A stretch of 59,416 nucleotides of DNA from Nevskia sp. (GTDB lineage Bacteria > Pseudomonadota > Gammaproteobacteria > Nevskiales > Nevskiaceae), in the NCBI RefSeq assembly GCF_023266035.1, contig NZ_JAHFRY010000009.1:1-59416 (forward strand), written 5' to 3'. Below, one piece after another: positions 1-59,416 of this stretch. Made by a program: the position numbers and the translations under genes. The first letter of the stretch is position 1, and each line of letters opens with the position of its first letter. Below the pieces are notes generated by a model, which had not been told where the DNA came from, did no database searches, and saw only the letters and a program-made list of their open reading frames with translations.

Positions 1-237
1 CAGTTCCGAGCCGAGAATCGCTTCTTCGGTATCGGTGGTCGCCCGCAGCTTGCCGGAAGCAACGCCCTTGGCGAGCAGTTCACCCAGACCTGGCTCGACG
101 ATCGGAGACTGGCCGGAATTGATCAGCTTGACTTTCAGTGCGGACACATCGACGCCAATCACTTCATGCCCGTAATCGCTAAGGCAAGCGGCACAAACGG
201 CACCCACGTAACCCATCCCGAAAATACTGATTTGCAC
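1..237 (-). CDS. algD: GDP-mannose 6-dehydrogenase (AlgD), N-terminal part only
   Basis: The 79 visible codons begin MQISIFGMGYVGAVCAACLS, the Rossmann GxGxxG start of the UDP-glucose/GDP-mannose dehydrogenase family. The later SPIVEPGLGELL stretch is especially AlgD-like. The family oxidises GDP-mannose (or UDP-glucose) to the uronate for exopolysaccharides such as alginate. The start is a GTG at 235-237 with an AGGGAG ribosome site about 6 bases upstream. The gene runs off the left edge, so the catalytic Cys cannot be seen. AlgD rather than Ugd is inferred from the N-terminus only. Confidence 0.8.
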   Translation of the reverse strand, partial: MQISIFGMGYVGAVCAACLSDYGHEVIGVDVSALKVKLINSGQSPIVEPGLGELLAKGVASGKLRATTDTEEAILGSEL

Positions 238-706
238 GGTTTGCTCCCTAAATTCTGATCGCGGACTCCGTAGCAAGAGCGCGCGACAAATGATCGAAGT
301 ACAACGATTTCGTGAATTTGAATCTAGCGTGCCGCGCCTAGCGCGCACCTTCAGAACCGATGAATCGCTTTCTGCACGTTTCGCGCCATCGGCGCGTTTT
401 ACGTCCGCAACTCATTGGTAAAACAGCATAATTTTTCTTTGCACAAATTTTTGACGAGACCTGCTGACCGAAAGTTTTGCGACAAGCGTTCAACGTTGCA
501 GCGCAACAAGTATACGGGGTCGACATCGCCTGTCACAGGAACAAAAGTGCACTAACGGGTGGCAAATTCGTGCCACGTCACAAAACGGTAGTGCCGACAA
601 GTTTTCTACATTTGACCCCGATTCCTCATGGGTCGAACTCGCCTCATTTCTACAGCCGCGGCTCGTACCTGCCTACTGTATCGGCGATATGCGTCAGAAC
701 CTTGAA
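238..706. other. Non-coding stretch upstream of algD
   Basis: I see no convincing gene here. The segment is clearly more AT-rich than its surroundings, especially about 415-475, and should hold the minus-strand algD promoter. A perfect 6-bp inverted repeat with a 6-base spacer (GTGGCA/TGCCAC) lies at 559-576 and could be an operator. A minus-strand sigma-54-like sequence overlaps it but has one base too few between the GG and GC elements. Confidence 0.5.
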
Positions 707-1813
707 TTAATCTGAAGATGGCATTTCAACGGCATCGGACAACGCACCGCCGTCAGTTTCGAGATCATCGGCAGCACCACTTTCACCCACGAACGAGGTG
801 GCCAGCATCGCGGCCTCGATCCCGCGTTCACGAAGGTGGGCGATCAGCGCATCGCCATGGCCATGGGTGACCAGCACGCGCTTCGCGCCGGTGTCATCGA
901 TGGTGCGCAACAACGAATCCCAGTCAGCGTGGTCGCTCATCACGAAGCCGCGATCGTAGGTCAGGCGGCGCTTGCCGCCGCGCACGCGCATCCAGCCACT
1001 GGCGAAGCCGGTGGAGTAGGGATGCAGACGTTTCATCCACGGCGTGCCGCTGGCGCCCGGCGGTGCCAGCACCAGCTTGCCGGCGAACGACGTGCCCTTC
1101 GGCTGATTGCCGACGGCATCGGTCGGCAACATCTGAATGCCGGCTTGCCGATAGGTCTTGATCAGGCCGGGCATCGCCCCGTGCACGTAGACGGTTTCGT
1201 CGGGCGATGGTTTTGACGCGGCGTCCGACGGCGACGCCGCGAGGGCGGCCAACTCGGCGAGCACCCGCTGCGCCTTGCCGAGCGAGTAGCAGAACAGCAC
1301 GGCCGCCTGACCGTCCTGCTTGCAGGCCTGCCACCAGGCAGAGATTTCGGCGGCGACCTCGGCAGTGTCGGTCCAGCGGTAGATCGGCAGCGCGAAGGTT
1401 GCTTCGGTGATCCAGGTATCGCAGCGGAACGGTTCGAAGGGGTCGCAGCTGGCATCGGCATCACGCTTGAAATCGCCGGACACGCCCCAGACGCGGCCAT
1501 CGTCATGCTCGATGCGAACCTGTGCGGAGCCGAGCACGTGACCTGCCGAATGCAGCGAGATCGTCACCTCGTTGAAGCGCAGCTTCTGACCGTAATCGAG
1601 CGGCGTGATCGGCGACTGCTTGCCCAGCCGCTCACGCAGCAGGCCCAACCCGCGCGAGGCGCCCCAGTAATGCTGGCTGCCGGTCCGCGCATGGTCGCCG
1701 TGGGCGTGGGTGATCACGGCACGCGCCACGCCACGCCAGGGGTCGATATGGAAATCGCCTTGCGGGCAGTAGAGACCCTCTGGCCGCACGATGACGAGAT
1801 CGTCTTCCTTCAC
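707..1813 (-). CDS. Ligase-associated DNA damage response exonuclease (metallo-beta-lactamase fold)
   Basis: A 368-residue protein with the metallo-beta-lactamase/beta-CASP metal motif THAHGDH at about residues 35-41, starting with the family-typical LVIVRPEGLYCPQGDFHIDP. It belongs to the family of exonucleases usually encoded with an ATP-dependent DNA ligase and an Lhr-like helicase. Neither partner is in this window. The start is a GTG at 1811-1813 that overlaps the waaA stop codon by 4 bp (GTGA), so translation is probably coupled to waaA. The nuclease role is from family knowledge. Confidence 0.85.
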   Translation of the reverse strand: MKEDDLVIVRPEGLYCPQGDFHIDPWRGVARAVITHAHGDHARTGSQHYWGASRGLGLLRERLGKQSPITPLDYGQKLRFNEVTISLHSAGHVLGSAQVRIEHDDGRVWGVSGDFKRDADASCDPFEPFRCDTWITEATFALPIYRWTDTAEVAAEISAWWQACKQDGQAAVLFCYSLGKAQRVLAELAALAASPSDAASKPSPDETVYVHGAMPGLIKTYRQAGIQMLPTDAVGNQPKGTSFAGKLVLAPPGASGTPWMKRLHPYSTGFASGWMRVRGGKRRLTYDRGFVMSDHADWDSLLRTIDDTGAKRVLVTHGHGDALIAHLRERGIEAAMLATSFVGESGAADDLETDGGALSDAVEMPSSD

Positions 1814-3111
1814 AGCGATGCGGGGGTCTGCGCTTCGGTGATCGCCATCAGCCGCTTCAGCGCGCCGCGATTGCCGGCGACGGCGGCTTCACCATTGGCA
1901 CCCATCACGCGGCGGCGTTCAGGGCTGGCGAGCAGCACCGCCAGTTCCTCAGCAAGACGGGCGGCATCCTCGATCTCGATCGCCGCATCGCGCTCCAGTA
2001 GCAGCGCGCGCGCCGCTTCGAAGTTGTGCATGTGCGGACCGAACAGCACCGGCAGGCCAAGTGCCGCAGGCTCCAGCACATTGTGTCCGCCGATCGCCAC
2101 CAGGCTGCCGCCGACGAAAGCGACATCGGCCATCGCCAGATACAGGAACATTTCGCCCATGCTGTCGCCGAGAAAGACCTGCGCGCTTTCCAGTTCCGGC
2201 GAATGACTGGAACGATCGAGCGCGGCCAGCCGTGCGCGGCGTTCGGCGACGAAGCCGGCCTCTTCGATCAGCGACCACACGGCGTCGAAACGCTGCGGAT
2301 GACGGGGCACCAGCACCAGCAAGGCATCCGGCTGCAATTCGACGAGCGCGGCATGGGCTGCGAGCGCTGCGGCTTCCTCGCCGTCATGCGTCGAAGCCGC
2401 AACCCAGACCGGGCGCTCACCGAAGCGCGCCCGCAGGGCCACACCTTCGGCGATCCGGACATCGGGCAACGCGAGATCGAACTTCAGGTTGCCGATCACG
2501 CGCAATCGTTCGCGTGGTGCACCCAGCGTGCGGAAGCGGGCGGCATCGGATTTCGACTGCGCGGCGACGCAATCGACATTGCGCAAAGTATTCCGTGCAA
2601 AGCCATGAACGCGGCCATAACCACGGAAGCTGCGTGGCGACAGGCGTGCGTTGGCGATGGTCAGCGGAATGCCGCGAACCCGGCAGGCACGAAACAGGTT
2701 CGGCCACAGCTCGGTCTCCATCACCACCAGCTTGGCCGGGCGCACCTGGCTCAGGAACCGGGCAACCGCATCCGGCAAGTCATAAGGCGCATAGGAGTGA
2801 TGGACGCGGTCGCCGAACGCGGCCATCACTCGCGCCGAGCCGGTCGGCGTCGTCGATGTCACCCAGATGCGGCGCTCGCCGTGGCTGGCGATCAGCGCTT
2901 CGATCAGCGGCTGCGCCGCCAATGCCTCGCCGACGGAAACCGCGTGCACCCAGACGGCAATGTCCTCGGCCGGCCGAGGCACCCACCCGAAGCGCTCACC
3001 GAGACGACTGCGATATTCAGGTAGCTCGCGGCTTTTCCACAGCAGGCGCAGCAACACCAGCGGCGTCGCGAGATAGAGCAGGAAGGTGTAGAGCAGTCGC
3101 ACGGGTAACAA
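1810..3111 (-). CDS. waaA: 3-deoxy-D-manno-octulosonic acid (Kdo) transferase WaaA
   Basis: Transfers Kdo from CMP-Kdo to lipid IVA at the inner membrane, an essential step of LPS inner-core synthesis. There is an N-terminal membrane anchor (LLYTFLLYLATPLVLLRLL), then WVHAVSVGE with the conserved catalytic Glu at about residue 62, and the GT-B sugar-nucleotide motif GGHNVLEP in the C-terminal half. The length of 433 fits the family (about 420-430). I kept a TTG at 3109-3111. A GTG at 3100-3102 (giving MRLLYTFLLY) aligns better with E. coli WaaA and may be the true start. Divergent from lpxL with 43 bp between them. Confidence 0.95.
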   Translation of the reverse strand: MLPVRLLYTFLLYLATPLVLLRLLWKSRELPEYRSRLGERFGWVPRPAEDIAVWVHAVSVGEALAAQPLIEALIASHGERRIWVTSTTPTGSARVMAAFGDRVHHSYAPYDLPDAVARFLSQVRPAKLVVMETELWPNLFRACRVRGIPLTIANARLSPRSFRGYGRVHGFARNTLRNVDCVAAQSKSDAARFRTLGAPRERLRVIGNLKFDLALPDVRIAEGVALRARFGERPVWVAASTHDGEEAAALAAHAALVELQPDALLVLVPRHPQRFDAVWSLIEEAGFVAERRARLAALDRSSHSPELESAQVFLGDSMGEMFLYLAMADVAFVGGSLVAIGGHNVLEPAALGLPVLFGPHMHNFEAARALLLERDAAIEIEDAARLAEELAVLLASPERRRVMGANGEAAVAGNRGALKRLMAITEAQTPASL

Positions 3112-3154
3112 GCATGGGGGGCGATCGACGGGCGCGCAACGCTAAACTCGCTCG

Positions 3155-4096
3155 ATGACTGCCCACGAAGCCAATTCCGCCAAGCTGCCGCGCGCACTAC
3201 TGCATCCCCGCTGGTGGCTGGCCTGGCTGCTGCTCGGCATCGGCCGGGCCTTGTGCTGGCTGCCGGTTTCCTGGCTGCTGGCGATCGGTTCGTCGCTCGG
3301 CTGGCTGGTCTGGCGGCTGCTGCCGAGCCGGCGCCGGGTGACCCGGATCAATCTGCGGCTGTGCTTCCCGGAGTTCGATGAAGCGCGGATCGTCGATCTG
3401 GTCGAAGCGCATTTCCGGGCGCTGGGCATGGGCCTGTTCGAGACCTTGCTGGCCTGGCTGGCACCGGATGCGAAGCTGAAGGGCCGGCTGGAACTGCGCG
3501 GTGTCGAGCATCTCGATGCCGCCGCGGCCGACGGCTCCGGCGTGCTGCTGCTGACCGGCCATTTCACCACGCTGGAAATCGCCGCCCGCTCGATCTGCCT
3601 CGCCGATCGGCCGTTCCACGCGATGTATCGGCCGGCCGACAACGCTTTCGTCGACTGGTGGATGCACCGCTGGCGCGAGCAGCGCTCGGGCCGGCCGGCG
3701 CTGCCAAAGGACGATCTGAAGAACCTGCTACGCGCGCTGCGCAACGGTGGCGCGGTCTGGTACGCGCCGGACCAGACCCTGGAAGTGCCGGGTGCGATCT
3801 TCGTGCCGTTCTTCGGCGTGCCGGCACTGACCCTGACCGCAACTTCACGCCTCGCCCAGCTCGGCCGCGCCAAGGTCGTGCCGTTCTTTCCGGCTCGCGG
3901 CGAGGATGGCCGCTACGTGGTGACCATGGGTCCGGCGCTGGACAATTTCCCCAGCGGCGACGACCAGGCCGACACCCGGCGCATCAATGCGCTGATCGAG
4001 GACGCGATCCGCATCTGCCCCGAGCAGTATTTCTGGACCCACCGGCGCTTCAAGTTCCAGCCGCCGGGCGCGCCGGATGTCTACGCCCGCGGATGA
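3155..4096 (+). CDS. lpxL: Lipid A biosynthesis lauroyl acyltransferase family (LpxL/HtrB-like)
   Basis: A 313-residue LPLAT-family enzyme that adds a secondary acyl chain to Kdo2-lipid IVA. A hydrophobic anchor lies at about residues 20-57. The HX4E catalytic motif is GHFTTLE with His136 and Glu141, followed by the RPADN and FWTHRRFK segments typical of the family. It sits back to back with waaA, fitting joint lipid A/core synthesis, and its stop overlaps the next gene by 4 bp (ATGA). LpxL versus the paralogues LpxM/LpxP cannot be settled from sequence alone. Confidence 0.88.
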   Translation: MTAHEANSAKLPRALLHPRWWLAWLLLGIGRALCWLPVSWLLAIGSSLGWLVWRLLPSRRRVTRINLRLCFPEFDEARIVDLVEAHFRALGMGLFETLLAWLAPDAKLKGRLELRGVEHLDAAAADGSGVLLLTGHFTTLEIAARSICLADRPFHAMYRPADNAFVDWWMHRWREQRSGRPALPKDDLKNLLRALRNGGAVWYAPDQTLEVPGAIFVPFFGVPALTLTATSRLAQLGRAKVVPFFPARGEDGRYVVTMGPALDNFPSGDDQADTRRINALIEDAIRICPEQYFWTHRRFKFQPPGAPDVYARG

Positions 4097-5154
4097 GACT
4101 CGACGTCGTCAATCCCTGGGGTCGCGATGCGCCGGTCGACTGGCGCGGTGGGCTGACGCCACCGGGTGCGCCGGGCCACGCGCCGATCAACTACTGGGCC
4201 TGGGCCGCCGCCACTGGCGGGCGCTTCCACCAGACACCGGACACCGTCGATGACGCGGCCGACGCCGTGGTCGTGCTGCTGCGCGGGCGTGGCCTGGCCA
4301 ATCTGCGCGCGGTGCGCCAGTTGAAGGCGCGCGGCTTGACGGTGTTCGTCAGCTGGAAGGAAAGCGGCAGTGTCCAGATCGAGCATCAGCTGCGGTTTTC
4401 GTGGCGGCGCTGGCTGCATCGCCGGGTGCTGGCCGCCTGCGACGGCGCGTTCGCGGCCACTGAACCCGGCTACGCGCACTACCAGGCGTACGGCCTGCCG
4501 CCGGAGCGCGTGCGTTTCGTCGCCACGCCCTATCCGTTCGACGAACCGGGCTGGGATTTCTCGCAAGCCCTCGAAGCCCGCAGCGGCATCGTCGTCGGCA
4601 CCCGGGAATTCGGGCAGCCATCACGGCGGCACACCGAGGCGCTGCGGCTGGCGGGTCGCATCGCTCGTGCCACCGGCACGCCGCTCACGGTGTTCAACCT
4701 GGACGGCGAGGCCGGCCGTGCCCGCGTGCTGGCAGCGACCGGCGTCGTGCCGACGCTGCGCTGGGTCGAGCAGCGACTGCCCTATCCCGCGTTCCTGCAG
4801 GAACTGGCGCGGCACCGGCTGGTGATCCAGCGCGATGCCGGCTGGGTGCCCGGTCAGATTGCCGGCGATGCGCTGCTCTGCGGCATCGTCAACATCGGCG
4901 GCAACGGCGCGGTACAGCGGCTGGCGTTTCCAGCACTGGCCGAGCCGGAAGCCGACGAGGCGCTGCTTGAAACGACGGCGATCCATCTGCTGTGCGATGA
5001 CGCCGCCTATCGGCTTGAGATCGCGCAGGCTCGGCAGCGTGCAGAACGCGTCGGCTTGAGCTACGGCGGCTTCCGGGCCGAACTTGCCGAGCTGCTCGAA
5101 GCAATGACTACAGGGGCAATGACCGCAAAGCCTCGATCACCCGCTCGCGGCTGA
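4093..5154 (+). CDS. Glycosyltransferase-like protein coupled to lpxL
   Basis: A 353-residue protein starting at an ATG that overlaps the lpxL stop codon (ATGA). It has no signal peptide or membrane segment. A central stretch such as VFVSWKESGSVQIEHQ and the FAATEPGYAHYQAYGLPPERVRFVATPYPFDEP region (residues about 118-150) resembles the linker of GT-B glycosyltransferases, where an acceptor is checked and a domain switch follows. I recognise no clear nucleotide-sugar motif, so the function is a guess from lpxL/waaA/waaC neighbours: perhaps LPS core or surface glycan synthesis. Its last 47 bp overlap the convergent waaC gene. Confidence 0.6.
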   Translation: MRLDVVNPWGRDAPVDWRGGLTPPGAPGHAPINYWAWAAATGGRFHQTPDTVDDAADAVVVLLRGRGLANLRAVRQLKARGLTVFVSWKESGSVQIEHQLRFSWRRWLHRRVLAACDGAFAATEPGYAHYQAYGLPPERVRFVATPYPFDEPGWDFSQALEARSGIVVGTREFGQPSRRHTEALRLAGRIARATGTPLTVFNLDGEAGRARVLAATGVVPTLRWVEQRLPYPAFLQELARHRLVIQRDAGWVPGQIAGDALLCGIVNIGGNGAVQRLAFPALAEPEADEALLETTAIHLLCDDAAYRLEIAQARQRAERVGLSYGGFRAELAELLEAMTTGAMTAKPRSPARG

Positions 5155-6103
5155 CCGTCAGCGGCCGCTCGCGGTCGATCGTCGCCGGCTGGTCCTCGTT
5201 GCACAGCCAGTGCTGATTGCGGCCGAAGGCGCCGGTCATCTGCGGCAACGTCGGCCCATACAAGGAGATGCCCGGCGTTGCGAGTGCGGCCGCCAGATGC
5301 ATCAGCCCGGTATCGACGCCGACCACGACCTTGGCATGGGCGATCCAGCCGGCGACGGCGGTTAACCCCAGCTTCGGCAGCACCCGGCAACCCGGCGTGG
5401 CGCTGGCAATTCGCTCGGCATCGGCGCGTTCGGCCTCGCTGCCCCAGGGCAGCATCACGGCGAGGCCCCGCTGACTGAGCCAGCGCGCCAGCGCCTGCCA
5501 GTCGGCCAGCGGCCAGCGCTTGCTCGGCCAGGTGGTGCCGTGCAGGAACACCACGTAAGGCTGATCAACCATGGGCGGCAGGAAGCGGTCGCGATCGAGA
5601 CCACTGTCCGGCGGCGCATCGAGTGCCGCCGGCACTGGATAGCCGAGTGCAGCGGCGAACAGACGGCGGGTACGGGTGATCGCATGTTCCTGACCGTGCG
5701 CCGGCACTGCATAGCGATGACGATAGAACAGCGAAGCCAGCGGTTCGCGAGCCGATGTCCAGTCAGGTCCGGCACTCGGGCCGTCGGCACGGCTGGCCAG
5801 CCAGGCACTCTTGACCAGCCCCTGTGCATCGAGCACCAGGTCGTATCGGGTCTGACACAATTCGTCACGAAAGCGGGCCCAGTCACCGTCGCGCAATGTC
5901 GCCAACGGAACCTTGCGCCAGCGCCGCAAGTCGGATGCGATGACCCGCTGGACGGCCGGATGCCAGCGTGGAATCTCGGCAAACGGCCGCTCGGCGAGCC
6001 AGTCCACCGCTAGATCCGGCACGGCGCGTACTGCGTCGGTAAGGGCCGGCAGCGTGTGAATCAGGTCACCCAGCGAGGTGGTCTTGACGATCAGCAGCTT
6101 CAT
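5108..6103 (-). CDS. waaC: Lipopolysaccharide heptosyltransferase I (WaaC)
   Basis: Adds the first L-glycero-D-manno-heptose to Kdo2-lipid A in the cytoplasm. The start MKLLIVKTTSLGDLIHTLPAL is the classic GT9 N-terminus with the acceptor-side Asp. FLHGTTWPSKRWP (about residues 187-199) and the GVDTGLMHLAAALATP donor-binding motif (about 263-278) are diagnostic. The length of 331 is normal. The 3' end overlaps the convergent glycosyltransferase-like gene by 47 bp. Confidence 0.95.
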   Translation of the reverse strand: MKLLIVKTTSLGDLIHTLPALTDAVRAVPDLAVDWLAERPFAEIPRWHPAVQRVIASDLRRWRKVPLATLRDGDWARFRDELCQTRYDLVLDAQGLVKSAWLASRADGPSAGPDWTSAREPLASLFYRHRYAVPAHGQEHAITRTRRLFAAALGYPVPAALDAPPDSGLDRDRFLPPMVDQPYVVFLHGTTWPSKRWPLADWQALARWLSQRGLAVMLPWGSEAERADAERIASATPGCRVLPKLGLTAVAGWIAHAKVVVGVDTGLMHLAAALATPGISLYGPTLPQMTGAFGRNQHWLCNEDQPATIDRERPLTVSRERVIEALRSLPL

Positions 6104-6308
6104 TGGAACAGGGCAGGAATGGGATCGGGAGCGAGGCTTGCAGGGCGGTTTCAGTCATGGGTCAGCCCGAAACTTGCTGGTATATTCCGGGCCATCGGAA
6201 AGGCAGGGTCGCATGCCGAATGGTCTACCGGTAAATCAGCCGGAAGTGCCGGCCGCCGCAAAGACCCACCCTTGTCTTCATGGAATTGAACCAATTTAGA
6301 GGTAACGC

Positions 6309-7286
6309 GTGAATCGCTCAGTACGCCGTAGTGCTGCATTTCTTTTGATGATGGGCCTGACAGCATCGACGCTGCCAGCAATCGCAGCGACGCCAGTTGA
6401 AGAAGCCCAGTCCCTGATCAGCCAGGGTGATCTCGATGGCGCGCTGAAACGCATCGATCGTTACCTCGCCGCGAGCCCGCAGGACGCCGAAGGCCGCTTC
6501 ACACGGGCGCTGATCCTGGTCAAGCAGAACAAGAGCACGGACGCGATCAAGGCGTTCACCGAGCTGACCCGCGATTATCCGCAGCTGCCCGAGCCGTACA
6601 ACAACCTCGCCGTGCTGTACGCCCAGACCGGCAACTACGAGAAGGCCCGCGACGCACTCGAAGCCGCGCTCGCCACCAATCCGAGCTATGCCACCGCACA
6701 CGAAAATCTCGGCGACATCTACGCCGCGCTGGCCGGTGCCGCCTACAACCGGGCACTGGCACTGGACGCCAACAACGCATCGACCCGCTACAAGCTGTCG
6801 CTGCTCAGCGGCCTGACCAATGGCGGTGCCGGCCGCGCCGCGCCTGCAGCCGCTCCAGCCCCGGTCGCCGCAGCAGTGGCATCGACTGCAGCAGCACCTG
6901 CGCCCGTCGCCGCTGCGCCGGTCGCCGTTGAACCAACGGCTCCGGCCTCCAGCGATGCCGTGCTGAGAGCGCTGGAAGTCTGGGCGAGAGCCTGGTCGGC
7001 CCGCGATGTCGACGCCTATCTCGCGGCCTATTCGTCCGACTTCAGGCCCGATGGCGGCCTCGCGATCGACGAGTGGCAGCTCCAGCGCCGTTCGCGCATC
7101 GGCAAGGCCAAGATGATCAATGTCGAGCTGGTGGCGCCCGAGGTGCAGGCGATCGACGCCCAGCACGTACGCGTGCTGTTCACGCAGGATTACTCGTCCG
7201 ACACGATCTCCGACAAGGTTGGCAAGATCATCGAAATGACCGAGGTTGGCGGCGCCTGGAAGATCACCCGGGAAACCACCCGCTGA
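6309..7286 (+). CDS. Exported TPR protein with C-terminal NTF2/Cds6-like domain
   Basis: A 325-residue protein with a signal peptide ending near AIAA (residue 27) and about three tetratricopeptide repeats at residues 30-160. An Ala/Pro-rich linker (about 173-215) follows, then an NTF2-like domain that ends GGAWKITRETTR. The same domain type closes the L,D-transpeptidase next door (GAWKIVREMNR), so the two proteins probably share a location or partner in the periplasm. Start is GTG at 6309 with an AGAGG ribosome site. The next gene starts 8 bases after this stop. Likely cell-wall related; function inferred. Confidence 0.75.
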   Translation: MNRSVRRSAAFLLMMGLTASTLPAIAATPVEEAQSLISQGDLDGALKRIDRYLAASPQDAEGRFTRALILVKQNKSTDAIKAFTELTRDYPQLPEPYNNLAVLYAQTGNYEKARDALEAALATNPSYATAHENLGDIYAALAGAAYNRALALDANNASTRYKLSLLSGLTNGGAGRAAPAAAPAPVAAAVASTAAAPAPVAAAPVAVEPTAPASSDAVLRALEVWARAWSARDVDAYLAAYSSDFRPDGGLAIDEWQLQRRSRIGKAKMINVELVAPEVQAIDAQHVRVLFTQDYSSDTISDKVGKIIEMTEVGGAWKITRETTR

Positions 7287-7294
7287 GTCCGCGG

Positions 7295-8389
7295 TTGGGG
7301 CGAGGTCTGGCGACAGCGCTGCTGGCGACGAGCCTGTTGCTGGTAGCCGCTGCAACCATTGCCGACAACGTTGTCGATGGGGCCGCCGATGAGCCGCTGG
7401 TCAGGGCGGAAATTCATCCGGAAGACCGCCTCTCCGCCGCGTTGGCGGCAATGCGCGACGGCCGTTACGCGGTCGCCACCCAGCGGCTCGCACAGCTGCT
7501 GAGCATCGAGCCCAACTTCCGTCTCGCCCAGCTGCTGTACGCCCAGGCACTGGCGCTGCGTTCCGGTGGCCGTGTCGACCCACCACCGGCCAACGAAGAC
7601 GATCCACGTCTCGGCGCCTTGCTGGCCGAGTACCGAAATCGCAGCGACGCGCTGCGCGCGCTCCCGGCGCCTGGCCTGGTGCCGAGCCTGCTTATGAAAT
7701 TGTCGGACCAGATCGGCAACGTGCTGGTCGTCGATCTCGGCAAGGGCCGCGCCTATCTGATCGACAACAACGGCTCCGGCCAGTACGTGGTGCGTAATCT
7801 GTACGCCGGCATCGGTCGCAACGGCTACGGCAAGCGCAACGCGGGCGATCTGCGCACGCCGGTCGGCATCTATCGCGTCACCGGCTGGATGGACGACGAC
7901 CAGTTGCCGACGCTCTACGGTGCAGGCGCGCTGCCGCTGAGTTATCCGAATTCCTGGGACCGCTCGCTGGGCCGCACCGGCTCCGGCATCTGGCTGCACG
8001 GCGTGCCGACCGATACCTATGTCCGTGCGCCGCGTTCCAGCGAAGGCTGTGTGACCTTCTCGAACAACGATCTGCTCAGCCTGCGCTCGCAGCTCAGGGT
8101 CGACAGCACGCCGGTGATCCTCGCCGAGCAGCTCGACTGGGTTCCCGCCGCGCAGCTCGATGCCGAGCGCGAGCCTTTGCTGAAAGCAATCGAGGACTGG
8201 CGCAGCCAGGGCGAAATCACGCTCAGCGATCTCAGTCTGTTCGCCTATCCCGGCGAAAGCGGCCTGGTGCTGGCCCAGTTCGTCCAGAATCAGACCGGCG
8301 ACAACCTGGCTTCCGGTGCCCGCACGGACCAGTACTGGCGGCGTCAGGACGACGGCGCCTGGAAGATCGTCCGCGAGATGAATCGCTGA
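7295..8389 (+). CDS. Periplasmic L,D-transpeptidase (YkuD domain) with Cds6-like C-terminal domain
   Basis: A 364-residue exported protein with an N-terminal hydrophobic signal (ATALLATSLLLVAAA). The YkuD/ErfK catalytic domain spans about residues 145-275 and carries the HGVP...SSEGCVTF motif (His and the nucleophilic Cys). The C-terminal domain, about 290-364, is NTF2-like and matches the upstream gene. L,D-transpeptidases form 3-3 peptidoglycan crosslinks or attach proteins to the wall. I chose TTG at 7295 because it is the only start that gives a complete signal peptide and does not overlap the upstream gene. The ribosome site is weak, so coupling to the upstream gene is likely. Confidence 0.85.
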   Translation: MGRGLATALLATSLLLVAAATIADNVVDGAADEPLVRAEIHPEDRLSAALAAMRDGRYAVATQRLAQLLSIEPNFRLAQLLYAQALALRSGGRVDPPPANEDDPRLGALLAEYRNRSDALRALPAPGLVPSLLMKLSDQIGNVLVVDLGKGRAYLIDNNGSGQYVVRNLYAGIGRNGYGKRNAGDLRTPVGIYRVTGWMDDDQLPTLYGAGALPLSYPNSWDRSLGRTGSGIWLHGVPTDTYVRAPRSSEGCVTFSNNDLLSLRSQLRVDSTPVILAEQLDWVPAAQLDAEREPLLKAIEDWRSQGEITLSDLSLFAYPGESGLVLAQFVQNQTGDNLASGARTDQYWRRQDDGAWKIVREMNR

Positions 8390-8426
8390 GCCCTCGAATC
8401 GAAGGACCTGCACCCGGAGCACCGCG

Positions 8427-9236
8427 ATGAACATGGACCCGATCGAGTACCGCATCCACGGCAGCGATCTGCAGTACGTCGAAGTGCGCCTGGCCCCCGG
8501 CCGCTGCGCGGTTTCCGAGCCGGGCGCGATGATGTATGTCGACGACGACGTGCAGGTCTCCACCGAGATCGGCGACGGCAGCGGTCGCGAAACCCACTTC
8601 CTCAGCCGCCTGTGGCGCGGCGTGCGCCGCAAGTTCAGCGGCGAATCGCTGTTCACTTCGATCTACCGCAACGACGCCGCTGCTGATCGCCGCGTCGCCT
8701 TCGCCGCGCCCGGCCCGGGGCAGATCGTGCCGATCGACCTCGCCGCATCCGGCGGCACCTTGATCGTCCAGCGCGGCGCCTTTCTGGCCGGTGCGCGCGG
8801 CGTCGAAGTGGGCCTGGCCTGGCAGAAGCGCATCAGAGTCGGCCTGTTCGGCGGCGAGGGATTCATCATGCAGAAGCTCACCGGCGATGGTGTGGCCTTC
8901 GTCCACGCCAGCGGCGCGCTGACCGAAATGCAACTGGCGCCTGGCCAGAGCCTGAGAGTCGATACCGGCTGCCTCGTGGCGCTGCAAAGCTCGGTGCGCT
9001 ACGACATCAAGTACGCCGGCAAGATCAAGACCGCGCTATTCGGCGGCGAAGGCCTGTTCTTCGCCCAGCTGTCCGGTCCCGGCACCATCTGGCTGCAATC
9101 GATGCCGCTGAAACGCCTGAGCCGCACCTTGCTCGGCATGGCGATGACCGCGAATCCACGCGGCCGGATCGTCTGGTTCCTGATCGTCGTCGCCTTCGCG
9201 GTGATCAACATCCTGACCATGGACATGCCGGTCTGA
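8427..9236 (+). CDS. AIM24/TIGR00266 family protein
   Basis: A 269-residue protein of the conserved TIGR00266/AIM24 family: an all-beta fold with repeated glycine-rich strands (MQKLTGDGVAF, LFFAQLSGPGTIWLQS) and the YEVRLAPG-like N-terminus. A single hydrophobic segment near the C-terminus (about residues 248-264) may anchor it to the membrane. The biochemical role of bacterial members is unknown. One base separates its stop from the next gene, an M48 protease, so the two are almost certainly one operon. Confidence 0.8.
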   Translation: MNMDPIEYRIHGSDLQYVEVRLAPGRCAVSEPGAMMYVDDDVQVSTEIGDGSGRETHFLSRLWRGVRRKFSGESLFTSIYRNDAAADRRVAFAAPGPGQIVPIDLAASGGTLIVQRGAFLAGARGVEVGLAWQKRIRVGLFGGEGFIMQKLTGDGVAFVHASGALTEMQLAPGQSLRVDTGCLVALQSSVRYDIKYAGKIKTALFGGEGLFFAQLSGPGTIWLQSMPLKRLSRTLLGMAMTANPRGRIVWFLIVVAFAVINILTMDMPV

Positions 9237-9237
9237 G

Positions 9238-10341
9238 ATGAGCCCGCACTTCGCCGCGCTGCTCTATGGCCGCGACCTGCCGCCGGCCGGGCTGAAGGTC
9301 AGCGCGCAGTTCGTCGGCAATCGCCTGCAGGTCGGCGGCGATCTGCGGCTGGAAGCGACAGCTGATGCGATCACCGTCGAAACCGGTGGCTTCGATCACG
9401 ACACGCTCTACCTCGGTTGGACCGACGTCACGCGCGGCCGGCTGTCGCTGGCCCCCCTCGATATGGTGGCGCGCGCCACCCTGATCGCCAGCGCACCGGC
9501 CACGCTTGAAGCAGCGCTGCGCCGCCATGTTCGCAGCGGCCGGAACGATCGTGGCAAGTGGCTGCTGCTCGGCGGGCTGGCGGCAAGCCTGGCCGTGCTG
9601 GTGATCAGCGTGGTGCTTGGCTACGGGCTGATCGTCGACTGGGCGGTGCGCATGGTGCCGACCGAGGTCGAGGAAAAGCTCGGCAAGTCGACGATGGCCG
9701 AGCTGCGGCAGTCCGGAAAGCTGCTCGACAGCGGGCCCGCCGTCGATGCCGTCAGCAGCATCGGCAACCAGCTCACCGCCGGCTCGCGCTACCACTATCA
9801 CTGGGCGGTGCTTGAAGACTCGAGCATCAACGCCTTCGCCGCGCCCGGCGGCTATGTCGTTGTTCATCGCGGCCTGATCCTCGCGGCAAAGACGCCCGAG
9901 GAACTGGCCGGCGTGCTCGCGCACGAAGTGCAGCACGTCGAGAATCGCCACACGCTGAAGGCGATGGTCAACGGCCTCGGCTGGGCGACGATGGCCACCG
10001 TGCTGCTCGGCGATGTCAGCGCCGTGGCCGGCATGCTCGCCTACCAGGTCGGCACCACGCACTACAGCCGCGATCTCGAAACCGAAGCCGATAGCCAGGG
10101 CCTGGCAGCGCTGGTTCGCGCCGACATCGCGCCCGAAGGCATGGCGACGTTTTTCCGGACCTTGGCCAAGGAAGCTCCGCAGATGCCGATCGCGCTGCTG
10201 TCCAGCCATCCGGCCACCGAGGAGCGGATTGCGGCGATCGAGGCCGGCATCAAAGCGCTGCCGAAGAAGGACTACCCGCCGCTGGCGATCGACTGGCCGG
10301 CGGTGAAAGCCAGCCTCGAACCGGACGACAAGGCGCCCTAG
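9238..10341 (+). CDS. Membrane-anchored M48 family zinc metalloprotease
   Basis: A 367-residue protein. Residues 1-100 form an uncharacterised N-terminal domain. A transmembrane helix lies at about 103-126 (WLLLGGLAASLAVLVISVVL). The M48 peptidase domain follows, with HEVQH (about residue 225) and the third ligand Glu in LETEADSQGL. Related to the BepA/YcaL/Oma1-type proteases that act on envelope proteins. The pairing with the AIM24-like protein suggests a membrane-quality-control role, but this is inference. Confidence 0.88.
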   Translation: MSPHFAALLYGRDLPPAGLKVSAQFVGNRLQVGGDLRLEATADAITVETGGFDHDTLYLGWTDVTRGRLSLAPLDMVARATLIASAPATLEAALRRHVRSGRNDRGKWLLLGGLAASLAVLVISVVLGYGLIVDWAVRMVPTEVEEKLGKSTMAELRQSGKLLDSGPAVDAVSSIGNQLTAGSRYHYHWAVLEDSSINAFAAPGGYVVVHRGLILAAKTPEELAGVLAHEVQHVENRHTLKAMVNGLGWATMATVLLGDVSAVAGMLAYQVGTTHYSRDLETEADSQGLAALVRADIAPEGMATFFRTLAKEAPQMPIALLSSHPATEERIAAIEAGIKALPKKDYPPLAIDWPAVKASLEPDDKAP

Positions 10342-10413
10342 AAATCGCCTGCGGCTTGAACCGGCCGCGTTCAGCGCAACATACCGCTGCCTACCACTCC
10401 GGATCGCCCCGCC

Positions 10414-12261
10414 TTGTCCCGTCCCGGCCACCGCCGCACACCCCTAGATTCAGGACTGGCCGGCGACGCTGCCGAAGACGCCGTCGTCGAGCCGTCGCTA
10501 GCCAAGGCGCTGGTCGCGCTGAAACCTTATCTCGCCGAGTTTCCCGGCCGCCTCACGGTGGCGCTGAGCCTGCTGTTCATCGCCAAGATCGCCGGCGTCT
10601 GGCTGCCGCAGCTGATGAAGCAGCTGGTCGATGGCCTTGGTCCGCGTGAAGGCCTGGCGCTGGTGGTGCCCGCCGCCCTGCTGCTCGCCTACGGTGCTTT
10701 CCGCTTCCTGAATGTGCTGCTCGGCGAACTGCGCGATCTGGTCTTCGGCCGGGTCGCCGAGCGCGCTCAACGCCGGGCCGCGCTGAAAGTATTCGAGCAT
10801 CTGCATCGGCTCGATCTGGAATTCCATCTGTCTCGGCGCACCGGCGCGCTCAGTCGAGATATCGAGCGCGGCGTCGACGGCATCAGCTTCCTGCTGCGCT
10901 TTCTGACCTTCAACATCGTGCCGACGCTGTTCGAGATCGCACTGGTCGCCGGCATTCTGTGGAAGCAGTACGACGGCCGGTTCGCGGCGATCGCCGGCGT
11001 TTCGGTGGTGCTCTATGTCGCGTTTTCCGTCTGGGTGACCGAGTGGCGCACCAAATTCGTGCGCGCGGCGAACACCATGGACTCGAAAGCCAACACTCGC
11101 GCGATCGATTCCCTGCTCAACTACGAAACGGTCAAGTACTTCGGCAACGAACGCTGGGAAGCCGAGCGCTACGACGACAGCATGGCCGCCTGGGAACGCG
11201 CGACCTCGCAGAACCGGATGTCCCTGTCGGCGTTGAACACCGGCCAGGCGCTGATCGTCGCCGGGTCGATCACGGCGATGATGTGGCTGGCAGCGGCCGA
11301 AGTGGTCGGCGGTGCGATGACCGTCGGTGGCTTCGTCGCCGTCAATGCCTACATGATCCAGCTGTTCGTGCCGCTGAACTTCCTCGGCTTCGTCTACCGC
11401 GAAATCCGCCGCGCGCTGACCGACATGCAGAAGATGTTCGGCCTGATCGAACAGCCGGCAAAGATCGTCGATGCGCCCGATGCCATGCCGCTGCTGCGCA
11501 CCAGCGGTGGCAGCCCGGCGATCCGCTTCGATGACGTGCGCTTCGGTTACAGCGCGGCCCGCAACATCCTGAGCGGCGTCAGCTTCGTGATCGCGCCTGG
11601 CAAGAAACTCGCGGTGGTCGGCGCCAGCGGCGCCGGCAAATCGACCTTGGCCCGGCTGCTGTTCCGCTTCTACGATCCGGATCACGGCTCGATCAGCATC
11701 GACGGCGTCGACCTGCGCGCAATGCCGCAGGACAGCCTGCGCCGGCTGATCGGCGTGGTGCCGCAAGACACCGTGCTGTTCAACGACACCATCGAATACA
11801 ACATCGCCTACGGCCGGCCGGGCGCGACCCGCGCCGAAGTCGAGCGCGCCGCCAAGCTGGCCCATCTCGACGGCTTCATCGCCCGCCTGCCGCAGGGCTA
11901 CGAGACGCACGTGGGCGAGCGCGGTCTCAAAGTCTCCGGTGGCGAGAAGCAGCGCATCGCGATCGCCCGTGCCTTGCTCAAGGACCCGCCGATCCTGATC
12001 CTGGATGAAGCAACTTCGTCGCTGGATTCGCGTGCCGAGGCAGCGATTCTCGACGCCCTGCAGGCAGCCACCGAGCGGCGCACGACCCTGGTCATCGCCC
12101 ATCGGCTGTCGACGATCACCGATGCCGACACCATCGTCGTGCTCGATCAGGGCGTGGTCGTCGAGCACGGCTCGCACGCCAGCCTGCTGGCCGCGAACGG
12201 CGCTTATGCCCGGCTGTGGAACCTGCAACTTGGCGAGCAGGTTGGCAGCCCTGCGGGGTGA
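10414..12261 (+). CDS. Atm1/HMT1-type ABC exporter (permease-ATPase fusion)
   Basis: A 615-residue half-transporter. The transmembrane domain is at about residues 30-330, with the family-diagnostic stretch NTRAIDSLLNYETVKYFGNE. The nucleotide-binding domain has Walker A GASGAGKST, the signature VSGGEKQR, Walker B LILDEATSS and the H-loop AHRLS. The Atm1 family exports glutathione-linked sulfur compounds or heavy-metal conjugates and acts as a homodimer. Start taken as TTG at 10414; no strong ribosome site is visible, so a later start is possible. Confidence 0.88.
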   Translation: MSRPGHRRTPLDSGLAGDAAEDAVVEPSLAKALVALKPYLAEFPGRLTVALSLLFIAKIAGVWLPQLMKQLVDGLGPREGLALVVPAALLLAYGAFRFLNVLLGELRDLVFGRVAERAQRRAALKVFEHLHRLDLEFHLSRRTGALSRDIERGVDGISFLLRFLTFNIVPTLFEIALVAGILWKQYDGRFAAIAGVSVVLYVAFSVWVTEWRTKFVRAANTMDSKANTRAIDSLLNYETVKYFGNERWEAERYDDSMAAWERATSQNRMSLSALNTGQALIVAGSITAMMWLAAAEVVGGAMTVGGFVAVNAYMIQLFVPLNFLGFVYREIRRALTDMQKMFGLIEQPAKIVDAPDAMPLLRTSGGSPAIRFDDVRFGYSAARNILSGVSFVIAPGKKLAVVGASGAGKSTLARLLFRFYDPDHGSISIDGVDLRAMPQDSLRRLIGVVPQDTVLFNDTIEYNIAYGRPGATRAEVERAAKLAHLDGFIARLPQGYETHVGERGLKVSGGEKQRIAIARALLKDPPILILDEATSSLDSRAEAAILDALQAATERRTTLVIAHRLSTITDADTIVVLDQGVVVEHGSHASLLAANGAYARLWNLQLGEQVGSPAG

Positions 12262-12525
12262 CTGCATCGCCCGCTTCGTCAGTTGCGGAAGACGCTGGTC
12301 ATCACTGTTGCGCCCTGCGATGATCCGACGGAAATCAATTCATCTGCTTGCAATATTTCGCGCAAGTGCTTTGATCCGTGGACAAAATCGTTTAGCAGGT
12401 CGGGCGTCGCGCGCGATGCCCCATAAAGTGGCAACCATGATCCCTGACCCTTCCAGCAAGCACGTCTGTGCCCGGCGCGCGCGCCTTGCGCCGCCGAGCT
12501 GCGCCGTGACCGAAGGGCAGCGCGA

Positions 12526-14622
12526 GTGGTGAACGGCAACCCGAAAGTGGTGAGCCTGCTGCGCGGCAAGAGCAAAGCTGCCGAGGGCACGGTTCAGCTG
12601 GTGGAGACGCTGCGCCTGCAGGTGGTCGAAGCCCTGCGCGAGCGGCTCAATATCATGTTCGACGGCGCCGACGATCTGCTCTTCGAGTTCGCCGAACGCG
12701 CCACCAACAACCAGGATCGTCGTCTGTTCTTCGACACCATGCGGGCCGTGCGTCTCGACCGCAAGAACATGACCACGCGGTTCTGCGACCACTACAGCAA
12801 GGGCTTCGATGCAGCGTTTCCAGTCGCCGGCAGCCGGGAAGCTGACGGCGAGCTGAGCCTGCAGAAGAACGAAGCCGTCGAGCTCGACATCGCCGTCTCG
12901 AACATGGCGGCCAAGGCCGAGGGTCTCTACAAGACCACGCTCTGGGATATTGGCGGGCGGGTCAAGACGCTGGTCGAGAACCATCACGCGCCGATGTCGA
13001 TCGACGCGCTGGCACCGCTGACCATCTGCCGCGCGTTCCGCTCGGCAGCCGAAACCCTGAACGTCGGCTCGGACGTCGAACTGGTGGTGTTCAAGCTGTT
13101 CGATCGCCTGGTGATCAGCGAACTCGCCGATCTCTACTTCAAGGCGCTGAATTTCCTGAAGCAGCACGGCGTGCAGTCCGCTCACTCAGGCTACGGGCCA
13201 GGCCATGTGCCGAACGCGCGCCCGGGCGGCACACTGAGCGGAGACATGCCGAACGGCGAAGCCGCCGCCACGCATGCGCCGCGCGGCTTCTCCGATCAAT
13301 TTGGCCAGACCGCAGCCCAGCCGGAGTTTCGCGCGCCGGCCGGCCTTGCCGCATCGATGATGACCTCGCCGGCCCTCGACCCGCAGTCACTGGCCAGCCT
13401 GCAACGCCTCTCCGCGACGCCGCCCGATGCCGCCGCGTACTCGAACGCCAGCCTCGCCGCCGATCTCGCCGCCGCTTCGCAAGGCATGACGATCCTCGGC
13501 TGGACGCCGCGCCAGACCGCCGCCTATGTGCAGCGCGCCAGTCTGGTCGGCCACATGTTCAACGACATCCTCGCCGACCCGCACCTGCCGAACTCGCTGC
13601 GCGTGCAGTTCGACGGCTTGCGCCTGTCGACGATGAAAGTGGCGCTGAAGGACATCGCCTTCATCAGCGATCCGGATCATCCGGTCAGAGGCCTGATCAA
13701 CGAACTGGCGACCATGGCCTCGACGGCCAGAACCGGCGGCTCGGAGCATCGGGCCCGCATCGCCGAGCTGGTGTCGCAGATCCAGCAGCAGTTCGATATC
13801 GCCGCCGAATCGCTGCGCAAGCCGCCGCCGGAGATCGAGCTGATCGCCACCGATCAGGCCGAACGCTTCATCGAAGAGCAGATGGCCCAGACGGCCACGC
13901 GCCGTCAGGCGATCGTCGCCAAGGTGCGCCGGATCATCGCCGGTGAACTGCACTTGCGAACCTCCGGCACCACGATCAGCGACGAAGTGCGGCCGCTGCT
14001 GAACTCGCTGTGGGCGCCGATGATGGCGATGCACCTGCTGCATCACGGGCCCGAAAGCGCCGAATGGAAACAGGGCTTCGCCGAGCTCGATCAGATCGTC
14101 GCGATGCTCGATCCGGCCCGCGACGATCAGCGCAGCGAGGCGCTGCGGCGCGAGCTGCGTGCCGAACTGGCCACCGCGTTCAAGGCCGTCGGCCTCGCTG
14201 AAGGCCGCATCAACGATGCGCTGAACGGCTTCGAGGCCGCGCTCGGCAAGTTGATTCATCCGGGCCAGCCGAACCAGCCGCCTGCCGAGCCGTCACCGGA
14301 TGCTGTGCCGCCGCCAGTACTGCATGCCGCCACCGCTGCCGACGCGACCGAAAACGTCACCGAGCTGCTCGAACAACTGGTGCAGCCCGGCGCCTGGTTC
14401 CTGGTCCACGATCACGATCGCAACGAAGGACGCTGGATGAAAGCGGTGGCCTATTACGCCGGCCTCGACTGCGCCGCCTTCGCCGAATTCGATGGCAGCA
14501 ATACCCTGCTGCTAAAGTCGCGGATGCTGCTCGACGATCTGCTCGTCCGGCGCACCGTGCCGATCGATCTCGACCCGGCCGCCCGCGCCGCGCTCGACCG
14601 CTACCTGGCCCGCGCAGCCTGA
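12526..14622 (+). CDS. DUF1631 family protein
   Basis: A 698-residue cytoplasmic protein. The N-terminal signature (DGADDLLFEFAERATNNQDRRLFFDTMRAVR) and overall plan match DUF1631. The low-complexity middle (about 215-310) is Ala/Pro rich. The last 100 residues (GAWFLVHDHDRNEGRWMKAVAYYAG) look like a PilZ-type beta barrel, though I see no clear RxxxR c-di-GMP motif. Starts at GTG 12526 (a second GTG follows directly) behind a GAAGGG ribosome site. Function unknown. The 264 bp upstream is free of genes and probably holds its promoter. Confidence 0.8.
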   Translation: MVNGNPKVVSLLRGKSKAAEGTVQLVETLRLQVVEALRERLNIMFDGADDLLFEFAERATNNQDRRLFFDTMRAVRLDRKNMTTRFCDHYSKGFDAAFPVAGSREADGELSLQKNEAVELDIAVSNMAAKAEGLYKTTLWDIGGRVKTLVENHHAPMSIDALAPLTICRAFRSAAETLNVGSDVELVVFKLFDRLVISELADLYFKALNFLKQHGVQSAHSGYGPGHVPNARPGGTLSGDMPNGEAAATHAPRGFSDQFGQTAAQPEFRAPAGLAASMMTSPALDPQSLASLQRLSATPPDAAAYSNASLAADLAAASQGMTILGWTPRQTAAYVQRASLVGHMFNDILADPHLPNSLRVQFDGLRLSTMKVALKDIAFISDPDHPVRGLINELATMASTARTGGSEHRARIAELVSQIQQQFDIAAESLRKPPPEIELIATDQAERFIEEQMAQTATRRQAIVAKVRRIIAGELHLRTSGTTISDEVRPLLNSLWAPMMAMHLLHHGPESAEWKQGFAELDQIVAMLDPARDDQRSEALRRELRAELATAFKAVGLAEGRINDALNGFEAALGKLIHPGQPNQPPAEPSPDAVPPPVLHAATAADATENVTELLEQLVQPGAWFLVHDHDRNEGRWMKAVAYYAGLDCAAFAEFDGSNTLLLKSRMLLDDLLVRRTVPIDLDPAARAALDRYLARAA

Positions 14623-14688
14623 TCGTTGTCGGCCGTCCGAGCCGGCATTCGTAGTGCACTCCCGGCAATAAAGCCGCCGCAGCATCTT

Positions 14689-14705
14689 CCCGGCACCGGG
14701 CTTTT
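14689..14705 (+). terminator. Weak terminator-like hairpin after the DUF1631 gene
   Basis: A 4-bp stem CCCG/CGGG with a GCAC loop followed by CTTTT, 66 bases after the DUF1631 stop. The short stem and short T-run make this only a possible intrinsic terminator. Confidence 0.3.
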
Positions 14706-14747
14706 GCACTAAGTTGAGGCGAGGCGACCGCTCAAGGTCTGAGAGGG

Positions 14748-14768
14748 CCGGATCGAAGCTTGATCCGG
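14748..14768. repeat. Inverted repeat in the leader of the acyltransferase gene
   Basis: CCGGATC and GATCCGG form a perfect 7-bp inverted repeat with a 7-base loop, 53 bases before the likely start codon of the PlsC-like gene. It could be an operator or a leader hairpin. There is no T-run after it. Confidence 0.4.
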
Positions 14769-14821
14769 TCTTCAATCAGACCAGCAGGTCAACCGCTCAG
14801 AAGAAAATCGACCCCACACTC

Positions 14822-15655
14822 ATGCTCAGTCTCGGCTCGCTCGACGTGAAGCAGCGCATTGCCGCCAAGCTGGTCACAGCGGACATCGAAGCCTTGGTGG
14901 CCAGCATTCCGAAGCCGGTCGGCAGCTTCGGCTATGACCCTTGGGGCTACAACGAAGACACCTTCAAGCTTGCCCTCGGCGCCGCGAAGCTGCTCTACGA
15001 CCACTACTTCCGGGTCACCGCGCACGGCCTGAAAAACATCCCCAGCGAAGGCCGGGTGCTGATCGTCGGCAATCACAGCGGCCAGTTGCCGATGGATGGC
15101 CTGCTGGTCGGCGTCGCCGCCGCGACCAACCCGCACGGCCCGCGTCTGGCGCGGGCGATGATCGAGCGCTTCTTCCCCACCGTGCCCTGGCTCGGCAATT
15201 TCCTGAACGCGCTCGGCGGCGTCATCGGCGATCCGGTGAACTGCTCGAAGATGCTCGACATGGATGAGGCGATCATCGTCTACCCGGAAGGCATTCGCGG
15301 CTCCGGCAAGCTGTATCGCAAGCGTTACCAGCTGCAACGCTTCGGCAATGGCTTCATGCATCTGGCGATGAACCACCACGCGCCGATCGTGCCGGTGGGC
15401 ATCGTCGGCTGCGAGGAAACCATGCCCGCCGTCATCAATCTGGCACCAATCGCGAAGCTGCTCGGCCTGCCCTATCTGCCGATCGTGCCCAGCCTGCTGC
15501 CGCTGCCGGCGCGGGTGTATCTGAATTTCGGCAAGCCGATGCACTTCTCGCCGGCGGCCAGCGAGGCCGAAGTGACCGAACAGGTGGAAACGGTGAAAAC
15601 CGAACTGCGCCGGCTGATGCAGCTCGGCCTCGACGAACGCACGAGTCTCTACTGA
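14822..15655 (+). CDS. Lysophospholipid/glycerol acyltransferase family protein (PlsC-like)
   Basis: A 277-residue LPLAT-superfamily protein. The catalytic block is [11 protein letters not shown] (about residues 85-95), the NHSG...D variant seen in a subset of bacterial glycerol acyltransferases rather than the plain HX4D. The downstream substrate motif is [11 protein letters not shown]. The start was placed at ATG 14822, where similarity to the family begins. An in-frame start at 14714 would add 36 unremarkable residues. The stop overlaps the start of the following SDR gene (TGATG), so the pair is translationally coupled and probably works on one lipid or polyketide-like product. Confidence 0.82.
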
Positions 15656-16626
15656 TGGCGACCAGAACCGGCAGCCGCGCTGCCCCGAAAAAAACCGTGC
15701 TGGTGACCGGCGCTGCCGGCTCGCTGGCCAAGCGGGTGATCGCCCGCCTGCACGGCCAGTACAACGTCATCGCCGTCGATTTCCGCCGCAAGGTCGAAAC
15801 CGATGCCGGCATCCCGAGCTATCTGGTCGAGCTGCACAAGCGCGGCTTCGAGGACATCTTCGCCAGCCACAAGGTCGATGCGGTGATCCACATCGGCCGC
15901 ATCTTCGCGCACGAGAAAACCCGGCAGCAGCGCTACAACGCCAACGTGCTCGGCTGCAAACGGCTGCTCGACCTGTGCCGCAAGTACAAGGTCGGCCAGG
16001 TGATCATCCATTCGACCTACTACGTCTACGGCGCCAGCGCCTACAACCCGGCGCTGATCGACGAGGATGCGCCGCTGAAGGCCAGCGAGGTGACCCAGGA
16101 TCTGGTCGATTCGGTGGAGCTGGAAAGCCTCGCCAATATCTATCTGTGGAAGCATCCGGAGCTGAACATCACCATTCTGCGGCCCTGCAACGTGCTCGGC
16201 CCGGGTGTGCGCAACACCATGTCGATCCTGCTGTCGCGCAGTCTGGTGCCGGTGCTGCTCGGCTTCTCGCCGCTGATGCAGTTCCTGCACGTCGACGACA
16301 TGACCGACGCGATGATCGCCGCCTTCGAGCAGAACAAGCCGGGCATCTACAACGTCGCCCCGGACGACTACGTGCCGTATCAGGAAGCAGTGACCCAGTG
16401 CGGCTGCCGCAAGCTGCCGGTGCTGTCGATCCCGCCGTCGTTGCCGAAACTGGTGGCCTCGGTGCTGAACTGGAACGCCTTCTTCCCGCCGTATCTGGTC
16501 AACTACTTCAAGTATCCGGTGATCCTCGACGGCCGCCTGTTCCGCGAAACCTTTTCCTGGCGTCCGCGGCGCAATCTCAACGACATCTTCACCTACTACC
16601 GCAAGCAGAAACTCAGCGCGAGCTAG
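15655..16626 (+). CDS. Extended SDR / NAD-dependent epimerase-like protein lacking the YxxxK motif
   Basis: A 323-residue Rossmann protein with the cofactor motif [12 protein letters not shown] (GxxGxxG, about residues 17-27), HSTYYVYG, and [11 protein letters not shown]. In a normal extended SDR the catalytic YxxxK lies about 25 residues before the LRP motif. Here that position reads [10 protein letters not shown] with no Tyr and no Lys, so the usual oxidoreductase/epimerase chemistry is doubtful. It may bind NAD or a lipid-linked substrate only. Coupled to the upstream acyltransferase. Confidence 0.75.
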
Positions 16627-16709
16627 TCTCTACAGCCAGCCGAACCGCCGACGCCGACAGCGGTCTGAGCGCTACCTTTCCAACCCGCCCACTTCTGACA
16701 GGAAACCCC

Positions 16710-17234
16710 ATGAGCAAGGAAAAGACCAAACCGAAGGCCCCCAAGCTGGCGCCAGCCACCAGCGAAGCGACGATCGACATCGGCATCAGCAAGGCCGACC
16801 GTGCCGCGATCGCCCACGGCCTGTCGCGCCTGCTGGCCGACGAGTACACGCTGTATCTGAAGACCCACAACTTCCACTGGAACGTCACCGGGCCGATGTT
16901 CAACACGCTGCACCTGATGTTCATGGGCCAGTACACCGAATCATCGCTGGCCGTGGATCTGGTCGCCGAGCGCATTCGCGCGCTGGGCTTCCCGGCGCCG
17001 GGCACCTACGGCCAGTACGCCAAGCTGTCGAGCATCGACGAAGACGAAGGCGTGCCGGCGGCGATGGACATGGTCAAAAAGCTGGTCAAGGGCCACGAGG
17101 CCTGCGCGAAAACGGCACGTTCGGTGTTCCCGCTCGCCGAAAAGGCCAGCGACGAGCCGACCGCGGACCTGCTGACCCAGCGCCTGCAGCTGCACGAAAA
17201 GACCGCGTGGATGCTGCGCTCGCTGCTCGAATGA
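16710..17234 (+). CDS. dps: Dps-family DNA-binding ferritin-like protein
   Basis: A 174-residue protein with the Dps ferroxidase signature [15 protein letters not shown] (residues about 50-64) and the downstream [11 protein letters not shown] helix holding the Asp/Glu ligands. A Lys/Pro/Ala-rich N-terminal tail of about 20 residues could bind DNA. It oxidises and stores iron with peroxide and protects DNA under stress. The ATG at 16710 has an AGGAAA ribosome site. A clean terminator follows the gene. Confidence 0.93.
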
Positions 17235-17262
17235 TCGAGCCGCATAAGCCGTAAAATGAAAG

Positions 17263-17285
17263 GGCCGACAACAGTCGGCCTTTTT
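17263..17285 (+). terminator. Rho-independent terminator of dps
   Basis: GGCCGAC/GTCGGCC, a perfect 7-bp stem with an AACA loop and five Ts directly after it, 28 bases past the dps stop. It separates dps from the ABC ATPase gene. Confidence 0.88.
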
Positions 17286-17302
17286 CTTGCGCACCGTTTC
17301 TC

Positions 17303-18304
17303 ATGGCCACCGCTCCGCTCCTGTCCGTCCGCCGCCTGCGCGTGCTTTATGCCAGGCGCGGCCTGCTGCCCGGGTTCATGTCTGGAGGTCGCCCGGCCGA
17401 CATCCGGGCCATCGACGACCTGCACTTCGACCTTCAGCCTGGCGAGACGCTCGGCATCGTCGGCGAATCCGGCTGCGGCAAATCGACCCTGGCCCGTACC
17501 CTGGTTGGCCTGCAGGAAGCCACCTCGGGCTCGATCCGCTACAACGGCACCGAACTGATCGGCCTGAGCCGCAAGGACTGGCGACCGCTGCGCCGCGACG
17601 TGCAGCTGGTCTTCCAGGACCCGCTCGCTTCCTTGAGCCCGAAGATGAAGATCGTCGACATCGTCGCCGAGCCGCTCAAGGCACTGCGACCGGAGTTCGA
17701 CGCCGCCGACCGGCGCAGCCGGGCGCTGGCGCTGCTCGATCGGGTCGGCCTCGGCCCGGAACTGGCGGATCGCAAGCCGCGCGAGCTGTCCGGTGGCCAG
17801 GGCCAGCGAGTCGGTATCGCCCGGGCGTTGATCGTCGAGCCCAAGCTCTTGATCTGCGACGAGCCGGTCTCGGCACTCGATGTCTCGATCCAGGCACAGA
17901 TCATCAACCTGCTCACCGAGCTGGCCCGCGAACGCAATCTGGCGATGATCTTCATCGCCCACGATCTCGCCGTGGTCCGCCAGCTATCGGACCGCGTGCT
18001 GGTGATGTACCTCGGCAAGGTCATGGAACAGGGCCGCGCCGACAACGTCTACGCCCGGCCCCGCCACCCGTACACGCGGGCGCTGCTCGAAGCCGCCCCG
18101 GTGATCGAAGCCGATGGCAGCAAACCGAAGAAGCGCCGGCTACTCGGCGGTGACACCCCGAACCCGGCCCAGCCGCCGATGGGCTGCGTGTTCCACCCGC
18201 GCTGCCCGCTCGCCGAACACGCCTGCGTGCAGAGCGTGCCGCTGCTGCGGCGGGTAGATGGCGAGCAGTACGCGGCTTGTCACTTCGTGGCGGCTGGTGG
18301 CTAA
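17303..18304 (+). CDS. Oligopeptide/dipeptide ABC transporter ATP-binding protein (DppF/OppF type)
   Basis: A 333-residue ATPase with Walker A GESGCGKST, the Q-loop QDPLASLSP, signature LSGGQGQR and Walker B LLICDEPVSALD. The C-terminal oligopeptide-transporter extension carries the four-Cys cluster (CVFHPRCPLAEHAC...C), which in some DppF homologues binds an Fe-S cluster. No permease (DppB/C), second ATPase (DppD) or binding protein lies nearby, so partners must be elsewhere. The gene starts 18 bases after the dps terminator. Confidence 0.85.
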   Translation: MATAPLLSVRRLRVLYARRGLLPGFMSGGRPADIRAIDDLHFDLQPGETLGIVGESGCGKSTLARTLVGLQEATSGSIRYNGTELIGLSRKDWRPLRRDVQLVFQDPLASLSPKMKIVDIVAEPLKALRPEFDAADRRSRALALLDRVGLGPELADRKPRELSGGQGQRVGIARALIVEPKLLICDEPVSALDVSIQAQIINLLTELARERNLAMIFIAHDLAVVRQLSDRVLVMYLGKVMEQGRADNVYARPRHPYTRALLEAAPVIEADGSKPKKRRLLGGDTPNPAQPPMGCVFHPRCPLAEHACVQSVPLLRRVDGEQYAACHFVAAGG

Positions 18305-18376
18305 GTTCTGCAGGTAGGGTTTTAAGCCGACGGTGCTGGCCTCGTTGGCTACCCGCTGCAACGGCAAACGCGGCCT

Positions 18377-18403
18377 CACGCAAAGAACGCAAAGACGCAG
18401 AGA
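18377..18403. repeat. Short direct repeat (GCAAAG-type) in the repeat island
   Basis: Two near-copies of a 10-base unit (CGCAAAGAA / CGCAAAGAC) followed by CGCAGAGAG. Similar GCAAAGACGC strings are common non-coding repeats in many proteobacterial genomes. It belongs to a cluster of repeats filling 18305-18613, where I see no gene. Confidence 0.5.
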
Positions 18404-18425
18404 GAAGCCGAAGACAAATAGGTAG

Positions 18426-18474
18426 CCCGGATGCAATCCGGGATTCGCCGCCTACGCCCCGGGTTGCACCCGGG
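18426..18474. repeat. Two REP-like palindromes in tandem
   Basis: CCCGGAT-GCA-ATCCGGG (18426-18442) and CCCGGGT-TGC-ACCCGGG (18458-18474) are each perfect 7-bp inverted repeats with 3-base loops, flanked by GTAG/CTAC-like ends. A third related copy is at 18587-18601. Confidence 0.75.
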
Positions 18475-18498
18475 CTACTTACTGCCAACATCGTCATT

Positions 18499-18567
18499 CC
18501 CGCGCAGGCGGGAATCCAGTTCTGACGCGGCGCGCTACGGCCAAAACTGGATTCCCGCCTGCGCGGG
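18499..18567. repeat. Long inverted repeat pair (23-bp perfect arms)
   Basis: The arms at 18499-18521 and 18545-18567 are perfectly complementary over 23 bp with a 23-base spacer. Each arm is itself palindromic at its CCCGC...GCGGG core. The pattern matches the widespread intergenic palindromes of gammaproteobacteria that may be moved by a REP-associated transposase; no such gene is in the window. Confidence 0.8.
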
Positions 18568-18586
18568 CAGGACGGACTTTTAGCAG

Positions 18587-18601
18587 CCGGGTTGCACCCG
18601 G
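18587..18601. repeat. Third copy of the CCGGGT-TGC-ACCCGG palindrome
   Basis: A 6-bp perfect inverted repeat with a TGC loop, the same unit as at 18458-18474, closing the repeat island 12 bases before the stop of the next minus-strand gene. Confidence 0.65.
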
Positions 18602-18613
18602 GCTAGTCGCTCA

Positions 18614-18964
18614 TTAACCAAGCCATTCAGCCAAGGCATCGTCAGACGCGAAGCCCAAGATTCTGAGCGAATCAGGGGCTAAGCCAAAGGCCAACGAGAA
18701 CACGCCAGCTTCGGGTGCGTACAACAACCAGCTATTTTCGCTGCGAGCCACTGCGAACACTTCCATTCGTTTTAGCTTTTCTGCCACGCCATACGAAAAG
18801 GTTTCTTCGACTATTGAGACTCGCACTGGCTCAACAACCGCATCAATGAGCTTTTGCGATTGTTCAGTCATGTATAGCTCGCGGTTGTCAGCCCACGAGC
18901 ACGGAGTAAGTGATCCTCGAGCAAAGGACTCTCGAATGGCGGCCAGAGCTTGCTCTTTGTTCAT
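18614..18964 (-). CDS. Hypothetical protein, 116 residues, lower GC than neighbours
   Basis: I do not recognise this protein. It is acidic and cytoplasmic, has no signal peptide, and reads as a small alpha/beta domain. The codon choice and base content are noticeably more AT-rich than those of the flanking genes, and it lies beside a cluster of palindromic repeats. Both suggest a late arrival. The start ATG is at 18962-18964. The M48 protease gene upstream stops 12 bases away on the same strand, so they may be co-transcribed. Confidence 0.55.
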   Translation of the reverse strand: MNKEQALAAIRESFARGSLTPCSWADNRELYMTEQSQKLIDAVVEPVRVSIVEETFSYGVAEKLKRMEVFAVARSENSWLLYAPEAGVFSLAFGLAPDSLRILGFASDDALAEWLG

Positions 18965-18976
18965 GACACACGATCA

Positions 18977-19768
18977 TCAACTGCACTTAGGCTTCTTACC
19001 GCTAGCCTGCGCCGACTGATACACCGGCAAATCCTGCGGCAAGCGCGCCGCGATCTGGCGAATGCGGGTGTCGTCGGACGGATGGCTGGAGGCGAATTCC
19101 GGTGGCTTCTGGCCGCCGGCCTGGGCCATGTTCTGCCAGAGCTGCACGGCCTGGCGCGGGTCGAAACCAGCCTTGGCCATGTAGTCGAGGCCGAGCAGAT
19201 CGGCCTCGCTTTCATGGGCACGCGAGAACGGCAGCAGCACGCCGTACTGGGCACCGGCGCCGAGTGCCGACATCAAGGCACCACCACCGGCACCACCGCC
19301 AACGATCAGCTGCGCCACGTTCAGGCCGATGCCGGTGACCTGCTGCTGCGAGACGCGCTCGTTCGAGTGGCCGGCGATCACGTGGGCGACTTCGTGGCCG
19401 ATGACGGCGGCCAGCTGGTCCTGTCCCTTGGCCACCTGCAGCAGCCCGGTGTAGACACCGATCTTGCCGCCGGGCAGCGCGAAGGCGTTGACGTCCTTGG
19501 ACTCGAACACCTTCACTTCCCAGACGCCGCCGACCTCGCGGGTGATCGCATTGGCCACGCAGTTGACGTAGGTGGTGGCCTGGCCATTGGCGGTCACCGG
19601 CGTTTCCTTGGCGGTCTGCGCGAACGCGGTGACGCCCATCTCGTCGAGGTCGGAATCCGAATACAGCTTCAGCTGGTTGCGGCCGAGCGGCGAGGTCGCA
19701 CAGGCAACGACGGCAGTGGCGGTCAACAAGCTCAGCAACAACTTCTGGTGGCTTGGGGGGCGATTCAT
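18977..19768 (-). CDS. M48 family lipoprotein metalloprotease (LoiP/YggG-like)
   Basis: A 263-residue protein with a lipoprotein signal peptide and lipobox TAVVAC (Cys about residue 23). A DVNAFALPGGKIGVYTGLL segment precedes the zinc motif HEVAH (about residue 126), and HESEADLLGLDYM holds the third ligand. This is the LoiP/BepA-like class of envelope proteases that clear misfolded outer-membrane proteins. The C-terminal GKKPKCS tail is unusual. It is the second M48 gene in the window and lacks the membrane helix of the first. Confidence 0.9.
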   Translation of the reverse strand: MNRPPSHQKLLLSLLTATAVVACATSPLGRNQLKLYSDSDLDEMGVTAFAQTAKETPVTANGQATTYVNCVANAITREVGGVWEVKVFESKDVNAFALPGGKIGVYTGLLQVAKGQDQLAAVIGHEVAHVIAGHSNERVSQQQVTGIGLNVAQLIVGGGAGGGALMSALGAGAQYGVLLPFSRAHESEADLLGLDYMAKAGFDPRQAVQLWQNMAQAGGQKPPEFASSHPSDDTRIRQIAARLPQDLPVYQSAQASGKKPKCS

Positions 19769-19842
19769 GATCTTTCGGAGTTCTCGGTTCGGGCCACGCT
19801 ATATTCGGTGCAACCTGTCGCAGTCAGTTTACGAGGTTGCAG

Positions 19843-20340
19843 ATGGCTTTGAGACCGATGCTGCTGCAGATGATTCCGGCTTTCATGGCGCTGCTGATGC
19901 TGGCCGGCCGCGCTGCGGCAGCAGACGAGGCCAAGCTGAAGATCGGCCCCGACCCGGCGCTGTCGCCGGCCGCCGTCGTGCAGCTGCAACTGGCGGCGCT
20001 GGCCAATGTCGACAAGCCGGTGCGCGATGCCGGCTTCGCGATCGTGTTCGCCTTCGCCTCGCCCGGCAACCGCAGCCAGACCGGCCCGCTGGCGCACTTC
20101 GCGGCGCTGATCCGGGAAACCTATCCGGCCATGCTCAACCATCGCGGCTCGACCTTGGCGCCGCTGATCCGCGAAGGCAGGCAGGCGATCCAGGGTGTCG
20201 AGCTGATCGACCGTACCGGCGTCAGCCATCGCTACGTGTTCACGCTCAGCAAGCAGCCCGACGGCCCGTACAAGGACTGCTGGCTGACCGACGGCGTTGT
20301 CCAGGCTCCCGAGGAAGGCGAGCCGGAAATCGCGATCTGA
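19843..20340 (+). CDS. Exported DUF4864 domain protein
   Basis: A 165-residue protein with a signal peptide cleaved after AGRAAAA (about residue 26). The mature part has the DUF4864 pattern: GFAIVFAFASPGNRSQTGPLAHFAALI...YPAM and a final DCWLTDGV. Function unknown. The ATG at 19843 has a GAGG ribosome site 7 bases upstream and is preferred over a TTG two codons earlier. Divergent from the M48 lipoprotein gene with about 74 bp between them. Confidence 0.78.
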   Translation: MALRPMLLQMIPAFMALLMLAGRAAAADEAKLKIGPDPALSPAAVVQLQLAALANVDKPVRDAGFAIVFAFASPGNRSQTGPLAHFAALIRETYPAMLNHRGSTLAPLIREGRQAIQGVELIDRTGVSHRYVFTLSKQPDGPYKDCWLTDGVVQAPEEGEPEIAI

Positions 20341-20356
20341 ATGCGGGCGTCGGCAG

Positions 20357-21157
20357 CTAGCCGCCCATCGCTTTCTTGATGCCCGAACCCATCGCCGTGA
20401 CGCCGCCGAGTGACCAGCCGCCGTCGACCGGCAGCACCACGCCGGTGACATAGCGGGCCAGCGGGCTCGACAGCCACATCGCCGCCTGGGCGATGTCGTC
20501 GGTGCTGCCGAAGCAGCCCATCGGTACGCTATCCCTGACCAGTTCGGTCGCTCGCTCGTTCGGCGCCAGGCGGCGCATGCCTTCGGTGCCTTCGATCGGT
20601 CCCGGCGAGATCGAATTGACCCGCACGCCCAGAGGGCCCCATTCGATCGCGGCAACGCGGGTGACCATGTCGACACCGGCCTTGGCGGCGCAGACGTGCA
20701 TCTGGAATTCCAGCGCGATCCAGGCCTGCGGGGCACTGATGTTGATCACCGAGGCGCCCGGCTTGGTCAGATACGGGAACGCCGCGCGGACCACGTGGAA
20801 GGTGCCGAGCAGATCGATGTCGACCACCGATTTGAAGCCGTTCGGCGAGATGCCCATTGCCGGCGACGGGAAGTTGCCGGCGGCGCCGGAGATCAGCACG
20901 TCGATGTTGCCGAGGCGCAAGCTGGTGTCCTTGAACGCCGCATCGACGGCCGCGTAATCACGCACGTCGGCCGCGAAGCCGATCACTTCGCCACCGTGGG
21001 CTTTCAGCTCGGCGATCGCCGCGTCGACCTTGTCCTGGCTGCGCGACATCACCGCCAGCTTGGCGCCGGCTTTCGCGAAGCCGTGGGCAATGCCGAGATT
21101 GATGCCGCTGGTGCCGCCGGAAACGAATACCGTCTTGCCGCTGTAGTCGTAGCTCAT
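20357..21157 (-). CDS. SDR-family 2,4-dienoyl-CoA reductase-like enzyme
   Basis: A 266-residue classical SDR fold with VSGGTSGINLGIA (TGxxxGxG-like) and NISA. The active-site region HVCAAKAGVDMVTR keeps the Lys but lacks the usual Tyr four residues before it. That, together with VAAIEWGPLGVRVNSISPGP and GTEGMRRL, closely resembles peroxisomal-type 2,4-dienoyl-CoA reductase (DECR2), which also lacks this Tyr. Likely role: NADPH-dependent reduction of dienoyl-CoA during oxidation of unsaturated fatty acids. Start ATG 21155-21157. Confidence 0.75.
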   Translation of the reverse strand: MSYDYSGKTVFVSGGTSGINLGIAHGFAKAGAKLAVMSRSQDKVDAAIAELKAHGGEVIGFAADVRDYAAVDAAFKDTSLRLGNIDVLISGAAGNFPSPAMGISPNGFKSVVDIDLLGTFHVVRAAFPYLTKPGASVINISAPQAWIALEFQMHVCAAKAGVDMVTRVAAIEWGPLGVRVNSISPGPIEGTEGMRRLAPNERATELVRDSVPMGCFGSTDDIAQAAMWLSSPLARYVTGVVLPVDGGWSLGGVTAMGSGIKKAMGG

Positions 21158-21185
21158 GGTGAGGTCCAGGTGGGGAAGATGGGGA

Positions 21186-21974
21186 TCAGGCCGGAGGCGT
21201 CCAGCGCAGCATGTCGAGCAGTTGCTGATGCAGACCGGGCGTCGCGGCGCAGACGCTGGTGGTGTCAAGGCCGAGCGGCTGGCCTTCGAGATCGGTGAAC
21301 ACGCCGCCAGCCTCATGAACGATGACGCTGAGCGCGGCGATGTCGAGAATGTTGACGTCGGACTCGACGATCGCGTCGATCTTGCCGCCGGCCAGCAGAT
21401 GGTAGTGCAGGAAATCGCCGTAGCCGCGAATGCGATGGACCCGTCCGATCAGCTCGCCGAGCCGCGCCCAGGCCGGGCTTTTCGCCAGCCGCGCGAGGTT
21501 GCCGGTGGACAAGGTGGTCTTCGCCAAGGTGTTGGTCGACGACACCTGCAGACGCTGGTTGTCGCACCAGGCGCCCTGGCCTTTCTCGGCAAACATCACT
21601 TCGCCGAGCGCGCCATCCCAGCACGGCGCCGAGGACACGCCGAGCACCAGTTCGCCCTTGTGCATCAGCGCGATCTGGGTCGAGAACATCGGATAGCCAC
21701 GGACGAAGCTCTTGGTGCCGTCGATCGGGTCGATCAGCCACAGATGCTCGTTGTCGCCGACTTCTCTGCCAAGCTCTTCGCCGTAGAAACCGTGATCCGG
21801 AAAGTGGCTTTTGAGCACCGCCTTGATGGTCGCTTCGGCGGCGATATCGACCTCGGTCACCGGGCTCGCATCGGCCTTGTAATCGACGGAGAACTGGCCG
21901 CGATAGGCCATGCGGATCACCGCTGCTGCGGCTTCGGCGGCTTCCAGCGCCGCAGCGAGATAAGGACTGGTCAC
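21186..21974 (-). CDS. Inositol monophosphatase-family phosphatase (HisN-like)
   Basis: A 262-residue protein with all the family metal motifs: GEE (about residue 66), WLIDPIDGTKSFVRG (about 80-94) and the late NILDIAA. The sequence around GFYGEELG and GTKSFVRGYPMFS is typical of bacterial histidinol-phosphatase HisN/myo-inositol phosphatase. HisN and SuhB functions cannot be separated here. The start is GTG at 21972-21974 with a GGAG ribosome site 6 bases upstream. It lies 28 bases upstream of the dienoyl reductase-like gene on the same strand. Confidence 0.82.
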   Translation of the reverse strand: MTSPYLAAALEAAEAAAAVIRMAYRGQFSVDYKADASPVTEVDIAAEATIKAVLKSHFPDHGFYGEELGREVGDNEHLWLIDPIDGTKSFVRGYPMFSTQIALMHKGELVLGVSSAPCWDGALGEVMFAEKGQGAWCDNQRLQVSSTNTLAKTTLSTGNLARLAKSPAWARLGELIGRVHRIRGYGDFLHYHLLAGGKIDAIVESDVNILDIAALSVIVHEAGGVFTDLEGQPLGLDTTSVCAATPGLHQQLLDMLRWTPPA

Positions 21975-22206
21975 ACAACACTCCGGCAGGCCGCAGATAC
22001 GCGGGGCGGCGAATGATAAACCGCCTCCGGCTCCCGGCAGGCGCGGCGGCGCTGGCATCCAACGGCCAGAGATGGCCCAATCGTATGTGTTGGTATCATT
22101 TCGCCGTTCGCAGGCGCCCGGTCCGCTACAGCAACCCGGGCCTGTTCACTCATGCGACGCTGCACCGAACTCCCGTCACTGCACACCAATCACTGGACAC
22201 CGCTTC

Positions 22207-22752
22207 ATGGGCAACAGACTGTCGAAGATCGTCACCCGCACCGGCGACAAGGGCACCACCGGCCTGTCCAGCGGCGAGCGGGTGCCGAAGACCCATCTGC
22301 GCGTGCAGGCGATGGGCGATGTCGATGAGCTCAACTGCTGCGTCGGCCTGATGCTGGTGCAGCCGCTGCCGGACAGCATCCGCACCCCGCTGGCGCGCAC
22401 CCAGCACGAGCTGTTCGATCTCGGCGGCGAGCTGTCGATGCCGGGCTTCGAGCTGGTCAAGGAAAGCTATCTGGCGCGCATCGACAGCGAGCTGGAAACG
22501 CTCAACGAAACGCTGCCGCCGCTGAAGGAGTTCGTGCTGCCGGGTGGCAATCCGGCCGCCGCCGCGGCACATCTGGCGCGGGCCGTGGCCCGCCGTGCCG
22601 AGCGCGCGGTATGGGCGCTGAATGCCGATGAAACGATCAGCCCGCTGGTACCGCAATACCTCAATCGCCTGTCGGACTATCTGTTCGTCTGCTGCCGGGT
22701 CCTGGCCCGCCAGGACGGCGGCCAGGAAGTCAGCTGGAAGCGCAGCGAGTAG
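22207..22752 (+). CDS. Cob(I)yrinic acid a,c-diamide adenosyltransferase, PduO type
   Basis: A 181-residue ATP:cob(I)alamin adenosyltransferase with the PduO N-terminal motif KIVTRTGDKGTTGLSSG (residues about 7-23), GDVDELNCCVG and RRAERAVWAL. It makes adenosylcobalamin from cob(I)alamin and ATP. The family usual length is about 180-190. No B12-dependent enzyme or B12 riboswitch is seen nearby. Confidence 0.92.
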   Translation: MGNRLSKIVTRTGDKGTTGLSSGERVPKTHLRVQAMGDVDELNCCVGLMLVQPLPDSIRTPLARTQHELFDLGGELSMPGFELVKESYLARIDSELETLNETLPPLKEFVLPGGNPAAAAAHLARAVARRAERAVWALNADETISPLVPQYLNRLSDYLFVCCRVLARQDGGQEVSWKRSE

Positions 22753-22771
22753 TTTTTAGCTGCAGACCTGA

Positions 22772-23257
22772 TCAGGGCTTGGCCAGCGGATCCTTGTAGT
22801 CCGCCGGATTGCGGCGCGGCACGCTGTTCGGCGTACCGGGACGGGTCACGCCCCGGGCATCATCGTTCTCGACGGCAGTGTCCAGAAACTGCTGCGAATC
22901 TTCGTTGAGATTGTTCGGGTCTTTCGGCAGATCGCCGTACCACTGCTGCAATTTTTCCAGGCGATCAAGCTTGCGTTCTTCCTCGGTGCCCAGCCCCGGC
23001 AGCCGCTTGGCCTGATTGCGGCGCTTGCGATCGCCCTTGGTCAGTTCGTCGACCTCGCCTTCAACCTTCACTTCCGGCAGTTCGGTGACCGGCGAGGTGT
23101 CGTCCTTGCCTTTCTCGGGCACCGCTTTCGGTGCTCCGGCCAGCCCCTGACCGTCCTTCAGCAGCAATTGGGCGTTGGCGGCAGGCAGCACGGCCATCAG
23201 CGCCGCCGCGAGCAGCGGGGCGAGTACGGCGTGGCGCAGCTTGGCAGGCAGTGACAT
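22772..23257 (-). CDS. Small secreted hypothetical protein, charged
   Basis: A 161-residue protein with a signal peptide (HAVLAPLLAAALMAVLPAANA, ending about residue 31). The mature part is short and highly charged, rich in Lys/Glu/Asp and Pro (KGDRKRRNQAKR, EEERKLDRLEKLQQWY), probably partly disordered with one short coiled coil. I do not recognise a family. The ATG at 23257 follows GGAG by 7 bases; an in-frame ATG 12 bases earlier is less likely. Confidence 0.6.
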   Translation of the reverse strand: MSLPAKLRHAVLAPLLAAALMAVLPAANAQLLLKDGQGLAGAPKAVPEKGKDDTSPVTELPEVKVEGEVDELTKGDRKRRNQAKRLPGLGTEEERKLDRLEKLQQWYGDLPKDPNNLNEDSQQFLDTAVENDDARGVTRPGTPNSVPRRNPADYKDPLAKP

Positions 23258-23317
23258 GAACGGCTCCATCGGAACGGCGAAAAGGGGTCTGGATTGGTCG
23301 AGACTCTAGCGTATGTC

Positions 23318-24877
23318 TCAATGACCACTCGCGGCAGCTTCCGTGCCCGGCCCGGCGCCAGGATTGGCACGCGGCGAACGGATCAACGGCAGTATCAACA
23401 ACACTGAAGCCATCATCATCGATATCAAGGCGAACATGTCGCCGTAAGTCATCACCGCCACCTGCTGCTGCATCTGCCGCATCAGCAGCGACATCGCGCC
23501 GGCTTCGCTGCCGGTGATGGTCTGGCCGGCGGCCAACATCTCGCGCACCGGCGGATGGCTGGCGCGTACCGATTCGCCAAGCATCTGCCAGTGCAGCCAG
23601 CTGCGTTCGTTGATCAGCGTGTTGATCAGCGCCAGACCGAGCGCACCGCCGATGTTGCGCATCACGTTGAACAGGCCGCTGGCGTTCTTGACCTCGGACA
23701 TCGGCAGGGTGCCGAGCGCGAGATTGGTCATCGAGAACATGCACAGCAGGAAGCCGCTGCCGCGGAAGATCTGCGGCACGATGAATTCGACGACGCTCCA
23801 GTCGGCGGTCAGCCGGCTGTTCAACCAGGCGCCGATGCTGACGTTGCAGATGCCGATCGCCAGCATGGTTTTCAAGCTGAGAAATTTCGACAGGCGGCCG
23901 GCGATCGGCGCGGTCAGAAACATCGCCACGCCCTGGGCAATCATCACGTGGCCGATCTGCAGGCTGTTGTAGCCGCGCACCTGGCCCAGGAACAGCGGCG
24001 TCAGATAGATCAGCGTGTACAGGCTGACGCCGACGGCCATCGCCAGCACGGTGCCGAGCGCGAAGTTGCGATCGGCAAAGGCCCGGAGATCAACCACCGG
24101 ATGCTCGGCGGTGAACATGCGATGGAAGAACAGCATGCCGGCCAGCACTGCCAGCACCGCGCAGACAGCTACCGAATCCTCCGAGAACCAGTCATTGCGC
24201 GGGCCTTCATCGAGCGTGTACTCGAAGCAGCCGAGGAACACCGCCATGAACAGCAGGCCGCGCAGATCGATGACCTTCAGCAACTCGGGCTGCGGCTGAT
24301 CGATCTTCACCAGATGCCATACGGCGTAGGCAACCGCGAAGCCCGGCAGCACGTTGATCAGGAACAGCCAGTGCCAGGACGCCGACTCGGTCAGCCAGCC
24401 GCCGACAGTCGGCCCGATCGACGGCGCCAGGGTCGCGATCAGGCCGAACAACACCTGCGGCAGCACGCGCCGTGCGGGCGGAAACATCAGGTACATCGAG
24501 GCCGAGGTGGTCGGGATCATGCCGCCGCCGAGGAAGCCCTGGATGACCCGGAACACGATCATCGATTCCAGGTTCCAGGCCGTCGCACAGGCGATGCTGG
24601 CGAGGGTGAAACCGAGCGCGGAGATGACGAAGTAGACCCGTGTCGACAGCAGCCGCGACAGATAGCCGGACAGCGGAATGGCGATCACCTCGGCGATCAG
24701 ATACGAGGTCTGCACCCACTGGATTTCGTCGGCGCTGGCCGACAGCCCGGCCTGCAGCTGATTGATCGACGAAGCGACGATCTGGATATCCAGAATCGCC
24801 ATGAAGTTGCCGAACAGCATGGCGATGAAGCCGAACCAGGCCAGCCGGTTGCGCGCCCGTTCGTCGGCAGTCGGCAT
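23318..24877 (-). CDS. emrB: DHA2-family MFS multidrug efflux permease (EmrB-like)
   Basis: A 519-residue, 14-helix proton antiporter of the inner membrane. The first helix FMAILDIQIVASS and the motif-C region GFLGGGMIPTTSASMYLMFP with GPTVGGWLTE are EmrB signatures. It lies 37 bases downstream of the matching periplasmic adaptor, forming a tripartite pump with the TolC-type protein encoded on the other side of the regulator. I used ATG 24877; a GTG at 24904 would add 9 residues. Confidence 0.9.
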   Translation of the reverse strand: MPTADERARNRLAWFGFIAMLFGNFMAILDIQIVASSINQLQAGLSASADEIQWVQTSYLIAEVIAIPLSGYLSRLLSTRVYFVISALGFTLASIACATAWNLESMIVFRVIQGFLGGGMIPTTSASMYLMFPPARRVLPQVLFGLIATLAPSIGPTVGGWLTESASWHWLFLINVLPGFAVAYAVWHLVKIDQPQPELLKVIDLRGLLFMAVFLGCFEYTLDEGPRNDWFSEDSVAVCAVLAVLAGMLFFHRMFTAEHPVVDLRAFADRNFALGTVLAMAVGVSLYTLIYLTPLFLGQVRGYNSLQIGHVMIAQGVAMFLTAPIAGRLSKFLSLKTMLAIGICNVSIGAWLNSRLTADWSVVEFIVPQIFRGSGFLLCMFSMTNLALGTLPMSEVKNASGLFNVMRNIGGALGLALINTLINERSWLHWQMLGESVRASHPPVREMLAAGQTITGSEAGAMSLLMRQMQQQVAVMTYGDMFALISMMMASVLLILPLIRSPRANPGAGPGTEAAASGH

Positions 24878-24914
24878 GGCAGCAGTAGGCGATATCGCAG
24901 CCACGTTCGGATGC

Positions 24915-26054
24915 TTAGTGCTTGGCCGCGCCAGCTTCAGCCGCAGCTCGCGTATCGACGCTGGCTTCGACTGACAGCCCCGGCCGCAGCCGGCCGGCGA
25001 GCGCGGTCTTGTCATCAAGCGCGATACGCACCGGCACCCGCTGGACGATCTTGGTGAAGTTGCCGGTCGCGTTCTGCGCCGGCAGCAGCGCCCATTCGGC
25101 ACCCGAGGCCGGCGAGAAGCTGTCGACATGGCCGTGCAGCACGGCGTCCGGAAAGGCGTCGATCGCGATCTCCACCGGCTGGCCGATGCGCATCTGGTTC
25201 AGCTGGGTTTCCTTGAAGTTGGCTTCGACATAGAGCTGGTCGAGCGGCACCAGCGACAGCAGGCGCTGGCCCGGCTGCACGCGCTCGCCAAGCCGCGCCG
25301 ACAGATCGCCAACCGTACCCGCCACCGGCGCCACGATGGACGTGGAGGCGAGATCGATCTCGGCCAGCTTCAGCTGTGCTTCGGACGCCGACAGCGACGC
25401 TTCGAGCCGGGCGCGACTGCTGTCGCTGAGCGTGGTCATCGCCCGTTCGGCGGCCTGCACGCCGGCAGCGGCGCGAGCCACCGAGGCAACGGCGTTCAGA
25501 TGTGCGGCCTCGGCGTTGTCGAGCCGCTGGCGGGTGGCGACACCATCCTTCAGCAGGCTGCGGGCGCGATCGAGTTCACCCCGGGTCTGCACTTCACTGG
25601 CGCGTGCGGCCGCAACCTGGGCACGGGCTTCGGCGATCGCGGCGTCCTGCTGGCCGCGTTGCTGGCCGTTGCCGGCCAGTGCCGCCTGCGCTTCGGCAAC
25701 GGCGGCGCGAGCGCTGTCGACGCGGGCGGCGTAATCACGACGGTCGATCTCCAGCAGCAGATCACCGGCGGCGACGGTCTGGTTGTCGCGCACCTTCAGG
25801 GTGACGATTTCACCGCCGACTCTCGGCGTCAGCACGCTGATGTCGGCGCGCAGGTAAGCGTTGTCGGTCGAGATGAAGAAACGCCCGACCGTCCACCAGC
25901 GCCAGGCAAAGACGGCGGCGGCGATCAGGACGACCAGCAGGATCGCCAGACGCAGGAAACGACGCGGCGTGCTGGCTGCCCTGGTATCGGCAACGGGGCC
26001 GGAAGTGGGCCCTGAAACGGGCCCTGAAACGGGAGGTTCGATCGTGGTGGCCAT
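24915..26054 (-). CDS. emrA: HlyD-family periplasmic adaptor of the efflux pump (EmrA-like)
   Basis: A 379-residue membrane fusion protein. A cytoplasmic tail with a GPVSGPTSGPV repeat is followed by a transmembrane helix at about residues 34-52. The biotinyl-lipoyl half motifs follow (STDNAYLRADISVLTPRVGGEI and IVAPVAGTVGDLSARLGERV). Between them, at about 110-230, is a long Ala-rich coiled-coil hairpin. It bridges EmrB and TolC. Divergent from the TetR gene across a 109-bp intergenic region with a palindromic operator. Confidence 0.92.
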   Translation of the reverse strand: MATTIEPPVSGPVSGPTSGPVADTRAASTPRRFLRLAILLVVLIAAAVFAWRWWTVGRFFISTDNAYLRADISVLTPRVGGEIVTLKVRDNQTVAAGDLLLEIDRRDYAARVDSARAAVAEAQAALAGNGQQRGQQDAAIAEARAQVAAARASEVQTRGELDRARSLLKDGVATRQRLDNAEAAHLNAVASVARAAAGVQAAERAMTTLSDSSRARLEASLSASEAQLKLAEIDLASTSIVAPVAGTVGDLSARLGERVQPGQRLLSLVPLDQLYVEANFKETQLNQMRIGQPVEIAIDAFPDAVLHGHVDSFSPASGAEWALLPAQNATGNFTKIVQRVPVRIALDDKTALAGRLRPGLSVEASVDTRAAAEAGAAKH

Positions 26055-26127
26055 CGTCAGTGCTTCCGGGGTGCTTCCTGCAGAGCGGGTCGTCGAGCTG
26101 CTTGCAGCAGCGGAAACCGGCTGATAG

Positions 26128-26143
26128 TGTAATGAACGTTACA
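26128..26143. promoter_or_regulatory. Palindromic operator between emrA and tetR
   Basis: TGTAATGAACGTTACA: TGTAA and TTACA arms with a 6-base spacer, 73 bp from emrA and 20 bp from the tetR start. Size and position fit autoregulation and repression of the pump by the adjacent TetR protein. Assignment to this regulator is inferred. Confidence 0.65.
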
Positions 26144-26163
26144 TTTCATTTTGTGCCTCCGAC

Positions 26164-26898
26164 GTGGCGAAAGTCAAACCTCCTGCAAAGCCAGAAGTCG
26201 TGAAACCCGCGCCTGCCAAAGCCAGGCGTGCGGCTGCCCGCAAACCATTACCCGTGGCGGCCAGTGCGGAGCCGCAAGCGCTCGGCGCCCGCGGCACGGC
26301 GCGGCGCGATGCCATGCTTGCGGCAGCGCTCGACGTGTTCCTGGAATACGGTTACGAAGGTGCCAGCATCGAGGAAGTGATGCGCCGAGTCGGTGGCTCG
26401 AAGGCCAGCCTGTACCGCTATTTCGGCAGCAAGGAAGGCCTGTTCGGCGACATCATCACCGCGCGCTGCGACGAGTTCATGCGCGGCTTCAAGGTGCCGG
26501 CGCAGGCCGATGACGACATCGAGGCGACGCTCACTGCGCTGGCCGAGTTCTTTGTCACCATGTTTCTCGACCGCAAGCGGCTCGAGCTGTTCCGCATCAT
26601 GATCGCCGAGATGCCGCGCTTCCCGGCACTCGCCCAACGCTTCTACGAATACGGGCCGGCGCGCGGACGCAAGCTGCTCGGCGATTACTTCCGCCGCCAG
26701 CACGAGGCCGGCCGCCTGGTCTGCCCGGACCCGGAATTCACCGCCGTGCAGTTCATCGAGATGGTCAAGGCCAACCCGCAGCACCGCGCGCTGCTCGGCT
26801 TCGAACCCTTCCTGCCCGGCCGCAACGCCGCCCAGCACATTGCCGGTGTCGTCAGCCTGTTCCTGCATGGCTGCGCGCGACGCCCTGATTCCCTTTGA
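26164..26898 (+). CDS. TetR/AcrR family repressor of the efflux module
   Basis: A 244-residue protein. An extended Lys/Ala/Pro-rich N-terminal tail of about 40 residues precedes the TetR helix-turn-helix (residues about 43-95: ALDVFLEYGYEGASIEEVMRRVGGSKASLYRYFGSKEGLF). The C-terminal ligand domain resembles the AefR-like class. It starts at GTG 26164 with no strong ribosome site. The stop overlaps a possible tolC TTG start. It is likely to control emrAB and tolC through the 26128-26143 palindrome. Confidence 0.88.
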   Translation: MAKVKPPAKPEVVKPAPAKARRAAARKPLPVAASAEPQALGARGTARRDAMLAAALDVFLEYGYEGASIEEVMRRVGGSKASLYRYFGSKEGLFGDIITARCDEFMRGFKVPAQADDDIEATLTALAEFFVTMFLDRKRLELFRIMIAEMPRFPALAQRFYEYGPARGRKLLGDYFRRQHEAGRLVCPDPEFTAVQFIEMVKANPQHRALLGFEPFLPGRNAAQHIAGVVSLFLHGCARRPDSL

Positions 26899-26909
26899 AG
26901 ATCCGAAAG

Positions 26910-28202
26910 ATGAACCGCAGCCCCCAAGTCAACCGCGTCCTGAACCGCATCGCGGTTACCGTTTTCCTGTCGTTGACGGCCGCGCAAGCCAACGCCACCA
27001 GCCTGCACGAAGCCGCCGAACGCGCGCTGCAGCAGGATCCTCGCCTCGCGGCCGCGCATCTCTCCGCCGCCGGCAGCGCCGCGGAAGTCGAGGCCGCACG
27101 CGCCGGCTACCTGCCGAGCGTCAATGCCAGCGTCATCGGCGGCCGCTCGCGGCTCTATACCGATGCCCAGTTCCCGCAGGCAGGCGCCCGCCAGCCGCTG
27201 AGCTGGGGCCTGGTCGCCAGCCAGCCGCTGTACAGCGGCGGACTGGTCAGCGCCCAGATCGATGCCGCGCGCTCGAAGCGCGAAGGCGCCGAGCAGAACG
27301 AGGCTGCGACGGCTCAGCAACTGCTGTTCGCCGCCGCCAGCGCCTGGCTCGACGTGAAGCGGGACCGCGCCGTGATCGGCCTCAACGAAACCAATGTCCA
27401 GCGCCTTCAACAAGCGCTGGACGACAGTCGCAAGCGCCTCGATGCCGGCGAAGCGACCAAGGCCGATGTCGCCCAGGCAGAAGCGCGGCTAGCCGAAGCC
27501 GGTGCCAACCTGTATCGGGCGCGCGCCACCGAATCGGTGAGCGCGGCCGCCTACGAGCGCGTGGTCGGCCAACCGCCGGATCAGCTGCCCGGTGACTGGC
27601 CGAAGCCGCTGGTGCCGGCGACGTTGGCCGAAGCGCTGGCGGTATCGGCCGATACGCCGGCCGTGCGCGCCGCCGATGCCGAGGACCGCGCCGCGAAGTC
27701 GCGGATCAGTGCCGAACAGGCCGGCCATCTGCCGCGCCTGTCGATCGAAGCCGAAGCCAACGACGCCGACGATTCGACGTTCACCTATGACCGCCAGACC
27801 TACTGGTCCGTGCAGCTGAAAGCGACGCTGCCGATCTACGCCGGTGGCGCCGTCGCCTCGCGTGTCTCGGCGGCAAGGGCCGAAGCCTCGGCCGCCGAAG
27901 CCCGCGCCGCCGACAGCCGCCGCGCCTCGACCGAATCAATCGCCCAAGCCTGGGCGATGTACCAATCCTCGGCGCAGGTGATCGCCGCCTACGAAGCTTC
28001 CGTCAAGGCCAGCGAACTGGCGCTGGACAGCGTCCAGCGCGAGCAAGCCGTCGGCACCCGCACCACCCTCGATCTGCTCGACGCCCAGCGCGAACTGCTG
28101 ACCGCCACCGTCAATCTCGCAACCAGCCAGCACGATCGCTCGCTGGCCGCACTGCAGTTGCTCGGCGCGACTGGCCGGCTGACCCTCTCCGCAATTCCCT
28201 AG
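26910..28202 (+). CDS. tolC: TolC-family outer membrane efflux protein
   Basis: A 430-residue exported protein with a signal peptide ending AAQANA (about residue 24) and two repeated outer-membrane efflux domains rich in Ala/Gln/Glu coiled coil (for example ALDDSRKRLDAGEATKADVAQAEARLAEA). WSVQLKATLPIYAGGAV is the typical strand of the second half. I used ATG 26910 behind GAAAG; a TTG at 26895 overlapping the tetR stop is an alternative. It is the outer channel for EmrAB. The stop lies inside CTAG shared with the convergent yjdF-like gene. Confidence 0.9.
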   Translation: MNRSPQVNRVLNRIAVTVFLSLTAAQANATSLHEAAERALQQDPRLAAAHLSAAGSAAEVEAARAGYLPSVNASVIGGRSRLYTDAQFPQAGARQPLSWGLVASQPLYSGGLVSAQIDAARSKREGAEQNEAATAQQLLFAAASAWLDVKRDRAVIGLNETNVQRLQQALDDSRKRLDAGEATKADVAQAEARLAEAGANLYRARATESVSAAAYERVVGQPPDQLPGDWPKPLVPATLAEALAVSADTPAVRAADAEDRAAKSRISAEQAGHLPRLSIEAEANDADDSTFTYDRQTYWSVQLKATLPIYAGGAVASRVSAARAEASAAEARAADSRRASTESIAQAWAMYQSSAQVIAAYEASVKASELALDSVQREQAVGTRTTLDLLDAQRELLTATVNLATSQHDRSLAALQLLGATGRLTLSAIP

Positions 28203-28822
28203 TGCGGGATCGATAGCCGCCGAATCGCTCGGTCATGCCAGCGCGCCAGCAGCAGCATCGCCAAGGTCGATCCGATCAGCGCCATCAGCATGTCGGACTG
28301 GGTATCCCACTGATCGCCCTGGGTGCCGAGAAAATCGTCGGCGTTCTGGCCGAGCGCGACCGCTGCCGCCCATTCGATCAGCTCGTAGATGGCGCTGATC
28401 GCCATCGCCACGCTGACCGACAGCAGGCCGACGATGAACGCGTGGCCGACGACGATGCGATGGCGGATCAACAGCTCGCGCGTCGCCAGCGCCGGCACGA
28501 AACCCTGCAGCAGATGACCGAGCTTGTCGTAGGGATTGCGGGACAGCGCGAACGCCTCCTGCACCCAGTTGCCGATCGGCACGCGGGCGTAGGTGTAAGC
28601 GCCGCCGCCGATCAGCACCAGCGCGTGCACGGCGATCAGCACGTAGAGCAAGGTGGTCAGCGGAAAACGCCGGCGGCTGAACCACAGCACTGGCGCGACT
28701 AGCACCACCGGCAGCACTTCCATGACCCAGGTCATGCGATCGAACGGTGCGATGGCCGAGGCGATCAGCGCCGCGGTCACCAGCAGGACCAGCGCCCAGT
28801 GCAGGCGGGAGTTGTCGTTCAT
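28199..28822 (-). CDS. DUF2238/YjdF-like integral membrane protein
   Basis: A 207-residue protein with about six hydrophobic helices. The conserved [14 protein letters not shown] and [14 protein letters not shown] ... [17 protein letters not shown] blocks are the DUF2238/YjdF signature with conserved His, Glu and Asp. Function unknown. Its start overlaps the dmpR stop by 4 bp, so it may be read through from dmpR. Its stop and that of tolC share the palindrome CTAG. Confidence 0.82.
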
Positions 28823-30666
28823 GTATTGGTGGTTTCTGGAGTGGCGCCGCGCCGAGCGGCTTTCAGACGATAGGCGAGCTGCGGCCGGGTGATGCCGAGC
28901 AGGCGCGCCGCCGCTGAAAGATTGCCGCTGGCCTGCGCCACGGCACGTTCGATCATCAGCGCTTCGATGCGATCGATCGACAGGCCCTCGGCCGCTCCAT
29001 TGCCGACCGCATCGAGCAGATCGGCAATGACCCGGCGGGTACGGACTTCGGGCGTCGCCTGTTCGACAAGCGGCGCGGCCTCGGCCGCCGCCTTCTGCTG
29101 ATCGCTGCGCAGACTGCCGCCACGATCGAGGCTCAAGCTGCCGCTGGCCAGTTGCTCGCCGCCGGAGAACAGGTGGAAAGCGTCGATAGCCCCGCCTTCC
29201 GGCGCCAGGATCATGCCGCGCTCGACGATGTTTTCCAGCTCGCGGATGTTGCCCGGCCAGTCATAGCCGAGCATCGCGTCGATCGCCCGCCCCGTGAAGC
29301 CGGTGACCTTGCGGGCATTGCGCAGATTGAACTTGCGCAGGAAGTGATTCATGAAGATCGGGATGTCTTCGCGGCGCTCGCGCAGCGGTGGCACGGTGAT
29401 CGGGAAGACGTTGAGACGGAAGAACAGATCCTCGCGGAAGCGCCGGGCGCGAACCTCCTCGCGGAGATCGAGATTGGTCGCCGCGACCAGCCGCACGTCG
29501 ACCTTGTGGGTCCGCGTGCCGCCAACTCTTTCGATCTCCCGCTCCTGCAGCGCGCGCAGCAGCTTGCCCTGCGCCGTCCAGCTGAGGATGCCGATCTCGT
29601 CGAGAAACAGCGTGCCGCCGTGGGCGCGCTCGAAGCGGCCCGGCCGGGCCGTGGTGGCCCCCGTGAAGGCGCCGCGCTCGACACCGAACAGTTCTGATTC
29701 GATCAGGGTTTCCGGAATCGCCGCGCAATTGATGGTGATGAACGGCCCGGCGCCGCGCGGGCTGACCCGGTGCAGGCTGCGCGCCAGCACTTCCTTGCCG
29801 ACGCCGCTTTCGCCGAGAAACAGCACCGTGGCCTGGGTATCGGCGACCCGGCGGACCATGTGGCAGGCGGCGTTGAAGCCGGCCGAGGCGCCGACCACGT
29901 CGGTATCGCCGAGCAGGTCCTGCGCGGCGCTGCCGATTGGTGAGGCCGCGCCGAGATCGGTGGGCGCCGACGCGGCGAGGCCGGCGGTCAGCGCATCGGC
30001 GCGCAGGAAGGCGAGATCGCCCGCCGCATCGTCCCATTCCTCGACCGGCTTGCCGATGATCCGGCAGTGGCTGGCGCCCTGTGCGCAGCACTGCACTTCG
30101 CGGAACAGCACCGGCCGGCCCATGAAGCGGCTGATGAAGCCGGAGGCGTAGCCGATCTGCTGCCAGCAGGCCGGTTCGCTGCCGATGCCGTACAGGCGGA
30201 TGTGTTCCTCGGCCTCCGAGGAACCGTGCCACAAGAACTCGCCGTGAAAATGCCCCTTCTCCTCGTCGACTTCCATCATCACCGGCTCGACCCGCACCGT
30301 GCCTTCGAGCATGTGCAGCTGCGGTCCGCCATAGATCGCGTTGGCGGCACCACCGCTGCCGCGCAGCTTTCGCGACAGCTCGGCATCGTGCGAACCGGAG
30401 TTGTAGCCGATGCGCGTCAGCAGACCGCGCGCACGATCAACGCCGAGGCTTTCGATCAACTCTCGGCGCAGCACGCCGAGCGCCGAGCTGTGCAACAGCA
30501 ACATGCGCTGGTCGTCCAGCCAGATGCGGCCCTGTTCCGGCTGAAAGCGAATACGAGCCAGCAGATCGGCAACGTCCGGATAGGTCAGCGCCGCCGGCAG
30601 CGGTGCCGCGCCCGGACTCTGGCCAGGCGAATTTTTCGCAGCGGCTGCAGGAGGCGATGCAGGCAT
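28819..30666 (-). CDS. dmpR: Sigma-54-dependent phenol-sensing activator (DmpR/MopR/PoxR family)
   Basis: A 615-residue activator. The XylR_N sensory domain and V4R lie at about residues 26-210. The AAA+ domain follows with Walker A GESGVGKE at 285-292 and the sigma-54 contact loop GAFTGA at 332-337. A Fis-type helix-turn-helix is at the end ([19 protein letters not shown]). Recalled MopR ligands line up with one constant offset of 12: phenol-contacting His118 and Trp146, and zinc Cys167, Glu190, Cys193, Cys201. Phenol would relieve autoinhibition and fire the divergent dmpK promoter. Confidence 0.95.
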
Positions 30667-30692
30667 GGCCGTAGTCTCGAAGAGCAGCAGAT

Positions 30693-30721
30693 TTGATCAT
30701 CAGATTAAACCATTGGATCAA
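30693..30721. promoter_or_regulatory. Distal DmpR upstream activating site(s)
   Basis: TTGATCATCAGATTAA at 30693-30708 matches 12 of 16 positions of the remembered XylR/DmpR palindrome TTGATCAATTGATCAA. An overlapping window ending at 30721 (TTGGATCAA) gives a second half site. It lies 176 bp and more upstream of the sigma-54 promoter, and near the start of dmpR. Confidence 0.6.
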
Positions 30722-30747
30722 GTGTTCTCATCTGCGCAGCTGTCGAA

Positions 30748-30763
30748 TTGATCAAATCATCAA
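30748..30763. promoter_or_regulatory. Proximal DmpR upstream activating site
   Basis: TTGATCAAATCATCAA matches 14 of 16 bases of the XylR/DmpR upstream site. It lies about 120 bp before the -24 element, the usual distance for DNA looping by this family. Confidence 0.75.
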
Positions 30764-30831
30764 AGTCCGACTGAAACCTCAGGTATACGATCAAAGCGTG
30801 AACCACTTCAACAGGCTATCAAACGTTTTTC

Positions 30832-30844
30832 AATCAATGGCTTG
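30832..30844 (+). promoter_or_regulatory. IHF binding site in the phenol hydroxylase promoter
   Basis: AATCAATGGCTTG is a full match to the IHF core WATCAANNNNTTR, placed between the activator sites and the -24 box, as in other sigma-54 promoters that need DNA bending. A second near-match (12 of 13) begins at 30817. Confidence 0.7.
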
Positions 30845-30883
30845 AGTGCTTATCTGAGCCGCCTCGCGAGCGCTCGCGATCAC

Positions 30884-30899
30884 TGGCACGCTCGATGCA
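30884..30899 (+). promoter_or_regulatory. Sigma-54 promoter (-24/-12) of the dmpK operon
   Basis: TGGCACGCTCGATGCA has GG at 30885-30886 and GC at 30897-30898 with exactly 10 bases between, close to the consensus TGGCACGNNNNTTGCW. Transcription should begin near 30910, giving a leader of about 70 bases before dmpK. Confidence 0.88.
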
Positions 30900-30978
30900 A
30901 TCTCACAGTCATGACGTCAGGCCAAGACCTGATCACCGGCACCGCTGAAAGCGGGCCGTCGCGAGACTGGAGAGAGAG

Positions 30979-31260
30979 ATGACCGTCGTTTCCCTGTACG
31001 CCCAGCGGGCCGCCGGGCCTGCCGATCCCAGCGCCCAGCAACGTTACGTCCGCCTGCGCGAGCACCGGCCGGACGGCTTCGTGATCTTCGATTTCGCCAT
31101 CGGCGATCCCTCGCTGGCCTGCGAACTGATCATGCCGATGGCCGCGTACCGCGAGTTCTGCGCCAGCAACCACGTCATCCACCTAAACGATGCCCAGGCC
31201 GCGCAGATCGATGCCGATGCGCTCAAGTGGCGTTACGGCCAGCCCGGCATCAGCGAATAA
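30979..31260 (+). CDS. dmpK: Phenol hydroxylase assembly/accessory subunit DmpK
   Basis: A 93-residue protein with the phenol hydroxylase K-subunit pattern RYVRLREHRPDGFVIFDFAIGDPSLACELIMP. In other systems DmpK is not part of the active enzyme but is needed to assemble the iron-loaded hydroxylase. It is the first gene of the operon, 27 bases before dmpL, with a purine-rich GGAGAGAGAG ribosome site. Confidence 0.93.
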   Translation: MTVVSLYAQRAAGPADPSAQQRYVRLREHRPDGFVIFDFAIGDPSLACELIMPMAAYREFCASNHVIHLNDAQAAQIDADALKWRYGQPGISE

Positions 31261-31287
31261 CAACAAACCAATCTGCGAGGAGGGACC

Positions 31288-32292
31288 ATGACTGTCGAGA
31301 TCAGGACCAAGAGCGTCAAACCGCTCAGCAACAGCTTCGGCCATCTGCAGCGCCGCTTCGGCGACAAGCCGGCAAGCCGCTATCAGGAGGCGACCTACGA
31401 CATCCAGTCGTCGGCCAACTTCCATTACAAGCCGCTCTGGGATCCGGAGCGCGAGATGTTCGACGTCCGCCGCACGGCGATCACGATGAAGGACTGGTAT
31501 GCGCTGAAAGACCCGCGCCAGTTCTATTACGGCAACTACACGACCACCCGCGCCAAGCAGCAGGACGCGCTGGATCGCACCTTGGATTTCGTCGAGAAAC
31601 GCGACCTGCTGCGGGCGCTGCCGGCCGATACCCGCGCCTTGATCGAGCACGCGATCGTGCCGCTGCGTCACTACGAGTGGGGTGCGAACACCAACAGCGC
31701 CCACGTCGCCGCCTATGCCTACGGCACGGCGGTCACTTCGCCAGCGATGATGAACACCATGGATCGCCTGGGCATGGCGCAGCACATCTCGCGCATCGGC
31801 CTGCTGATCGACGGCAACAGCGGCGAATCGCTGCTCGCCTCGAAGACCACCTGGACCGATCACGCCGACTGGCAGGGCTTACGCCGCGAAGTGGAGCGCA
31901 TGTTCGTCACCCGCGACTGGTTCGAGGTGTTCATCGCTCAGATCCTGGTCGCCGATGCGCTGGTCTATCCGCTGTTCTTCCAGCATCTGGACTCGGCGAT
32001 CGCCGCCGGCAACGGTTCGGCACTGTCATCGCTGACCGACTACCTGATGCGCTGGTACGAAGAGACTGGCAAGTGGGTCGACGCGGTGATCAAGACTGCC
32101 GCCGCCGAGAACCCCGAGAACAAGGCGCTGCTGTCCGGCTGGACCGTGACCTGGCGTGATCGCCTGGTCACGGCGCTGGCGCCGATCGCGCAGAGCACCC
32201 TCGGCAACCAGTCCGAGGACGCGCTTGCTGCCGTCGTTGCCGCCTTCAATACCCGGGCGGCAAGGCTCGGGTGCGGCGACGCGCTTAAGTGA
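31288..32292 (+). CDS. dmpL: Phenol hydroxylase beta subunit DmpL
   Basis: A 334-residue structural (non-metal) subunit of the multicomponent diiron phenol hydroxylase. YDIQSSANFHYKPLWDPEREMFD and the LRHYEWGANTNSAHVAAYAYG block are typical of the beta chain. It pairs with DmpN and DmpO in the (LNO)2 hydroxylase. Its TGA stop lies inside the left arm of a strong 10-bp hairpin. Confidence 0.95.
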   Translation: MTVEIRTKSVKPLSNSFGHLQRRFGDKPASRYQEATYDIQSSANFHYKPLWDPEREMFDVRRTAITMKDWYALKDPRQFYYGNYTTTRAKQQDALDRTLDFVEKRDLLRALPADTRALIEHAIVPLRHYEWGANTNSAHVAAYAYGTAVTSPAMMNTMDRLGMAQHISRIGLLIDGNSGESLLASKTTWTDHADWQGLRREVERMFVTRDWFEVFIAQILVADALVYPLFFQHLDSAIAAGNGSALSSLTDYLMRWYEETGKWVDAVIKTAAAENPENKALLSGWTVTWRDRLVTALAPIAQSTLGNQSEDALAAVVAAFNTRAARLGCGDALK

Positions 32293-32346
32293 TGCCTCGG
32301 ATGGCATCACTTGCGTCGCCGCACGCCCGGCCACGGATGGCCGGGC
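32287..32346 (+). promoter_or_regulatory. Two tandem perfect hairpins between dmpL and dmpM
   Basis: Hairpin 1: arms 32287-32296 and 32303-32312, 10 bp perfect with loop TCGGAT; the dmpL stop codon sits in its left arm. Hairpin 2: arms 32325-32333 and 32338-32346, 9 bp perfect with loop CGGA. No T-run follows either, so they are not simple terminators. They may stabilise the upstream message, mark a processing point or lower dmpMNOP expression relative to dmpKL. Confidence 0.7.
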
Positions 32347-32413
32347 CGGCCGTCCCGGACAAGACTTCTGTCACGCCAGGGACGGCAACACCACTCCAAT
32401 CGAGAAAGGCGTC

Positions 32414-32710
32414 ATGACTGCTCCAGAAAAGAAAATGCTCCAGCCGGTCTTTATCGCGCTGCAAGCCAACAACGACACCATGCCGATCATCGAAGCGATC
32501 CGGCAGGACAACCCGAATGCCGTCGTCCACGAATACCCGGCGATGGTCAAGATCGATTGCCCGGGACGCCTGGTGATCAAACGGGCCTCGGTCGAGGAAC
32601 ATCTGGGCCGCGACTTCGACCTGCGGGAAATCCAGATCAACATGATTTCGATCGCCGGCAATGTCGACGAATCCGAAGACGAATTCACGCTCGAGTGGAG
32701 AACGGCCTGA
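32414..32710 (+). CDS. dmpM: Phenol hydroxylase regulatory protein DmpM (MmoB/DmpM family)
   Basis: A 98-residue cofactor-free coupling protein. PVFIALQANNDTMPIIEAIRQDNPNAVVHEYPAMVKIDCPGRLVI is the MmoB/DmpM family pattern. It binds the hydroxylase and tunes substrate and electron access to the diiron site. The 121-bp gap before it contains the double hairpin. Confidence 0.95.
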   Translation: MTAPEKKMLQPVFIALQANNDTMPIIEAIRQDNPNAVVHEYPAMVKIDCPGRLVIKRASVEEHLGRDFDLREIQINMISIAGNVDESEDEFTLEWRTA

Positions 32711-32772
32711 AGCCGCTCTTTCATCACTCCATTTCGAATCAACACAATCTGTCTGCTTGAAGGAGAACATCC

Positions 32773-34401
32773 ATGGCCGCTGAAGGCAACGTAAAGCCCG
32801 CGAAGAAACTGAGCCTCAAGGAAAACTACGCGCTGCTGACGCGCGGACTCGGCTGGGAACCCAGCTACGAGAAGCACGAAGAGATCTTCCGCAACATCAG
32901 CTTCGAAGGCATCAAGATCCACGATTGGGAGAAATGGGAAGACCCATTCCGCCTGACCATGGATGCCTACTGGAAGTACCAAGGCGAGAAGGAGCGGAAG
33001 CTCTACGCGATCGTCGATGCTTTCCAGCAGAACAACGGCCAGTTCAACGTCACCGACGCCCGCTACGTGCAGGCGCTGAAGATCTTCATCAACGGCATCA
33101 CCGAACTCGAGTACGACTCGCATCGCGGCTTCAACATGCTTGCGCGCGAGTTCCCGGGCGTCGGTCCGCGCATCGCCGCGCAGATGCAGTCGCTCGACGA
33201 ACTGCGCCACGCGACCACGCAGATCCACACGATCAGCCAGTACGCGAAGTACTTCACCGGCATGAACGAGTTCCCGTACCAGTTCGATCGCGCCTGGTAT
33301 CTGTCGATTCCGAAATCGTTCTTCGAGGACGCCGTCACTTCCGGTCCGTTCGAGTTCATCGTCGCGATCAGCTTCGCGTTCGAGTACGTGCTGACCAACC
33401 TCGCGTTCATGCCGTGGATGTCCGGCGCGGCGTTCAACGGCGACATGGCCACGGTCAGCTTCGGCTTCTCGGCGCAAAGCGATGAAGCGCGGCACATGAC
33501 CCTCGGCATCGAGGTGATCAAGTTCCTGCTCGAACAGGATCCGGCCAATGTGCCGCTGGTCCAGAAGTGGATCGACAAGTGGTTCTGGCGCGGCTATCGC
33601 CTGTTGTCGCTACTGGCGACGATGATGGATTACATGCTGCCGAAGCGGGTCATGGCCTGGAACGAAGCCTGGGAAATCTATTACGAGCAGAACGGTGGCG
33701 CGCTGTTCGCCGATCTCGCCCGCTACGGCATCAAGCCGCCGAAGCGTGCGCCGGAAACCATCGCCGAGAAGGGCCATGTTGCCCACCAGATGTGGAGCGT
33801 GTTCTACGCCAACCGTGATGCCGTCGGCTTCCAGATGTGGCTGCCGTCCAATGAGGAAATGGACTGGATGTCCGAGAAGTATCCGGACACTTTCGACAAG
33901 TACTACCGGCCGCGCTACGAGTACTGGCGCGAAATGGAAAAGGCCGGCACGCCATTCAAGAACACCACGCTGCCGCAGCTCTGCCAGGTCTGCCAGTGGC
34001 CTTGCCTGTTCACCGAGCCGGACGATCCGACGACCTTGTCCCTGCGTGAAACCGAATACAAGGGCGAGACCTTCCACATGTGTTCGGACGGCTGCAAGGA
34101 CATCTTCGACGACACGCCGGAGAAGTTCGTGCACGCCTGGTTGCCGGTGCACCAAATCTATCAGGGCAACTGCTTCCTGCCCGATGTCGACCCGACCGCG
34201 CCCGGCTTCAACCCAATGTACGAAGCGCTGCGCTACATGGGCATCAAGCCCGGTGTCGATGGCGGTGATTTCAAGGGCAGCGCCGATGCGACCAACTGGG
34301 AGAAGTGGACTTCACGCCCGGCGAACATCCACGAAGGCGCCTACACCGATGCCGTTCGTGACACCAGCAATCCATCCGACGCCGCCCGCAAAGCAATCTG
34401 A
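32773..34401 (+). CDS. dmpN: Phenol hydroxylase large (diiron) subunit DmpN
   Basis: A 542-residue catalytic subunit that hydroxylates phenol to catechol with O2. The diiron ligands are visible as two EXXH motifs, DELRH (about residue 145) and DEARH (about 240), with the preceding Glu in ITELEYDSHRG (about 116). A YHS-type segment with Cys residues (CQVCQWPC ... MCSDGCKDIF) occupies about 405-450, as in other phenol hydroxylase N subunits. An additional C-terminal tail of about 40 residues extends past the common end. Confidence 0.96.
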   Translation: MAAEGNVKPAKKLSLKENYALLTRGLGWEPSYEKHEEIFRNISFEGIKIHDWEKWEDPFRLTMDAYWKYQGEKERKLYAIVDAFQQNNGQFNVTDARYVQALKIFINGITELEYDSHRGFNMLAREFPGVGPRIAAQMQSLDELRHATTQIHTISQYAKYFTGMNEFPYQFDRAWYLSIPKSFFEDAVTSGPFEFIVAISFAFEYVLTNLAFMPWMSGAAFNGDMATVSFGFSAQSDEARHMTLGIEVIKFLLEQDPANVPLVQKWIDKWFWRGYRLLSLLATMMDYMLPKRVMAWNEAWEIYYEQNGGALFADLARYGIKPPKRAPETIAEKGHVAHQMWSVFYANRDAVGFQMWLPSNEEMDWMSEKYPDTFDKYYRPRYEYWREMEKAGTPFKNTTLPQLCQVCQWPCLFTEPDDPTTLSLRETEYKGETFHMCSDGCKDIFDDTPEKFVHAWLPVHQIYQGNCFLPDVDPTAPGFNPMYEALRYMGIKPGVDGGDFKGSADATNWEKWTSRPANIHEGAYTDAVRDTSNPSDAARKAI

Positions 34402-34409
34402 GAGCCGCC

Positions 34410-34844
34410 ATGCCCGTCTGCAATGTCATCGTCCTGAAAGGCCATCCGCGAGCCACTCTGAAGCAGCTGGTGGTGGAGTGCTCGAACACCCTGGCCCGGA
34501 TCATCGGCGCACCGAAGGATAGGCTCGAAGTCTGGGTCACCGAAGTGGAGCCAGCACTCTGGGGCCTCGACGGCCGGCCCGGTGACGAGGTGCTGCAGAC
34601 CGTCGCGCGCAGCGAGATCGAGATGCCATTCATCCGCATGGTGCTGCTGCAGGGCCGGCCGGTGGAACAGCATCACCAGCTGATCGCCGAGATGACGGCG
34701 GTCGTCGCCAAAGTGCTCGGCGCCAATGCCGAGCGCATCCGCCTGCAGATCGACGAAGTGCACCCGGATCGCTGGGGCATCGGCGGCGTGCCGGCGAGTG
34801 TGCGGCGGGCGACGGAGATCGCGGCGCGGGCTGCGACGGCCTGA
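34410..34844 (+). CDS. Fused two-domain tautomerase-family protein within the phenol hydroxylase operon
   Basis: A 144-residue protein built of two 4-oxalocrotonate-tautomerase-like units. Each has an initial MP (Pro2 and Pro73), a beta-alpha-beta body and an ending WGLDG or WGIGG. Pro2 would be the N-terminal catalytic base after Met removal; Pro73 is internal and cannot act the same way. The gene starts 8 bases after dmpN and ends 29 bases before dmpO, a position with no gene in the classical dmpKLMNOP order. Fused 4-OTs are a known subgroup; the role in phenol metabolism is unknown. Confidence 0.8.
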   Translation: MPVCNVIVLKGHPRATLKQLVVECSNTLARIIGAPKDRLEVWVTEVEPALWGLDGRPGDEVLQTVARSEIEMPFIRMVLLQGRPVEQHHQLIAEMTAVVAKVLGANAERIRLQIDEVHPDRWGIGGVPASVRRATEIAARAATA

Positions 34845-34873
34845 ACTGACTACCCAATAACGAGGAAACAAGC

Positions 34874-35239
34874 ATGCCCATCAAGGCCATCACGCCGGAC
34901 TACCACGGCGATTTCAAGGACAGCGTCGACAAGTTTCGCGGCAACCAGATCGTCAACATCCATTGGGAAAAGCACCTGATGTTCGCCTGGCCGATGTGCG
35001 TGCCGCTGCCGCCGACGATGCCGTTCGGCACGCTGATCGAAGGCGTGCTGCCGGGCATCTTCGGCGCCCATCCGAACTTCAAGCAGATCGACTGGAGCCA
35101 GGTCGAATGGAAGACTTCGAAAGGCCCGTTCAAGCCGGACCCGGCGAAGTCGCTGGTCGACAACGGCATCGGCCACAAGACCACGATCAGCTTCAGCACG
35201 CCGGGGCTTGCTGGCGTTAATGGCAATGCGGTCTGCTGA
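34874..35239 (+). CDS. dmpO: Phenol hydroxylase gamma subunit DmpO (P4)
   Basis: A 121-residue small subunit of the hydroxylase. The sequence YHGDFKDSVDKFRGNQIVNIHWEKHLMFAWP and the GVLPGIFGAHP block are typical DmpO/P4. It completes the (LNO)2 core together with DmpL and DmpN. Confidence 0.93.
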   Translation: MPIKAITPDYHGDFKDSVDKFRGNQIVNIHWEKHLMFAWPMCVPLPPTMPFGTLIEGVLPGIFGAHPNFKQIDWSQVEWKTSKGPFKPDPAKSLVDNGIGHKTTISFSTPGLAGVNGNAVC

Positions 35240-35240
35240 T

Positions 35241-35312
35241 TCGTAGGGCGGGCCACGCCCGCCATGTCCCGATTCATTTGCGCCGTGGCGGCGGCCGCGG
35301 GCCGCCCTACGA
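35241..35312. repeat. Inverted repeat with GTAGGGCGG ends between dmpO and dmpP
   Basis: TCGTAGGGCGG (35241-35251) and CCGCCCTACGA (35302-35312) are perfectly complementary 11-bp ends enclosing GC-rich DNA with further short inverted repeats. The same GTAGGG end occurs in the element at 48584-48764. It looks like a small non-autonomous intergenic repeat. Confidence 0.65.
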
Positions 35313-35342
35313 CTCCATTAGAAACATTAAACGCCAGACAAG

Positions 35343-36398
35343 ATGAGCTACGAACTCACCATAGAACCGCTCGGCCAGACCATTTCGGTCGAAGACGAGC
35401 AAACCATCCTCGACGCCTGCCTGCGCGCCGGTATCTGGCTGCCGCACGCCTGCTGTCATGGCCTGTGCGCGACCTGCAAGGTGCAGGTGGTCGATGGCGA
35501 GGTCGAGCACGGCGATGCCTCGCCGTTCGCGCTGATGGATTTCGAACGCGACGAGAAGAAGACCCTGGCCTGCTGCGCCACCTTGCAATCCGACGTCACC
35601 ATCGAAGCCGATATCGACGAAGAGCCGGATGCCGAGATCATTCCGGTGCGCGACTTCGAAGGCAGCATCAGCCGCATCGAAGACCTGACGCCGACGATCA
35701 AGGGCATCTGGGTGCAGCTCGATGTAGCGATGCATTTCCAGGCTGGCCAGTACGTCAACGTGACGATCGGCGATCTCGGTTTTTCGCGGCCGTTCTCATT
35801 GGCCAATCCGCCGGCTACCGGCAACGAGATCGAGCTGAACGTGCGCATCGTCCCCGGTGGTGTCGGCACCGCCTGGCTGCATCAGCAATTGCAGGTCGGT
35901 GATCGAGTCAAGATCGCCGGGCCGTATGGCCGCTTCTTCGTGCGCAAGTCGGCGAGCAGCCCGAGCCTGTTCATGGCCGGCGGCTCGGGCCTGTCGAGCC
36001 CGCGCAGCATGATTCTCGATCTGCTCGAAGCCGACAGCGATCAGCCGATCACCCTGGTCTACGGCCAGCGTTCGATGGCCGAGCTGTACTACCACGAGGA
36101 GTTCAAGGCGCTCGCGGAGAAGTACCCTAACTTCACCTATGTGCCGGCGCTGTCGAACGAGCCGGACAGCAGCGACTGGTCCGGCTTCCACGGCTTCATC
36201 CACGATGCGGCGAAGGCCCATTTCGACAATGACTTCCGCGGTCACAAGGCCTATCTCTGCGGCCCGCCGCTGATGATTGACGCCTGCATCACCACCTTGA
36301 TGCAGGGCCGGCTGTTCGAGCGCGACATCTACCAGGAGAAGTTCCTGTCGGCGGCCGATGCCCAGCAGGTGCGCAGCCCCTTGTTCAAGAAGATCTGA
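35343..36398 (+). CDS. dmpP: Phenol hydroxylase reductase DmpP
   Basis: A 351-residue NADH-dependent electron donor for the hydroxylase. An N-terminal plant-type [2Fe-2S] ferredoxin domain has ligands C37, C42, C45 (ACCHGLCATC) and a Cys near 77-78. An FAD-binding barrel at about 105-205 carries RPFSLANPP. An NAD domain follows with FMAGGSGLSSPRSM and the terminal CGPPLMIDACI. Last of the standard phenol hydroxylase genes. Confidence 0.95.
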   Translation: MSYELTIEPLGQTISVEDEQTILDACLRAGIWLPHACCHGLCATCKVQVVDGEVEHGDASPFALMDFERDEKKTLACCATLQSDVTIEADIDEEPDAEIIPVRDFEGSISRIEDLTPTIKGIWVQLDVAMHFQAGQYVNVTIGDLGFSRPFSLANPPATGNEIELNVRIVPGGVGTAWLHQQLQVGDRVKIAGPYGRFFVRKSASSPSLFMAGGSGLSSPRSMILDLLEADSDQPITLVYGQRSMAELYYHEEFKALAEKYPNFTYVPALSNEPDSSDWSGFHGFIHDAAKAHFDNDFRGHKAYLCGPPLMIDACITTLMQGRLFERDIYQEKFLSAADAQQVRSPLFKKI

Positions 36399-36502
36399 AC
36401 GCGGGCTGGCCCGGGCTTAACGGAGCAACGCCCGCTCTGCACACTCGATGAACAACGACGAAGCCGGCAGAGCTTCGCGAACGAACGGTTCGAGGAGACC
36501 TG

Positions 36503-38449
36503 ATGACTGTGCAAACCACCGCTGCGGGCGCCACCGTTGCACCTGACGTCACTCGCCTGACGGCTGGCGACGACGCGCTACGTCACTACTGCAGCGCCGG
36601 CGAGTTTCCGGTGCTGGTGATGACCGCCGCGCATCTGTCCGGCGATGCCTCGCTGCTGAAACCGGAGTGGACGCCGACCTATCAGTTGGCGACCTATGCC
36701 AGCCAGCTTTCCGAAGACCAGGAAGCCGCAGGCCGCGCGCAGTGCTTCGAGGTGCTGCGCAAGTTCCGCGACAGCGGCAAGCCGGTGCCGGGCCGTCCCG
36801 GCTACGACTTCATGCAGGCGGTGCTGGTCTGGATCTGCGGCAAGGACGCCGAGCCGCTGCAGCGTTTGCTCAACGAGCAGATCGTGTTCGGCGAGGACGA
36901 TCCGCAGCGGCCGGCGTGGACGAAAGCTCAGCTCGCGCCGGACCGCAGGTTCCATGTGGTCATCGTCGGCGCTGGCGAAAGCGGCCTGCTGACAGCGCAT
37001 CGCCTGAAACAGGCTGGCGTGCCGTTCACCATCTACGAGAAGAACGGCGACGTCGGCGGCACCTGGCTCGAGAACAGCTATCCCGGCTGCCGCGTCGACA
37101 TCAACAGCTTCATCTACAGCTACACCTTCGCGCAGCGCATCTGGCCGGAATACTTCGGCGCCCGCGACGAGGTGCTGGCTTATCTCAAGGACTGCGCAAG
37201 CCTGCTTGGCTTGCGCGAGCACATTCGCCTGAACCGCGAAGTGCTTGCGACGACCTGGGACGAGGCCACGGCGCAATGGACGATCAAGCTGCGTGGCCCG
37301 AACGGAGAGGAGACGGCGCAGGCGAACGTCGTGGTCAGCGGTGTCGGCCAGCTGAACCGGCCAAGCTGGCCGAACATCGAAGGCCGCGACAGCTACGCCG
37401 GCCAGCACTTCCATTCGGCGCGCTGGGATGCGTCGGTGAATCTCGAAGGCAAGCGGGTCGGTGTGATCGGCACCGGCGCCAGCGCCACGCAGTTCATTCC
37501 GCATGTCGCGCGAGTTGCCGCGCAACTCGACATCCACGTCCGCACCATTCCCTGGCTGCTGCCGACGCCGCATCTGCACGCACAGACCGAGGACGGCCTG
37601 CGCTGGCTGATGGCGAATCTGCCGAACTACATCCAGTGGCATCGCCTGTTCACCTTCACGCCGCAGCTGATCGGTTTCCTCGATACCGCGATCGTCGACC
37701 CGAGCTATCCGCCGACCGAGATCGCGATCTCCGCCGCCAACGATGCCGTGCGCCAGGCGCTGACCGGCTGGGCCGAATTCCAGATCGCCGATCGTCCCGA
37801 GCTGCGGCCGCTGCTGGTGCCGAAGGTGCCGCCGGGTTCCAAGCGGCTGCCGCGCGACAACGGCACCTGGGTCGCGACCCTGAAGCGCAACAACGTCAAG
37901 GCGATCACCACGCGCATTGAGCGGATCACGCCGAAGGGCATCAGGACCGTCGATGGCGTCGACCACGAATACGACGTGCTGATCTACGGCACCGGCTTCA
38001 AGGCCTCCGAGTTCTTGATGCCGATGCAGGTGATCGGCCGTGGCGGCCATGATCTGCACACGGTCTGGAACAGCGACGCCCGCGCCTACCTGGGCGCCAC
38101 GATCAGCGGCTTCCCGAATCTGTTCTGCCTGTATGGCCCGAACACCAATCTGGTGCTGCACGGTGCCAGCATCATCTACATCTCCGAGTGCGCCGCGAAC
38201 TACGTGCTCGAAGGCGTGCGGTTGCTGCTGGAGAAGAACCTCAAGGCGATCGACGTGAAGCCGGAGATCTACGCGCAGTACAACGAGCGCATCGATGAAG
38301 CGAACGGGCTGCGCGCCTGGGGCTATTCGAAGGTCAGCAGTTGGTACAAGAACGCCAAGGGCCGGGTCACCCAGAACTGGCCATTCACCGGGCTGGAGCT
38401 GTGGCGGCGCACGCGGCAGATCGAGCCGCAGGACTACACACTGAGTTGA
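36503..38449 (+). CDS. Type I Baeyer-Villiger monooxygenase (4-hydroxyacetophenone monooxygenase-like)
   Basis: A 648-residue FAD/NADPH monooxygenase. The first about 145 residues form an N-terminal extension like that of 4-hydroxyacetophenone monooxygenase. They are followed by the FAD motif VIVGAGESG (about 154-162) and the BVMO fingerprint YAGQHFHSARWD (about 296-307, FxGxxxHxxxWP/D). The NADPH motif GVIGTGASATQ comes next. It converts a ketone to an ester; the substrate here is unknown. It lies 104 bp after dmpP on the same strand with a GAGGAG ribosome site, so it may share the operon. Confidence 0.85.
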   Translation: MTVQTTAAGATVAPDVTRLTAGDDALRHYCSAGEFPVLVMTAAHLSGDASLLKPEWTPTYQLATYASQLSEDQEAAGRAQCFEVLRKFRDSGKPVPGRPGYDFMQAVLVWICGKDAEPLQRLLNEQIVFGEDDPQRPAWTKAQLAPDRRFHVVIVGAGESGLLTAHRLKQAGVPFTIYEKNGDVGGTWLENSYPGCRVDINSFIYSYTFAQRIWPEYFGARDEVLAYLKDCASLLGLREHIRLNREVLATTWDEATAQWTIKLRGPNGEETAQANVVVSGVGQLNRPSWPNIEGRDSYAGQHFHSARWDASVNLEGKRVGVIGTGASATQFIPHVARVAAQLDIHVRTIPWLLPTPHLHAQTEDGLRWLMANLPNYIQWHRLFTFTPQLIGFLDTAIVDPSYPPTEIAISAANDAVRQALTGWAEFQIADRPELRPLLVPKVPPGSKRLPRDNGTWVATLKRNNVKAITTRIERITPKGIRTVDGVDHEYDVLIYGTGFKASEFLMPMQVIGRGGHDLHTVWNSDARAYLGATISGFPNLFCLYGPNTNLVLHGASIIYISECAANYVLEGVRLLLEKNLKAIDVKPEIYAQYNERIDEANGLRAWGYSKVSSWYKNAKGRVTQNWPFTGLELWRRTRQIEPQDYTLS

Positions 38450-38457
38450 GAACCACC

Positions 38458-38928
38458 ATGCATGAGCCTGTCTGCGCAACACTGACCGCCGCCGGCATCG
38501 AAGCCCACATCCGCGCCTATTTCGACGCCTGCAACAGCGGCGACGCCGAACGGATCGCCGCCTACTTCGAGCCGGACGGCGTGCACTACTTTCCGCCCGG
38601 CATGTACGAAGGCCCGTTTCGTGGTGCGCTGACCATCGGCAAACGCTGGCAGGCGGCGGTCGAAACCTTGGGTTCGTACTGGACCGTCGATCACGTGATC
38701 GTCGATCCCGCGACACGCCGCGCCGCGATCGAGTGGTCGCACTTCAAGCGCCGCAAGCACGTGCTGCTGCGCGGCGACGAGTGGTACCGCTACAGCGAAC
38801 GCGGCCTGATCCAGGACATCCGGGCGTATTACGCGAGCCCGCAGGATGCCAGTCTCGAGCGGCTGGAACTCGGGGGCTGGGACTACGCCGGGCTTGGCTA
38901 TCCGCTGAAGGCACCGCCGCAAGGCTGA
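38458..38928 (+). CDS. NTF2-like/SnoaL-fold protein
   Basis: A 156-residue protein with a cone-shaped NTF2-like fold pattern: IEAHIRAYFDACNSGDAERIAAYFEPDGVHYFPPGMYEGPFRGA, then WSHFKRRKHVLLRGDEWYRY. The family contains small isomerases, hydrolases and lyases as well as non-enzymes. It begins 8 bases after the BVMO stop, so it probably handles the BVMO substrate or product. No specific activity can be assigned. Confidence 0.75.
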   Translation: MHEPVCATLTAAGIEAHIRAYFDACNSGDAERIAAYFEPDGVHYFPPGMYEGPFRGALTIGKRWQAAVETLGSYWTVDHVIVDPATRRAAIEWSHFKRRKHVLLRGDEWYRYSERGLIQDIRAYYASPQDASLERLELGGWDYAGLGYPLKAPPQG

Positions 38929-38929
38929 G

Positions 38930-39472
38930 CTACCACTTGATGAATGGCGGCGCGCTCAGCGGATGCAGCTTGAACCAGCCGCCGGCCAGGCTCATCAGCT
39001 TCTTGTGGAAGCCTTCGTTCGGCAAGCGGGTCTTGACCTCCTTGACGAACGCACCGGGCAAGCCGAAACGAACCAGGCCCAGCGACACGTCGACCAGATC
39101 GGCCTTGCGGAACACTTCGGCGAGCGGGTAGCGCGCGTCCTGGTAGGCGCGCAGCTTGTGGTGTTCGTCGATCAGGCGATCGACCAGCGGAATCCATTCC
39201 GTCTTGCCGCGTGCACTGAGGTAATCCCGGGCGCGGACTTCAGACGGCGGCAGGTAGTCGATGGTGCCGTCGGACCAGATGCCGAGATCATGGAAGGCCG
39301 CGGCGATGATCAGCTGCTCACGCTCTTCGGCCGTGCAGCCGGGCTGTAGCGCGAAGCAGAAGTTGAGCATCCGCGAGCAGTGATTGCGATAGGGCAGCAG
39401 GTCCGGCCCGAGCTGTTCGGTCCACTGGCCGAGGATTTCGTCGAGCAGCGGGAAGTTCAGTTCAACGGTCAT
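38930..39472 (-). CDS. HD-domain protein (putative phosphohydrolase)
   Basis: A 180-residue protein with the HD motif IIAAAFHDLGIW (about residues 56-67) preceded by a His in NHCSRMLNF and followed by DEHHKLR, giving the metal-ligand set of small HD-domain hydrolases. The substrate is unknown. It converges with the NTF2-like gene (1 base apart). The ATG is at 39470-39472. Confidence 0.75.
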   Translation of the reverse strand: MTVELNFPLLDEILGQWTEQLGPDLLPYRNHCSRMLNFCFALQPGCTAEEREQLIIAAAFHDLGIWSDGTIDYLPPSEVRARDYLSARGKTEWIPLVDRLIDEHHKLRAYQDARYPLAEVFRKADLVDVSLGLVRFGLPGAFVKEVKTRLPNEGFHKKLMSLAGGWFKLHPLSAPPFIKW

Positions 39473-39568
39473 GGCTATGCGTCCGGAGCAGTGGCTGAAA
39501 GCGATTATCGAGACTGCAGGCTTGCTACCGTCAGTGGCCCGAACGACAAAAGCCGATAGCATCGGGCC

Positions 39569-40540
39569 ATGCCTGCCCCTAACCTGTCCCGACCGCTGCC
39601 GATCGTTGTCGTCGTCGCCTTCGATCGCATCAGCCCCTTCCATCTCGCCGTGCCCTGCGCCGTGTTCGGCGAGGAACATCCGGGCCTCACTCACTTCGAG
39701 TTCAAGGTCTGCGCCTCGGAGCCCGGGCCGCTGCGGACCACGGCCGGCTTCTCCTTGAGCGTCGACCACGGTCTGGAGGCGTTGGATGACGCCGGCCTGA
39801 TCATCGTGCCCAGCTGGCGCGATCCGGCCGAACGGCCGCCGCAGGCGCTGCTCGACGCGCTGCAAGCCGCCCATGCCCGCGGCGCACGGATCGTCGGCCT
39901 CTGCCTTGGCGCCTGCGTGCTTGCCGACGCCGGCCTGCTCGCAGGCCGCCGCGCGACCACGCATTGGGGCTATGCCGCCGAACTGGCGCGCCAGCATCCG
40001 GACATCGACGTCGATGCCGGCGTGCTCTATCTCGACGATGGCCTGATCACCACCTCGGCCGGCACCGCCGCAGGACTTGATTGCTGCCTGCATCTGCTGC
40101 GCGGCCTCTGCGGCAGCGAGATCGCCAACAAGGTCGCGCGCCGGCTGGTGGTGCCGCCGCACCGTCAGGGCGGGCAGGCGCAGTTCATCGAGCAACCGCT
40201 GCCGACCACCGGCGCCGATACCCGGCTCGATGCGCTGATCACCTGGCTGCACGGCCATCTGCACCAGCCGCACGATCTCGATTCCCTGAGCGCCCGCGCG
40301 CTGATGAGCCGCCGAACCTTCACGCGCCGCTTCCGCGAACGTACCGGCATGACCTTGATCGACTGGCTGACTGCCGAGCGCCTGGCGCTCAGCCAACGCC
40401 TGCTGGAAACCACCGAGCATCCCGTCGAGCAGATCGCGGTACTCGCCGGCTTCGGCTCGGCAGTGTCGCTGCGCCAGCATTTCCGGCGTGCGCTGGGCGT
40501 GTCGCCGGGTGCCTGGCGGGCGAGTTTCAGCGGCAGCTGA
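39569..40540 (+). CDS. GlxA-type AraC regulator with DJ-1/PfpI domain
   Basis: A 323-residue regulator. The N-terminal DJ-1/PfpI-like domain (residues about 10-190) keeps the nucleophile-elbow Cys in VGLCLGACVLADAGLL. The C-terminal AraC double helix-turn-helix has LSARALMSRRTFTRRFRERTG and VEQIAVLAGFGSAVSLRQHFRRALGVSP. Targets are unknown; the adjacent BVMO, HD and SDR genes are candidates. It converges with the SDR gene. Confidence 0.88.
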   Translation: MPAPNLSRPLPIVVVVAFDRISPFHLAVPCAVFGEEHPGLTHFEFKVCASEPGPLRTTAGFSLSVDHGLEALDDAGLIIVPSWRDPAERPPQALLDALQAAHARGARIVGLCLGACVLADAGLLAGRRATTHWGYAAELARQHPDIDVDAGVLYLDDGLITTSAGTAAGLDCCLHLLRGLCGSEIANKVARRLVVPPHRQGGQAQFIEQPLPTTGADTRLDALITWLHGHLHQPHDLDSLSARALMSRRTFTRRFRERTGMTLIDWLTAERLALSQRLLETTEHPVEQIAVLAGFGSAVSLRQHFRRALGVSPGAWRASFSGS

Positions 40541-40593
40541 TCGGGGACGCGATCAACAGGTCGATGCGCGGGCCGCGACTTCGGTCAGAGGCT

Positions 40594-41343
40594 TTACGGC
40601 AGGCCCTTGCGGCGGCCGGCGTCCATGAACAAGGTGCCGCCGGCCAGGGCATCGGCCTCCGGCGCCAGCAGCAGTTCGATCGCCCAGGCGATCTGCTCGA
40701 CCGTGGTGAAGGCGCCGATCGCCGATTCCTGACGCATCTCGTCGAGCACCGCGTCGGCGCTGATGCCGTCGCGTTCGCCGCGGGAAGTGGCGACCCGGCG
40801 CAGGCGATCGGTATCCGCCGGGCCGGGCGCAACCAGATGCGCCGTCACGCCGCGCGATCCGTAAGCCCAGGAGTACTGGCGGACGACGTTGGCGAGCGCC
40901 GCGTTGGCGACGCCCGCAGTGGCGGCATAAGCGGTGGGTTCGAAGCCGTAGTGGCCGCCGATCGCGACGATGCGCGAGCCGCGTTGCAGTTGACCGTCCG
41001 CCGCGCGCACCAGCCGCAGCAGGCCGCCGACCTTGATGTTGACGGCATCGACAACCGCCGCTGTCGGCGCGCTCATCACGCCGCCAGCAGTGGCCACGCC
41101 GGGGCCATGCACGAGCATCCGCACTGGGCCGTCGATCATCGCCGCGATGGCGGCGATCGAAGTATCCGCAGAGATATCGGCGACGCAGGCGACGATGTTC
41201 GGCTGACCGGCTGCAAGCGCGGCGACGCTGTCGGCACTGCGAGCGACGGCGATCACTTTCAGGCCGCGTGCCGCCAGACGGCGCGCGATGACCTGGCCCA
41301 TCGCGCCGGTGGCGCCGACGACGATGGCGGTTTCTTGTCTCAT
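40594..41343 (-). CDS. SDR-like protein lacking the catalytic lysine
   Basis: A 249-residue Rossmann protein with VVGATGAMGQVIARRL at the N-terminus and APGPADTDRLRR. At the active site, AYAATAGVANA has Tyr but Ala in place of the Lys of YxxxK, so standard SDR chemistry is unlikely. It is downstream of the catechol 2,3-dioxygenase gene on the same strand, 96 bp away across an array of 7-bp repeats, and may be the last gene of the meta operon. Confidence 0.75.
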   Translation of the reverse strand: MRQETAIVVGATGAMGQVIARRLAARGLKVIAVARSADSVAALAAGQPNIVACVADISADTSIAAIAAMIDGPVRMLVHGPGVATAGGVMSAPTAAVVDAVNIKVGGLLRLVRAADGQLQRGSRIVAIGGHYGFEPTAYAATAGVANAALANVVRQYSWAYGSRGVTAHLVAPGPADTDRLRRVATSRGERDGISADAVLDEMRQESAIGAFTTVEQIAWAIELLLAPEADALAGGTLFMDAGRRKGLP

Positions 41344-41350
41344 GGGATGC

Positions 41351-41433
41351 AGTGGTCAGTGGTTAGTGGTTAGTGGCTAGTGACCGGTATCAGCGTCGAG
41401 CTACTAACCACCGATCACTGACCACTAGCCACT
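41351..41433. repeat. Opposed arrays of 7-bp AGTGGNN repeats
   Basis: Five tandem units (AGTGGTC, AGTGGTT, AGTGGTT, AGTGGCT, AGTGACC) fill 41351-41385. After 15 bases, about five units in the opposite orientation fill 41401-41433. The two arrays can pair as an imperfect long hairpin between catechol dioxygenase and the SDR gene. Confidence 0.75.
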
Positions 41434-41439
41434 GCTTCA

Positions 41440-42372
41440 TCACGTCAGCACATTCAGGAAGCTTTCGCGCGGCGTGAAGTCCTGCGAGAAAGTCGCCGCG
41501 CCCAGCTCGGTCGTGTCCCAGACCAGGGTCGGCGTGTCCGGATAATGGATATAGCCTTCCGAGAACACTTCGTTGCGGTTGCCGTTGGGATCGAAGAAAT
41601 AGATCGTCGAGCCGCGCGTGATGCCATGACGGTTCGGGCCGACATCCACCGGCACCCGATACTTGCCGATGCGATCTGCGGCCTTGACCACGTCATGCGC
41701 CGATTCGAGCAGGAACGAAGCGTGGTGGAACTTGTTCTTTTCCGGCTGCAGGACAAACGCGATGTCATGCGGCGTGGTCGAGCAGCTGAGGAACACGGCC
41801 AGCGAAATCTTCGCTTCGTGATGGATGAGCTTCTCGGACAGATCGAACTCGAACACTTCGGTGAACAGCTGCACGCACTCATCGAGGTTGTGGCCGCCGA
41901 GCAGCAGGTGATCGAGACGGTTGATGTTGAAGCCGCGGACGACGCCGTCGTCCGGCACGACACCCGGGTTGTGCAGGCCCATGGTGTTGCCGATCTGATC
42001 CTTGTGCGCATAGAGCTGCATCGTATGGCCGGACGGCAGCACGAACTCCAGACGCCGGCCGCTCTTCGGATAGACGCCGGCGGCGATGTGCTTCACCTCG
42101 AGGCCGAAAGCCTTGATCTTCGGTTCGAGACGATCAAGCGTCGCATCGTCATAAACCTTGAACGCGAAGTAATCCATGCCAGGACGATCGCTGGGAATCA
42201 GCACGATCGAGTGATGGTCATGCTCGTCCCAGCACTTGTAGTAGACGCGGCCTTCGGCGTCTTCGAGCACTTCATGCAGACCCATGATGTGGTCGTAATG
42301 GTGTTTCGATTTCTTCATGTCGGTGACGCGGATCGCGATCTCGCCGACTCTCAGGACGCCTCTCATAGACAT
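41440..42372 (-). CDS. dmpB: Catechol 2,3-dioxygenase
   Basis: A 310-residue extradiol dioxygenase (XylE/DmpB class) that opens catechol to 2-hydroxymuconic semialdehyde with Fe(II) and O2. Iron ligands visible: His155 (RLDHLLL), His216 (KFHHASF) and Glu268 (NRNEVFSEG); the active-site Tyr is about 258 (STIYFF). The ATG at 42372 follows AGGAG by 7 bases. It is the last meta-pathway gene in this operon, after dmpG, while in classical dmp/xyl order it comes early. Confidence 0.95.
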   Translation of the reverse strand: MSMRGVLRVGEIAIRVTDMKKSKHHYDHIMGLHEVLEDAEGRVYYKCWDEHDHHSIVLIPSDRPGMDYFAFKVYDDATLDRLEPKIKAFGLEVKHIAAGVYPKSGRRLEFVLPSGHTMQLYAHKDQIGNTMGLHNPGVVPDDGVVRGFNINRLDHLLLGGHNLDECVQLFTEVFEFDLSEKLIHHEAKISLAVFLSCSTTPHDIAFVLQPEKNKFHHASFLLESAHDVVKAADRIGKYRVPVDVGPNRHGITRGSTIYFFDPNGNRNEVFSEGYIHYPDTPTLVWDTTELGAATFSQDFTPRESFLNVLT

Positions 42373-42455
42373 ATGCTTTCTCCTCGCTTTATCGCTGACC
42401 GGATTCGGTCGTTGGCTGCTGCATTCGGTGAAGAAACTTCGCGGCTCGATTCCGT

Positions 42456-43526
42456 TCAGGCCGCTTTGTCGTTGAGCAGACCGCGCTCGCGCGCCATGGT
42501 CAGTGCCGTGTCTTCGATCATGTCTTCCTGGCCGCCGATCATCTTGCGTTTGCCGAGTTCGACCAGGATGTCGCGCGCCGGCAAGCCGTACTTGGCACCG
42601 AGCCGCTTGGCATGCAGCAGGAACGTCGAATAGACGCCGGCGAAGCCTAGGGTCAGCGAAGCACGATCGACGCGCACCATCTGATCCATCATCGGCACGA
42701 TCAGGTCTTCGGCCATGTCCATCAGCTTGAACAGATCGCAACCGGTGTCGATGCCCATGCGATCGCAGACCGCGACGAACACTTCCAGCGGCGTGTTGCC
42801 GGCACCGGCACCGAGGCCGGCCACCGAGGCATCGATGCGCGAAGCACCTTCCTCGATCGCGGCAATCGAGTTGGCGATGCCCATGCCGAGGTTGTGATGG
42901 CCGTGGAAGCCGATCTGGGTTTCCGGCTTCAGTACATCGCGCAAGGCACGAACGCGACGCTTCACATCCTCCGGCAGCATGTAGCCGGCCGAGTCGGTGA
43001 CATAGACGCATTCGGCGCCGTAGCTCTCCATCAACTTGCCCTGCACCGCCAGGCCTTCCGGCGTATTCAGGTGCGCCATCATCAGGAAGCCGACGGTGTC
43101 CATGCCCAGCTTGCGGGCATAGGCGATGTGCTGCGGCGTGGTATCGGCCTCCGTGCAGTGAGTCGCCACGCTGACGCTGCGCACGCCGTGGTCGTAGGCC
43201 GACTGCAATTCCTTCATCGTGCCCATGCCCGGGATCAGCAGCACCGAGACCTTGGAGCGCTTGATGTGCGGCATCACCGCAGTCCAGTACTCCTCGTTGG
43301 AGTGCATGGCGAAGCCGTGCTGCAGCGAATTGCCACCGAGGCCGCCGCCATGGGCAACCTGCATCAGCGGCACGCCGGCAGCGTCGAGCGCCGAAGCAAC
43401 CGCGACCATCTGTGCCGTGGAAATCTGCTCGCGCTTGGCGTGCATGCCATCGCGCAGGCTCATGTCGTGGATCAGGACCTTGCGGCCCTTCAAGTCGATG
43501 AAACCGTCGTTGGTCGTCGTGCTCAT
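42456..43526 (-). CDS. dmpG: 4-hydroxy-2-oxovalerate aldolase DmpG
   Basis: A 356-residue Mn-dependent aldolase that splits 4-hydroxy-2-oxovalerate to pyruvate and acetaldehyde, channelled to Dmp[13 protein letters not shown] (Arg/Asp of the HMG-CoA lyase-like fold, about residues 19-30) and [15 protein letters not shown] (metal His pair) are visible. It lies 2 bases after dmpF, matching the physical DmpFG complex. Confidence 0.97.
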
Positions 43527-43528
43527 GA

Positions 43529-44434
43529 TCAGGCTGCCTTCAGTTCGATGCGTCCCGCGAGAATTCCTTCGGCAAACATCTCGGCCGTACGCGTCGCAGC
43601 GGCGGTCATGATGTCGAGGTTGCCGGCGTAGGTCGGCAGGTAGTCGCCAAGGCCCTTCACTTCCATGAACACGGCCACCTTGTTGCCATCGAATACCGGG
43701 CCATTGACCAGGCGATAACCAGGCACGTACTTCTGCACTTCGCCGATCATCTGCTGCACCGATTCGCGGATGGCGGCCTCGTCCGGCTTGTCGTCGGTCA
43801 GGCAGTAGATGGTGTTGCGCATCATCATCGGCGGCTCGGCCGGATTGACCACCACCAGCGCCTTGCCCTTGCGCGCGCCGCCTACGACTTCGATGGCGTT
43901 CGAGGTCGTGTAGGTGAACTCGTCGAGATTGGCGCGGGTGCCGGGGCCGATCGATTTCGAGGCGACGCTGGCGATGATCTCGGCGTAGCTGACGCCCTGT
44001 ACGCGCGACACGGCGCGGACGATCGGAATCGTCGCCTGGCCGGCGCAGGAAATCATGTTGAGGTTCATCGCGCCCTTGGCGGCGTGCTCGGCGAGATTCA
44101 CCGGCGGCACACACAGCGGGCCGATCGCGGCTGGCGTCAGATCGATCATCATCACGCCGAGCGCCGTCAGCTTGTCCGAGTTCGACTTGTGGACGTAGGC
44201 GCTGGTGGCATCGAAAGCGATCTGGATGCCGTCTTCGAGCACATGTGGCAGCAGGCCATCGACACCTTCATGCGTGGTCTTCAGGCCCATGTCGCGGGCC
44301 ATCTTGAGACCTTCGGAATTCGCATCGATGCCGACCATCCACACCGGTTCGAGCAGCGGCGAACGCTGGATCTTGTAGATCAGATCGGTGCCGATGTTGC
44401 CGGAGCCGATCAAGGCACAACGGATCTTTTTCAT
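43529..44434 (-). CDS. dmpF: Acetaldehyde dehydrogenase (acylating) DmpF
   Basis: A 301-residue CoA-acylating dehydrogenase turning acetaldehyde to acetyl-CoA. The N-terminal Rossmann motif is [12 protein letters not shown]; the catalytic Cys130 is in [10 protein letters not shown]. Its start overlaps the 3' end of the tautomerase gene by 4 bp. It forms the channelling complex with DmpG. Confidence 0.97.
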
Positions 44435-44685
44435 GATGCGGCGGCCTCCCGATGCAACTGGCCATTGACGCCGTTCACGGCAGCCGGCGCCGGCATCTTG
44501 CCGTTCTGTGCTGCGGTGACGCCGCCCACTGAAAAGTCCTCGCCGCCCATCTCGTGGATCAGGATGCGAACGTTCTCGGGCTTGACGCCAAGCACCTCGA
44601 CGACGGTCTCGGTGACGCGCTGTGCGAGCCTGCGTTTCTGCTCGACCGTGCGGCCTTCGAGCAGGTTGAACTGGATGATGGGCAT
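44431..44685 (-). CDS. dmpI: 2-hydroxymuconate tautomerase (4-oxalocrotonate tautomerase)
   Basis: An 84-residue tautomerase with catalytic Pro2 ([20 protein letters not shown]) and an Arg in the expected helix. The canonical enzyme is about 62-63 residues; this one carries about 20 extra residues, Ala/Asn/Gly rich, at the C-terminus. It ketonises 2-hydroxymuconate in the oxalocrotonate branch. Upstream of dmpF with a 4-bp overlap. Confidence 0.92.
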
Positions 44686-44706
44686 GAGGGTTCTCGGGAA
44701 GTGGAT

Positions 44707-45792
44707 TCAGGGACTTTCGACGGCGGACATCGCATACACGCGACGACTCGCAGCCGGCACTTGTCCTTCGGCGTCGATCATCTTGCGCAGCAGGCGTCGG
44801 ACCTTGATCGGGCCGGCGTCATTGCAGATCAGCACCGGATGCAGACCGAAGAAATCATCGGTGCCCATCTCGGCGTGCACGGCTTCGATGACCGGTCCGT
44901 CCTCGGTCTCGAAGGCGGCATGCATGGCCTGGATCTTGGCCTTGTTGTACTCGCCGTCTTCGACCAGATGATTGCGTCGCGTCGCGAAGAAGTAGTGCGT
45001 GGTGTCGGCGCTTTCCGGCGTACAGGTATGCAGGTCGTACTGGCCGACGCAGTCGATGAGATCGAGATTCTTCGTCGGGTCCTGCACCGCGCCGACCGAC
45101 AGCTGGATGTTGGCCGGCGCCGTCCAGGTGATCTCGAAGTAATGCCGCGCGGGGCCCAGCGGCTCCGGCATGAACGGCGAAAAGATCATCAGCGGCGGCT
45201 GCTGCGTCCACTCGGATCGCGAGGTGACGGTGGTCGACGTCTCGCTCAGCTTTGGCGTCAGCGGCGACAGCTGGCCGCGGGTGGTGATGATCTCGCCATG
45301 CACGTGATCGATATGGCTCAAGTCCATTACGTTGTCGGTGATCAACTCGTAGTTCGCTTTCATGTGCATGTAGGTCGCAGCCACCGCGTTGGGATGGCCT
45401 TCCTCGAGCGGACTGAAGTCCGGCAGTTTTGAAGCGTCTGCAGCGGCCTCGCCCATCCAGATCCAGATGAAGCCATAGCGTTCCAGCAGCGGGTAGACGC
45501 GCACGCGCGCACTCGGCGGCGTTGCGCCGGTGCCATGCGGGTTGTGCGTGCAGCGGCCGGAGCAGTCGAAGCGCAGGGCGTGGTAGAGGCAGGACACTTC
45601 GTCGCCGACGCGCTTGCCGAGATGCAACGGCGCGAAACGATGCGGACAACGGTCATGCATCGCGACCGGCGTACCGTCCTGTTTCCGGTAGATCAGGATG
45701 GAGGTGTCGAGAATCTTGCGGTGGAACAGCGCAGTGGCGTCGACTTCGGTCGATATCGCAGCGACATACCAGACGTTCTGAAGGGCTTTCAT
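44707..45792 (-). CDS. Rieske non-heme iron oxygenase, VanA-like (second of pair)
   Basis: A 361-residue alpha-subunit-only Rieske oxygenase. The [2Fe-2S] ligands are C49-x-H51 (CPHRFAPL) and C68-x2-H71 (CLYHAL). The mononuclear iron motif is [13 protein letters not shown] (about residue 155). The architecture is like vanillate O-demethylase and dicamba/other O-demethylases that need a separate reductase; none is encoded nearby. It lies between the paralogous oxygenase and the tautomerase in the meta operon. Substrate unknown; a methoxylated catechol precursor such as guaiacol is one guess. Confidence 0.85.
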
Positions 45793-45804
45793 GGGGCAGT
45801 CTCC

Positions 45805-46926
45805 TCAGGCCATCGCGGGTTCGGCGTGGGCGGCCGTAGTGGTCGCCGTCGCGCTGTCGCCGGCTTCGGCACGCAGCATCTCGTCGAGCAGCCGCAGGAT
45901 TTTCGAAGGACCGGCGTCGTGGATGATCGACACGGTCTGGAAGTCCGGCCGCTCGCTGACCCGGACGTGCTGCGCCTCCAGCACCTGGCGATCCTCGGTG
46001 AACGCGTCGTCGAGGTTGTCGCGCAGCAGTTCGGACAGGCCCGGGAATTCGCAGTGCTTCGCCGCGCCCCAGGAATAGTAGTAATCGACCGATTCGGCAT
46101 CGTTCGGCGTCACCGCCTGTGAAGTCCAGGTGTCGGCGATCATCGGGCCGGTCGGCGCGCCTTCGTCGCGGTCGTCGGCGATATGCACGCGGAAATGCAG
46201 CACCCAGGTGCAGGGAATCGTGTGGGTGACGTCGAAGTGCAGATCGAACAGCGTGCCGGGCGGAAACAGATGCGACAGGAAGGTGCTGATCGGCGACTTG
46301 CGCACCACGTATTCGGTGCGCATGCCGTTCGGCAGCATCGTGAAAGTCGGCTTGATGTGCGTGTACTTGTCGCGCGTCATCGGATCTGGCGCACCCAGCG
46401 TGTCGCGATGAACCCAGACCAGATGGGTCAGGTCGGCGAGATTGGCGATCTCCAGCCGATAGCTCGCATTGACGTGCATCTGCGAGGTCTTGACGTTCCA
46501 GTCCGGGTTGCCCGGGCCGATGGCATGCGGGATCAGCTTTTCATCGGCCTTGGCCGGATCGCCCATCCAGACCCAGACCCAGTTGTCACGCTCGACGACC
46601 GGGAAGGCGCGCACGCAGGCGCGCGGCGGAATGTGGTCCTGACCGGGAACTTCGTTGCATTTGCCGTCCGGACCGAAGCGCAGGCCGTGGTACATGCAGC
46701 GGATGTTGTCGCCTTCCTTCTGACCCAGCGACAGCGCCGCCTGACGATGCGCGCAGCGGTCTTCCAGTGCCACGATCGGACCACTCGGCTTGCGATACAG
46801 CACCACTCGTTCACCGGCGATCTTGCGAGCCACCAGCGCACCCTTGGCCTGGGTGAGCGAGTTCTTCTGGCTCTGCGTGAACAGGTAGTCCCAGCCGGCG
46901 TTGTACCAGGCATTCTTGACGAACAT
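45805..46926 (-). CDS. Rieske non-heme iron oxygenase, VanA-like (first of pair)
   Basis: A 373-residue paralogue of its neighbour. The Rieske ligands are C58-x-H60 (CAHRQAAL) and C77-x2-H80 (CMYHGL); the iron motif is NLADLTHLVWVH (about residue 160). The ATG at 46926 has a GGAGGAG ribosome site. A 12-base gap leads to the second oxygenase. The two may work on different substrates or as a mixed trimer; neither has a dedicated reductase or beta subunit in this window. Confidence 0.85.
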   Translation of the reverse strand: MFVKNAWYNAGWDYLFTQSQKNSLTQAKGALVARKIAGERVVLYRKPSGPIVALEDRCAHRQAALSLGQKEGDNIRCMYHGLRFGPDGKCNEVPGQDHIPPRACVRAFPVVERDNWVWVWMGDPAKADEKLIPHAIGPGNPDWNVKTSQMHVNASYRLEIANLADLTHLVWVHRDTLGAPDPMTRDKYTHIKPTFTMLPNGMRTEYVVRKSPISTFLSHLFPPGTLFDLHFDVTHTIPCTWVLHFRVHIADDRDEGAPTGPMIADTWTSQAVTPNDAESVDYYYSWGAAKHCEFPGLSELLRDNLDDAFTEDRQVLEAQHVRVSERPDFQTVSIIHDAGPSKILRLLDEMLRAEAGDSATATTTAAHAEPAMA

Positions 46927-46973
46927 TGCAGTCTCCTCCATCGCGGCTCTGCGGCCTTGTGTGCTTGCGAAAC

Positions 46974-47756
46974 TCAGACGAAGCGGAAGGACACCGAACC
47001 CATGTCCTGGAAGCGCGCGGTGATGCAGTCGCCGGCTGAAACCGGGATCGCTTCGGTGATGCCACCGGTCATCACATAGCTGCCCGCCGGCAGCACTTCG
47101 CCACGGGAGGCCAAGTGCTTGACCAGCATCACCACGGCATTGGCCGGATGATTCAGCACGGCGGCGCTGGCACCGAGCGCCATGATTTCGCCGTTCTTCT
47201 CGATGACCACGCCAATCGTGCGCAGATCCAGTTCGCGCGGATCGCGCGGCCGGCCACCGGTGACGTAACGCGACGAGGAACCGTTGTCGGCGATCACGCT
47301 GACCAGATCGAACTTGAACTTCTCGTAACGCGAGTCGATGACTTCGACGGCCGGGATGATGTAGTCGGTCGCCACCAGCACCTGCTCGATGGTGAGGTCG
47401 CCTTTCAGTTCGGCCTTGGTCACGAAAGCGATCTCGGCCTCGACTCGCGGATGCACCAGTTCCTTGATGTCGATCGCGCTGTTCTCGGGGCGCGAGAAGC
47501 TGGCCATCAGGATGCCGAAGCTCGGCTCGTCGACGCCCATCTGCAGCATCTTGGCTTTCGAGGTCAGACCGGCCTTGAGGCCGACGCAGCGATCGCCGCG
47601 GGCGATCCAGCGGCGGCGCAGTTCATCCTGCACCGCATAGCTGTCTTCGATGCTCATCGACGGATACTCGTCGGTGAGCTTGGTCATGGTGGTCGCATGA
47701 TCCTGCGCGTTGAGCACGCGGTCGGTCAGCTTGTTGATGATCGTGGTGTCGAGCAT
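46974..47756 (-). CDS. dmpH: 2-oxo-3-hexenedioate decarboxylase (4-oxalocrotonate decarboxylase) DmpH
   Basis: A 260-residue enzyme that decarboxylates 4-oxalocrotonate to 2-hydroxypenta-2,4-dienoate with Mg2+. VGLKAGLTSKAKMLQMGV, HPRVEAEIAFV, FKFDLVSVIADNGSSSRYVTGGR and MTGGITEAIPV match DmpH/XylI rather than the related hydratase. 11 bases after dmpE; the two enzymes form a complex in other bacteria. Confidence 0.93.
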   Translation of the reverse strand: MLDTTIINKLTDRVLNAQDHATTMTKLTDEYPSMSIEDSYAVQDELRRRWIARGDRCVGLKAGLTSKAKMLQMGVDEPSFGILMASFSRPENSAIDIKELVHPRVEAEIAFVTKAELKGDLTIEQVLVATDYIIPAVEVIDSRYEKFKFDLVSVIADNGSSSRYVTGGRPRDPRELDLRTIGVVIEKNGEIMALGASAAVLNHPANAVVMLVKHLASRGEVLPAGSYVMTGGITEAIPVSAGDCITARFQDMGSVSFRFV

Positions 47757-47767
47757 GGTCTTGGCCT

Positions 47768-48568
47768 TCAGACGAAACGGATATCGCAGCTGCCGAGGCC
47801 GCCGACGGTGCAACGCATGTGATCGCCAGCGACCACCGGAATCAGCGAGGACTGCGAGCCGGACAGGATCACTTCGCCGGCCTTGAACGGAATGCCGAGC
47901 GCGCCGAGCGTGTTGGCCAGCCACACGACGGCATTGACCGGCCCGCCCTGCACCGCAGCGCCGGCCGCGGTGGAGAACAGATCACCGTTGCGTTCGAGCA
48001 CCATGCCGGCGAGGTTCAGATCGAGATCGGTCGGCTTCTTCTTCGCCTTGCCGAGCAGATAGACGCCGCAGGAAGCGTTGTCGGCGACGGTGTCCTGAAT
48101 CTTGATCTTCCAGTCGGTGATGCGGCTGTCGACGATCTCGAAGCAGGCGACGACGTAGTCCGTAGCGCGGATCACGTCGGTCGCGGTGATGCCCGGGCCG
48201 TTGAGATCGTGCTTGAGCACGAAGGCCACTTCGGCTTCCGCCTTCGGCTGGATCAGGCAGGCCAGCGAGACTTCCTGGCCTTCGACGAAAGCCATGCCGG
48301 AAGTCAGCTGGCCGAAGTCCGGACGAGTGACGCCGATCATGTCCTGCACCGCTTTCGAGGTGACGCCGATCTTCTTGCCGACGATGTGCTCACCGGCTTC
48401 GAGGCGCCGCGCGACCATGCGCTGCTGGATGCGATAAGCATCGTCGATGGTGATCAGCGGCTCGCGCGCCAGCAGCGGCGCAACGGTGGTGCGGGTGATC
48501 AGCGCGTTGTACAGCTCGTCGCCGTAGTGGCGAACCTGTTCGTCGGTGAAGCCGGTCTTGCCGTCCAT
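47768..48568 (-). CDS. dmpE: 2-oxopent-4-enoate (2-hydroxypentadienoate) hydratase DmpE
   Basis: A 266-residue hydratase, paralogous to DmpH. GDELYNALITRTTVAPL, VGKKIGVTSKAVQDMIGVTRPDFG and KAEAEVAFVLKHDL are typical. It hydrates the dienoate to 4-hydroxy-2-oxovalerate for DmpG. The second of two close ATGs (48566-48568) has better spacing to GAGAG. A 191-bp gap with repeats lies between it and dmpC upstream. Confidence 0.93.
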   Translation of the reverse strand: MDGKTGFTDEQVRHYGDELYNALITRTTVAPLLAREPLITIDDAYRIQQRMVARRLEAGEHIVGKKIGVTSKAVQDMIGVTRPDFGQLTSGMAFVEGQEVSLACLIQPKAEAEVAFVLKHDLNGPGITATDVIRATDYVVACFEIVDSRITDWKIKIQDTVADNASCGVYLLGKAKKKPTDLDLNLAGMVLERNGDLFSTAAGAAVQGGPVNAVVWLANTLGALGIPFKAGEVILSGSQSSLIPVVAGDHMRCTVGGLGSCDIRFV

Positions 48569-48583
48569 GTTCATCTCTCTTTC

Positions 48584-48764
48584 GTAGGGTGGGAAAGCGG
48601 CTTCACCGCGCATCCCACCGTCTTCGGTGAACTCGCCATGAGACTGAGTTCACCCGGCGTTTAAACTCATCCAATCCGGCGGGATGCGGGATTCCATTCG
48701 CTCCCTCCGGCATCGAATACGGCGGGATGCGCGGCCCAAAAGCCGGCCGCTTTCCCGCCCTACA
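48584..48764. repeat. Repeat element with GTAGGG inverted ends between dmpC and dmpE
   Basis: 18-bp ends at 48584-48601 and 48747-48764 are inverted copies with one mismatch. Inside are an inverted pair GGTGAACTC/GAGTTCACC and two direct copies of CGGCGGGATGCG. The right end overlaps the last codons and stop of dmpC by 5 bases. The ends resemble those of the element at 35241-35312. Confidence 0.65.
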
Positions 48765-50271
48765 ACTTGACGCAGACATTGCGCAGCTCGGTGTAGAACT
48801 CCAGCGAATGGACGCCGCCTTCGCGGCCGATGCCGGATTGCTTGCTGCCGCCGAACGGCGTGCGCAGATCGCGCAGGAACCAGCTGTTGATCCAGGTGAT
48901 GCCTACTTCGACCTTGGCCGCGACACGATGGGCACGGGACAGGTTGCTGGTCCAGATCGCCGTCGACAGGCCGTACTTCGTGTCGTTGGCCATGCGGATC
49001 GCGTCGGCCTCGTCATCGAACGGCGTGATGTGGCAGCAGGGTCCGAAGATCTCTTCGCGGATCACGCTCGCGGTTTCCGGCAGGCCGGTCCAGATCGTCG
49101 GCTGCACCCAGGAACCGTTGGCCAGCGCGCCCGGCATCTCCGGCACGCCGCCGCCGGTGACGATGGTCGCGCCTTCGGCCTTGGCCTTGGCGTAGTACGA
49201 CAGCACCTTGCCCTGGTGTTCTTTCGAGATCAGCGGGCCCAGGGTCACGCCCGCATCGATGGGCGCGCCGAGCTTCAGCGCTTCGGCCCTGGCTTTCAGG
49301 GCGACCACGAACTTGTCGAAGATCGGCCGCTCGACGTACAGCCGTTCGGTGCCGAGGCAGACCTGGCCGCAGTTCAGGAACACCGAACGCATCGTGCCTT
49401 CGATCGCGGCATCGAAATCGCAGTCCGCGAAGATCAGGCCGGCGTTCTTGCCACCAAGCTCGAAGGACACATCGCGTATGCCATCCGCGGTGTTCTTGAT
49501 GATCGCGGCACCGGTGCGGGTTTCGCCGGTGAAGGTGATCGCGGCAACGCCTTCATGCCTGGTGAGGAATTCGCCAGCAGAGTTCGGCCCGAGGCCGTGA
49601 ACGACGTTGTAGGCGCCCTTCGGCACGCCGACCGCGTTCATCACTTCACCGAGCAGAGTCGCCGTGCCCGGCGTTTCCTCGGACGGCTTGACGATCACCG
49701 CGTTGCCGCAGGCCATGGCCGGGCCGACCTTCCAGGTCATCAGCAGCAGCGGCGCGTTCCATGGGCAGATCACGCCGATCACGCCTTTCGGTACGCGCAG
49801 CGCGTAGTTCAAGGCGCCCGCGCCGTCCGGCGTCGGCGTCATGAAGCTTTCGGTGGCGACGTTCTTGACCACGTCGGCAAAGATTTTGAAGTTGGCCGCA
49901 CCACGCGGGATGAAGGCGTGCTCCATCATCGATTTCGGCTGGCCGGTGTCGGCCATTTCGGCGGCGACGAAATCGCCGAATCTGCGCGTGATTTCGTCGG
50001 CAACCTTGTGCAGCAGCGCCGCGCGCTCATCGATGCTCATGCGGCCCCACGGGCCTTCCATCGCCGCCTTGGCAGCGGCGACGGCGGCATCGATCTCGGG
50101 CTGGCCGCCTTCCTGCACGTGGCCGATCAGCGCGTTGTCCGCCGGCGAACGCTTCTCGAACGACTTGCCGCTGCGGCTGTCGACGAACTCGCCGTTGATG
50201 AAGTGCTTGAAGCTTTTCAGTGCGGCGACGGCGTCAGGTGGCGCGCCAGCAGCGGAGGGATCGTTGGCCAT
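48760..50271 (-). CDS. dmpC: 2-hydroxymuconic semialdehyde dehydrogenase DmpC (ALDH family)
   Basis: A 503-residue NAD-dependent aldehyde dehydrogenase oxidising 2-hydroxymuconic semialdehyde to 2-hydroxymuconate, the entry of the oxalocrotonate branch. Motifs seen: PWNAPLLLMTWKVGPAMACGN, TFTGETRTG, FELGGKN (general-base Glu) and FLNCGQVCLG (catalytic Cys). It is slightly longer than the common 486 residues because of an N-terminal addition. The very 3' end lies in a repeat arm. Confidence 0.93.
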   Translation of the reverse strand: MANDPSAAGAPPDAVAALKSFKHFINGEFVDSRSGKSFEKRSPADNALIGHVQEGGQPEIDAAVAAAKAAMEGPWGRMSIDERAALLHKVADEITRRFGDFVAAEMADTGQPKSMMEHAFIPRGAANFKIFADVVKNVATESFMTPTPDGAGALNYALRVPKGVIGVICPWNAPLLLMTWKVGPAMACGNAVIVKPSEETPGTATLLGEVMNAVGVPKGAYNVVHGLGPNSAGEFLTRHEGVAAITFTGETRTGAAIIKNTADGIRDVSFELGGKNAGLIFADCDFDAAIEGTMRSVFLNCGQVCLGTERLYVERPIFDKFVVALKARAEALKLGAPIDAGVTLGPLISKEHQGKVLSYYAKAKAEGATIVTGGGVPEMPGALANGSWVQPTIWTGLPETASVIREEIFGPCCHITPFDDEADAIRMANDTKYGLSTAIWTSNLSRAHRVAAKVEVGITWINSWFLRDLRTPFGGSKQSGIGREGGVHSLEFYTELRNVCVKL

Positions 50272-50288
50272 GAGTGGAGTCTTCGCGT

Positions 50289-50723
50289 TCAGGAATGGAG
50301 TGCTGCGACAGCGGCTTCGGCGCACAGAACGTCCTGCGCTTCAGAGCCGCCGGAAACACCGACGGAGCCGATCACCAGCTCATCGTCACGCAGCGGCAGC
50401 GCGCCACGGATCAAGGTGAAACCGGCAATGTTGAGGAGGCCTTCGCGTACCTGCGGACGTTCGGCGGCAAAAGCGCCTTCGACGACTTCAGCCGGCAAGC
50501 CGGCTGCCGAAGCCACGCTCTTCGCCTTGGCGAGGCTGACCTCGTCCGAGATCAGGAAGGCATTGGGCATCCGCAGATAGGCGACCAGGCGCGCCGTGCT
50601 ATCGACGACGGCGACGCAGACATGGATGCCCAGCGCTTCGGCCTTGGCGACAGCAGCCGCGGCCACCCGCATCGCCGCCGCGTGATGAATGACCGGACGG
50701 GCCACGGACAAGGGCGTGCTCAT
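50289..50723 (-). CDS. GlcG/HbpS family (DUF336) protein in the meta operon
   Basis: A 144-residue protein of the GlcG/HbpS heme-binding-like family: VAKAEALGIHVCVAVVDSTARLVAYLRMPNA and AGFTLIRGALPLRDDELVIGSVGVSGG. Members occur in many catabolic operons with unclear roles; some bind heme or corrinoids. Its start overlaps the upstream ferredoxin stop (ATGA), and dmpC follows 17 bases later. Confidence 0.83.
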   Translation of the reverse strand: MSTPLSVARPVIHHAAAMRVAAAAVAKAEALGIHVCVAVVDSTARLVAYLRMPNAFLISDEVSLAKAKSVASAAGLPAEVVEGAFAAERPQVREGLLNIAGFTLIRGALPLRDDELVIGSVGVSGGSEAQDVLCAEAAVAALHS

Positions 50724-51097
50724 GACGGCGTTCCGGTGGATGACGGCTGACTGCTGCTGCGTGTCGTCAGGCTGCGGATCAACTCCGCCGTGCTCAGCTG
50801 CGCGCAGCGGTTGACGCGCTTGCCAAGTGCGCGGAGATGGAGATCGCTGGTGGGTGTCAGACGGCAGGCGAGCACGATCGCCTTGCTGCGGCATTCATGG
50901 GTGACTTCGTCGATGCTCATCACGCCCAGCTCGTAGCTGCCGGACAGCACCTGCACGCGACAGACGCCACAACCACCGCTGCGGCAGCCGATCGCGATCG
51001 AGGCATTGCTGCGCCCCGCCATCGCGTCGAGCACCGACTGATCGCCGCGACAGGCGAATTCGGCACTGCTGCCTTCGATGGTGATGCGATGCTGCAT
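50720..51097 (-). CDS. dmpQ: Plant-type [2Fe-2S] ferredoxin (DmpQ/XylT-like)
   Basis: A 125-residue ferredoxin with ligands C38, C43, C46 (CRSGGCGVC) and C78. In other meta pathways this protein re-reduces the active-site iron of catechol 2,3-dioxygenase after inactivation. It could also pass electrons to the operon's two Rieske oxygenases. A basic Ser/Thr-rich tail of about 30 residues is added at the C-terminus. First gene of the meta operon, divergent from the LysR gene. Confidence 0.88.
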   Translation of the reverse strand: MQHRITIEGSSAEFACRGDQSVLDAMAGRSNASIAIGCRSGGCGVCRVQVLSGSYELGVMSIDEVTHECRSKAIVLACRLTPTSDLHLRALGKRVNRCAQLSTAELIRSLTTRSSSQPSSTGTPS

Positions 51098-51236
51098 CAG
51101 GCTCTCTCCTCGTCATGCGCCAGCGCCTCTGCGGGCGTTGTACGGACATCGTCTAGCTGGCGCAGCGAGTACTGCGCGTGATCGAAAAGGTAGGCCGTTC
51201 GACCTATACCGTCCATTACTTTTGGTTTGCCGTTGC

Positions 51237-51253
51237 GATACCTGAGCGGTATC
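51237..51253. promoter_or_regulatory. LysR operator ATAC-N7-GTAT in the meta-operon control region
   Basis: GATACCTGAGCGGTATC has 6-bp perfect arms and contains ATAC-N7-GTAT, the recognition pattern of BenM/CatM-type LysR activators. A partial site (ATAC at 51206-51209) lies 32 bp away, three helical turns, toward the dmpQ side. Another palindrome, TAGG-N8-CCTA, is at 51191-51206. Confidence 0.72.
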
Positions 51254-51294
51254 GTTCCGCCGCTCAAGCCCGAGCCGCGTGAATCACTTTTCGC

Positions 51295-52200
51295 ATGAAA
51301 TTCGGCCCCATCGAGTTCCGGCACCTGCGTTACTTCACGGCTGTCGTCGAGTCGAAAAGCTTTCGCGCGGCGGCTCAGCGGCTGCACGTTTCGCAGCCGC
51401 CGCTGACCCGTCAGGTGCAGCAGCTGGAGGAATTGCTCGGCGTTTCCCTGCTCGAGCGGCAGCCGCGTGGCGTCGAACTGACCGCCGCCGGTGCGGTGTT
51501 CTACGAAGAAGCGCGCAACCTGCTGGCGCTCGCCGAGCAGGCGATCGACCGCACCCAGATGGCCGCCCAGGGGCAGCTCGGCAGACTCGATATCGGGGTA
51601 TTCGGCTCCGCGGTGTTCGATGCGATTCCGCGGGTGATCCAGGCGTTCCGGCTGGCCTATCCGAAAGTCGACATCGTGCTGCACAACCTCGACCGCGCCG
51701 GGCAGATCCGGGCGCTGCGCGAGCGGCGGCTGACCGTCGGCTTCAATCGTTTCTTCGTCGAGGAGGTCGGCCTGCTCTGGGATGTGGTGCTGCACGAGCA
51801 GCTGAACGTGGCCGTGCACGAAGCGCATCCATTCGCGAAACGCGAGCGCCTGAACTTCGATGATCTCGCCGACCAGCCGCTGATCGTCTATCCACGCACC
51901 TCGCGACCGAGCTTCATCGATCAGGTCTTGAGCATGTTCCACAGCCGCCACCTGACGCCGCAGATTGTTCAGGAAGTGGACGACGTGGTCACCGCGATCG
52001 CGCTGGTGTCATCCGGCTTCGGGCTGACCCTGGCCAGCGATTCGGCGCTGACCCTGCGCCTGCCCGGTGTCGTCTACGTGCCACTGGAAGTAACCGAGGC
52101 CCAGATCGATCTGTGCATGATTCGCCGCGCCGACGATGAATCCGCGCTGCTGCGTGCGTTCATCAACGTGGTGCATGCGGTGCTGCCGCCGCGCGGCTAG
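51295..52200 (+). CDS. LysR-family regulator of the meta-cleavage operon
   Basis: A 301-residue LysR activator. The winged helix-turn-helix is at residues about 5-65 (FRHLRYFTAVVESKSFRAAAQRLHVSQPPLTRQVQQLEELLGVSLLERQ); the inducer domain of CatR/BenM type follows. It starts at ATG 51295 with a weak ribosome site, 197 bp from divergent dmpQ. A catabolite such as muconate or 2-hydroxymuconic semialdehyde may be the inducer; this is inference. Confidence 0.88.
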   Translation: MKFGPIEFRHLRYFTAVVESKSFRAAAQRLHVSQPPLTRQVQQLEELLGVSLLERQPRGVELTAAGAVFYEEARNLLALAEQAIDRTQMAAQGQLGRLDIGVFGSAVFDAIPRVIQAFRLAYPKVDIVLHNLDRAGQIRALRERRLTVGFNRFFVEEVGLLWDVVLHEQLNVAVHEAHPFAKRERLNFDDLADQPLIVYPRTSRPSFIDQVLSMFHSRHLTPQIVQEVDDVVTAIALVSSGFGLTLASDSALTLRLPGVVYVPLEVTEAQIDLCMIRRADDESALLRAFINVVHAVLPPRG

Positions 52201-52332
52201 GGAGTGCTATCAGATCTGAGACCCGGCACGATAAGCGCCGATGCAGAGCCAAGCGCTTGATTTCAAAAGGCTAGGGGCATTTCTGCCCCTGCCCAGTTGC
52301 CGATCGAAATTCGATCCCGGCGATCAATTATT

Positions 52333-52350
52333 TTTGACGGTTCCGTCAAA
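52333..52350. promoter_or_regulatory. Perfect 18-bp palindrome after the LysR gene
   Basis: TTTGACGGTTCCGTCAAA has 8-bp arms around TT, set in an AT-rich stretch and followed by TATTTTG. It could be a terminator for the LysR gene or an operator for the downstream promoter at 52410. I cannot tell which. Confidence 0.45.
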
Positions 52351-52409
52351 TATTTTGTGCGTCTGCGACAAGCGGCTGATTTACAACGATAAATGGTCGG
52401 CCATATTTC

Positions 52410-52438
52410 TTGACCGCGCCATCGACCATGCTTATACT
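52410..52438 (+). promoter_or_regulatory. Strong sigma-70 promoter of the candidate sRNA
   Basis: TTGACC (52410-52415) and TATACT (52433-52438) with exactly 17 bases between. This is the best sigma-70-like promoter I found in the window. Transcription should start near 52445. Confidence 0.75.
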
Positions 52439-52444
52439 GCACCG

Positions 52445-52563
52445 CAACAACAGTCATTCACCGCAGTGCAAAAGTAGAAAAACTCAATTGCACTGCGGAT
52501 GTCTCCTCCAGAAAGGCTTCGGCCTTTCTCGCACCTTGCCCCCTGACTCAGGGGGTTTTTTTT
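52445..52563 (+). ncRNA. Candidate small RNA (about 119 nt) with anti-Shine-Dalgarno motif
   Basis: Downstream of the strong promoter lie three hairpins: an 11-bp perfect stem (52461-52471 with 52488-52498, A-rich 16-base loop); an 8-bp stem with a UUCG tetraloop (52510-52529); and a GC-rich terminator with eight Ts. The single-stranded linker 52502-52509 reads UCUCCUCC, complementary to ribosome binding sites. No credible reading frame covers it. C-rich/anti-SD sRNAs are known in Xanthomonas and Rhodobacter. I could not match this to a named family. Confidence 0.6.
52539..52563 (+). terminator. Rho-independent terminator
   Basis: CCCCCTGACTCAGGGGG followed by eight Ts: a stem of at least 6 bp with a GACTC loop. 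It closes the candidate small RNA transcript. Confidence 0.88.
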
Positions 52564-52973
52564 GGGCGTCGATATTTCTTATAAGTTGTTATCGAGCGCT
52601 GCCGGAGTCTGCAGCATTCAATTTTGAGATTCAAGCCCAAAAAAGCCGATAGTTTTCAAAAACCCGCCACTTTCTGGATCAGCGCCGATCCGCACTGGGC
52701 ACTGCGCATGCTGCTCCAGTTCAAGTGCGCGCCATGCTGGCGATTCCCAACCGATCTCGAACCCGGAAATCCCACCATCTGGTCATCAAGCGCATGCGTG
52801 GGCCCGTTCCAGCAGTCTCGGGCCCGATGTGCCCTGGAAAAGCACGCTGCAACCCCATTTTCAAAGGCTTACGATGCGCGGCCTGATTTCGCTCCGAACC
52901 ACGCAGTCCCTATGAATGGCATGACCGGACACCCGACTGCTGCGCGCGGAAATCAGACTGAAGCGGTAGCGCC
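52564..52973 (+). other. Leader region of the phytochrome gene, no gene seen
   Basis: A 410-bp stretch between the terminator and the phytochrome start. It is AT-rich for its first 110 bases, which probably hold the promoter. An open frame across 52624-52977 looks non-coding: its composition is unlike the neighbours and it runs into the phytochrome start in another frame. Confidence 0.5.
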
Positions 52974-55526
52974 ATGACCGATCCGTCCTTCAAGGTCGAC
53001 CTCAGCAACTGCGATCAGGAGCCAATTCACATCCTCGGCGCGATCCAGCCGTTCGGTTTCCTGATCGTGCTCTCCTCGGACTGGAACATCGTCCGGGTCT
53101 CTGCCAACAGCGAGTTGCTGCTCGGCCTGGCGCCGGAAGCGCTCATCGGCAGGCACATCGTCGGGGTATTCGCGGCCGAGGCGGTCCACACCATCCGCAA
53201 CCGGATGTTCAATCTGGTGACCGCGGACGTCGTCGAACGCATCTTCAAGCTGCCGCTGTTCGACGATGAACGCCCGTTCGACCTGGCGATTCATATGTCC
53301 AACGGCCAGTTCATCTTTGAAGTCGAGCCCGCCAGCAACGATTCGATCAGTCTGACCGGCACCTTGCGCAGCATGATGTCGCGTCTCGATGGCGCCAGAG
53401 GCCTGACCGATTTCTTCCGGGAAGGCGCCCGTCAGGTACGCGTGCTCACCGGCTTCGACCGGGTCATGGTCTATCGCTTCGACGAGAGCGAAGCCGGCCA
53501 TGTGGTCGCCGAGTCCGCGCGCAGCGGCATCGGCAGCTTTCTGGGAATGCACTATCCGGCGTCCGATATTCCGGCCCAGGCCCGGGCGCTCTATATCCGC
53601 AACCTGTTTCGGGTGATTGCCGATGTCCGGGCAAAACCGGTGGCAATCGTTCCGCAGCTGGACGAAAACGGCGCGCCGCTCGATCTGTCGCTGGCCGTCA
53701 CGCGTGCCGTGTCGCCCATCCATATCGAGTATCTGACCAATATGGGCGTGGGCGCGTCGCTGTCCATTTCCATCGTCATCGACGGCAAGCTGTGGGGCTT
53801 GTTCGCCTGCCATCACTACGCACCGCGCTTGCCGGGCCTTGAACGGCGCTCGCTGGCCGAGCTGTTCGGGCAGATGTTCGCGATGAAGCTGGAAAGCCGC
53901 GAACGTCAGCTGATGAGCGAGTTCCAGGCGAGGACGCGCGAAGTCTCGAGCAGCCTGCTCGGTGCGCTCGCCAGCGATTCCAAGCTGCTCGAAGATCCCG
54001 GCTGGCTCGGCGATACGCTGAATCGCGCGATCGAATCCGACGGCATGGGCGTGTCGATCAATGGTCGCGTGGCACTCGCCGGCCTTGCGCCCAGCGAATC
54101 GGAGTTCGCGCAGATCATCAAGGTGCTCAATGGCGTGGCCTCCAGCAAGGTTTATGCGACCGATCGGATCGCAGACCTGCTGCCTGCGGCTGCGCATTGG
54201 TCAGGCACTGCGACGGGCATGCTGTCGATGCCTATCTCGCGGTCGCCGCGAGACCACATCGTGCTATTCCGTCAGGAAATGATCCGCACGGTGCGCTGGG
54301 GTGGTGATCCGCACAAGCCTGTCGAGTTCGGTCCCAACGGCCCGCGCCTCACGCCACGCAAGAGCTTCGAGGCCTGGTCGGAATTGGTGAAGGGCCGTTC
54401 CAGACCTTTCAGCGCTCAGGAGACCAATGCGGCAGAGATGCTGCGCACGACCCTGATCGAAGTCGTGCTGCGCTTTTCCGAGGAAACCAATGCCGAGCGG
54501 CAGCTGGCGTCCAGCCGGCAGGATCTGCTGATTGCCGAACTGAATCACCGGGTACGCAACATCCTGAGCCTGATCGGCGGCCTGGTTCGACGCACCAAGG
54601 GAAGTGCGGCGAATTTCGACGATTACGTCGAACAGATCGACAGCCGGATCAATGCCCTGGCCCGCGCCCACAATCAGATCACCCAGCAACATTGGGGCGC
54701 AGCACCTCTCCATTCACTGATCGAGAACGAGACCGGCGCCTACTTCATTGGCAAACTCAACCACGTCACGTTCTCGGGACCGGATGTCCTGCTGTCGCCA
54801 CTCGCGTACTCCACCTTGGCGCTGGTGCTGCACGAGCTGCTGACCAATGCTTCGAAGTACGGCGGCCTGTCCGAGCATGGGCGCGTCCATTTGAACTGGC
54901 GTCTGGATGCGGCGGGCGACCTGTTCATCGATTGGCGGGAGAGCGGCGGCCCGGCGGTTCAGGCGCCTATCCGGCAAGGCTTCGGCTCGACCATCATCAA
55001 TCGCTCGATTCCCTACGATCTCGGCGGCAACGCGGAAGTCTTCTACAAGCTCACCGGCCTCGAAGCGAAGTTCTGCATTCCCGCAAGATTCATCTCGATC
55101 GATCGCTTCCCGAGCTCGACGAAAAGTGCCATCCCGTCGCGCTTGGACATGACCGCGAACGACCAGCAAGTGCTGCTGGGCGAGACGGTACTGCTGGTCG
55201 AAGACAGTCTCATCATCGCGCTCGATACCGAGCAGGTCCTGAAGGATCTGGGCGCCGACCGGGTGCTGTCAGCCTCGACTGTCCAGCAGGCCCTGTCCTT
55301 GATCGAGGACGAGCAACCCAGCATCGCCGTGCTCGATCTGAATCTGGGCGACCAGACCGCTATCCCGGTCGCACTGCGCCTGCTGGAACTCGGTATTCGT
55401 TTCGTGTTTGCCACCGGCTATGGCGACAAGGCCGACTTGCCGCAGGAACTGCTGGGCACGCCGATCCTGCAGAAGCCGTTCTCGAAGGAAAGCATCGCCA
55501 GCGCGATCGGCCGGCTGACCCGATAG
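52974..55526 (+). CDS. Bacteriophytochrome hybrid: PAS-GAF-PHY, HWE histidine kinase, receiver domain
   Basis: An 850-residue red/far-red light sensor. The bilin-binding Cys13 (SNCDQEPIHILGAIQPFG) lies before the PAS domain. GAF has PASDIPAQAR (about 195), and the PHY tongue has TPRKSFEAWSE. An HWE/HisKA_2-type kinase has AELNHRVRN (phospho-His about 525) and the HELLTNASKYGGLSEHG N-box. The C-terminal receiver (about 735-850) has LLVED and phospho-Asp in VLDLNLGD. Biliverdin must be supplied by a heme oxygenase encoded elsewhere. Light output partner unknown. Confidence 0.93.
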   Translation: MTDPSFKVDLSNCDQEPIHILGAIQPFGFLIVLSSDWNIVRVSANSELLLGLAPEALIGRHIVGVFAAEAVHTIRNRMFNLVTADVVERIFKLPLFDDERPFDLAIHMSNGQFIFEVEPASNDSISLTGTLRSMMSRLDGARGLTDFFREGARQVRVLTGFDRVMVYRFDESEAGHVVAESARSGIGSFLGMHYPASDIPAQARALYIRNLFRVIADVRAKPVAIVPQLDENGAPLDLSLAVTRAVSPIHIEYLTNMGVGASLSISIVIDGKLWGLFACHHYAPRLPGLERRSLAELFGQMFAMKLESRERQLMSEFQARTREVSSSLLGALASDSKLLEDPGWLGDTLNRAIESDGMGVSINGRVALAGLAPSESEFAQIIKVLNGVASSKVYATDRIADLLPAAAHWSGTATGMLSMPISRSPRDHIVLFRQEMIRTVRWGGDPHKPVEFGPNGPRLTPRKSFEAWSELVKGRSRPFSAQETNAAEMLRTTLIEVVLRFSEETNAERQLASSRQDLLIAELNHRVRNILSLIGGLVRRTKGSAANFDDYVEQIDSRINALARAHNQITQQHWGAAPLHSLIENETGAYFIGKLNHVTFSGPDVLLSPLAYSTLALVLHELLTNASKYGGLSEHGRVHLNWRLDAAGDLFIDWRESGGPAVQAPIRQGFGSTIINRSIPYDLGGNAEVFYKLTGLEAKFCIPARFISIDRFPSSTKSAIPSRLDMTANDQQVLLGETVLLVEDSLIIALDTEQVLKDLGADRVLSASTVQQALSLIEDEQPSIAVLDLNLGDQTAIPVALRLLELGIRFVFATGYGDKADLPQELLGTPILQKPFSKESIASAIGRLTR

Positions 55527-55534
55527 GACTGCAG

Positions 55535-57097
55535 TTAGTCGGCGAAAGCCTGCCGGTATTGCTCCCGAACGGCGCGCTTCAGAATCTTCCCGGTGCCGCC
55601 CAGAGGCAGGGCATCGGTGAAGAAAACCGATTTCGGAATCTTGTAGCCCGCCAATAGTTCGCGGCAGTGCGCAGTGATCTCTTGTGCCGTTGCCTTCAGG
55701 TCTGGGGCCAGCACGATGACGGCCGTGACCTTTTCACCCCACTTCGGATCAGGCAGCCCGATGACCACGCAGGAGTGCACGGCGGGATGCCTGGCCAGTG
55801 CCTGTTCGACTTCGGCCGAGTAGACGTTCTCGCCGCCGGTCACGATCATGTCCTTGACCCGATCGACGAGATAGATGAAGCCCTCTGCATCACGGTAGCC
55901 GGCGTCGCCGGTGCGATACCAGCCGTCCTTGAGCACGGCCGCCGTCGCCTCGGGCTGACGCCAGTAGCTGCGGAAGATCGTCGGGCCGCGTATCCACAGC
56001 TCCCCGGGCTGGCCGTCCGGCAGATCGTAGCCGTCCGGATCGCGGATGCGGATCTCGATCTCGGGCAATGGCTTGCCGCAGGAACGCAGCTTGGGTTCAT
56101 CATCCGGGTCATGCTGATCAGGACGCAGCAAGGTCAGCGGGCCCAGCGATTCCGAAGCACCGTAGAACTGCATGAACTGGCAGCCGGTCTCGACCAGCGC
56201 CCGGCGCAGCAGCGCGGCGGTAATCGGCGCACCGGCATACATCATCAGACGCAACGAGGAGAAATCCGTGGTCTTTGCGTCCGGATGGTCGATCAGCATC
56301 TGGATCGCCGTCGGCACCAGCGCGCAGATCGTCGGACGGTCACGCTGGATCAGCGCCAGCGCCTTGCCGGGGTCCAGCATCGGCAGGATGGTGATGCCCG
56401 CGCCGTTGTACAGCGCCTGCAGCGACAGCCCAGTGCCGACCAGATGGAACACCGGCATCACGGTCAGCATCATGTCGCCGGGGCGCCAGTCGTAGGCACC
56501 TGACAGATGCTCGCAAAGGCGCATGGCATCGAAGGCACGATGGGTCAGCTCGACGCCCTTCGGCTTGCCGGTGGTGCCCGAGGTATAGATCAGCACCGCA
56601 GTATCGAGTGGATGAATGCGCAACTGCGGATCGGCGTCATCGACCGCTGCCAGCCAGGCATCCAGTGCCTGGGGATCGCTCGAGTTCGAATCGAAGACCA
56701 CAATTTCGAACGGCTGCGCGCATTGTCGGGCGATGGTCTCGACGACCGACACGAACTCGCGATCGACGAACACCAGCGGACATTGCGCGTCCTCGATGAT
56801 CGGCACCAGTTCGGCAATCGCCAGACGCCAGTTCAACGCCGCCATCGCGCAGCCGGCCTTGGCAACGCCGAACAGCAGTTCGAAATATCGCGCGGAATTC
56901 TTGCCGAGAAAACCGATGTTGCTGCGCGCGGGAACACCATGGCCGATCAGCGCATTGGCAACTCGGCTGCTGGCGCTATCGAGTTGCGCGAACGTGGCCG
57001 TTCCCTGCTGATCGATCAGCGCGATCCGATCCGGCGTCTGCCCGCCCCAGTATCGGGGAATGTCTGCCACGGTGAGGACTTCGGCATGCAACCACAT
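55535..57097 (-). CDS. Acyl-CoA synthetase (AMP-forming, ANL superfamily)
   Basis: A 520-residue adenylate-forming ligase with the P-loop LIYTSGTTGKPKGVELTH (about 165-182), the FYGASE motif, DGWYRTGDAGYRDAEGF and the terminal lysine region GGTGKILKR. It activates a fatty or other carboxylic acid to its CoA thioester. It is 34 bases downstream of the acyl-CoA dehydrogenase stop, so the two are co-transcribed. Substrate not predictable. Confidence 0.9.
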   Translation of the reverse strand: MWLHAEVLTVADIPRYWGGQTPDRIALIDQQGTATFAQLDSASSRVANALIGHGVPARSNIGFLGKNSARYFELLFGVAKAGCAMAALNWRLAIAELVPIIEDAQCPLVFVDREFVSVVETIARQCAQPFEIVVFDSNSSDPQALDAWLAAVDDADPQLRIHPLDTAVLIYTSGTTGKPKGVELTHRAFDAMRLCEHLSGAYDWRPGDMMLTVMPVFHLVGTGLSLQALYNGAGITILPMLDPGKALALIQRDRPTICALVPTAIQMLIDHPDAKTTDFSSLRLMMYAGAPITAALLRRALVETGCQFMQFYGASESLGPLTLLRPDQHDPDDEPKLRSCGKPLPEIEIRIRDPDGYDLPDGQPGELWIRGPTIFRSYWRQPEATAAVLKDGWYRTGDAGYRDAEGFIYLVDRVKDMIVTGGENVYSAEVEQALARHPAVHSCVVIGLPDPKWGEKVTAVIVLAPDLKATAQEITAHCRELLAGYKIPKSVFFTDALPLGGTGKILKRAVREQYRQAFAD

Positions 57098-57131
57098 CGA
57101 CGCTACTCCTAGTACGTGTTTGGCGCTGAGA

Positions 57132-58283
57132 TCAAGCAGCCAGCGAACGGCTGATCAGCTCGCGCATGATTTCCGAGGTGCCGCCGTAGATGCGCTGGAC
57201 TCTCGCATCGGCATACAGGCGGCAGATTTCGTATTCGCGCATGAAGCCGTAGCCGCCGAAGAACTGCAGGCACTGATCGACCAGACGTCCTTGCATCTCG
57301 CTGCACCAGAGCTTGGCGATCGAGGCCTGGGTCGAATCGAGTTGCCGGCGCACATGCTTGTCGAGGCATTGGTCGACGAAAGCCCAGCCGACGCTCAGTT
57401 CGGTCTTCAGGTCGGCAAGCTTGTAGCGGGTATTCTGGAAATCGCCGATCGCCTGGCCGAAGGCCTTGCGGTTGCGCACGTAGTCGACGGTGATGTCGAA
57501 AGCCCGCTGGGCTGCGGCCATCGAGGTCAGCGCGATCGCCAGGCGCTCCTGCGGCAACTGCTGCATCAGCGAAGCGAAGCCGGCGCCTTCACGGCCGAGC
57601 AGGTTGCCGCGCGGCACCTCGATGTCTTCGAGGAACAGTTCGGACGTATCGGCGGACAGCTGGCCGAGCTTGTCCAGCTTGCGGCCGCGATTGAAGCCAG
57701 CGCGTTCGGCCTCGACCAGGATCAGGCTGATGCTCTTGGCCCCCGGCGCGTCCGAAGTGCGGGCAACGACGATCACCAGATCGCAGTGCTGGCCGTTGGA
57801 GACGAAGGTCTTGTTGCCGCTGATGCGGAAGCCGGCTTCTGTTGGCGTGGCGCGCGTGCGCACCGCTTGCAGGTCGCTGCCGGTGCCAGGCTCGGTCATC
57901 GCCACCGCGCAAACCGTCTCGCCGCTGGCCAATCGTGGCAGCCAGTGCTGCTTCTGCTCCTCGTTGCCGAGATCTTCGATGTAGCTGGCGCCGACGTCGC
58001 TGTGCACGGTGAGATCGGACAACGGCCCGGCGAGGCCGGCGTAGGCGAACTCCTCGATCACCACGGCGTTGTGCTTGAAATTGCCGCCGGCGCCGCCGTG
58101 GCTGTCTGCGATCTGCGGGCAGAGAATGCCGGCCTCGCCGGCCCGCTGCCAGAAGCGGCGCTCGACCATGCCGGCCTCCTCCCAGGCGGTGAAGTGCGGC
58201 AGCACCTCCGCCTTGATGAAGCCGCGCACGGCATCGCGGAACAGGCTGTGCTCTTCTTCGTAAACGGCTCGGTGAATCAGCAT
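57132..58283 (-). CDS. Acyl-CoA dehydrogenase, long-chain (LCAD) type
   Basis: A 383-residue FAD dehydrogenase with AVAMTEPGTGSDLQAV and the end QRIYGGTSEIMRELISRSL. The YEGT Glu of medium- and short-chain enzymes is Gly here (YGGT). The catalytic Glu is instead expected in LPQERLAIA, exactly as in LCAD and isovaleryl-CoA dehydrogenase. It oxidises acyl-CoA at the alpha-beta position. It lies between the molybdopterin enzyme and the CoA ligase gene on one strand. Confidence 0.92.
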   Translation of the reverse strand: MLIHRAVYEEEHSLFRDAVRGFIKAEVLPHFTAWEEAGMVERRFWQRAGEAGILCPQIADSHGGAGGNFKHNAVVIEEFAYAGLAGPLSDLTVHSDVGASYIEDLGNEEQKQHWLPRLASGETVCAVAMTEPGTGSDLQAVRTRATPTEAGFRISGNKTFVSNGQHCDLVIVVARTSDAPGAKSISLILVEAERAGFNRGRKLDKLGQLSADTSELFLEDIEVPRGNLLGREGAGFASLMQQLPQERLAIALTSMAAAQRAFDITVDYVRNRKAFGQAIGDFQNTRYKLADLKTELSVGWAFVDQCLDKHVRRQLDSTQASIAKLWCSEMQGRLVDQCLQFFGGYGFMREYEICRLYADARVQRIYGGTSEIMRELISRSLAA

Positions 58284-58310
58284 GAGGATTGGTCTTGTGG
58301 ATCGTTGGGT

Positions 58311-59416
58311 TCAGGCCGCCCGCAAGGCGACTGCGGTGCCATTGAGATTGGGCATGCCGGAGAGTTCGTCAGCGCCATCGCTGGCGATCAGCAGGTTGCG
58401 GTTGACGCCCTGCACCAGCGCCTCCCCGTTGTTCATCGGGTCGAACACGCGTGAGCCCCAGCCATGCTCCAGGCAGACCACGCCTCGGGAGACTTCAGCC
58501 GACAGCCGCAGCTTGGCAACGACGCTGCCGGTGCGCGAGGACAGGCGCACGGCTTGCTCGTCGACCAGATTCAGTGCTCGGGCGTCGTCGGGATGGATCT
58601 CCACATACTCGCCGTGCGCCTGCTTGCGCTTGACCGACTCGACCAGCCAGCTGTTCATCATGCTCACGCGGCGCTGATTGACGATCCGGAACGGAAACTC
58701 CGGATCAAGGGCCGGCGGTGCTTCGGCAAGGCGCTGACGCAGCGCATCGACGAAGGCCGGTGGCGCGGCATGGATGCGCTTGTCCGGCGTCTGCAGGGCG
58801 GCTCGGAAATCGCCATAACGCCGCTCGCCGTAGCTGATGCCCTGCGGGCTGCTGACCAGATCCTTCCACTTCAGCGGTGTGAACGCTTTGATCAGGAAAG
58901 CCCAGATCCAGCGTACATTGAAGGCATGGTGTGGGTTGCCGGTGCGGCGGGCAACCCAGCGGCTGGCGCGGACGATGCCGTTCATGCCTGGAATGCCGAG
59001 AAAGGGCACGTCCATCTTCAGCGCCAGGTCGAGGAAGAAATCCCATTCGCTGCGAACCTCGCCAGGCAGCTCGACGACCTTCTGCCCCAACTGCGTGAAC
59101 GGGCGATCCATGAAGCCGCTGAACAATGCATACAGCTCTTCGCGTTCGAGGAAGTGCGAGCCGGGAATCAGCCAGTGCGCGTGGCGATGGCTTTCGCGCT
59201 GGAAGAAGTCGATGGCGACCAGCAGGTCGAGCTGCTCGAAAGCCTGATCGAGACGGGCACCATCGGGACCGGAGATCACCGGGTTGCCCGAGTTGACGAT
59301 CATCGCCCGGATCTGGTCCTGGCCGGGGCTCAGGATCTCGTCGGCCATGATCGTCATCGGATAGGCGCCGGCGATCTGCTGGTGATTGCCGATGCGGCTG
59401 CGGCGTTTCACCGGTG
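58311..59416 (-). CDS. Molybdopterin oxidoreductase (DMSO reductase family), C-terminal part
   Basis: About 368 residues of the C-terminal half of a large molybdo-bis-MGD oxidoreductase. QIRAMIVNSGNPVISGPDG and the FFQRESHRHAHWLIPGSHFLEREELY region are from the central molybdopterin domain. HPDDARALNLVDEQAVRLSSRTGSVVAKLRLSAEVSRGVVCLEHGWG is the molybdopterin-dinucleotide-binding cap. The N-terminal Fe-S site and Mo ligand are beyond the right edge, so the substrate cannot be judged. 27 bases upstream of the acyl-CoA dehydrogenase on the same strand. Confidence 0.85.
   Translation of the reverse strand, partial: PVKRRSRIGNHQQIAGAYPMTIMADEILSPGQDQIRAMIVNSGNPVISGPDGARLDQAFEQLDLLVAIDFFQRESHRHAHWLIPGSHFLEREELYALFSGFMDRPFTQLGQKVVELPGEVRSEWDFFLDLALKMDVPFLGIPGMNGIVRASRWVARRTGNPHHAFNVRWIWAFLIKAFTPLKWKDLVSSPQGISYGERRYGDFRAALQTPDKRIHAAPPAFVDALRQRLAEAPPALDPEFPFRIVNQRRVSMMNSWLVESVKRKQAHGEYVEIHPDDARALNLVDEQAVRLSSRTGSVVAKLRLSAEVSRGVVCLEHGWGSRVFDPMNNGEALVQGVNRNLLIASDGADELSGMPNLNGTAVALRAA

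Follow-up and report, generated by a model that had tools for sequence, protein, structure and literature searches.

A fused 4-oxalocrotonate tautomerase between dmpN and dmpO in a Nevskia phenol hydroxylase operon: a likely enzyme of the meta-cleavage pathway

Introduction

The closest described systems are two fused tautomerases of the 4-oxalocrotonate tautomerase (4-OT) type, Fused 4-OT of Burkholderia lata (PDB 6BLM) and Linker 2 of Pusillimonas sp. T7-7 (PDB 5UNQ). Like the protein described below, both have two beta-alpha-beta halves and one N-terminal proline. According to the portion of PMC5818174 that was available, both are proficient 2-hydroxymuconate tautomerases, the active site of Linker 2 uses Arg-71 and Arg-99' of the second half, and Arg-39 was lost on the path to cis-CaaD. 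In this portion, the activities of the fused 4-OTs are given without pathway context. Based on Table 1 of PMC6710988, aphE of Rhodococcus rhodochrous EP4 and R. jostii RHA1 has been proposed as a 5-alkyl-2-hydroxymuconate tautomerase, and in the excerpted text of that paper the aphE cluster accounts for nine of the 16 genes with the strongest upregulation in EP4 on 4-ethylphenol. At the annotation level, two further clusters are similar: Dechloromonas aromatica RCB has a 144-aa tautomerase beside a 254-aa oxidoreductase (PMC2907700, Table 2), and the phenol cluster of Zoogloea oleivorans ends with an SDR and a tautomerase (PMC7012976, figure legend). As far as this table and legend go, the SDR-tautomerase pair of both species lies in the meta operon, as in most fused-tautomerase loci described below, but the tautomerase is not located between dmpN and dmpO. 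Among the matches listed from the open-licence PMC literature, mostly titles and abstract openings, a tautomerase between these two genes is not mentioned, which is weak evidence of absence.

Gene and genomic context

The window, i.e. the whole stretch of DNA analysed, comprises 59,416 nucleotides of a Nevskia sp. contig. An open reading frame at 34410-34844 on the plus strand starts with ATG and encodes a protein of 144 residues with prolines at positions 2 and 73. This protein, hereafter T1, matches the Pfam family Tautomerase (PF01361) in two stretches with an E-value of 3.1e-20, and both halves pass the family cut-off of 22 bits when searched singly (25.6 and 50.8 bits). The residues of note are P2, H12, E40 and W51 in the first half and P73, R83, R111 and W122 in the second, and the two halves carry the motifs WGLDG and WGIGG, respectively. 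An earlier note on this DNA had described a double 4-OT-like protein with Pro2, Pro73 and a WG[LI]xG motif per half, which is borne out by the reading frame and the two PF01361 matches. As also noted there, a free N-terminal base can be provided by Pro2 alone. Judged by homology and residue alignment, T1 is a fused two-domain 4-OT-type tautomerase.

T1 starts 8 nt after the stop codon of dmpN and ends 29 nt before the start of dmpO, confirming its place within the phenol hydroxylase operon with tight spacing. Its third-position GC content is 0.848, compared to 0.847-0.877 for dmpL, dmpN, dmpO and dmpP. A search of 146 relatives retrieved T1 at 90-95% identity in five genomes of the same genus (G002, G005, G010, G011 and G014), and the dN/dS across the 15 pairs of these six T1 copies ranges from 0.032 to 0.145. 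Therefore, T1 is not a chance ORF, and it is under purifying selection. The host genus is Nevskia-like, and several of its genomes are draft assemblies or MAGs. No further fused copy was found in a whole-genome search of G000, the genome of the window.

The operon is preceded on the minus strand by a XylR/DmpR-type sigma-54 activator (28819-30666; Pfam XylR_N, V4R and Sigma54_activat). On the plus strand, T1 follows a dmpK-like phenol hydroxylase subunit (30979-31260; PF06099), a dmpL-like subunit (31288-32292; PF02332), a dmpM-like regulatory protein (32414-32710), assigned from its place and matches to annotated MmoB/DmpM proteins rather than by family search, and the dmpN-like alpha subunit (32773-34401; PF02332, Phenol_Hydrox, and YHS). 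It is followed by a dmpO-like subunit (34874-35239; PF04663, Phenol_monoox), a dmpP-like reductase (35343-36398; Fer2, FAD_binding_6 and NAD_binding_1) and a flavin monooxygenase of 648 aa (36503-38449), all on the plus strand. This monooxygenase is also found in G002, G010 and G016, together with a SnoaL-like gene, and may allow substrates other than phenol to be used.

A SnoaL-like protein and a GlxA/AraC-type regulator lie downstream, and beyond them a minus-strand meta-cleavage operon ends with catechol 2,3-dioxygenase (C23O) and an SDR. In the direction of transcription, this operon contains 2-oxopent-4-enoate hydratase (dmpE, 47768-48553; TIGR03220) and 2-oxo-3-hexenedioate decarboxylase (dmpH, 46974-47765; TIGR03218), both with approximate starts, two tandem genes (45805-46941 and 44707-45792), a dmpI-like short 4-OT (44506-44691; tautomerase family match), acetaldehyde dehydrogenase (dmpF, 43529-44434; TIGR03215), 4-hydroxy-2-oxovalerate aldolase (dmpG, 42456-43526; TIGR03217, with the nearest ATG taken as start), C23O (41440-42372; TIGR03211) and an SDR-fold protein (40594-41343), the usual neighbour of fused tautomerases. 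The sole NCBIfam match of the tandem genes is the 4beta-methylsterol monooxygenase SdmA, with 97.7 and 84.9 bits, far under the cut-off of 600. T1 is thus distinct from the meta-operon tautomerase, as the earlier note had it. DmpI shares the Pro-1/Arg-11/Arg-39 chemistry and the meta pathway with T1; however, it is a single short domain encoded separately.

Active site

Residues were counted in 41 of 44 rows, leaving out L069, L078 and the outgroup L041. P2, R83, R111 and W122 are invariant in all 41 T1 and T2 sequences (T2 being a more distant fused clade, see below), and P73 is kept in 40, so a loss of Pro2 across the family, which would have spoken against the earlier note, did not occur. 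Position 12 is His in all 20 T1 sequences. Position 40 is E, Q, F or M in all of these, while it is Arg in all 21 T2 sequences. The first half of T1 lacks the Arg-11 and Arg-39 positions, so T1 is not simply a duplicated 4-OT. W122 presumably corresponds to Phe-50 of 4-OT.

Aligned to 4-OT and read against the available text of PMC5818174, R83 and R111 of T1 correspond to Arg-71 and Arg-99' of Linker 2. As these arginines match those of Linker 2 and are invariant, the second half of T1 is probably catalytic, and not merely structural, a possibility raised in the earlier note. From the conserved residues, the base would therefore come from the first half, and the second half would grip the carboxylates. 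T1 thus shares three traits with the fused 4-OTs: two 4-OT-like units in one chain, a Pro after the initiator Met and, by alignment, the Arg11' and Arg39'' equivalents in the second half. With the Arg39'' equivalent R111 retained throughout, it does not share the loss of this residue described for the cis-CaaD subgroup.

Compared to the described proteins, T1 resembles Linker 2 in having both catalytic arginines in the second half, and 6BLM in having GH at the Arg11 position of the first half. It differs from Linker 2 in position 40, since Linker 2, based on the same partial text, keeps Arg-39 in its first half, and from 6BLM in six more residues between the halves in the alignment. Similarity is low with the single sequence (E 8.3e-9 to 6BLM and 0.13 to 5UNQ) and reaches 1.6e-16 and 8.9e-9, respectively, with the profile. 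Alignment A3 holds 28 of 29 references plus P0001, L048 being omitted as its protein collapsed with that of L047.

Homologues, the SDR partner and dmpI

A species-genome collection was scanned for homologues with two peptide patterns, by which relatives can be missed, and tblastn with the window proteins gave the gene order in flanks of up to 10 kb. The scan returned 43 loci, of which four belong to the genus (L042-L045), 15 are T1 relatives, ten are T2 and 14 are short or unclassified tautomerases. The T1 relatives outside the genus (L046-L060) are 42-57% identical to T1; L047 and L048 encode the same protein. T2 (L061-L068, L070 and L077) lies on one side of a branch with UFBoot 97 and SH-aLRT 85 in a tree of 42 of the 44 sequences, from which L069 and L078 were left out because their frames are over-long and enclose just one tautomerase domain.

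An SDR lies directly upstream of T1 in ten of the 15 loci outside the genus (L046, L050-L053 and L055-L059). In two others (L049 and L054) T1 is located between C23O and a semialdehyde dehydrogenase, and in three (L047, L048 and L060) no aromatic genes are close by. One of these three, the lone T1 (L048) on Dechloromonas contig G152:C31, is about 12 kb away from a complete-looking C23O/hydroxylase/meta operon (L146), beyond the fetched flanks, which has its own dmpI, SDR and T2. Phenol hydroxylase genes were found near T1 in at least five of the 15 loci: complete in L058, K and P only in L050, cut by the locus end in L051 and L053, and an L fragment at the contig edge in L057. In L050 (698-3428), dmpK, dmpP, SDR and T1 follow one another, with no match to dmpL, M, N or O, which looks like a collapsed hydroxylase-meta cluster. 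Homologues scattered away from diiron monooxygenases had been named as a refutation of the tautomerase-hydroxylase link; the link holds within the genus but is weak outside it, where T1 homologues accompany the meta-operon SDR and C23O more than the diiron enzyme. In contrast to Fused 4-OT and Linker 2, the home of the T1 clade is mostly in catechol meta operons.

The association with the SDR is even closer for T2, which directly follows an SDR in all 12 loci (the ten above plus the plasmid loci L039 and L040). The window SDR has orthologues (E <= 1e-30) in 16 of the 146 relatives, and these same 16 genomes, and no others, contain the 18 T1/T2 hits of at least 47 bits. The next hits have at most 39 bits; the threshold was set after this gap was seen, and the hits below it were not each examined for a second domain. 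Among the relatives, T2 adjoins the SDR in most cases, with the T2 of G052 at about 8 kb from it; for a second SDR of G030, no T2 is listed in the vicinity. A class-wide co-occurrence test in 369 genomes added nothing, with the SDR at E <= 1e-45 in G000 only; G000 is likewise the only one with a full-length match to the tautomerase alignment, nine others matching the second half only. No fused tautomerase match was found beside the SDR split over two frames on Hydrogenophaga plasmid L183. At three Nocardioides loci (L069, L078 and L080), a single-domain tautomerase lies directly before a distantly related SDR of this type, and the SDR-tautomerase pairing therefore reaches Actinomycetota.

Classical SDRs have a catalytic YxxxK motif after a Ser. 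Within a set of 39 distinct, complete SDR frames (230-275 aa, E <= 1e-30), none has YxxxK at the active-site stretch, where Asn, as read by eye, takes the place of Lys; only two rows have a YxxxK elsewhere, at residue 201. The protein therefore departs from classical SDRs in this motif, and an ordinary dehydrogenase reaction seems doubtful. Such SDRs occur in many meta-cleavage operons, and 34 of the 39 sequences have a GHYG motif. An SDR-fold partner lacking the usual catalytic motif marks a gap in the meta pathway.

The gene order published for EP4 matches that of T2 locus L040 (Rhodococcus sp. PD04), whose SDR falls at a locus tag skipped in the PMC6710988 table. Equated by gene order only, aphE appears to encode a fused tautomerase of the T2 type that follows an SDR. 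It would belong to the T2 clade rather than to T1; T1 and the PD04 protein share 33% identity.

A more novel but less likely reading is that this SDR and a fused tautomerase form a new two-gene module, both chromosomal and plasmid-borne, which adds a step to meta-cleavage and whose tautomerase slot may be filled by T1 or T2, with repeated separate T2 deletions and a probable T1 loss in one lineage, so that the scars would document a reciprocal loss. A related and similarly doubtful reading is the first alternative for T1. Here, T1 or T2 and the SDR serve a new side step of meta-cleavage, e.g. for a 5-substituted or misisomerised ring-cleavage product, and dmpI handles plain 2-hydroxymuconate. 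The frequent SDR company, the identical set of 16 genomes and the missing YxxxK fit this reading, as does the presence of dmpI in seven of nine T2 loci with dmpH in view (L039, L040, L063, L064, L146, L148 and L149, not L067 and L068; in L040, dmpI sits in a neighbouring operon). However, the T2 of G052 is away from its SDR, no substrate of the SDR is known, and none of the nine outside-genus T1 operons with dmpC and dmpH (L046, L051-L053 and L055-L059) has a dmpI beside T1, which makes T1 the local candidate there.

In these operons, T1 may thus have replaced dmpI. In Sphaerotilus sulfidivorans D-501 (G156), whose genome completeness is not stated, T1 is the sole PF01361 match. On the other hand, eight of the nine genomes have other PF01361 matches elsewhere, several of them beside aldolase/decarboxylase genes of a second operon; these could supply the activity and weaken the argument. 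Within the genus, a simple replacement is ruled out, as all six T1 carriers have dmpI; T1 is therefore dispensable there for plain 2-hydroxymuconate.

Apparent exchange of T1 and T2 in the genus

Within the genus, both T1 and T2 are found in G002 and G010, T2 only in G016, and T1 only in G000, G005, G011 and G014. The window has a T2 scar at 40553-40584 (minus strand), behind the SDR stop, consisting of the last 32 nt of the lost T2 gene; 29 of these are identical to the T2 of G002, and the match scores 23 compared to at most 12 in 60 shuffles. The scar of G011 keeps T2 positions 1-19 and 332-403 and that of G005 positions 2-59, while no T2 remnant scoring above shuffles was found in G014. Because G011 and G005 each retain stretches that the other lost, neither deletion can be derived from the other; an inactivation of T2 may nevertheless have been shared before both. 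Overall, T2 is lost in four of the six T1 carriers and in none of the ten SDR genomes that lack T1 (p 0.008 in a Fisher test that ignores kinship).

In a tree of SDR and C23O DNA (without G010), the T1 carriers enclose G016, which branches with G000 and G002 (99.9/100) and has therefore probably lost T1. The hydroxylase trees give no firm place to G016, with support of 53.5/54 on DNA and a grouping with G014 (91.5/92) on protein. Since related genomes retain either T1 or T2, as interchangeable genes would leave them, this pattern suggests that both can stand in for each other. In this respect, the T2 scars of sister genomes read like a complementation experiment carried out by evolution.

Based on the conserved residues, the company of T1 homologues and this exchange, T1 is likely a post-ring-cleavage (alkyl-)2-hydroxymuconate tautomerase that takes over from T2 and does not act on the hydroxylase. 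Purifying selection on T1 and the function proposed for aphE fit this reading. Against it speak the dmpI of all six carriers, the additional PF01361 genes in eight of the nine genomes with dmpI-less T1 operons, the three T1 loci with no aromatic genes close by, the retention of both T1 and T2 in G002 and G010, the SDR and T2 arrangements of G030 and G052, and the altered first half of T1. Plain 2-hydroxymuconate may well be the exact substrate of T1. Three T1 chains would form a trimer, in which the free N-terminal Pro2 would move a proton while R83 and R111 of the second halves would hold the two carboxylates of the dienol, presumably 2-hydroxymuconate or 5-alkyl-2-hydroxymuconate. After ketonisation, DmpH would decarboxylate the product. 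The older, SDR-linked T2 would have occupied the end of the meta operon, with T1 as a redundant enzyme in the hydroxylase operon, where its place should lead to co-induction with the hydroxylase. What looked like a hydroxylase-linked tautomerase would thus become a relocated downstream enzyme. This would assign a clade of fused 4-OTs to a likely pathway, with a role that can be tested.

Place in the hydroxylase operon

The earlier note had suggested that T1 could help the phenol hydroxylase or act on a ring-hydroxylation by-product, and its tightly spaced position between dmpN and dmpO in six genomes would be consistent with this. However, in a survey of 48 distinct N-O junctions, T1 is present in six, all from the one Nevskia-like genus, so among these junctions the N-tautomerase-O order is conserved only there. 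At the remaining 42, the gap does not exceed 219 nt and has no T1 match, two of the gaps being negative owing to start-codon choice (L116 and L174). They include seven more hydroxylase operons of the six carrier genomes (L115, L116, L118, L119 and L127-L129). Therefore, T1 is not a dmpKLMNOP component that generally accompanies the hydroxylase operon. Moreover, G016 has a window-type hydroxylase, with a dmpN 94% identical, and an N-O gap of 190 nt (L120) without T1. The SDR and C23O company of T1 relatives, mostly in meta operons, and the apparent substitution for T2 also speak against this role, which we regard as quite improbable. A hydroxylase accessory was rejected on the junction survey and the T1-less sister operon of G016.

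Equally improbable is that T1 is a dispensable extra copy without a present role. This would agree with the presence of dmpI and with G016 keeping the operon without T1, but the low dN/dS does not fit, and neither does the finding that, of the 16 SDR genomes, all those lacking T2 carry T1.

In trans-CaaD, alpha and beta are asymmetric, one giving Pro and the other Arg. It is very improbable that T1 dehalogenates or hydrates haloacrylate-like products in the manner of CaaD. Despite a similar asymmetry of its halves (one Pro, one Arg), it retains R111, and the family-searched window genes include no recognised dehalogenation gene. The dehalogenase role was disfavoured on the retained R111. A post-ring-cleavage tautomerase taking over from T2 is therefore the reading that we prefer.

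Two other features were observed around the N-O junctions. In G005 (L045), a second regulator-K-L-N-O hydroxylase set is located at 12067-17145, right after the T1-containing operon, and this genome has three dmpO matches. In the N-O gap of G016 (L120/L149), which has a predicted fold of -69.9 kcal/mol, a long palindromic repeat lies where the sister genomes have T1; this repeat has a single weak match within the window, with three mismatches.
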